The notes beneath the pieces were generated by a model, which saw only the letters and a list, made by a program, of their open reading frames with translations, did no database searches and had not been told where the DNA came from. From IMG/VR virus record IMGVR_UViG_3300027733_001717, positions 1-29,414 of that record: a stretch of DNA of 29,414 bases. One strand, given 5' to 3'. The number at the start of each line of letters is the position of its first letter. The first letter of the stretch is position 1. The DNA comes from a virus. The translations under genes and the position numbers were made by a program. Of this stretch, positions 1 through 29,414 are shown piece by piece.

Positions 1-770
1 ACTCTAAAATCAATTCTATTTCAGTATTAGAATCTAATAACGTTAGAATATTTGATACGTTAGTACAGAAAAATATAGGTGGTAGATCTTTTGCGTTTTG
101 TCCATGGGGTACTGAGCTCAGTGATATACCTAATGTCGATGTAGTTGTTGGTCATTTTGAATTGTTAAACTTTAAAATGAATACCAATATGCATTGTGAT
201 CATGGCTGGGATGGATTAAGCCTTCTAGATAAATGTCATACTGTTTTAACTGGGCATTTTCACTTACGTCAGGAAAGAGTATATAAAGACAGTAAAGCGG
301 TTATATACCTTGGTTCACCTCTTGAGCTTGATTGGGGAGATAGAGACGGTCAAAAAGGTATAACTATAATCAACACCAGAAAGCTTGAAACAACGCTTAT
401 AGAAAACACTGTATCATCAAAGCATGTTAAGGTAAGTATATCTGAACTACAAAATGGAACAGTAGCTTTGAAAGCTCTTAAAGGTTCACTACATTCAAAT
501 TATGTAAAGATTATTGTAGATGTTAAATTTGACGGAGCTAATGTAGATGCTTTATTAACAAAGTTTAACTCGTATCAGCCTCTACAATTAAAAGTTGATT
601 ATGATGTACCTAGTGATATTACTGTTGTAGGTGAGCTTGAAGAAACAAGATTAATATCAATTGAAGATACATTGAAAGAATATATAGATTTACTAGAAGT
701 ACAAATTTCAAAGAAACATGTTTTTGATAAATGTGTAGAATACTACAAAACATTTCAAACTATTAACTAA
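1..770 (+). CDS. 47: Recombination endonuclease subunit gp47 (SbcD/Mre11-like), 5' partial
   Basis: Nuclease subunit of the phage gp46-gp47 (Rad50-Mre11-like) complex, which resects DNA ends for recombination-dependent replication. The open frame runs in from the left edge (first full codon at base 3) and gives about 255 residues; T4 gp47 is about 340, so the N-terminal metallophosphoesterase motifs lie outside. Visible motifs are VVVGHFE (near base 145) and LTGHFH (near 246), the latter matching the Gx-H metal-ligand motif of Mre11/SbcD. The internal ATG at 162 is not the true start, because homologous coding continues upstream of it. The gene ends 4 bases before gp46, the same 47-46 order as T4. 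No SD sequence precedes the next gene. Identification is firm from the motif and the partner. Confidence 0.9.
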   Translation, partial: SKINSISVLESNNVRIFDTLVQKNIGGRSFAFCPWGTELSDIPNVDVVVGHFELLNFKMNTNMHCDHGWDGLSLLDKCHTVLTGHFHLRQERVYKDSKAVIYLGSPLELDWGDRDGQKGITIINTRKLETTLIENTVSSKHVKVSISELQNGTVALKALKGSLHSNYVKIIVDVKFDGANVDALLTKFNSYQPLQLKVDYDVPSDITVVGELEETRLISIEDTLKEYIDLLEVQISKKHVFDKCVEYYKTFQTIN

Positions 771-774
771 TAAT

Positions 775-2583
775 ATGAAGCAAATTATTTTAAAAAATAT
801 AAAGATAGAAAATTTTCTATCTGTTGGTAGTAATGCTCTTGAACTACCTCTAGATAATAATGTAAATATTATTACTGGTAGAAACTATGATAAAGAAGAT
901 AGTAAGAATGGTGTAGGTAAATCTACTATAACTGATGCAGTGCACTTTGCTTTGTACGGTACACCTCTTAGAGATATTTCAAAAGAACAAACTGTAAATC
1001 ATACCACAGGTAAAAATTGCAAAGTAGAATTGTCTTTTGTAGTAAAGACAGAATGTACTCAAGATGAGTATGTGATTGTAAGAAGTATATCACCTACAAA
1101 GTGTTCTATTTACAAAAATAAAGAAAACGTAACTCTGTCAACCATGGCAAAGTCTACTGAGTATCTACAAGATCTTATAAATTGTAGTAGTAAAGTATTT
1201 CAAAATTCGGTAGTAATGTCAATTAATAATACTGTGCCGTTTATGGCGCAGAGTAAAGTTGATAAAAGAAAGTATATTGAAAACATGCTTCAATTAGAAG
1301 TTTTTTCTCAAATGCTTTTAAGAGCTAGAGAAGATTATAATGAATTAAAACATGGTTATGATTTAGCTAGATCTAAGCATACTAATAATCTTAATATGTT
1401 TTCTAATATTGAAAAGCAGATTAATATTTTTGATATTGAAAAACAAGACAGTATTGCAAAGATTGAATCATCACTTGATGAAAAAAATAAAACTCTTGTA
1501 GAGTTAGAAAGTAGTCTATTAAAGTTAGGTAAGACGTCTGTTACTGTTCAAGATTTTACAGAAGATATTAAAAAAATTGAAGATAAGTGTGTTAAATTAA
1601 ACGCTAAACGTAAAGAGCTAATAGAAAAGAAAGCACAAACACTTACAGAGAAAAAAATCTTAAAAGAACAATTAAAGCAATTACTTGACTCTACTAAACC
1701 GTGCCCTACATGCAAGAGAGCTTTTGATGTAGATAGTAATTGTGATCATCTAACAGAAAATTTAAAAACTCAAATTAATAATATTGATGAAACAGCTTTT
1801 AACGGGAAGTTAGAAGAACTTGACGAACTATACGACAAACTTCGAACTGGTTTGAAGAGTATAGAAACAAAACAGAACGACAATAGAAACAGTGTATCTA
1901 CATTTCAACGAGCTGAGGTAGTATTAACTACAAAAATTGAAAATGTAAAAGAGTATATAACAGATTTAAATTTAAGTTTAAAGCAAAAACAATCTGATAC
2001 AAACACGTTACTAAATGAACAAAAAGAACAAATACAAAAAGACATAAACTTATCTGAGATAGATGTCAATAATATTGAAAGTGAACTTAAAATACTAGAT
2101 TGTGTAAAGTATGTCCTTTCTGAAGAAGGTGTAAAGTCATTTCTTATCAAGAAAATATTGAAAGTATTAAACAGTAAGATCAATTTTTATCTATCTCATT
2201 TACAAGCTCCTGTAAAGTGTGAGTTTAATGAATTTTTTGAAGAGTGTATTACAGATGAGAAGAAGAATGAATGCTCATATTTTAATTTTTCAGGTGGGGA
2301 GAGAAAGCGTATAGACCTAGCGTGTTTATTTGCGTTTATGGACATGAAAAGACTGCAAGGTGAAACAGTGTTTAATACTACGTTCTATGATGAATTGTTA
2401 GACTCATCGCTTGATGATAAAGGTGTAGAACTCGTCTTGGACCTACTTGTTCAACGTAATAAAGACTTTGGTGAAGGTAGTTATATAATAACACATCGAG
2501 GTCAGTCATTATTAAATCGTGTAGACAAGATTATTAATCTTGAAAAACGTAACGGTGCAACCTATTTATTACAAGATATCTAA
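775..2583 (+). CDS. 46: Recombination endonuclease subunit gp46 (SbcC/Rad50-like ATPase)
   Basis: SMC-type ATPase that drives the gp47 nuclease. At 602 residues it is slightly longer than T4 gp46 (about 560). The order of motifs is the Rad50 one: N-terminal Walker A (NGVGKST, residues 45-51), a long charged coiled-coil region (about 180-440) interrupted by a zinc hook CPTC (C310, C313), the ABC signature FSGGERKR (505-512), and Walker B ending in Asp539-Glu540 (FYDELLD) followed by the D-loop. A late ITHR motif fits the switch histidine. It starts 4 bases after gene 47 and ends 6 bases before the next gene, so the pair is probably co-transcribed and coupled in translation. Nothing is missing from the catalytic set. 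Confidence 0.95.
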   Translation: MKQIILKNIKIENFLSVGSNALELPLDNNVNIITGRNYDKEDSKNGVGKSTITDAVHFALYGTPLRDISKEQTVNHTTGKNCKVELSFVVKTECTQDEYVIVRSISPTKCSIYKNKENVTLSTMAKSTEYLQDLINCSSKVFQNSVVMSINNTVPFMAQSKVDKRKYIENMLQLEVFSQMLLRAREDYNELKHGYDLARSKHTNNLNMFSNIEKQINIFDIEKQDSIAKIESSLDEKNKTLVELESSLLKLGKTSVTVQDFTEDIKKIEDKCVKLNAKRKELIEKKAQTLTEKKILKEQLKQLLDSTKPCPTCKRAFDVDSNCDHLTENLKTQINNIDETAFNGKLEELDELYDKLRTGLKSIETKQNDNRNSVSTFQRAEVVLTTKIENVKEYITDLNLSLKQKQSDTNTLLNEQKEQIQKDINLSEIDVNNIESELKILDCVKYVLSEEGVKSFLIKKILKVLNSKINFYLSHLQAPVKCEFNEFFEECITDEKKNECSYFNFSGGERKRIDLACLFAFMDMKRLQGETVFNTTFYDELLDSSLDDKGVELVLDLLVQRNKDFGEGSYIITHRGQSLLNRVDKIINLEKRNGATYLLQDI

Positions 2584-2589
2584 ATAAAT

Positions 2590-3828
2590 ATGGAATATAA
2601 AGCTCACGAGTATAATGTAAGGAACGTTATTGGTGCACCAATAGGTTTACCATTGAATATACCATCATCAATGTTGCTAGCGCCTGATTTTGCAGGAAAT
2701 CAAAAAAAGAAATCTGATATTACGGATGTTCCAGGTGCTAAATTACCACGAGCTATAAATTACCTTGCTGATTACGGTGGTTGTGCTCTTTGGAGATGTT
2801 TAGGACCTAACTTTGTTATAAATTTATATGAAAAAGGTGTAGTGCATGAACTCACACAAATGGTTTTGGATGAGAGGTTTTATCATGGTATAAAAGCTGT
2901 TAAACTTCAACGTCAAGCAACACCTATACAGCTTCAATTTGCACAACAACTTAAAAAGTTAAGTGAAAAGATGGGGTTTAAAATAATATATGAAGTTGAT
3001 GATATCGTCTTAGGTGAAGATATACCTCTTTATAATAAAAATAAAGGTGCGTTTATGCCTACAGAAATACGCAATAGCATTATTGAGATAATGCAACTTG
3101 CAGATGAGATTACAGTTCCATCAGAGTTTATGAGAGATTATTATATCTCTAAGACAGGCAATACAAAAGCTACTTATATACCAAATTATCTTTTCAGGTG
3201 GTGGTGGGATAGATATTACAATCTTGGTGATAGAGTCAAGTTGTATGAAAGGAATAAAAAGAAACCAGTTATTGCAGTCTTTGCTTCCGGTACACATGTT
3301 GATGTAACCGGTAGAGCTAATTTTGTCGATGACTTTTCACCGGTAGTGCAGCAAATAATACACACCCGTACAATGTATAAGTGGGTGTTTTACGGGTCGT
3401 TTCCGTTTCAGGTTAAACCTTTCATTGAAAAAGGTGAGATGGAATTTAGACCATGGACAAAATTGCCGGATTATGCTCGTGCTGTAGCTGAATCTGGCGC
3501 TCAGCTTACGTTTGCAGCATTATTAGATAATAATTTCAATAATGCTAAGAGTAATATTAAATTGACAGAAGCTGGGGCAGTTGGTATACCATGCGTATGC
3601 CCTGATCTTGCCCCATATAAAGAAGCCCTCTTGAAATACAAGACAGGTGATGAATTTATTGACTCAATAAAATGGGCTTTAAAAGATCAAACACGTTACG
3701 CAGATATATGCAAAAAATCTAGAGCTCATGCAGAAACATACTGGCTTGAGAGTGAATGTAATATAGAAAAAACGGTTGAGGCTTATTTTACCCCGTTTGG
3801 AAGCAAGGAACGTAAATATCTTATCTAA
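2590..3828 (+). CDS. Glycosyltransferase, GT4-like
   Basis: Predicted sugar transferase of 412 residues. The middle region reads like a Rossmann-type GT-B protein ([11 protein letters not shown], then [10 protein letters not shown] and [10 protein letters not shown]). The C-terminal half carries the GT4-type donor-site pattern [16 protein letters not shown], with Glu327 in the place of the second Glu of the usual E-x7-E motif region and a Gly-x-Pro turn after it. The stop codon shares one base with the start of the GDP-mannose dehydratase gene, so the protein is produced together with the GDP-sugar enzymes. Its donor could be GDP-mannose or GDP-fucose, which is inferred from context only. The acceptor (virion protein, host glycan or modified DNA) cannot be told from the sequence. 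Confidence 0.75.
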
Positions 3829-4859
3829 TGAAAACAGCAGTAATAACAGGCATTACAGGTCAGGATGGGTCGTATCTAACAGAACAGTTACTTGAAAAAG
3901 GTTACGCTGTTCACGGTATGATGCGTAGATCATCATCATTTAATACACACCGTATTGAACATATTTACTCGCATGAGAATTTAAAATTACATTACGGTGA
4001 TTTGACTGATACAGGTAGTATATATTCTTTATTAGAGCTTATTGAGCCTGATGAAATATACAACCTGGCAGCGCAAAGTCACGTTAAAGTATCTTTTGAT
4101 ATACCAGAATATACCGCACAAGTAGATGCGGTAGGCACATTGAGATTTTTAGATGCAATACGTAAAGTTGGTTTAGAAAAGAAAACAAGATTTTATCAAG
4201 CATCTACCAGTGAGCTTTATGGTAAAGTGCAGGAGACCCCTCAGACTGAAAAAACACCATTTTATCCAAGATCTCCATATGGTGTAGCAAAAATGTTTAG
4301 TTACTGGAGTATTGTAAATCATAGAGAAGCTTACGGTCTTCATGCCTCTAACGGCATTCTATTTAATCATGAATCCCCAAGGCGAGGTGAAACGTTTGTT
4401 AGTAGAAAAATAACACGTGCAGCGACTAGAATTGCAGTAGGATCACAATCTGTACTAAAGTTGGGTAATCTAGACGCTAAGCGTGATTGGGGATACGCTC
4501 CTGAATATACAGATATGATGTGGCGTATTCTACAGCAAGAAACTCCCGATGATTATGTTTGTGCTACAGGCGTGACTACTACAGTTAGAGATTTTTGCAA
4601 GTATGTATTTGATAGTCTTGGTGTTGAGATTGCGTTTAAAGGTACAGGGGTTGAAGAGGTTGGCTTCGACGTTAAGACAAACAAGACTTTAATAGAAATA
4701 GATCCTAGTTATTTTAGACCTACAGAAGTAGATCTTCTTTTAGGAGATTATACAAAGGCAAAAACAACATTAAATTGGCAACCAACAGTAAACGTAAGAG
4801 AACTTGCAAGTATAATGGTTGAGAGTGACCTCAAGCTAGCTAATAAAGAGAAAAATTAA
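3828..4859 (+). CDS. gmd: GDP-mannose 4,6-dehydratase
   Basis: Converts GDP-D-mannose to GDP-4-keto-6-deoxy-D-mannose, the first step to GDP-L-fucose. This is a cytosolic short-chain dehydrogenase/reductase (extended type). The 343-residue length is normal for bacterial Gmd (about 345-375). The NAD(P) binding loop GITGQDG is at residues 8-14. The family-typical [10 protein letters not shown] segment follows. The catalytic STSE (S126-E129) and YGVAK (Tyr151, Lys155) are all present. The gene overlaps the upstream glycosyltransferase by one base and stops 1 base before the GDP-fucose synthase gene, forming a compact operon. Phage copies of gmd occur in other T4-like marine phages. No defect is visible, so it should be active. 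Confidence 0.96.
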
Positions 4860-4860
4860 T

Positions 4861-5781
4861 ATGAAAACAGTATACGTTGCAGGGCATACAGGAATGGTTG
4901 GTTCAGCAATATGCAAACGTCTTGAGCAAGATGGTGTTATTGTTTTAAAAAAAACAAGTAAAGAACTTGATCTTCGAGATCAACTTTCTACAAATACCTG
5001 GTTGCAAGAATCAAAACCTGATGCAGTAATTATAGCTGCAGCTAAGGTTGGAGGTATACATGCAAATAATACTTACCCTGCAGAGTTCATATATGATAAT
5101 TTAACTATAGCTTCTAACTTAATACACTCTTCTTATAAAGTAGGTGTTAAGAAATTAATATTTTTAGGTAGTTCTTGTATTTACCCTAAATTTGCAGAAC
5201 AACCTATCCAAGAAAGTTCATTATTAACATCACCTCTTGAACCTACAAATGAAGCTTATGCAATTGCCAAGATTGCAGCTCTTAAACTATGTCAGTACTA
5301 CAGAAAGCAATATGGTGTAGATTATCATAGTGTAATGCCTTGTAATCTTTTCGGTGAAGGTGATAATTATCACCCAGATAACAGCCATGTGTTACCGGGG
5401 TTGATTAGAAGGTTTCATGAAGCTAAAATTGACAACAAACAAGATGTAATAATGTGGGGCACCGGTACACCGTTGAGAGAGTTTCTATTTGCTGATGATC
5501 TTGCAAAAATAATAGTCAAACTTTTAGCAAAAACAGATTTGCCTGATTGGTTAAATATTGGTTCTGATGATGAGTACACCATTAGAGAGCTTGCAGAGAT
5601 GGTCAAGAACGTCGTAGGGTTTGCAGGAGATATAATTTTAGATTCTACAAAGCCAGACGGTACACCGAGAAAGAAGATGGATAACACTTTACTTAAAAAC
5701 ATTGTAGATGTTGAGTATACAGAGTTCACGAAAGGTTTAGAGCTTGCTTATAAAGATTTTCTACGTAGATATACTAAGTAG
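4861..5781 (+). CDS. fcl: GDP-L-fucose synthase (epimerase/reductase)
   Basis: Performs the 3,5-epimerisation and 4-reduction that turn the Gmd product into GDP-L-fucose, using NADPH. The 306 residues show GHTGMVG (G8-G14), the family segment AKVGGIHANN, the GSSCIYP active-site strand and the Tyr133-x3-Lys137 couple (YAIAK). The length is typical of WcaG/Fcl (about 310-320). It starts one base after the gmd stop codon. With gmd it makes a complete route from host GDP-mannose to GDP-L-fucose, which the two-domain glycosyltransferase at 8378 may use. The only close alternative is a related epimerase of another GDP-6-deoxyhexose, which the gmd pairing makes unlikely. Confidence 0.95.
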   Translation: MKTVYVAGHTGMVGSAICKRLEQDGVIVLKKTSKELDLRDQLSTNTWLQESKPDAVIIAAAKVGGIHANNTYPAEFIYDNLTIASNLIHSSYKVGVKKLIFLGSSCIYPKFAEQPIQESSLLTSPLEPTNEAYAIAKIAALKLCQYYRKQYGVDYHSVMPCNLFGEGDNYHPDNSHVLPGLIRRFHEAKIDNKQDVIMWGTGTPLREFLFADDLAKIIVKLLAKTDLPDWLNIGSDDEYTIRELAEMVKNVVGFAGDIILDSTKPDGTPRKKMDNTLLKNIVDVEYTEFTKGLELAYKDFLRRYTK

Positions 5782-5799
5782 AGCTCGTATAATATATGC

Positions 5800-8352
5800 A
5801 TGTATCGAAACGCATTTTACGATAATAAAGAAGGAACAATAAGACTTCGAACTTGGACAGAAGATGGTAAGCGTATTGATACAGACGTGCCGTTTAGTCC
5901 GTTTTTGTATACAGAATCAGCAACACCTGCTGACGCAACTAGTATTTTTCGTACTCACTTAAAGCGTAGAGTTTTTAAGAATAACATGGAGCGTAGTAAA
6001 TTTGTAAAAGAAACTTCTACGAGCCGTTTGTTCGGTAATATGTCTTGCGAGCAGCAGTTTTTACTTGAAGCGTTTAAAGAACAGGTAGGTGGTAAAGACT
6101 TTAGTAAATACCCATTAAAGATATATTCGTTCGATATTGAAACGTACTCCCCTAATGAGTTTCCAATACCTGAGTTAGCTAAAGACCCTGTAATACTAAT
6201 TACAATACATAATAATCTAACTGATGAAATTTTTAGCTGGGGTGTTGAAAAAGAATATAAACCTAAGAATGAAAAGGTAAAGTATTACTGCTGTCGTACA
6301 GAGTTTGAGATGTTTGAAAAGTTTATGAATTTCTGGAAGATAGACCCTCCAGATATTTTAGTAGGGTGGAACTCTGAACGATTTGATATTCCATATATTA
6401 TAAATAGAGCTCGTGGGTTGCTGGGTGATGAATTTATAAATCAACTTTCACCTGTTGGAAAATTATACTATAAACCTATTATGGATAATTTTGGTAGAAA
6501 TACAGGAAAATGGATTATATATGGTTTGAGTTGTCTTGACTATATGGAGATATATAGAGCGTATGCAAAAGGTGAACGTGAATCTTATTCTCTTAACTAT
6601 ATCGGTGAGTATGAATTAAAGGAAGGTAAATTAGCAATCAATGCTACAAATCTCTCTAACCTTGCTAATGAAGATTGGGAAAATTTTGTAGACTACAATA
6701 TTCAAGATGTACAGCTTCTTGTAAAACTAGAAGCAAAATTAAACTATCTTCGAATTGTACGCCTACTTGCGTATAAGGGTTGCACTAACTTTGAAGCAGC
6801 ATTAGGTAAGATTGCTATTGTAACAGGTGCAATGTATCTTCAGGCATACAAGCAGGGGTATGTTATACCCACCTTTAAAAATGAAGAGATTAGAGATACA
6901 CTCGTTGGTGGTTATGTTAGAGAGCCAGAACGCGGTCTCAAAAAAAGTATAGTAAGTTATGACGTTAACTCACTATACCCAAACACAATTATAACTTTAA
7001 ACATATCTGCAGAAACAAAGTTAGGTAAAATTGTGATTGGTGAATATGGTGTAGACGACAAACTGACAATTAGATTAGTAAACGGTAAGATACATGAGTT
7101 AACAGAAAAACAGTTTAAAGCTTTTATTAAAAAAGAAAAGATCTCAGTATCAAAAGCGGGGGTATTATATTCTCAAAAATATAAAGGTGTATGTCCGAAT
7201 CTAATTGACACTCTTTATACTGAACGTGTTGAAGCTCAAAAACAAAAGTTAACTCTTGAAAAGAAGAAAAAGTTAAATGAAGAAGAAAAAGCTACTGTAG
7301 AATATCTTGACACTCTACAGTATACGATTAAGATTCTACTCAATTCAATTTATGGTACTTTTGCAAACAAATATAGTGCGTTTATGGATATTGACAACGC
7401 GTCGTCAATCACAAAAACAGGTCAAGCGGTAGCGAAAGAAGGAGCTAAGATACTAGACCAATTTATTCAAAAAACATATGGTGTAGAGTCTTCTTGTGTT
7501 ATTGCAGGGGATACAGACAGTGTATACATTACTATACAGCCAATTTTAGATAAATTAGAACTGCCGCTAGCTGTAGATAATTTAATAACAAAAAAAGTAC
7601 ATACAATTGTTGATGAAATTACAGAGGTAGTAAATAGGGAAATTAATAGTTGGGCTGGTACAGAATTAAATTCAAGCGATTCACGTTTTGTTTTCAAGAG
7701 AGAGGTAATTGCAGATGTAGGTACATTTTTGCAGAAAAAAAGATATATAATTCGTATCTTAGATAAGGAAGGGGTAGCAGTTGAAGGTGGTAAATTTAAG
7801 TATGTAGGTGTTGAGATAGCCAGAAGCACTATGCCTAAAAAAGTTAAAGAGATTGTTAAAGAAGTTTTAGAAAACGCTCTCTTGACTAACGACATTAAAG
7901 GTACCAATGACATTTATCGTCATGCATACGACACATTTATCTCATTACCGCTTGCAGAAGTAGCTTTTAGAAGTAGTATTCAGAATTACAATAAATACGC
8001 TGAAGGTGCTACCTTAGATAAATTTAACAAAGGTACACCATGTCACGTGAAAGCTAGTATAGCGTTTAATCTACTTTTAGAGAAGTTTAAATTGTCTGGT
8101 AAGTATGAAAAAATACAGTCAGGTCAAAAAGTAAAGTACTTCTACACAGCCAACAACCCCTATAGACTTGACGCTATTGCTTTTGTAACAGATTACCCAA
8201 AAGAATTTGAAAAGGTCAAGATTGACTATGAGAAAATGTTTTTAAAAATTGCAGCTCCTCCGGTAGAGCGTTTATATGAAGCTTTAGATTGGAGACTACC
8301 TCAAATTGGTAAAGAAGTACAAACTGATTTATTTGATCTATTCTGTATATAG
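5800..8352 (+). CDS. 43: DNA polymerase, family B (gp43)
   Basis: Replicative polymerase with proofreading exonuclease, 850 residues (T4 gp43 is 898). Exo I FDIE has Asp112 and Glu114, the same numbers as in T4 gp43. Exo II is GWNSERFDIPY and Exo III is YNIQDVQLL. Polymerase motif A is DVNSLYP (from Asp388), motif B is KILLNSIYG (from Lys511) and motif C is GDTDS (Asp571, Asp573). KKRY follows downstream. The last residues TDLFDLF match the clamp-binding tail of T4-like polymerases, so it should bind the clamp encoded at 19476. The start lies 18 bases after fcl, behind TATAATATATGC and no SD. The stop codon lies inside a 14-base-pair inverted repeat. Confidence 0.97.
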   Translation: MYRNAFYDNKEGTIRLRTWTEDGKRIDTDVPFSPFLYTESATPADATSIFRTHLKRRVFKNNMERSKFVKETSTSRLFGNMSCEQQFLLEAFKEQVGGKDFSKYPLKIYSFDIETYSPNEFPIPELAKDPVILITIHNNLTDEIFSWGVEKEYKPKNEKVKYYCCRTEFEMFEKFMNFWKIDPPDILVGWNSERFDIPYIINRARGLLGDEFINQLSPVGKLYYKPIMDNFGRNTGKWIIYGLSCLDYMEIYRAYAKGERESYSLNYIGEYELKEGKLAINATNLSNLANEDWENFVDYNIQDVQLLVKLEAKLNYLRIVRLLAYKGCTNFEAALGKIAIVTGAMYLQAYKQGYVIPTFKNEEIRDTLVGGYVREPERGLKKSIVSYDVNSLYPNTIITLNISAETKLGKIVIGEYGVDDKLTIRLVNGKIHELTEKQFKAFIKKEKISVSKAGVLYSQKYKGVCPNLIDTLYTERVEAQKQKLTLEKKKKLNEEEKATVEYLDTLQYTIKILLNSIYGTFANKYSAFMDIDNASSITKTGQAVAKEGAKILDQFIQKTYGVESSCVIAGDTDSVYITIQPILDKLELPLAVDNLITKKVHTIVDEITEVVNREINSWAGTELNSSDSRFVFKREVIADVGTFLQKKRYIIRILDKEGVAVEGGKFKYVGVEIARSTMPKKVKEIVKEVLENALLTNDIKGTNDIYRHAYDTFISLPLAEVAFRSSIQNYNKYAEGATLDKFNKGTPCHVKASIAFNLLLEKFKLSGKYEKIQSGQKVKYFYTANNPYRLDAIAFVTDYPKEFEKVKIDYEKMFLKIAAPPVERLYEALDWRLPQIGKEVQTDLFDLFCI

Positions 8353-8363
8353 ATCAAATAAAT
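8327..8363 (+). terminator. Inverted repeat across the gene 43 stop codon, possible terminator
   Basis: ATTTATTTGATCTA (8327-8340) and TAGATCAAATAAAT (8350-8363) are perfect 14-base complements around a 9-base loop, followed by ATCTTTT. The left arm also codes for the clamp-binding tail of the polymerase. The stem is A/T rich, so its strength as a terminator is uncertain. Its position at a gene end with a short T run supports the reading. The right arm also contains AATAAATA, which resembles a T4 late promoter core. Confidence 0.5.
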
Positions 8364-8377
8364 ATCTTTTATAAGAT

Positions 8378-10054
8378 ATGCAAGACCTTTTACCGGAATA
8401 TAAAACTGAATCAGGTTACATTTACTTTACAATAACAAATGCAGGGTACATACAATTTGTTCTTAATTTCTGTAAAAGAAATAAAGAATTAAACACACTT
8501 AAAAAATTAATAATAGTTTGCACAGATAAAGAATCCTACAACCAACTAACCTACCTCGTTGATTGTATATGTGTATATTTTCCGTGCTTTATATCTAAAA
8601 CTCTTGAATCCTGGCATACAACAAACTATAAAGATATTGTTTTTAAGAAGCTAGATATCACAAAATGGGTTCTTCAATGGGCACAGTTAAACGATGTTAA
8701 ACGTGTCGTGTACCTTGATACTGATATGTGGTTGTATAAAGATTTTGTACCTGATCTTGAAAATTTTGTAGATAAAACATACGATATCGTAGATGTTATA
8801 ATGCAAGATGGTGAAAATTATGCTGATGAACCTTTTGAACCTACATACACAATAACACCGACAACAAGTACGCTTGAGGTTAAGAAATACTGCACACGTC
8901 TATGTACAGGTCTAATGATACTAAAACCTAATAATACTGTTACAGATATGCTTGACTATAAGAGCAATAGACTTGTAGATTGGTCTAAGTACGTAGGTAA
9001 TCAACCATTTTTAAATGACACTATTGATGCTTATCAAATTACGGCAATAGCTCTACCAAGACGTCTAGCAATAAATGGTAGCATATTCAACACTAGCGAT
9101 ATAGCAAGTAGTAAGGATAAACTTGAACTCGAACTAAATAAACTGAAGTGTAGTGATACATGGTTATTACATTACACATATTCTATTGGTGTTGCAAAAA
9201 TAGAAATGATGTCTTTATTAGGTCACTGGGCTCTGTCTACTGCTGAAACTCAAGCTTTTTTAGGTAAAAGTACAGGTCGTCCAGATCTATATGTAAGATG
9301 CCCTGACGGATTTGCAAATCAGCTGAGAATTCTACTTGCAGGAGTTTATCTAATGCAAACTAATAGTATAAACAGCTTTACAATTGAATGGGTGTTAAAC
9401 AATCATAATAATGTAAATTTTTTAGATTATTTTGAAAAACCACCAGGTGTTGTTATAAAAGATATTGATAGTAGTATTGACGATGAAAAAATTATTAAAA
9501 CTTGTAGTTTTGAATACTTAATTAACAAATACGCTAAACGAGGCACGCTATGGAATACAGCACTTAGTGTAGCTTTAAAGTATTTAATTATAAAAAGAGA
9601 TGTACAACTAGAAGTTGATAGTTTCGTTAAACAAAACAAGATCAATGAATCCCTTGGTGTTCACGCAAGACGTACATGCAAGACAGCTCTACTAGAAGGT
9701 GTACACGATAGAAGTTTACCTCTTACAAACACTGAAATTCTATCCATCTGTAGATCGTTTACAAAAGTGTATGTCGCAACAGATAATAAAGAAACACAAG
9801 ACTACTTCATCAAGGAATTAAACGAATCCGTTGTAGTATACAAGCCTATCATACATGGAGCGGAGCATTTTCCGTATGATGAATATAGTAGAGATGGTGT
9901 ACAGAGATACACAGACGGTAAGCACAATATAATGGACTTCTTATCACTAAAACAGTGTAGAACTTTTTTAGGTAGCAATGAAAGTGCTTATTCGTTACTA
10001 TTATTTCATTGGAGAAAAAATAGTAACGACTACCATGTCTTTGGTAAACTATAA
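8378..10054 (+). CDS. Two-domain glycosyltransferase: GT-A N-terminal half, fucosyltransferase-like C-terminal half
   Basis: 558 residues that appear to be a fusion. The N-terminal half (about 1-290) has the metal-binding DxD of a GT-A enzyme in YLDTDMW (Asp114, Asp116), as in GT8-like and nucleotide-diphospho-sugar transferases. The C-terminal half starts near CPDGFANQLR (about residue 308), a pattern seen at the N-terminus of alpha-1,2- and alpha-1,6-fucosyltransferases. It continues with LGVHARRTCK (His429, Arg431, Arg432), close to the HxRRxD GDP-fucose site, then DFLSLKQCRTFLGSNES, the family's C-terminal donor-site motif. The expected Asp after HxRRx is Cys434 here. GDP-fucose is made by gmd-fcl just upstream. 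The acceptor is unknown. Fold assignment is by eye and moderately secure for both halves. Confidence 0.7.
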   Translation: MQDLLPEYKTESGYIYFTITNAGYIQFVLNFCKRNKELNTLKKLIIVCTDKESYNQLTYLVDCICVYFPCFISKTLESWHTTNYKDIVFKKLDITKWVLQWAQLNDVKRVVYLDTDMWLYKDFVPDLENFVDKTYDIVDVIMQDGENYADEPFEPTYTITPTTSTLEVKKYCTRLCTGLMILKPNNTVTDMLDYKSNRLVDWSKYVGNQPFLNDTIDAYQITAIALPRRLAINGSIFNTSDIASSKDKLELELNKLKCSDTWLLHYTYSIGVAKIEMMSLLGHWALSTAETQAFLGKSTGRPDLYVRCPDGFANQLRILLAGVYLMQTNSINSFTIEWVLNNHNNVNFLDYFEKPPGVVIKDIDSSIDDEKIIKTCSFEYLINKYAKRGTLWNTALSVALKYLIIKRDVQLEVDSFVKQNKINESLGVHARRTCKTALLEGVHDRSLPLTNTEILSICRSFTKVYVATDNKETQDYFIKELNESVVVYKPIIHGAEHFPYDEYSRDGVQRYTDGKHNIMDFLSLKQCRTFLGSNESAYSLLLFHWRKNSNDYHVFGKL

Positions 10055-10222
10055 AAGTAAAAAAGTGTCAACGGTGTATGTTTCAAGCTGAGCTATTGTA
10101 CATCTATATTTTTCTTCAGATGTTATTAAGAGTTTAGTCTTTGCTTTACACTCATCTTTTGTCTCAGAAATTGTACTCCAGAGATATTTACAATCTATTT
10201 TAGATACATACATTATTTTCAT
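10049..10222 (-). CDS. Small hypothetical protein on the opposite strand (57 residues)
   Basis: An open frame read right to left from ATG at 10222 to TAG at 10049-10051. It fills the only large gap between + strand genes (204 bases) and overlaps the upstream glycosyltransferase stop codon by six bases. The product begins MKIMYVSKID and is rich in Lys, Glu and Thr with Cys11, Cys25 and Cys41. It has no membrane segment or recognisable family. Its composition is like that of an expressed soluble protein rather than a random frame, and nothing on the + strand explains the gap. It would be the only minus-strand gene in the window, which lowers confidence. The function is unknown. Confidence 0.45.
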   Translation of the reverse strand: MKIMYVSKIDCKYLWSTISETKDECKAKTKLLITSEEKYRCTIAQLETYTVDTFLLL

Positions 10223-10251
10223 TTGAAAAAAAATTAAAAGTGAGGTATAAT
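10223..10251 (+). promoter_or_regulatory. Sigma-70-like promoter before the transglycosylase gene
   Basis: TTGAAA at 10223-10228, a 17-base spacer and TATAAT at 10246-10251 match the bacterial housekeeping promoter closely. Transcription would start near 10258, on or next to the ATG at 10259, so the message would have almost no leader. It sits at the start of the dpdA-queF block and suggests early or middle expression by host polymerase. The A/T-rich setting makes chance matches possible. Confidence 0.5.
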
Positions 10252-10258
10252 TCTACTT

Positions 10259-11113
10259 ATGCTAGTAAGTCACGAAACACCTGTAGACATGTTGGATGTA
10301 TCAAGATACTACAATGACTATGATTATTGTCTTGTTCATCTTTTACCGGAAAACGAAAAATACAAAGATTTTTATATTGAATCTGTTAAGTTAGGTAGAC
10401 ATGTTCTACTTGACAATTCAATTTTTGAATTAGGAGAAGCATATGATAACACAAAATTTGCGCAGTGGGTTGTAGATCTAACCCCGACTGAGTACATTGT
10501 ACCAGATGTTCTTGAAGAGACTCATCAAACAATTAGTTCTTTTGTAAGCTTTACAGGGACATATAAAGACTTACCAGGCAAAAAGATTGGCGTTGTACAA
10601 GGAAAGACTTATGAAGAAATAGTTGAGTGTTATAAATTTCTTGCAGACAAAGTAGATAAAATTGCTATAAGTTTTGACTATAGCTTTTATCTCAATAGTA
10701 AAGAAGAAAACAACAATTATAAAAAATTTATTGTATCAGAATTAAATATTAGAGAAGATCTTATTGATAATAAATGGTGCGATTACGCTATTGGTAGAAT
10801 TCAGCTTTTAAATAGATTGATAGGGGATGGTATTTTTGTTGAGAAACCTCATCACTTATTAGGGTGTAGTGTACCTTGGGAATTTAAAGCTATTAATAAT
10901 ACACTTGATAGCTTTTATTTAAAGTGTATTGAAACTATAGACACATCAAACCCTATAGTAGCAGGTATATTAGAGCATCCGTATAACATTAACTACGGTC
11001 TTTGTGAGAAGTGGTCTTATAAGTTAGTAGACTTTATTAATCATGTTCCGCATATCAAGCAAAAACAAATAATACAAAACAACGTATGGATGTTTAAGAA
11101 TTTCTGTCGTTAA
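10259..11113 (+). CDS. dpdA: DpdA-like guanine transglycosylase (TGT superfamily)
   Basis: 284 residues resembling the short phage relatives of tRNA-guanine transglycosylase, which exchange guanine in DNA for a 7-deazaguanine base. Visible TGT-like landmarks, in order: LLDNSIFELG (Asp52, where TGT has DSGGFQ), IVPDVLEE (Asp83), GVVQGKTYEE (Gln114-Gly115, the VQGG strand), HHLLGCSVPWEF (198-209, like the KPRYLMGVG strand) and IDTSNP (Asp228, possible nucleophile). The last assignment is inference. There is no C-terminal RNA-binding or zinc region, which points to a DNA substrate. It opens a tight block with a formyltransferase and QueF, the setting expected of DpdA. A plain tRNA-modifying TGT is less likely given its size. 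The start ATG has no SD. Confidence 0.72.
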   Translation: MLVSHETPVDMLDVSRYYNDYDYCLVHLLPENEKYKDFYIESVKLGRHVLLDNSIFELGEAYDNTKFAQWVVDLTPTEYIVPDVLEETHQTISSFVSFTGTYKDLPGKKIGVVQGKTYEEIVECYKFLADKVDKIAISFDYSFYLNSKEENNNYKKFIVSELNIREDLIDNKWCDYAIGRIQLLNRLIGDGIFVEKPHHLLGCSVPWEFKAINNTLDSFYLKCIETIDTSNPIVAGILEHPYNINYGLCEKWSYKLVDFINHVPHIKQKQIIQNNVWMFKNFCR

Positions 11114-11117
11114 TTTT

Positions 11118-11654
11118 ATGAAAAAATGGGTAGCTTTATTCTCACAAACAGGTACAGAGATCTTTAATCTAATTGAAGATCTTGCTATTAAACCTGATAG
11201 AATTGTTATTAATAATTCTGATCTAACAAATGTTAATAGTAAATTGTTAGATAAACATTTTGATGTATTGTGGGTTGTACCTAATAAGCCAAGCATTGAG
11301 GAGTATGATACCTTTCTTGATGAAAGTACAATCGTAACAATGCACGGTTGGTTGAGAATTGTGCCGCCTATAATTTGTGAGAGATATAAGATATATAATC
11401 TACACCCAGCTCCATTAACTCGTTACCCATTTCTCAAAGGTAAAGATCCGCAAAAAAGATGTATAGAACAAAATCTAGAGTACGGTGGTAACACGTTACA
11501 TGTGTGTTCGAGTGAGTTAGATTCAGGCAAAATTATATATGAGGATGAGGTTAGAATAAGAGGCTACAGTGTTAATGTAGCATATGATGCAATATATGCA
11601 TCAGCATTTAAACTGTGGAAGAAATTTCTAATAAATGAATTTAAAAGAAGTTAA
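11118..11654 (+). CDS. N10-formyl-THF-dependent formyltransferase, candidate dPreQ1 formyltransferase
   Basis: 178-residue protein with the formyltransferase core of PurN/Fmt: MHGWLRIVPP, then YNLHPAPL carrying the catalytic Asn94 and His96, and SELDSGKII with Asp135. This Asn-His-Asp set is the family active site. The N-terminal loop (SQTGTEI) only loosely matches the GSN phosphate loop of PurN, and the protein is shorter than PurN (about 210). It starts 4 bases after the dpdA-like gene. Family knowledge places a proposed dPreQ1 formyltransferase (DpdN) in phages carrying formylated preQ1. Position and type fit that here, though membership is inferred. Alternatives are GAR formyltransferase for purine synthesis or a sugar-amine formyltransferase. 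Confidence 0.75.
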   Translation: MKKWVALFSQTGTEIFNLIEDLAIKPDRIVINNSDLTNVNSKLLDKHFDVLWVVPNKPSIEEYDTFLDESTIVTMHGWLRIVPPIICERYKIYNLHPAPLTRYPFLKGKDPQKRCIEQNLEYGGNTLHVCSSELDSGKIIYEDEVRIRGYSVNVAYDAIYASAFKLWKKFLINEFKRS

Positions 11655-11865
11655 AAGTTCAATACAGTTAGAGTTGCTTTATAAAATCTTGTCATGTATT
11701 TACAATGATGAACTAGAAACTTTATTTGCGACAGAAAGTTATAGAGATATACATACCTTAGTCAAAAGTATGATTATTTACGACATGATATTTTACACTG
11801 CAGATAATAGATTGTTATTGACTTCTATAGGTAGAAACGTATTATTCAATTGCCCGTTATTTTAA
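11635..11865 (+). CDS. Hypothetical protein, small (76 residues)
   Basis: Begins inside the end of the formyltransferase gene (20-base overlap in another frame) and stops 4 bases before the kinase-like gene, so it is embedded in the same transcription unit. Leu- and Ile-rich helical N-terminal part (LELLYKILSCIY). The end TADNRLLLTSIGRNVL resembles the wing and last helix of a winged-helix domain, but this is only an impression. No signal peptide, no clear membrane segment and no known family. The tight overlap on both sides supports it as a real gene. Its role is unknown. Confidence 0.6.
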   Translation: MNLKEVKSSIQLELLYKILSCIYNDELETLFATESYRDIHTLVKSMIIYDMIFYTADNRLLLTSIGRNVLFNCPLF

Positions 11866-11869
11866 ATTT

Positions 11870-12400
11870 ATGAAAATTGCACTTTCAGGTCTACACAGTC
11901 AAGGCAAGACAACGTTACTCAATATCTTTGATAACAATCAAATTTTTAAAGATTATTATAAAGTGCCAAGCCCTACAAGAATACTTCAAAGTGAAGGTTT
12001 TGTAATAAATGAAAGCGGGGATGAAGTTACTCAAACACTCATAATGATGCAACATTATAAGAACGCTGTAAAGTGCGGTACAAAAGCTTTTTTTGATCGT
12101 TGTACTTTAGATGGCTTAGCGTATAGTCTCTTTTTTAAAGAGAAATTAAAAGATAAAAAAGTGTATAGTTTAATTGTAGATTTATTTAAATTAACAATTC
12201 AAAGCTATGATGTTATATTTTATATTGAACCAGAACTTGAACTACAGAATGACAATACACGATCTCTTGATCGTGTATTTTTTGACAATGTAAAACAAAA
12301 CTTTGAAGACGTTATTGCAGAGTACAAAATTGATGTTAAAAGAGTTAAAGGTACAATACAAGAACGTGTAGATTTTATACAGAAATTTATTAATATTTAA
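11870..12400 (+). CDS. P-loop kinase-like protein (AAA_28/NadR-type)
   Basis: 176 residues with an N-terminal Walker A GLHSQGKTT (residues 7-15) right after the first strand, and FFDRCTLDG (Asp76-Arg77, Asp81), the DRxxxD-like motif of nucleoside and nucleotide kinases and NadR-type proteins. A following strand VIFYIEPE and an Arg-containing lid region (SLDRVFFDN) complete a small kinase layout. It probably phosphorylates a nucleoside or nucleotide using ATP, but the substrate cannot be read from the sequence. It lies between the formyltransferase block and queF (2 bases before queF), so a role in handling modified-base intermediates or dNTP supply is conceivable. Confidence in the fold is good, and low for any substrate. 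Confidence 0.7.
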   Translation: MKIALSGLHSQGKTTLLNIFDNNQIFKDYYKVPSPTRILQSEGFVINESGDEVTQTLIMMQHYKNAVKCGTKAFFDRCTLDGLAYSLFFKEKLKDKKVYSLIVDLFKLTIQSYDVIFYIEPELELQNDNTRSLDRVFFDNVKQNFEDVIAEYKIDVKRVKGTIQERVDFIQKFINI

Positions 12401-12402
12401 AT

Positions 12403-13311
12403 ATGAGTGATATACTAGACAATTCAGCTATTTCAAAAGTTCTAGGTCAGAGAGTATCTGCACCTGCTCGTTATGATAAATCTATTTTAGTCCGAGAACC
12501 TCGACAAAGTAATAGAACGTATTTAGGTATACGTGATAGTGCTTTACCGTTTGTTGGTAAAGATCTTTGGAATAACTGGGAGATTAGTGCGCTTACAACT
12601 AACGGTATGCCAATAACAGGTATTGCACAAATAGTGTACGACTGTAACTCAAAGTATATTGTTGAATCAAAATCTGCTAAGTTGTATTTTAATTCTTTCA
12701 ATATGACTCAATTTGGAGATTCAAGTACGGAGGTAATTAAAAATATTGAAGAGTGTGCTTCAAGAGATTTATCTGAACTACTTGAATCACCCGTATCTGT
12801 AAAGATATTTTCAGCATCAGCTCATAATTCACGAGATACTGATTTGAAGGAATATTCAAAGTATATAACACTTGAAGACCAAGAAGGTGTAAATGAAATA
12901 AAATTTAACACATATAGTGAGAATTCAGGTTTGCTTGTTATTAACAAGAGTAATACAACTCAAGAACAATACTTTAGAAGTACACTACTACGTTCAAATT
13001 GCCGTGTAACTAATCAACCCGATCACGGAGATGTATATATCTACCTGAAATCAAAAAATAAAATTACACCAAAATCCCTTATTCAATATATAGTGAGTTT
13101 TAGAAATGAGTGTCATTTTCACGAAGAGATCTGTGAGGCTATTTATAAACGTATTCTTGATCTATGTGAACCTGAAGAGTTGAGAGTGTCATGCTATTAT
13201 GTACGTCGTGGAAGTTTAGACATCAACCCTGTACGAGCTACTCATGAACATTTACTTGAAGATTATCTATTAAATACTAATATACGTTTCTGTAAGACAC
13301 CTAGACAATAA
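12403..13311 (+). CDS. queF: QueF, NADPH-dependent 7-cyano-7-deazaguanine (preQ0) reductase
   Basis: Reduces the nitrile of preQ0 to the amine of preQ1. At 302 residues it is the long, two-module (E. coli-type) form, which is about 282. The N-terminal module has ESKSAKLYFNSFN (from Glu88), the QueF substrate and NADPH motif. The C-terminal module has LRSNCRVTNQPDHG with catalytic Cys200 and Asp207 (E. coli Cys190, Asp197, same spacing). It continues with SFRNECHFHEE giving His240 and Glu241, and ends RRGSLDINPVR as in E. coli. All catalytic residues are present. It lies in the block with the DpdA-like enzyme, so its product is likely the base inserted into phage DNA rather than only tRNA queuosine. 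Confidence 0.95.
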   Translation: MSDILDNSAISKVLGQRVSAPARYDKSILVREPRQSNRTYLGIRDSALPFVGKDLWNNWEISALTTNGMPITGIAQIVYDCNSKYIVESKSAKLYFNSFNMTQFGDSSTEVIKNIEECASRDLSELLESPVSVKIFSASAHNSRDTDLKEYSKYITLEDQEGVNEIKFNTYSENSGLLVINKSNTTQEQYFRSTLLRSNCRVTNQPDHGDVYIYLKSKNKITPKSLIQYIVSFRNECHFHEEICEAIYKRILDLCEPEELRVSCYYVRRGSLDINPVRATHEHLLEDYLLNTNIRFCKTPRQ

Positions 13312-13316
13312 AAATT

Positions 13317-13697
13317 ATGAAGAAAAACGAAAAAGACAATAAAGAAACCTTGACAGTGTTTCTTGATACAATTGGTCGAACTATTCTTGGCGCTCTTGAA
13401 GCGGAAGATAGTAACTCAATTACTATCAAGAACCCTGCAGTCGTAAACATTACTCCCAACCCTACAAACGGTCAGATATCTCTACAGTTACTACCTCTAT
13501 TTTTTAGAGAGTTTCTAGCAGATAGTACCGAACCTACCAGGTGGGTGTATCAGAAGAGTTTAATAACTCGCTGTCAAGATATTACTCTTGACTTCAAGTT
13601 TCTAGCACAATACGGCCAAATTTTTGCACCAATTCAAGCTCAACAAGCAGAGCCTCCCAAGGGAGATGGTAATGTGATCAAATTATTTGATGAATAA
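13317..13697 (+). CDS. Hypothetical phage protein (126 residues)
   Basis: Follows queF by 5 bases and is the last gene before a clear terminator. Lys- and Glu-rich N-terminus (MKKNEKDNKE), then a compact middle with KNPAVVNITPNPTNGQISLQ and LLPLFFREFL. The Pro-rich tail ends NVIKLFDE. No catalytic motif, signal peptide or membrane helix is visible. I do not recognise a named family. The middle resembles conserved unknown proteins found near uvsX in marine T4-like phages, which is from memory and uncertain. The start ATG follows AATAAAAATT with no SD. Confidence 0.7.
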   Translation: MKKNEKDNKETLTVFLDTIGRTILGALEAEDSNSITIKNPAVVNITPNPTNGQISLQLLPLFFREFLADSTEPTRWVYQKSLITRCQDITLDFKFLAQYGQIFAPIQAQQAEPPKGDGNVIKLFDE

Positions 13698-13724
13698 TTA
13701 AAACACAACACTAACAAACTCATT

Positions 13725-13758
13725 AAAACCTACACAATACAAAGTGTAGGTTTTTTTT
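13725..13758 (+). terminator. Rho-independent terminator
   Basis: AAAACCTACAC (13725-13735) pairs perfectly with GTGTAGGTTTT (13744-13754) around an 8-base loop, and the T run continues to 13758 (eight T in all). It lies 28 bases after the stop codon of the 126-residue gene and before uvsX, closing the dpdA-queF transcription unit. Confidence 0.9.
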
Positions 13759-13791
13759 GATTTAACGAGAATGTAATATATCATACTACAT

Positions 13792-14889
13792 ATGGCTAAA
13801 GACTCTCTTAATCATCTTAAAGATATTTTCAAATCTGTCGACGATCTTAACCCTGACGCTGCTACTCTCGATGAAAGTACTCTTTCGTCTGCTGACGAAT
13901 GGATTGATACTGGGTGTTATGCATTAAACGCTATCATTTCAGGTTCTTTATATAAAGGTATACCTGTAGGGCGTATTGCAGGGTTTGCAGGACCATCGCA
14001 AGCTGGCAAATCACTGATAATGAATCGCATCATGGCTAATGCTCAGAAGATAGGCTATGTACCTGTAATTTGGGATTCGGAAGTTGCAGTAGATAAGCGC
14101 AGCGCTGAAGGTGCAGGTATGGACACAAAACGGGTTAAGTATTACCCAGTAGAAACTATTGAAGATTGTAGAAATCAAATGTGTAAATTCTTTGATAATA
14201 TTATTGCAGCAAATAATCCAGAGTTAAAATTTATCGTTGCAATTGATTCTCTCGGTAACTTAGCAAGTGCGAAGGAAATAAGAGATGCATCTGCAGGTAA
14301 GGATGCAAGTGATGTTGGTCAACGTGCAAAAGCAATCAAATCAATGATGCGTACTTTAACGTATAAAGCTGCAAAAGCAAAAGTACCAGTGTTGTTTAGT
14401 AATCATATATATGATAGTATGGAGATGTTTCCTTCACTCGTTAAGACACAAAGTGGTGGGAAAGGACCTATATATCTTGCATCAGTATTAGTGCAGTTGA
14501 GTACTCGTAACGAGAAGTCTACTGAAAACCCAAATGAAGCGTCAGTAGCTATTTCAAATAATGTTTCAGGTGTAACACTTTCAGCAATGACTGTTAAAAA
14601 TCGTTTTGTACCAAACTTTTTAAAGACTGAATTATATTTAAATTTCAAAACCGGTCTTGATAAATACTCAGGGCTATTTGAAATAGCAACAGCGTATGGA
14701 GTTTTAGTGAAAGCAGGTAATAGATATACATTCGGTGAAGAGAATTTAGGTTATCGTAAAGATATTGAAAAAAATATTGAATGTTGGGAGAAGATAATGC
14801 CAAAACTTGAAGAAGTTCTGCAAGAGCAATTATGTTATAGCAATGATAAGACAGCTGAGTTGCAAAAAGAAGTTGACGATATAGCATAA
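13792..14889 (+). CDS. uvsX: UvsX, RecA-like recombinase
   Basis: Strand-exchange protein that starts recombination-dependent replication and repair; 365 residues (T4 UvsX is about 390). Walker A is GPSQAGKS (67-74). Walker B is FIVAIDSLGN, with Asp152. The RecA-like catalytic region and later VLFSNHIYDS and TQSGGKGPIYLAS segments correspond to L1/L2-like DNA-binding parts. It is the first gene after a terminator, so it needs its own promoter in 13759-13791, but no convincing -35/-10 pair is seen there, only A/T-rich sequence (TAATATATCATAC). It ends 5 bases before gene 41. Confidence 0.95.
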   Translation: MAKDSLNHLKDIFKSVDDLNPDAATLDESTLSSADEWIDTGCYALNAIISGSLYKGIPVGRIAGFAGPSQAGKSLIMNRIMANAQKIGYVPVIWDSEVAVDKRSAEGAGMDTKRVKYYPVETIEDCRNQMCKFFDNIIAANNPELKFIVAIDSLGNLASAKEIRDASAGKDASDVGQRAKAIKSMMRTLTYKAAKAKVPVLFSNHIYDSMEMFPSLVKTQSGGKGPIYLASVLVQLSTRNEKSTENPNEASVAISNNVSGVTLSAMTVKNRFVPNFLKTELYLNFKTGLDKYSGLFEIATAYGVLVKAGNRYTFGEENLGYRKDIEKNIECWEKIMPKLEEVLQEQLCYSNDKTAELQKEVDDIA

Positions 14890-14894
14890 TATCT

Positions 14895-16244
14895 ATGCAG
14901 AATACAAACATAGCAACAACGCTTGACCTTGACTTCTACGAAGGTGTAATTTTGCTAAATAGTCTCTTAAGTACAGACTATCTAGCAACAATAATAGATT
15001 TTGTTAAACCTGATTATTTTAATGATAAAGACATTAGGGTAGTGTTTAGTACTATATCTAATTTCTTTCAAGAAAGAGGTGTAATACCAACACATACAGA
15101 AATAAAATCAAGACTCCTAACAGAAGAAGATAAAAAAGCATTTAATAATACAGCTACAAAGTTAAAACAACTCGATAAAACTTTTGAAAAGCAAGAACTT
15201 CTAATAAACACCGAGCGCTTTCTTAAAGAAAGATGTCTACAGAAAGCTATTATTGAAACTGCAGAAAAATTTTCAAAAGGTAAGATAGAACCTCAAGAAA
15301 TTTTACAAGAGTTTGAAAAAGCTAGTGCTATCTCATTAAGTGAGAGTATGGGGCATTGGTATTTTGAAGATATTGATAAACATATCAAAGATCTCGTCAC
15401 AACCTACAACCCACTACCTTTAGGTTGGAGATTTTTAGACGAACGTTTAGAGGGCGGACTTTATCCAAAAACGTTAACTTGTTTTTTAGGTCAAGTTAAC
15501 GTCGGTAAGAGTATATTCTTGGGAAATATAGCTACAAATATAGTTATGAGAAATCATAACGTGTTGTTGATTTCTCTTGAGATGTCTGAGTTTATGTATG
15601 CTAAGCGAATAAGCTCTCAGATTACACAGATACCACATAATGAATTAAAAGTATACACTGATGAGATTAAAGAGTCTGTAGAACATCTAAAGCGACAAAT
15701 AGAAAGTAAATTGGTAATTAAAGAGTACCCACCAAAATCAATTACATGTAGACATATTGACGCATACATGACTAAACTAACACAACGCGGGTTTAAACCT
15801 GCTGTTTTAGTTATTGATTATATTAATTTATTAAAACCGGTTTCAAAGAACTTAAACTCATATGAGAGTGTTAAAGAAGTTGCTGAACAGTTAAGAGCTC
15901 TATCGTTTAAATACAATATACCGATTGTAACAGCTTCTCAGCTTAAGAGAGATGCGTTCAATACATCCAACCCAGGTATGGAGGGGGTATCAGAAAGTAT
16001 TGGTCTTGCAGCAACTTGTGATGTTATGTGCTCTATATGGCAGGAAGAAGAAGATAAAGAATTAGGTCTAGTTCATTTAGGTATGATCAAGAACCGATTT
16101 GGGCCAAATTATGGTACATGCGCTTTTAAAATTAAATATGACACACTCACTCTAACAGAGACAAGTGTTGATTATTTTGCAGCTGATAATGTAGAAAACG
16201 CTATTGAAGACGCATCAACTACATTAGATAAATTGAGTGTTTAA
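14895..16244 (+). CDS. 41: Replicative DNA helicase gp41 (DnaB-like)
   Basis: Hexameric 5'-3' helicase that works with primase and is loaded by gp59; 449 residues (T4 gp41 about 475). The N-terminal domain (1-150) is helical. The RecA-like C-terminal domain has Walker A GQVNVGKS (199-206), VLLISLEMSEFMYAKR (the DnaB H1a-H2 region), VLVIDYINLL (Walker B) and IVTASQLKRDAF (H3). SVDYF near the end is also DnaB-like. It starts 5 bases after uvsX and is followed by a 71-base gap with a hairpin. Confident. Confidence 0.95.
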   Translation: MQNTNIATTLDLDFYEGVILLNSLLSTDYLATIIDFVKPDYFNDKDIRVVFSTISNFFQERGVIPTHTEIKSRLLTEEDKKAFNNTATKLKQLDKTFEKQELLINTERFLKERCLQKAIIETAEKFSKGKIEPQEILQEFEKASAISLSESMGHWYFEDIDKHIKDLVTTYNPLPLGWRFLDERLEGGLYPKTLTCFLGQVNVGKSIFLGNIATNIVMRNHNVLLISLEMSEFMYAKRISSQITQIPHNELKVYTDEIKESVEHLKRQIESKLVIKEYPPKSITCRHIDAYMTKLTQRGFKPAVLVIDYINLLKPVSKNLNSYESVKEVAEQLRALSFKYNIPIVTASQLKRDAFNTSNPGMEGVSESIGLAATCDVMCSIWQEEEDKELGLVHLGMIKNRFGPNYGTCAFKIKYDTLTLTETSVDYFAADNVENAIEDASTTLDKLSV

Positions 16245-16292
16245 GATATTATAAAATAACACACTATACTTTAAGTTGAACTAAAAGTACAA

Positions 16293-16317
16293 ATCGCCTA
16301 ATTAACAATTAGGCGAT
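16293..16317 (+). promoter_or_regulatory. Hairpin running into the start codon of the 105-residue gene
   Basis: ATCGCCTAATT (16293-16303), loop AAC and AATTAGGCGAT (16307-16317) make a perfect 11-base-pair stem. The A and T of the start codon at 16316 are the last two paired bases. No T run follows, so a plain intrinsic terminator is unlikely. Restricting ribosome access to the start, or marking an RNA processing site, is the likelier role (inference). Confidence 0.6.
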
Positions 16318-16633
16318 GCTTAATAGTAAAAATATTACAAATATTATACATAATAGTAACCCTGTTGAAACAACTGCTGGCAAGGAGTTTATAACAGGTT
16401 TACTAAAAGTTGGAGCGTTTCTGTCAATAGTTAGCGGCAAGAAGATAAATTCTTCTACTTTATTTACTATGATCCTTGAAAATAGCGACATTCGCTATAT
16501 ATTTGTGTCATTAACAGGTGCTTCAGACGAAAGAGAAGCACTATTGGGTATGCTATATATGTACCCTGCTCTTTTAAAGAGTAAAAATGTTAAAAAGACG
16601 TTTCAAAGATCCCTTAAAAATGACAGAATTTGA
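16316..16633 (+). CDS. Hypothetical protein in the position of T4 gene 33 (105 residues)
   Basis: Lies between gene 41 and gene 59, directly upstream of 59 and 32. In T4 the order is 33-59-32, so by position it could be the late transcription co-activator gp33. The sequence does not help: it lacks a recognisable C-terminal clamp-binding tail of the LDFLL type and ends KTFQRSLKNDRI. Visible features are a hydrophobic segment (FITGLLKVGAFLSIV), too short and mixed to call a membrane anchor, and a helical middle (REALLGMLYMYPALL). The start codon is inside a hairpin. The 3' end overlaps gene 59 in another frame. Real gene likely; identity open. Confidence 0.6.
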   Translation: MLNSKNITNIIHNSNPVETTAGKEFITGLLKVGAFLSIVSGKKINSSTLFTMILENSDIRYIFVSLTGASDEREALLGMLYMYPALLKSKNVKKTFQRSLKNDRI

Positions 16634-17297
16634 AAAGCAAATATACAACAGTTATCTTGCAATAACCCGACAGATAAAAAACAAACCGTTCAAAAAGAGA
16701 GCAAACTTTGAAAATTTTGAACAAACACCAGAATATCTTTTAGTAAAAAGACTCTGTATTCTCTTTAGCAAACATAAAGAGATTGATATAAAAACTTACT
16801 TTGAAGCCCCATATAAAATATACCAAGATGCTTCATTTTTCGATTTAGGCTATTACTCAAGCCCTCGAGCTGTAAAAGCATACACTTTATATCGAAAAAT
16901 ATTAAACTCTAATAATCCTGATGATTGTGTTGATGAAGTTAAAAAATCATTAGAGTTTTTAACTAAATTCTGTATTGATTCAAATATACAGCTTTTAGAT
17001 TATACAAAACATTCTAGTGGTAGTATACCTACATGGGTAGAACATCTTAAAAGAAATCAAATACACCCTTACACCTTAATGGAGTTTACAGGTATATATA
17101 AAACACTCAATACACTTACCCCTGAAGAACAAGAAATACTGCTTGGGTCTTTTGCTTCAGACTACTTTAAGTTTAGAGACAAGTATAATAACAGCAACAC
17201 CCTCAAGCCGTTACTGCAAAAAGCTTTCTTTAAACTTCAGAATTTAATTTTTAAACGCTTGCAGATAAAGAAGGAGAATATACAATATAAAGAATAA
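16620..17297 (+). CDS. 59: Helicase loader gp59
   Basis: Loads gp41 helicase onto forked DNA covered with gp32. The chosen start at 16620 gives 225 residues, close to T4 gp59 (217). Another ATG at 16587 would add 11 residues but lengthen the overlap with the upstream gene from 14 to 47 bases. Mostly helical and basic, with segments that read like gp59: an N-terminal part YNSYLAITRQIKNK, then KRLCILFSKHKEIDIKTYFEA, and a C-terminal helical half ending in a basic helix LQNLIFKRLQIKK. It has the same place as in T4, immediately upstream of gene 32 (3-base gap). The call rests on synteny plus overall resemblance. Confidence 0.8.
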   Translation: MTEFEKQIYNSYLAITRQIKNKPFKKRANFENFEQTPEYLLVKRLCILFSKHKEIDIKTYFEAPYKIYQDASFFDLGYYSSPRAVKAYTLYRKILNSNNPDDCVDEVKKSLEFLTKFCIDSNIQLLDYTKHSSGSIPTWVEHLKRNQIHPYTLMEFTGIYKTLNTLTPEEQEILLGSFASDYFKFRDKYNNSNTLKPLLQKAFFKLQNLIFKRLQIKKENIQYKE

Positions 17298-17300
17298 ATT

Positions 17301-18215
17301 ATGAAATTTACTAACTCAATGTTTAACGATATTAAGACAGCAATGACTTCTAAAGGTGAATCAGCTTTTAAAGATGTCTTAAAATTTGAAGCAGGCAAGA
17401 CGTATAACCTACGCCTTGTACCAAACATCAACCAGCCAAAGAAAAGCATCTTTCATTATTATCATCATAGCTGGAATAGCTTGGCTAGTACTAAGTTTCT
17501 ATCTACTGTATGCCCTACTACGTTTGGTGAATCATGCCCTATCTGCAGTCACGCTATCAAGACTTTTCGTAACGGTTCAAACGAAGAAAAAGAAAAGAAC
17601 AAGCTTATTTCTAGAAAAGAAAATTGGCTTGCTAATGTGTATGTAGTAGCAGACCCTTCTAACGCTGAGAATGTAGGTAAGGTCAAGATGCTTAGGTATG
17701 GTCGCGAATTGGCAAAGATTATTAACGAAGCAATTGACGGTGAAGATTCTGAAGATTTTGGAGCCAAGATCTTTGATGTAGTGAATGGTTGTACCTTGCG
17801 CGTAAAGTGTGAAGCTCGTTCTGGAGCTCCGCAGAAGAAGCAGTTTGTTACGTACGGTTCGAGTAAGTTCGTAGCAGCATCAACGCTTGATGATATTGAT
17901 GCTGGTCGTCTAGCTGAAATTCACGCAAGTATCTTTGATCTTGAAGCTGTCAACAAGCTTGCTACCTCCCCTGAATTGCAGAGGATGTTAGACCAACATT
18001 ATTTCTGCGTTGAAGATGCAGTGTCTTCAGAAGATGAAATTGTTGATGATGAAATACCTAGCAAGAAACCTGAACTAACTAAAAAGAAAGAAGTATCTAA
18101 ACCAAAAACTCAGATTGATGATATCTTCGAAGGAGTAAAAGAAGCTAAGAGTAAGAGTGAAGACGAAGACGATTTTTATGACGATGAATTGAAAGATATT
18201 CTCAGCAAAATGTAA
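17301..18215 (+). CDS. 32: Single-stranded DNA-binding protein gp32
   Basis: Coats ssDNA during replication and recombination; 304 residues (T4 gp32 is 301). N-terminal cooperativity domain (1-20), then the OB-fold core with a zinc site: His55/His56 (HHSWNS) and CPTTFGESCPIC giving Cys71, Cys79 and Cys82. This matches the His-Cys3 zinc site of T4 gp32. The C-terminus is strongly acidic (EDEDDFYDDELKDILSKM), as in T4, where it contacts partner proteins. It follows gp59 by 3 bases, with AATAAATT directly before the ATG and no SD. Confidence 0.95.
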   Translation: MKFTNSMFNDIKTAMTSKGESAFKDVLKFEAGKTYNLRLVPNINQPKKSIFHYYHHSWNSLASTKFLSTVCPTTFGESCPICSHAIKTFRNGSNEEKEKNKLISRKENWLANVYVVADPSNAENVGKVKMLRYGRELAKIINEAIDGEDSEDFGAKIFDVVNGCTLRVKCEARSGAPQKKQFVTYGSSKFVAASTLDDIDAGRLAEIHASIFDLEAVNKLATSPELQRMLDQHYFCVEDAVSSEDEIVDDEIPSKKPELTKKKEVSKPKTQIDDIFEGVKEAKSKSEDEDDFYDDELKDILSKM

Positions 18216-18258
18216 CCTTTAACTTTATTAATTTTAGTAACTAACTTATATAAATTAT

Positions 18259-19092
18259 ATGCCACGTAAAAAAACAAACGACGACATACCAGACATTCAA
18301 AATACAATTGAGGGATTTCCAAAGAAATATATACCAAAAGTAGGTACTCGAGACGCCACGGTGCCTATCAAGATCATTCGTAAGGATGGAACTGTAAATG
18401 AAGGTAGTGGTAAGGTTAGTATGTATACTGATCTTACACCTGAAGTAAAGGGTACGAATATGAGTCGGTATCGTATTCTTATTGAAGAGATTCTTCAGAA
18501 AGATGGTTATTATATTCATGAAGTAATTCCGAGTCTCCTTACTGAATGTAAGGAGCGTCTTAAGGCTGATAATGCTTATGTGAAGATTAACTTTGACTAC
18601 TTTCTTAAGAAGAAAGCGCCAGTATCAGGTGTAGAGTCTCATATGGATTATAGAGGCTGTATGGAAGGTAAATTGATCAATGGAGAGCAGAAGCTATATC
18701 TAAAGGTTAGTGTGCTGTATGCATCGTTGTGCCCTTGTAGTAAAGAGATTAGTGATTATGGAGCTCATAATCAGCGAAGTGTTGCAGATGTAGTAGTAGA
18801 ACTTGATGAGTCAAAAGGTGTTATGTGGATTGAGGAGTTGATTGATATTGTAGAGCGTTGCAGTTCTGCACCTATCATTAACGCATTGAAGAGAATCGAT
18901 GAAGCATATCAAACAGAACTAATGTATGAAAACCCTCGCTTTGTTGAAGATATGGTTCGCTTGATTGGTCAAGAGCTTGATATTGAGCTTGATAACCGTA
19001 TCAAAGATTATAGTGTTGTAGTAAATCACTATGAAAGTATTCATAGTTCAACTGCATGTGCAATTATTAACGCTGGTAGAACATTAACGTAA
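18259..19092 (+). CDS. folE2: FolE2, GTP cyclohydrolase of type IB
   Basis: Opens GTP to 7,8-dihydroneopterin triphosphate, the shared first step to folate and to 7-deazaguanines (preQ0). 277 residues, typical for FolE2 (about 260-300). Motifs: DIQN near the N-terminus, VPIKIIRKDG, LTPEVKGTNMSR, SLCPCSKEISDYGAHNQRS (Cys158, Cys160, Gly168-His170) and YENPRFVEDMVR, then a late HYESIHSSTA histidine region. This is the COG1469 type rather than FolE (type IA), which most phage 7-deazaguanine clusters carry. It sits between gp32 and an unknown gene, away from queF but in the same direction. It could also support the folate cofactor of the formyltransferase at 11118. Confidence 0.93.
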   Translation: MPRKKTNDDIPDIQNTIEGFPKKYIPKVGTRDATVPIKIIRKDGTVNEGSGKVSMYTDLTPEVKGTNMSRYRILIEEILQKDGYYIHEVIPSLLTECKERLKADNAYVKINFDYFLKKKAPVSGVESHMDYRGCMEGKLINGEQKLYLKVSVLYASLCPCSKEISDYGAHNQRSVADVVVELDESKGVMWIEELIDIVERCSSAPIINALKRIDEAYQTELMYENPRFVEDMVRLIGQELDIELDNRIKDYSVVVNHYESIHSSTACAIINAGRTLT

Positions 19093-19096
19093 TATT

Positions 19097-19474
19097 ATGG
19101 ATGAATTTGCAGCAGCTTTAATGGCAAAATTAGTATCTGGCAACCTCCAAATGGTTGATGAATCTACTGTACAGAGATCTACATCCGGTCCAGCAAACAA
19201 ACTAGACCCTCATTCATTTCTACGTCAGCAGCAGCAGCAACAGAAACAGCAGGAGCAGATTAATGCAAATGTGTATCAGCCTGATGCTCATACTGAGGTT
19301 AACGTACATACAGTTCATGCAATACAAGAAGAACCTCAATCTAATATTGCAAGATCAAAGAAGTCAAACAATACGCTAAATGTAGATAGTGCTGATTCTC
19401 AAAAATTAATTAAAATTTTTACAAGTATTGATAAATCTTTAAAAGCAATTGTAACTCATCTAACAAAACAGTAA
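19097..19474 (+). CDS. Hypothetical protein with a glutamine run (125 residues)
   Basis: Starts 4 bases after folE2 and ends one base before the clamp gene. Short helical N-terminus (MDEFAAALMAKLVSG), then a Gln-rich stretch around residues 36-52 (RQQQQQQKQQEQ), a low-complexity middle, and a helical C-terminus (LIKIFTSIDKSLKAIVTHL) that could form a coiled coil. No known family. The repeat is coded by mixed CAG/CAA codons. The C-terminal helix may mediate assembly or binding to a partner, but no function is claimed. Confidence 0.7.
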   Translation: MDEFAAALMAKLVSGNLQMVDESTVQRSTSGPANKLDPHSFLRQQQQQQKQQEQINANVYQPDAHTEVNVHTVHAIQEEPQSNIARSKKSNNTLNVDSADSQKLIKIFTSIDKSLKAIVTHLTKQ

Positions 19475-19475
19475 A

Positions 19476-20210
19476 TTGAAAACAACATTAAAATTACATA
19501 AAGAAAGTTTCGTAAGTCACTTTCTCCTACCTTTAGGCAAGCTAACTGATAATGTAATTTTAAACCTTACATCAGATAAAGTTGTTGCAACGTGCAGTAC
19601 ACCAGACGCTGGGGTGGTAGTATGTGCGGAGTATATATCTGAGTTTGATGTTGATAAAAGTTTAACCCTCAATCTACCCGACGTCAAGAAGTTCTCAAAG
19701 CTTCTTGACGGTTTAGCAGATGAATACATTACATTAACATTTAATAGCAATCATTTAGCGTATAAAAGCTCTAGTATTAAGTTTAATTACTTTTTATTAG
19801 AAGAAGGTTATGTACAGCGTTGCCCTGTAAGTTCAGCAAAGATACAAGGTCTTACACATGATAGCTGCTTTACATTAACCTCAGATAAATTAAACGAAAT
19901 ACTAAGGGGCCATAGTATTGCTTCTGATGCTAGCAAGGTGTATTTCTTTCTTCAAGATGGGGAAGTGTATGCTGAGCTAAATGATAAAGAACGTCAGAAT
20001 ATCAACAATATTATGTATAGTGTTACAGATGAGATTGAAGGAGAAGAATTTAATACACTTGCATTAAATCTAGAGTCCCTTAGAATGCTAACTGGGTTAA
20101 GAAATAGTAAATTTGAAGTAAAAATTAATAACAAATTAAATGTATTTCTTTTTGATATCATCGAAGAGAAAATAAATATACGATTTGCTATCTCAGCTCT
20201 TGTTAAATAA
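19476..20210 (+). CDS. 45: Sliding clamp gp45
   Basis: Trimeric processivity clamp that tethers the polymerase and, in T4, also activates late transcription. 244 residues (T4 gp45 is 228). It starts with TTG, two bases after the preceding stop codon; no ATG exists at the N-terminus and the sequence MKTTLKLHKESF fits a clamp start. Clamp-like pieces include SDKVVATCSTPDAGVVVCAEY, LNLPDVKKFSKLL and the C-terminal KINNKLNVFLFDI. The polymerase at 5800 ends in TDLFDLF, a matching clamp-binding peptide. A TTG start may reduce translation, which is inference. Confidence 0.9.
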   Translation: MKTTLKLHKESFVSHFLLPLGKLTDNVILNLTSDKVVATCSTPDAGVVVCAEYISEFDVDKSLTLNLPDVKKFSKLLDGLADEYITLTFNSNHLAYKSSSIKFNYFLLEEGYVQRCPVSSAKIQGLTHDSCFTLTSDKLNEILRGHSIASDASKVYFFLQDGEVYAELNDKERQNINNIMYSVTDEIEGEEFNTLALNLESLRMLTGLRNSKFEVKINNKLNVFLFDIIEEKINIRFAISALVK

Positions 20211-20214
20211 TATT

Positions 20215-20577
20215 ATGTCTAACAAGATTACGACGTTAGGTTATATTGTAAAAAGACTCAAAGACAGTGGTTATTTTGTAAACAAATTATTTACTGATTA
20301 TAGTGAGATTGACCCACGTGCTTGGTCAATTGTGATTGATCCAGGTGGGGCTAGTGTGTTTTGCACTTGTTATATAAATGATCCGTTTGTAGGAGAAAGT
20401 TATATAGAGCTTTATGATGGAGGTCAATTTGTACCAGGTAGGTTAAAGTTGAAGACAAGCTCTTATGAAGTTCTTATAGAGACACTAGTTAGATGTGGTA
20501 TTAATAATAAAGCAACATCGTACAATCGTCGTTGTGAACTAAACCAACAGCAAACAATTGACAATAACAATAAATAA
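20215..20577 (+). CDS. Hypothetical conserved phage protein (120 residues)
   Basis: The ATG at 20215, four bases after gene 45, is preferred to the longer frame from 20185, which would overlap the clamp by 26 bases. The product begins MSNKITTLGYIVKRLKDSGY and has a strongly patterned core (DPRAWSIVIDPGGASVFCTCYIN, FVPGRLKLKTSSYEVLIETLV), which looks like a compact alpha/beta fold. It ends in a hydrophilic Asn/Gln tail. No catalytic motif is seen. The core resembles unnamed proteins in marine T4-like phages, from memory only. The AATAAATA motif at 20569-20576 overlaps its stop codon. Confidence 0.75.
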   Translation: MSNKITTLGYIVKRLKDSGYFVNKLFTDYSEIDPRAWSIVIDPGGASVFCTCYINDPFVGESYIELYDGGQFVPGRLKLKTSSYEVLIETLVRCGINNKATSYNRRCELNQQQTIDNNNK

Positions 20578-20582
20578 TTAAA

Positions 20583-20993
20583 ATGAAATCTGAGCAACCT
20601 GATCCAAAGAAAAATAAAAAGGTAGCTAAGCCGGAGGTTAAACCTAAAGCTCGACCAAAACGTACAGCTAAACGTAAGTTAACAGAAAAAATAAATGTAG
20701 TAGAAGACATAAATGTAACAGAGAAGATAGACATTCCTGCATATGTTCATGACGCAATCAAACAAGCATTTTTACGATACTATGATAAAGCGAGTATCAA
20801 AAAAGCTCAAGATTACGACTTAACACATATAGATGGTATACTCAGTGAGTATTTAGATAATTTTATTTTATTAGGTTTTGATACTCAAGGTCAAAAGGTA
20901 TCTTTAATGCATGCAGGTACTCATTGCGGTAAGGATGCCTTGCTTGAGCATTTACGATCAACACTAATACAAATGCTAGGCCCTGAGCATTAA
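20583..20993 (+). CDS. Hypothetical protein with Lys/Arg/Pro-rich N-terminus (136 residues)
   Basis: Begins 5 bases after the previous gene and precedes the terminase gene by a 68-base gap. The first 38 residues are a basic, Pro-rich, probably disordered tail (PKKNKKVAKPEVKPKARPKR), which could bind nucleic acid. The remainder is a helical domain with YVHDAIKQAFLRYYDK and LTHIDGILSEYLDNF. Position just upstream of the large terminase raises the idea of a small terminase (gp16), but the sequence has no recognisable gp16 feature, so that is not claimed. Confidence 0.7.
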   Translation: MKSEQPDPKKNKKVAKPEVKPKARPKRTAKRKLTEKINVVEDINVTEKIDIPAYVHDAIKQAFLRYYDKASIKKAQDYDLTHIDGILSEYLDNFILLGFDTQGQKVSLMHAGTHCGKDALLEHLRSTLIQMLGPEH

Positions 20994-21026
20994 ATATTAA
21001 CTAACATATATAGAAGTTAAAAAAAT

Positions 21027-21058
21027 AAAAGTTGTGATAAGTAATTATCACAACTTTT
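21027..21058 (+). terminator. Perfect hairpin upstream of the terminase gene
   Basis: AAAAGTTGTGATAA (21027-21040), loop GTAA and TTATCACAACTTTT (21045-21058) form a perfect 14-base-pair stem. It ends three bases before the ATG at 21062. The A run on the left and TTTT on the right would allow termination in either direction. Its place just before the start may also affect translation of the terminase. It separates the replication genes from the packaging and tail genes. Confidence 0.7.
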
Positions 21059-21061
21059 ACT

Positions 21062-22882
21062 ATGAACAACAAGGCAGACAATCTGCAAGACGCAGAAGAT
21101 GAGGACAAGCTACTTGATGAAGCTCTCAATAAAGTTAACGAGCAACCTATTGATGACAAGCAATATTACAGAGGAGATAAAAAACTTTTAAAAGACGGTG
21201 CGGAGTTTGAATGGACTCCAAAAATGATCAAAGAAGTAAGAGAATGCGCTGAAGATATTATATATTTCGCAGAAAAACATTTTTTTATAACTAACCCAGA
21301 TAAAGGTAAGATTATAATTGAACTATACACTGCACAAAAAAGAATTCTAAGAGGTTTACAAAACAATCGATTTGTTAGTGTTCTTTCCTGCCGACAAGCT
21401 GGCAAAACAACATTAATGACCATATTTGCATTGTGGATGACATGCTTTAGTGACGATCAACGCGTTATTATTGTAGCAAATAACGAAAACACTGCAATTC
21501 GTGTATTAAAACGTATACGATTAGCTTACGAGCTACTTACACCTTTTCTCAAGCCGGGTTTAAAAGAATATGGTAAAACAGGTATTACATTTGCTAATGA
21601 TAGTAGTATTGGTGTAAGTACAACAACATCTACAGCAGCAAGAGGTGATACAGCTAATTGTCTTATTATTGATGAAGCTGCATTTATTGATCAAAATTTT
21701 ATTAATGATTTCTGGAAATCTGTCATACCTACTATTTCTCAAAGTAGGAAGTCTAAAATCTTTATGGTATCAACACCCAACGGTACAAACAATAAATTTT
21801 ACGAAATATACTCAGGTGCTGAGAAAGAAGTCAACGGCTGGAAAGCTGAACGTATTGATTGGTGGGAGGTACCAGGTCGTACAGAGAGATGGAAGAAGCA
21901 AATAGTATCTGCGCTTGGATCTGAAGAAGCGTTCAGACAAGAATATGAAAACCATTTTGTTGATGATGGTGAAGGTGCAGTTGCTGCTGAAACCATTGAA
22001 CGGTTAAAAGCAGAAAGAAAACCGCCTATATGGTCTAGTCAAGATAATAGTTATAAGGTCTTCAATACCCCATCACCTGAACGGTTGTATGTGATAGGAG
22101 TAGATGTAGGTGAAGGAATAGGGCGCGCAAGTTCAGTCGCGCAAGTGCTTGATATAACAGACTTAAAAAATATAGAGCAAGTAGCAGTATTGTGCCATTC
22201 AACTCTAGACCCATATCACTTTGCTAATAAATTATTTGCGCTTGCAAATACGTGGGGAACACCACCTCTTATGATTGAACGCAACAACTGCGGTGGTCAA
22301 GTTATAGACGCACTATATTACAATCTAAGTTATACTAGAATAGTAAGTTACTCAAGACTATCAAACACTGGCTCTATGATGAGCACAAAAAGTCTAGGTA
22401 TTTTCAGTCATAATAATCTTCGCTTGAACGCTATCAGTAATTTGCGTTATTGGTTAAACTCTCTACACGCAGTTAGAATTAATGACATAGATACAATTAA
22501 AGAGTTTGAAACGTTTGTGAAGCAATCTAACGGTGTATATCGTAAACGTAACGATAGATTTTTTGATGACAGAATAATGAGTCTTGTATGGGGGCTGTAT
22601 GCTCTTAATACAGATATATGCCAACAGTTGTTTTCCGTTGACGAATACGATAATCAAGGTCTACCTTCATTAATATCTACAAATAATGATTATGATATAG
22701 ATTTAAATACATTTAAAGTAAAAGATCTTGATACCAATACAGTTGTAAGTATTGTTTCGCCTATTATTAACGAGCGGTTTAACAATAAAAAAGATGACCT
22801 CTTTAATGATGATAAGTTTCAGCCTAAGTACAATGAAGATATAGAAGACCTGTTCTTGCAAGGTTATACATTTTTTCAATAA
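21062..22882 (+). CDS. 17: Terminase large subunit gp17
   Basis: DNA packaging motor and headful nuclease; 606 residues (T4 gp17 is 610). ATPase: Walker A is CRQAGKTT (110-117), Walker B is CLIIDEAAF (Asp204, Glu205) and the coupling motif is MVSTPNGTNN. Nuclease domain: VIGVDVGEG with Asp348 as the first RNase H-like metal ligand. Further acidic residues in the C-terminal region (DRFFDDRIMSLVWGLYA) match the last Asp of the nuclease site. The gene ends 3 bases before a tail gene. Confident. Confidence 0.97.
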   Translation: MNNKADNLQDAEDEDKLLDEALNKVNEQPIDDKQYYRGDKKLLKDGAEFEWTPKMIKEVRECAEDIIYFAEKHFFITNPDKGKIIIELYTAQKRILRGLQNNRFVSVLSCRQAGKTTLMTIFALWMTCFSDDQRVIIVANNENTAIRVLKRIRLAYELLTPFLKPGLKEYGKTGITFANDSSIGVSTTTSTAARGDTANCLIIDEAAFIDQNFINDFWKSVIPTISQSRKSKIFMVSTPNGTNNKFYEIYSGAEKEVNGWKAERIDWWEVPGRTERWKKQIVSALGSEEAFRQEYENHFVDDGEGAVAAETIERLKAERKPPIWSSQDNSYKVFNTPSPERLYVIGVDVGEGIGRASSVAQVLDITDLKNIEQVAVLCHSTLDPYHFANKLFALANTWGTPPLMIERNNCGGQVIDALYYNLSYTRIVSYSRLSNTGSMMSTKSLGIFSHNNLRLNAISNLRYWLNSLHAVRINDIDTIKEFETFVKQSNGVYRKRNDRFFDDRIMSLVWGLYALNTDICQQLFSVDEYDNQGLPSLISTNNDYDIDLNTFKVKDLDTNTVVSIVSPIINERFNNKKDDLFNDDKFQPKYNEDIEDLFLQGYTFFQ

Positions 22883-22885
22883 GTT

Positions 22886-23473
22886 ATGAGTACAGAAAAT
22901 CCAATTATTCAGTCCATATTAAATCAAGGTGGTAAAGATAAATTTTTAGTTGTACTTGATGTACCGCCATTTTTGCGTGATTTAAAGTTAGGTAATGAAG
23001 TAGCAGGAGTCAAACCTTTACAATTAACAGTGTATGGTAGCGTTGTACCTGCTGCAAATATACCAAACGTAGCCAACGGATATGCAGGTCAAATTCAACA
23101 TGTAACTTCGATGCATCGTCCTGAATTTACCCCACTCACGATAAACTTTGTAATAGATAACCAATATCACAATTACTATCTTATGTGGAAGTGGTTTGAA
23201 GGTTTAAACGATCCAAGAACGGGCATATACACTGTAAACCTTCAAAATAGTAATGTACCAGCAAAAACAAGAGGTTTATATGAATATCAAGCAAATATGA
23301 CGATATACGGTCTAGATGAATACAACCATAAGGTTATATCATTTAATTACCTGCATGTTTTTGTAATTGGAATGGGTGGTATTGATTACAATTATCAAGA
23401 TCAAGGAGTTTTAACAAGTAACGTAACATTTCAATTTGACCAACTTGTAGTCAGCTTATTGCCCGGAGCATAA
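22886..23473 (+). CDS. Probable tail structural protein, possibly tube-like (195 residues)
   Basis: Located between the large terminase and the tail sheath, where T4 has no gene. Mostly beta, with aromatic-rich strands. Features include LQLTVYGSVVPAANIPNVAN, a pattern seen near the N-terminus of T4 gp19-type tube proteins (a strand followed by a Pro/Asn loop), and YYLMWKWFEGLNDPRTG, like the central helix with Asn-Asp in that group. It may be a baseplate-proximal tube protein (gp48/gp54-like) or a tube variant. The assignment is by eye and tentative. The neighbouring structural genes support a virion role. Confidence 0.55.
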   Translation: MSTENPIIQSILNQGGKDKFLVVLDVPPFLRDLKLGNEVAGVKPLQLTVYGSVVPAANIPNVANGYAGQIQHVTSMHRPEFTPLTINFVIDNQYHNYYLMWKWFEGLNDPRTGIYTVNLQNSNVPAKTRGLYEYQANMTIYGLDEYNHKVISFNYLHVFVIGMGGIDYNYQDQGVLTSNVTFQFDQLVVSLLPGA

Positions 23474-23488
23474 AATTCCACTGAAAAG

Positions 23489-23496
23489 AATAAATA
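23489..23496 (+). promoter_or_regulatory. Late-promoter-like motif before the sheath gene
   Basis: AATAAATA, one base different from the T4 late core TATAAATA, lies 23 bases before the sheath ATG in a 46-base gap. This distance would give a leader of roughly 15-18 bases. The sequence is common in A/T-rich DNA, so only the position supports the call. Confidence 0.4.
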
Positions 23497-23519
23497 ATTT
23501 TACAAGTATTTAAAAACCC

Positions 23520-25949
23520 ATGAGAACAATTAATTCACCCGGCGTACAAATAACAGAAATTGATTTAAGCAATTACGCACAACCATCAATAGGTACAAAT
23601 GTATTTATTGCTGGTTTTGCTGATAGCGGACCTATAGATGAAGTCGTTCAAGTTCAAGGAGTAACTGATCTTGAAGAAATTTACGGCAACCCTAAAACAG
23701 CTGCTGAAGCTTATTTTCAAGAAAGTTGCAAACAAATTCTTTCATCACCAGGCAATTTATACTGCACTCGTCTACCTTACGGCTCAGGAGCTGGTGAAGG
23801 TTTTGCTGAACAGTATAGTGCCTTACTCTTTCCTGCTACGTCAAGTATAAGCAATCTTTACACAGCTACAAGCACAATACAAGTACAATCTATTCGTATT
23901 ACAGGTGAAGAAGGGATTGAAAGTGTTGATTTTAATTCTGGTATTAGTGTTGAAACAATTGTTAAAACAAAAAGTAATTTAACTGTAGGTGGTGAAAACA
24001 CAACTTACACAATAGAAGGTACAAAGACTATTAACATAGAAGGCATTGACACGCAAGTATTGTCGATCTCTACTGTATCTGTAAGCTATGAATCAACACC
24101 AGGTGATACGATTATTGAAATCGGTGTCCCGCGTCAAGTTACACTAACGCTTGACGAATATCAAGAAATAACTAATGGCGAGTTTGAGTGGACTGAAGTG
24201 CTTGACGCTGCAGGTGCTGAACCTCAACTTAATCTATATGACACCCCCACGATGGACAACGTCGCGTTTGTTATATTAAACACTAGTAAATCTACTAATA
24301 ATGAAAAAGGCGGAGGTTATTATATCAGTCTTGCTGATAACACTAACTTCGGCCCTCAATCAGATTATGATTCTATTTTAGGTGTTAAAGGTCTTTCTGC
24401 CAACAATTCTGCTCTTAAAGATGCTGAAGACGATTCGTTAAATGTAGATTTTGGTCAAGTTGAAATACCTGCATCTAGATTTACAGTTGCTCTACAAAGT
24501 GCATATACAGATGCAAAAGCAAGTTTATCTAAGAATATCGAAACAATACCTAAGTTTAACTTCGGTGATGATTACTTCAGCGATAGCGTTGTCTTTAACG
24601 TACATAAGATAAGCACATCAAACTCACAACCAAACCTATTAAACATTAATATGGTTGAAGCTTATTTAGGTTCGTTTGATCACAACAAAAAGACAATAGC
24701 AGATTCAGGTGGTGTACAAAGAACTTTCTTCCTTGAAGATGTTATCAATAGAAATTCTACGAGAATTAAAATGATGGTAAATCCAGCAATTGCAAGAAAC
24801 ATTTCATGGACAGATAATCAAGGTAGTACATCCAACCCTGTTATAAAGGTTAGAGTTGCTGAAGAAGCTAAGTATTTATTTGCAGCAGGTGTGTATTTAC
24901 CACTTAACAGCAAAACAAACACAAAGGACTTAGGAAACGTAGCAGCAAAGCTTGAGCATGCACTTCGCCTAGTTGAGAATACAGATTCTTATACACTAGA
25001 TATAGTTGCAGATGCAGGTTTGTCTACGCTACATACTAATAGAGATATTGATGGTTCTTATGATGATTTAAAACGTCTTCCAACAGAACTATTATCTTTA
25101 GAAAATCCAGAAAGTACAGCTATAACATCATGGAGAGAAGTTTACAATGTTCTTGAAACATTTGCAGCAGAGACTCGTAAAGATTGTATGGCTATTGTAG
25201 ATCCTTTGAGACAATGCTTCTTGCGTGGCAATTCAAAGACTGCTGAACGTAGAGGAGCAAGCTTTACAGCTTCTGTTTATACACCTCTCAAGAATCTACT
25301 TGCAGCTTCTGATAATAACTACGTTGCTGCTTACGGTAACTGGGGCAAAGGTCAAAGCACAGCTTTAGATCGCAAGATGTGGCTGCCACTATCAGCGGCA
25401 GTTGCAGCTGTATATTGTAAGAATGATGCGATTGCTCAACCATGGTTTGCCCCTGCTGGTTTTACAAGAGGTAACCTAGCAGGCATTACTGACCTTGCAT
25501 GCAATCCAACACAAAAACAACGCGATAATTTATATACAATATCAATCAACCCTGTTGTATTTTTCCCAAATGAAGGTTTCATTGTATTCGGTCAAAAGAC
25601 ACTACAACATAAGCCTACAGCATTTGATAGAGTCAATGTAAGAAGATTATTCCTAACACTTGAAAGATCCACATTAAGAACACTTAAGTATTTTGTGTTC
25701 GAGCCTAATACAGTAATAACAAGAACACGCCTATTGAACACAATAGGTCCAATCTTTGCAGAAGCAAAACGTACACAAGGTGTTTATGATTATATGATTG
25801 TTTGTGATGATAGAAATAACACATCAGACAGTATAGATCGTAATGAACTAATTGTTGATATATATCTCAAGCCAGTAAAAGCTGCAGAGTTTATATTAGT
25901 TAACTTCATAGCAACTCGTACAGGTCAAGATTTCTCAGAATTGATATAA
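23520..25949 (+). CDS. 18: Tail sheath protein gp18
   Basis: Contractile sheath subunit, 809 residues, longer than T4 gp18 (659). The N-terminus is the sheath signature: SPGVQITEIDLSNY, then FIAGFADSGPIDE and YFQESCKQILSSPGNLYCTRL. The C-terminal domain is also typical (QPWFAPAGFTRG, VNVRRLFLTLERS and IVDIYLKPVKAAEFI), ending in a strand that exchanges with the neighbour in the assembled sheath. The extra roughly 150 residues lie in the middle third, a beta-rich, Thr/Ser-rich region (about 120-400) that probably forms surface domains. No SD is visible before the ATG. Confidence 0.96.
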   Translation: MRTINSPGVQITEIDLSNYAQPSIGTNVFIAGFADSGPIDEVVQVQGVTDLEEIYGNPKTAAEAYFQESCKQILSSPGNLYCTRLPYGSGAGEGFAEQYSALLFPATSSISNLYTATSTIQVQSIRITGEEGIESVDFNSGISVETIVKTKSNLTVGGENTTYTIEGTKTINIEGIDTQVLSISTVSVSYESTPGDTIIEIGVPRQVTLTLDEYQEITNGEFEWTEVLDAAGAEPQLNLYDTPTMDNVAFVILNTSKSTNNEKGGGYYISLADNTNFGPQSDYDSILGVKGLSANNSALKDAEDDSLNVDFGQVEIPASRFTVALQSAYTDAKASLSKNIETIPKFNFGDDYFSDSVVFNVHKISTSNSQPNLLNINMVEAYLGSFDHNKKTIADSGGVQRTFFLEDVINRNSTRIKMMVNPAIARNISWTDNQGSTSNPVIKVRVAEEAKYLFAAGVYLPLNSKTNTKDLGNVAAKLEHALRLVENTDSYTLDIVADAGLSTLHTNRDIDGSYDDLKRLPTELLSLENPESTAITSWREVYNVLETFAAETRKDCMAIVDPLRQCFLRGNSKTAERRGASFTASVYTPLKNLLAASDNNYVAAYGNWGKGQSTALDRKMWLPLSAAVAAVYCKNDAIAQPWFAPAGFTRGNLAGITDLACNPTQKQRDNLYTISINPVVFFPNEGFIVFGQKTLQHKPTAFDRVNVRRLFLTLERSTLRTLKYFVFEPNTVITRTRLLNTIGPIFAEAKRTQGVYDYMIVCDDRNNTSDSIDRNELIVDIYLKPVKAAEFILVNFIATRTGQDFSELI

Positions 25950-25990
25950 TCTAACAACATAAAATTAACTCATTAAACAACTAACATTTA

Positions 25991-25998
25991 GATAAATA
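25991..25998 (+). promoter_or_regulatory. Late-promoter-like motif before the tail tube gene
   Basis: GATAAATA is followed by TATAAT (25997-26002) two bases before the ATG at 26005. If it drives transcription, the message would begin about at the start codon. It is only weakly supported, because A/T-rich start regions throughout the window contain similar words. Confidence 0.3.
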
Positions 25999-26004
25999 TA
26001 ATAT

Positions 26005-26649
26005 ATGCCAGCAAACACAAATCAAACAATCGAAGACTTCTACGCTTTAGCTACGATGAAGGACTTTGCTCGCTTACATCAATTAAGAATAATTGATTGG
26101 CTTGACAAAGGATATTCAGTACTTGAGTCTGGAGAAGATCACATCGTATATCTTGAAACAGCCTCTCTACCTGGTAGAGAAATTGTAAACCAAGCTTTAC
26201 CTTTTATGGGTCTTGCGTTTAATGTTCCAGGTCTAGCTACTTACGCAGGTAGTGCAAGCTACGCAGTCACGCTCAGATGTGACTCTGACTACTACCTACG
26301 CAGAGTTGTAGAACATTTCACAAGAAGAGTATTTAACGATGCTACTTCCTGGGGTGACTACAATACACCAGGTCTACAACGTAACTACTTGACAATGCAA
26401 CAGATGAACAAGAACATGGAGCCAATTGGTGAGTATACACTCATTGGTGCTAACATTGTAAACACTGGAGCAATTCAATATAACTTAGGAGATACAGGGT
26501 CAATAGCTAAAGTTGATGCAGTACTGTCCTATCACTATTGGGTACCAGGTAATAACGGTAGCTCTGGTGCTTACCAAGGCACAATGGCTAAGCAACAAGC
26601 ATACGCTACACCACAACTTGGTGATGGTGTTCTTACAACATGGCAATAA
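26005..26649 (+). CDS. 19: Tail tube protein gp19
   Basis: Forms the inner tube of the tail; 214 residues (T4 gp19 is 163). It directly follows the sheath gene, as in T4. The sequence has the tube pattern: YALATMKDFARLHQLRI near the N-terminus, LETASLPGREI (residues 50-60), GLAFNVPGLATYAG and VTLRCDSDYYLRRV. It ends with NTGAIQYNLGDTGSIAKVD and SYHYW, a pattern similar to the closing Y-W strand of gp19. A second gene at 26709 has the same domain, so the tube gene is duplicated. A strong hairpin follows the stop codon. Confidence 0.82.
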   Translation: MPANTNQTIEDFYALATMKDFARLHQLRIIDWLDKGYSVLESGEDHIVYLETASLPGREIVNQALPFMGLAFNVPGLATYAGSASYAVTLRCDSDYYLRRVVEHFTRRVFNDATSWGDYNTPGLQRNYLTMQQMNKNMEPIGEYTLIGANIVNTGAIQYNLGDTGSIAKVDAVLSYHYWVPGNNGSSGAYQGTMAKQQAYATPQLGDGVLTTWQ

Positions 26650-26674
26650 GTTAAAAATTAATTACAACATACCT

Positions 26675-26717
26675 CATAAGCCCGTATTAAGTATCTTAAT
26701 ACGGGCTTATGATTTTT
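26675..26717 (+). terminator. Strong hairpin terminator that includes the next start codon
   Basis: CATAAGCCCGTATTAAG (26675-26691) pairs without mismatch with CTTAATACGGGCTTATG (26695-26711) around the loop TAT. T5 follows at 26713-26717. The last three paired bases are the ATG at 26709 of the next gene. It therefore ends the tube gene transcript, or lowers read-through, and hides the next start when folded. Confidence 0.8.
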
Positions 26718-27779
26718 CAGAGGAACACTCACAACAACGAACCCCCTACTTCTCAAGGATCAGCGTCTCCCTCGAGAAGATCTTTACTAGCACGCGCAAA
26801 CAATAGCAATAACGTTACCAATAATATATCAAATAGGTCTATAGGTATTGGTGCACAAAATAACACAACAATACAAACGGCCCTTCAACCTTTGGAAAGA
26901 GTTGAAAGACCAACATACACACAACCTGATTACCAGGCTCCACCTAGAACACAAGCTGATGGTACTCAGCACAACGGCCCTTCAACCTTTGAAAGAGTTG
27001 AAAGACCTGCTTATACACGACCTCTTTATCAAGCTGCTCCTCCAACTCAAGCAAACGGCACAAGACATAACGGCCCTTCAACCTTTGAAAGAGTTGAAAG
27101 ACCTGCTTATACACGACCCACTTATGAATCTAAGCCTTCCTCTCAGACAAATACTACCACACACAACGGACCTCCACCCAATAAAAAGGCAGGCAATCAA
27201 CCAGAAGTTGAAGTACCACCGGACCCTGGTACAACGTTTAGAATTGAAGATTTCTACGCCCTAGCTACTAAGGTAGATTTTGCAAGACTACATCAACTAC
27301 GAATTGTTGAATGGGTATGGTTTGGTAAGAGAGTAATACCTACAGATGATTACCATTTATATCTCGAAACAGCCTCTCTACCAGGCAGAGAGATTGGTAA
27401 CCTTTCTGTACCGTATATTGGCATGAATTTTAACGTACCAGGTCTAGCTTCATACAGCGGAGCTGCTGCATATAACGTTACGTTTAGATGTGATCAATCA
27501 TATCTGTTGAGAGATATCTTTGAACAACAAACTCGCACTACACACAACGACACGGATTCTAACGGCAACAACATGACACCAGGAGAAGACTCTTATTTGG
27601 TGTTAGGTTTAGTAGATAAACAATTAGAGATAATAAGAAACTACAAACTAGTAGGTGTACGTGTTATAAACACAGGTACGATACAATACAACTTAGGTGA
27701 TGCAGGTACAATAGCAAAATTAGATGTAACGCTTGCGTACCATTACTGGACTCAGGACCCAGTAGGTAAATCAATGTAA
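26709..27779 (+). CDS. Second tail tube-like protein with repeat-rich N-terminal extension
   Basis: 356 residues. Residues about 179-352 closely parallel the tube protein at 26005: IEDFYALAT, FARLHQLRI, LETASLPGREIGN, FNVPGLASYSGAA and NTGTIQYNLGDAGTIAKLD, ending YHYW. The first 178 residues are new: an Asn/Ser-rich, probably disordered head, then three 32-residue repeats (about 57-155) with core FERVERPAYTRP and many Pro, Gln and Thr, and a Pro-rich linker. It probably makes a tube variant carrying an exposed or unfolded arm, such as a tip, cap or adaptor. The start ATG is the end of a 17-base-pair hairpin, and no other in-frame ATG lies nearby. A tube paralog of this layout is not something I know from T4. 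Confidence 0.75.
   Translation: MIFQRNTHNNEPPTSQGSASPSRRSLLARANNSNNVTNNISNRSIGIGAQNNTTIQTALQPLERVERPTYTQPDYQAPPRTQADGTQHNGPSTFERVERPAYTRPLYQAAPPTQANGTRHNGPSTFERVERPAYTRPTYESKPSSQTNTTTHNGPPPNKKAGNQPEVEVPPDPGTTFRIEDFYALATKVDFARLHQLRIVEWVWFGKRVIPTDDYHLYLETASLPGREIGNLSVPYIGMNFNVPGLASYSGAAAYNVTFRCDQSYLLRDIFEQQTRTTHNDTDSNGNNMTPGEDSYLVLGLVDKQLEIIRNYKLVGVRVINTGTIQYNLGDAGTIAKLDVTLAYHYWTQDPVGKSM
26877..27178 (+). repeat. Three tandem 96-base coding repeats
   Basis: Units start at 26877, 26974 and 27070 and end before 27166, with a 13-base partial copy after. All begin ACGGCCCTTCAACCTTTG, and units two and three are nearly identical for about 40 bases. Unit one has an extra G (CTTTGGAAAG instead of CTTTGAAAG) and is 97 bases long. 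Its first 18 bases are therefore read in a different frame (TALQPL instead of NGPSTF) before returning to the common ERVERP reading. Confidence 0.9.
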
Positions 27780-27790
27780 ATTAAAGCAAA

Positions 27791-28459
27791 ATGAGCTCAA
27801 CAATACCAACAACACCATACTTTTTAAGAAACTTCTTAAGCAAACCAGTGGGAAGTATCCCAAGAGTGCCTGTATGGTCAATCACGTTTGATGCAATACC
27901 GTTAGATATAATTAAAAAGGTAAACGACTATCAAGTAGAGTTCGTTAAGCCACTTGAAGATGATGTGTTAGCAAAGCTAGTAGGCCCTATACTACACACA
28001 GGTCAAGGGTGTCTGTTTGCTCAGGGTATAACACTACCTGGCGACGGTATGACTGCCAATTTTGAAGGAACACAACAAGGTGGTCTGTTCAGAGAGGCAA
28101 TGAATCAAGGTAGAGATGATATAGGCAAAGTTAAAATTTCATTTCTCGATACTTCTATTAGTTTCGTAGAACATGTAATCCGCCCGTGGGCTGTAGTTAC
28201 TTCATTTTTGGGTTTAGTTGCTCGCAAAACTCAGTACAGAACAGTTATAAACGTTTATCGTTGGGGGTTAGGCAATGTATCAAAAACGCCTGTAATATAT
28301 CAACAATGGCACTTTTACGGAGCTTGCCCAGTCAATGTATCAAGTGAAGCTATAGAATATACAGTGCAAAGTGGTTTTATACGTAGAGACGTTGATTTTT
28401 CTTATCAGAAATACAAATATATACCAGGACCTGAAGGTACAAGTAGTTTTTTAACGTAA
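27791..28459 (+). CDS. Tail or baseplate structural protein (222 residues)
   Basis: Follows the tube paralog by 11 bases. Beta-rich, with aromatic residues and patterns shared by the tube-like proteins: FAQGITLPGDGMTANFEG, GKVKISFLDTSISFVEHVI followed by RPWAVV, TVINVYRWG and WHFYGACPVNVSSEA. Its position after the tube genes and before a baseplate gene fits a tube-baseplate junction protein (compare T4 gp48 and gp54), but the identity is not firm. No membrane segment or signal peptide is visible. It is likely a virion protein. Confidence 0.6.
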   Translation: MSSTIPTTPYFLRNFLSKPVGSIPRVPVWSITFDAIPLDIIKKVNDYQVEFVKPLEDDVLAKLVGPILHTGQGCLFAQGITLPGDGMTANFEGTQQGGLFREAMNQGRDDIGKVKISFLDTSISFVEHVIRPWAVVTSFLGLVARKTQYRTVINVYRWGLGNVSKTPVIYQQWHFYGACPVNVSSEAIEYTVQSGFIRRDVDFSYQKYKYIPGPEGTSSFLT

Positions 28460-28476
28460 CAACAATTAAATAAAGT

Positions 28477-29414
28477 GTGTTTAGGTTAAAAAGAACTATT
28501 AAACTAGCAGGTATTGATGTAGAAGTTTCAGAGATATCTTTTGAAACATACAAATCTATATTAAAACTTCTATTTAGAGCTGGTGACCCTCTTTTCTTGC
28601 AAAATAACTTAAACAATCTTTTATTACTAAGTACTAATTTAACTATAGAACAAATAAAACAACTTAATTGTATTGAGTTAATGGTATTATTAATTGAAAT
28701 ACGTATATTAAGTGTCGGTGCAGTACTTCAAATTTACGTACAAGAAGACGACAAAAAAGAAGTTGTAGAAAAACCACAAGAACAAATTGTTATACCACAG
28801 AAACCAATACAAGGGCATGTTAATGATGGTGATAATGTAGACATGGCAAGAGCGTCTTCAGTTGAGAAGCCAGATAATTCTAAAGAAGAGAAAAAGGGTG
28901 AAGAAGTTAAACAAACAACAACTCTTACTAAAAACCTTTACAATCTACAAGAAGATTTAATAACGTACAATCAAACATCATTATACACTCTTAATAAATT
29001 AAAGATATGTTTAAAAACACCTACACTAATTCAATTAAATGAAGATATTAATATTGTTGACTGTGTACGTTGGTTGGAAATGAACGGTAAGAGACTGTTG
29101 TTTAATTCAAATCAAAAAGAAAAATTCTTAGAAAGTTTACCATCTACTGTTACGCAAGAAATAACAAAAGTCATACCTATATACTTTACACGGTTTGAAA
29201 GTTATACATTAATTGATGTTGAGACAAAAGACAAACATACTAAGATAAATTTATCTTTAAGTTATGATTTTCTCGTACATATAATAAAACTACTCTTTGG
29301 CGACAATCTAGTAACTTTACATCAAAACTGCTTTAAATTGTCGCAATTTGCACATATTGATCTTAATTATATCAATAATTGCTCCCCGGGTGAAGCGTTT
29401 ATGTATATGAAAAT
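28477..29414 (+). CDS. Probable baseplate hub-region protein, 3' partial
   Basis: An open frame from GTG at 28477 to the right edge (312 full codons); the codon two before the GTG is a stop, and no upstream ATG is available. Begins VFRLKRTIKLAGIDVEV. A helical N-terminal domain (1-90) is followed by a hydrophilic charged linker (about 90-150, rich in Glu, Lys and Gln) and a second domain with LIQLNEDINIVDCVRWLEMN and VIPIYFTRFESYTLIDVE. It reaches FAHIDLNYINNCSPGEAFMYM at the edge. The combination resembles the T4 baseplate hub group (gp26 or gp51-like), an impression supported by the tail context. Low confidence in the name, good confidence in the gene. Confidence 0.55.
   Translation, partial: MFRLKRTIKLAGIDVEVSEISFETYKSILKLLFRAGDPLFLQNNLNNLLLLSTNLTIEQIKQLNCIELMVLLIEIRILSVGAVLQIYVQEDDKKEVVEKPQEQIVIPQKPIQGHVNDGDNVDMARASSVEKPDNSKEEKKGEEVKQTTTLTKNLYNLQEDLITYNQTSLYTLNKLKICLKTPTLIQLNEDINIVDCVRWLEMNGKRLLFNSNQKEKFLESLPSTVTQEITKVIPIYFTRFESYTLIDVETKDKHTKINLSLSYDFLVHIIKLLFGDNLVTLHQNCFKLSQFAHIDLNYINNCSPGEAFMYMK

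Follow-up and report, generated by a model that had tools for sequence, protein, structure and literature searches.

Gene content of the locus

We analyzed a 29,414-nucleotide stretch of viral DNA, hereafter the window (IMG/VR record IMGVR_UViG_3300027733_001717). Positions 10259–13311 hold a cassette of four genes in the order transglycosylase, formyltransferase (starting at 11118), small kinase (11870), and QueF (12403), and a fifth gene, for FolE2, starts at 18259. The initial annotation had reported a DpdA-like transglycosylase, QueF, and FolE2 encoded in the same direction; all three genes are intact plus-strand open reading frames (ORFs), starting at 10259, 12403, and 18259, and their identities are borne out by fold, profile, and identity matches. 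It had also described them as spread over the replication region, which is true of FolE2, set apart directly past gp32, but not of the other four of the five genes, which form one tight cassette. Formyltransferase and P-loop kinase genes at 11118–11654 and 11870–12400 are cassette members absent from that annotation.

The surrounding plus-strand genes encode a T4-like family-B DNA polymerase (gp43; 5800..8352; phrog_262, 647 bits), a UvsX-like recombinase (13792..14889; phrog_97, 219 bits), a DnaB-like, gp41-like replicative helicase (14895..16244; phrog_19, 267 bits), a gp32-like single-stranded DNA-binding protein (17301..18215; Pfam gp32, 63 bits), and a DNA polymerase processivity factor, or clamp (19476..20210; phrog_223, 38 bits). 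The polymerase shares 31% identity with the best-ranked phage record. The cassette is also present in phages whose replication genes differ considerably, among them the isolated phage immuto, and we regard the locus as a modular guanine-modification cassette in a deep, uncultured T4-like lineage. A small ORF of 76 amino acids (11635..11865, plus strand) overlaps the end of the formyltransferase gene; it had no Pfam or PHROG match and, among 95 loci scanned, was matched only in L003, L005, and L022, which represent two contigs near-identical to the window.

Transglycosylase, QueF, and FolE2

The first cassette gene (10259..11113, plus strand; 284 amino acids) was assigned as a DpdA-type DNA guanine transglycosylase from a profile match (phrog_19058, 175 bits), homology, and fold. 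Its product shares 42% identity with the immuto protein annotated as a DNA guanine transglycosylase (99% of its length aligned) and 42% with gp056 of Campylobacter phage CP220 (92% aligned). No Pfam or NCBIfam match was found, a PDB sequence search with a 41-row transglycosylase profile retrieved no tRNA guanine transglycosylase (TGT), and hhalign of the family against CAjan DpdA gave a probability of 1.9 (E = 0.026, 53 columns); since these sequence-only tests yielded nothing significant, a fold model was needed. With the AlphaFold2 model (pLDDT 95.8), three TGT/DpdA structures were the only Foldseek matches at E < 0.001, including TGT 1q65 (E = 2.2e-6) and the DNA preQ0 insertase DpdA 7ui4 (E = 1.9e-4), and VIA gave matches spanning the whole model to archaeosine TGT 1iq8 (Z = 16.6) and 7ui4 (Z = 15.9). 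Agreement with the TGT fold had been chosen beforehand as the test that could overturn the assignment, and the fold agrees. Residues D52, D83, G115, H199, G202, and D228-T-S were identical in all 132 of 132 aligned sequences; carrying roles over from TGT, we take the Asp of DNS to be the general acid and the Asp of DTS the nucleophile. The link to DpdA rests on the predicted fold and the immuto annotation, and the product is probably a DpdA-type DNA transglycosylase, with DpdA3 as its probable subfamily.

QueF (12403..13311, plus strand), a predicted bimodular NADPH-dependent 7-cyano-7-deazaguanine (preQ0) reductase that has its NADPH motif, matched two Pfam domains, QueF_N with 112 bits and QueF with 72 bits, and scored 243 bits against the NCBIfam equivalog TIGR03138, under its 293-bit cut-off. 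As claimed initially, all catalytic residues are retained: in an alignment to the solved QueF 3bp1, the catalytic Cys (in SNC), Asp (in QPD), and His-Glu (in FHE) coincide, as does the ESKS motif. The features of type II QueF (N- and C-terminal domains, ESKS, Cys, and Asp) are present. Phage QueF and the amidotransferase QueF-L are described in passages of PMC6884629 as hard to separate by similarity.

The GTP cyclohydrolase FolE2 gene (18259..19092, plus strand; Pfam GCHY-1, 230 bits; NCBIfam FolE2, 225 bits, above the cut-off of 215) probably encodes the first step of the 7-deazaguanine pathway. It sits between the gp32 and clamp genes, in a slot held by FolE in sister phages, where a clamp homologue lies downstream of FolE as well as of FolE2, and the small ORF directly 3' of FolE2 (19097..19474, plus strand) is also matched past FolE. 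FolE2 and FolE occupied this slot in a ratio of 32:6, which is not a frequency, FolE2 having been a query. Only 3 of 50,697 phage records were matched by FolE2, none of them annotated; FolE2 may represent an alternative first enzyme for the phage 7-deazaguanine pathway.

The steps between FolE2 and QueF had been expected to be encoded elsewhere in the genome or supplied by the host, and the first of these expectations is supported. An overlapping contig of 52 kb, 99.9% identical, carries some 6 kb upstream a QueE-like gene that scores below the cut-offs of QueE models; QueD and QueC were not found on this contig, and a 218-kb relative encodes QueC, QueD, and a QueE-like gene. The pathway is therefore probably complete in the phage genome. 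One further contig (L029) unites QueE, QueD, FolE, transglycosylase, formyltransferase, kinase, QueF, and QueC in one cluster.

Formyltransferase and survey of transglycosylase loci

The second gene (11118..11654, plus strand) encodes a 10-formyl-tetrahydrofolate (THF)-type formyltransferase of 178 amino acids (Pfam Formyl_trans_N, 38 bits), 42% identical to immuto gp204, which is encoded at the corresponding place. N94, H96, and D135 were invariant in 28 of 28 sequences, and Asn-His-Asp is the catalytic triad of the formyltransferase superfamily. Judging from genomic context, the product is probably a dPreQ1 (or preQ1) N-formyltransferase, an enzyme type named DpdN.

We gathered loci by transglycosylase, formyltransferase, kinase, and FolE2 searches, two of which contributed their best 80 matches only; because this sampling was non-random, proportions describe the sample. 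The 180 hits gave 135 distinct loci, 100 of which had at least 3.5 kb downstream and were evaluable. In 57 of these 100 loci, kinase, formyltransferase, and QueF all lay no farther than 4 kb from the transglycosylase; the others had kinase and QueF without formyltransferase (22), kinase alone (10), kinase and formyltransferase (1), or none of the three (10). Wherever a formyltransferase lay within 4 kb, QueF nearly always accompanied it (57 of 58 loci), as would be predicted for an enzyme that acts on preQ1. On a tree of these loci (3 of 100 left out for length, 97 rows cut to 76), the presence of both genes was strongly clustered, which leaves few independent events behind their co-occurrence; in an independent-pairs test of low power, three pairs fell on starred branches, and the sign test gave p = 0.25–1. 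Two fragments count against a formylated preQ1 product: L028 carries a formyltransferase without QueF on 49.7 kb, and in L245 a formyltransferase was found with neither kinase nor QueF in a 9.6-kb stretch.

An alternative that we consider unlikely is that QueF and the transglycosylase suffice, the final base being plain preQ1, and that the formyltransferase serves the phage as a PurN (GAR transformylase), boosting purine synthesis. PurN supplies both the nearest solved structures (best, 64 bits) and the nearest NCBIfam model, and the 22 loci with kinase and QueF only indicate that the cassette can do without a formyltransferase. However, the product scored 36 bits against the PurN equivalog, whose cut-off is 150, and the GSN of two PurN chains, in the loop that holds the GAR phosphate, is replaced by GSE in the family consensus. 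Moreover, the cassette contains no other purine-synthesis gene, and across divergent phages the formyltransferase stands constantly beside transglycosylase, kinase, and QueF. It is very improbable that the gene encodes a sugar N-formyltransferase linked to the nucleotide-sugar epimerase and glycosyltransferase genes of the window (block 2590–5781) and unconnected with DNA: sugar formyltransferases share the superfamily, but their best score (PseJ, 41 bits) falls below that of PurN, and L023, L026, L029, and L030 combine formyltransferase and transglycosylase with the window's sugar genes unmatched in the stretch examined. Just as implausible is a gene set making preQ1 for host tRNA queuosine, with the TGT-like protein acting on tRNA, since, although tRNA TGTs (Z = 15.9–16.6) match the fold as closely as DpdA 7ui4 does (Z = 15.9), the closest named relatives are the annotated DNA transglycosylase of immuto and a Campylobacter phage protein, and we know of no place for a preQ1-modifying formyltransferase in queuosine synthesis. 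Some Campylobacter phages are, in passages of PMC6884629, reported to carry dADG in their DNA, which also speaks against action on tRNA.

Comparison with known systems

The cassette is probably a variant of an established phage strategy against restriction enzymes. Flavobacterium phage vB_FspM_immuto (NC_055915) has the same order of DpdA, formyltransferase, kinase, and QueF, with identities to the window of 42%, 42%, 29%, and 42.5%, respectively, but it encodes FolE and has a family-A DNA polymerase after the cassette, whereas the window has FolE2 and the T4-like family-B polymerase, UvsX, and gp32. In Campylobacter phage CP220 (Firehammervirus), the transglycosylase (42% identical) is followed, as next annotated gene, by the same kinase (32.8%); unlike the window, CP220 has no formyltransferase between the two and no QueF match in its whole record. 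We take its DNA base to be dADG and CP220 to belong to the Campylobacter phage group reported as highly modified. Passages of PMC6884629 report Campylobacter phages with preQ0-pathway genes as highly dADG-modified, no DpdA having been found at that time. The Vibrio phage KVP40/nt-1 type of Tevenvirinae is likewise T4-like with 7-deazaguanine genes, and the KVP40 QueF is 44% identical to that of the window; this type has, according to passages of PMC8056088 and PMC6884629, DpdA2, FolE, QueD, QueE, QueC, and QueF or QueF-L. The window differs in its FolE2 and in its DpdA-type enzyme, probably of another subfamily, and phages of the KVP40/nt-1 type were absent from the 18 phage records matched by its transglycosylase.

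Proposed route and final base

With the gene identities, folds, retained catalytic residues, conservation of the cassette, and QueE-like gene established here, we infer the enzyme substrates, final base, protective effect, and kinase role as follows. GTP would be opened by FolE2 and converted by QueD, QueE, and QueC to preQ0, which QueF would reduce to preQ1. The DpdA-type transglycosylase would then put preQ1 in the place of guanine in the phage DNA; either ahead of this insertion or following it, the formyltransferase may transfer a formyl group from 10-formyl-tetrahydrofolate onto the amine of preQ1. The resulting DNA base would be 7-(formylamino)methyl-7-deazaguanine, and the phage DNA would resist host restriction enzymes.

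We consider it likely that the locus is a T4-like phage DNA hypermodification cassette making formylated preQ1 in DNA. The initial annotation had proposed preQ1-type bases, and a pathway reaching preQ1 is supported; given the formyltransferase between transglycosylase and QueF in the window and the three-gene set in 57 of 100 loci, formyl-preQ1 is the likelier end base. Work by Cui et al. from 2023 is said to describe DpdN as a dPreQ1 formyltransferase, with formyl-dPreQ1 in phage DNA. Cassette content may predict the base: DpdA with kinase would suggest ADG or preQ0, addition of QueF preQ1, and addition of the formyltransferase formyl-preQ1.

The kinase

The third gene (11870..12400, plus strand) encodes a small P-loop nucleoside/nucleotide kinase of 176 amino acids (Pfam AAA_28, 47 bits; phrog_2107 'thymidylate kinase', 66 bits), for which PADLOC gave a weak P-loop match only. 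Its structure model (pLDDT 91) is closest to NadR ribosylnicotinamide kinase (Z up to 18.3), compared with Z of about 15–16 for deoxynucleoside and dTMP kinases. Of the 100 distinct loci sampled, 90 have a kinase no more than 4 kb from the transglycosylase, including loci without QueF and formyltransferase; for this transglycosylase subfamily, a kinase neighbour is usual. The idea that it is always adjacent was dropped in view of the 10 loci without it at this range. In two of these (L086 and L095), formyltransferase, kinase, and QueF lie about 7 kb off, and the other eight form one clade on the tree. Two members of this clade were read gene by gene (L198 and L202), and the gene next to the transglycosylase is ThyX-like (Pfam Thy1, run on L198 only); five contigs of the clade searched in full had kinase matches at other places. 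A role in formylation was also abandoned, as 10 of 100 loci, CP220 included, have the kinase without formyltransferase and QueF.

The kinase family matched 63 phage records, 45 of them Streptomyces phages with weaker matches. None of these 45 was matched by the transglycosylase search, and Karimac has no annotated que or dpdA gene in the 20 kb around its kinase-family gene; the family is thus not confined to the 7-deazaguanine system. A literature search, with Cui et al. 2023 outside its reach, found no described role for a kinase next to the transglycosylase, and passages of PMC8056088 tie a thymidylate-kinase homologue of RB69 to arabinosyl-hmdC, not DpdA. Provisionally, FolE2 in the FolE slot and the association of kinase with transglycosylase look new.

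One guess, which we hold weakly, is that the kinase helps return the guanine released at each exchange to the nucleotide pool. Support is mixed: phosphoribosyltransferase-domain matches were found in 11 of 18 records but not in CP220, the overlapping contig, or five more, and an IMPDH/GMP-reductase-type gene was present in 4 of the 18. It is rather improbable that transglycosylase and kinase act as a pair on free deoxynucleotides and not on finished DNA, and we give equally little credence to the corresponding scheme, in which the base of dGMP or deoxyguanosine would be exchanged, the product phosphorylated towards the triphosphate, and this inserted by the phage polymerase. If true, such pairing would account for the presence of a nucleoside/nucleotide kinase next to this subfamily irrespective of the final base, as well as for the complete guanine replacement that DpdA3 is said to allow in the 2023 work of Cui et al. 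However, DpdA-type enzymes are thought to act post-replication, and Crippen et al., in 2019, reportedly sought dADG phosphates in infected Campylobacter and did not find them. The kinase offers a concrete, testable lead on how most or all guanines could be replaced by a transglycosylase. The overlapping contig, L231, L233, and L234 each have a further member of the kinase family adjacent to QueE; we set it aside as a pathway gene, L241 having it in a similar block without QueE.

Results and Discussion

We confirmed that the DpdA-like transglycosylase, QueF and FolE2 reported by the initial annotation lie at 10259-11113, 12403-13311 and 18259-19092, respectively, all on the plus strand. The Pfam search gave no match for the transglycosylase. 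Its structure model (pLDDT 95.8, built from 41 sequences) matched two TGTs and the DNA preQ0 insertase 7ui4, and nothing else, in Foldseek at E < 0.001 (among the matches listed, VIA Z 15.9–16.6 over 220–229 residues), which bears out the expected TGT fold. Residues D52, D83, G115, H199, G202 and D228-T-S were invariant in all 132 aligned sequences, and position 114 was Q in 124 of them and H in the other eight. Profile similarity to the phage protein CAjan DpdA was not significant; therefore, the transglycosylase represents a distant subfamily, which we believe to be DpdA3. Matches covering at least 80% of its length occurred in 18 of 50,697 phage records; Campylobacter phages accounted for 14 of these and Flavobacterium phage immuto for four, the latter annotated as DNA guanine transglycosylase. 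Among bacterial and archaeal genomes, four relatives were confirmed: one locus contained all four cassette genes (L247), two contained the kinase and QueF with no formyltransferase match found (L244, L246), and one contained the formyltransferase with neither kinase nor QueF found (L245).

The gene order transglycosylase, formyltransferase (11118-11654), kinase (11870-12400) and QueF was common to the window and immuto, where the kinase is a thymidylate kinase, except that a small ORF follows the transglycosylase in immuto, whereas that of the window follows the formyltransferase. The kinase was seen in 91 of the 95 viral loci of the first scan, some of which share one contig, and in the other four the sequence stops no more than 403 bases from the transglycosylase. 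Profile searches were then evaluated for 100 distinct loci whose downstream sequence reached at least 3.5 kb. The complete set of kinase, formyltransferase and QueF lay within 4 kb of the transglycosylase in 57, kinase and QueF only in 22, kinase alone in 10, kinase and formyltransferase without QueF in one, and none of the three in 10; these proportions describe a sample gathered with cassette genes and FolE2 as queries. Two loci (L030, L031) kept all members in altered order, and L029 carried a single cluster, QueE-QueD-FolE-DpdA-formyltransferase-kinase-QueF-QueC. In L086 and L095, about 7 kb separated the transglycosylase from a formyltransferase-kinase-QueF block on the same strand.

QueF retained its catalytic and NADPH motifs, and preQ1 is therefore expected. 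In PMC6884629, phage QueF and QueF-L are described as hard to distinguish, and dPreQ1 is reported in Dp-1 and HVTV-1, each with a QueF-L-type protein. The formyltransferase is a PurN-like family member with an intact Asn-His-Asp triad, scoring 36 against the PurN cut-off of 150, and has GSE in place of the GSN of two PurN chains compared. The preQ1 amine as its substrate fits the presence of QueF in 57 of the 58 loci with formyltransferase, a co-occurrence reflecting few independent evolutionary events. The initial proposal of a preQ1-type base pointed the right way but stopped one step early, given the formyltransferase in the cassette, and formyl-preQ1 is the likeliest base in the phage DNA. 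The modification system is of an already-known kind.

A gp32-adjacent cyclohydrolase gene was found in 38 distinct loci, as FolE2 in 32 and FolE in six, counts that represent no frequency. Of the three genes that follow FolE2 in the window (19097, the clamp at 19476, and 20185), one or more were matched downstream in 5 of the 6 FolE loci and 30 of the 32 FolE2 loci, and the remaining three end within 467 bases. So FolE and FolE2 alternate as the GTP cyclohydrolase in a single slot beside gp32, in support of FolE2 as the entry enzyme of the 7-deazaguanine pathway. FolE2 matched three of the 50,697 phage records, all unannotated. In one T4-like clade with FolE2 and the transglycosylase, none of the other three cassette genes lay within 4 kb (L198:1948-3611, L202:1506-2977, L203, L205, L207, L209, L223 and L224); read gene by gene, L198 and L202 had a ThyX-like gene directly after the transglycosylase.

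The remaining pathway genes, which the initial annotation expected elsewhere in the genome unless host preQ0 is used, were recovered in part. A 52,239-base contig overlaps window positions 1-23563 at 99.9% and extends 28.7 kb further upstream. On this contig, some 6 kb before the window starts, lies a QueE-like radical SAM gene matched by several QueE models, all below cut-off, but QueC and QueD were not found on the contig. A relative of 218 kb (G006) has the cassette, QueC, QueD and a QueE-like gene; its FolE2 and that of the window share 82% identity. The overlapping contig also encodes ribonucleotide reductase subunits, judged by eye from translations, and a GMP-reductase/IMP-dehydrogenase-type gene scoring below cut-off (L015:14855-15787, plus strand), of a kind that also turned up in 3 of the 17 further records examined. 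As read from the sequences, a long insertion separates the second cysteine from the third in the QueE-like proteins of this contig (L016:1718-2533, minus strand) and of L231 (3325-4152); we assign these cysteines to the usual radical-SAM cluster region.

The window (29,414 bases, a virus record) contained no detectable tRNA genes, and its replication genes were T4-like but remote: a family-B polymerase (31% identity to the best-ranked phage record), an SbcC-like nuclease subunit, UvsX, a DnaB-like helicase, gp32, a clamp and the large terminase. Just upstream of the polymerase (2590-5781) lie a glycosyltransferase and two nucleotide-sugar epimerase genes, by eye GDP-mannose dehydratase/GDP-fucose synthase-like, and a 558-aa ORF without a PHROG match (8378-10054) separates the polymerase from the cassette.

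The usual kinase partner and the exchange of FolE and FolE2 are the parts deserving specialist attention. The kinase fold resembles NadR ribosylnicotinamide kinase, deoxynucleoside kinases and dTMP kinase, and fold alone does not fix the substrate. Another member of this kinase family adjoins the QueE-like gene of the overlapping contig (L016:1081-1695, minus strand), and similar copies occur beside QueE in L231, L233 and L234 and without QueE in L241. In Campylobacter phage CP220, an HD-domain and P-loop kinase protein is encoded directly upstream of the transglycosylase (L032:10868-11899).
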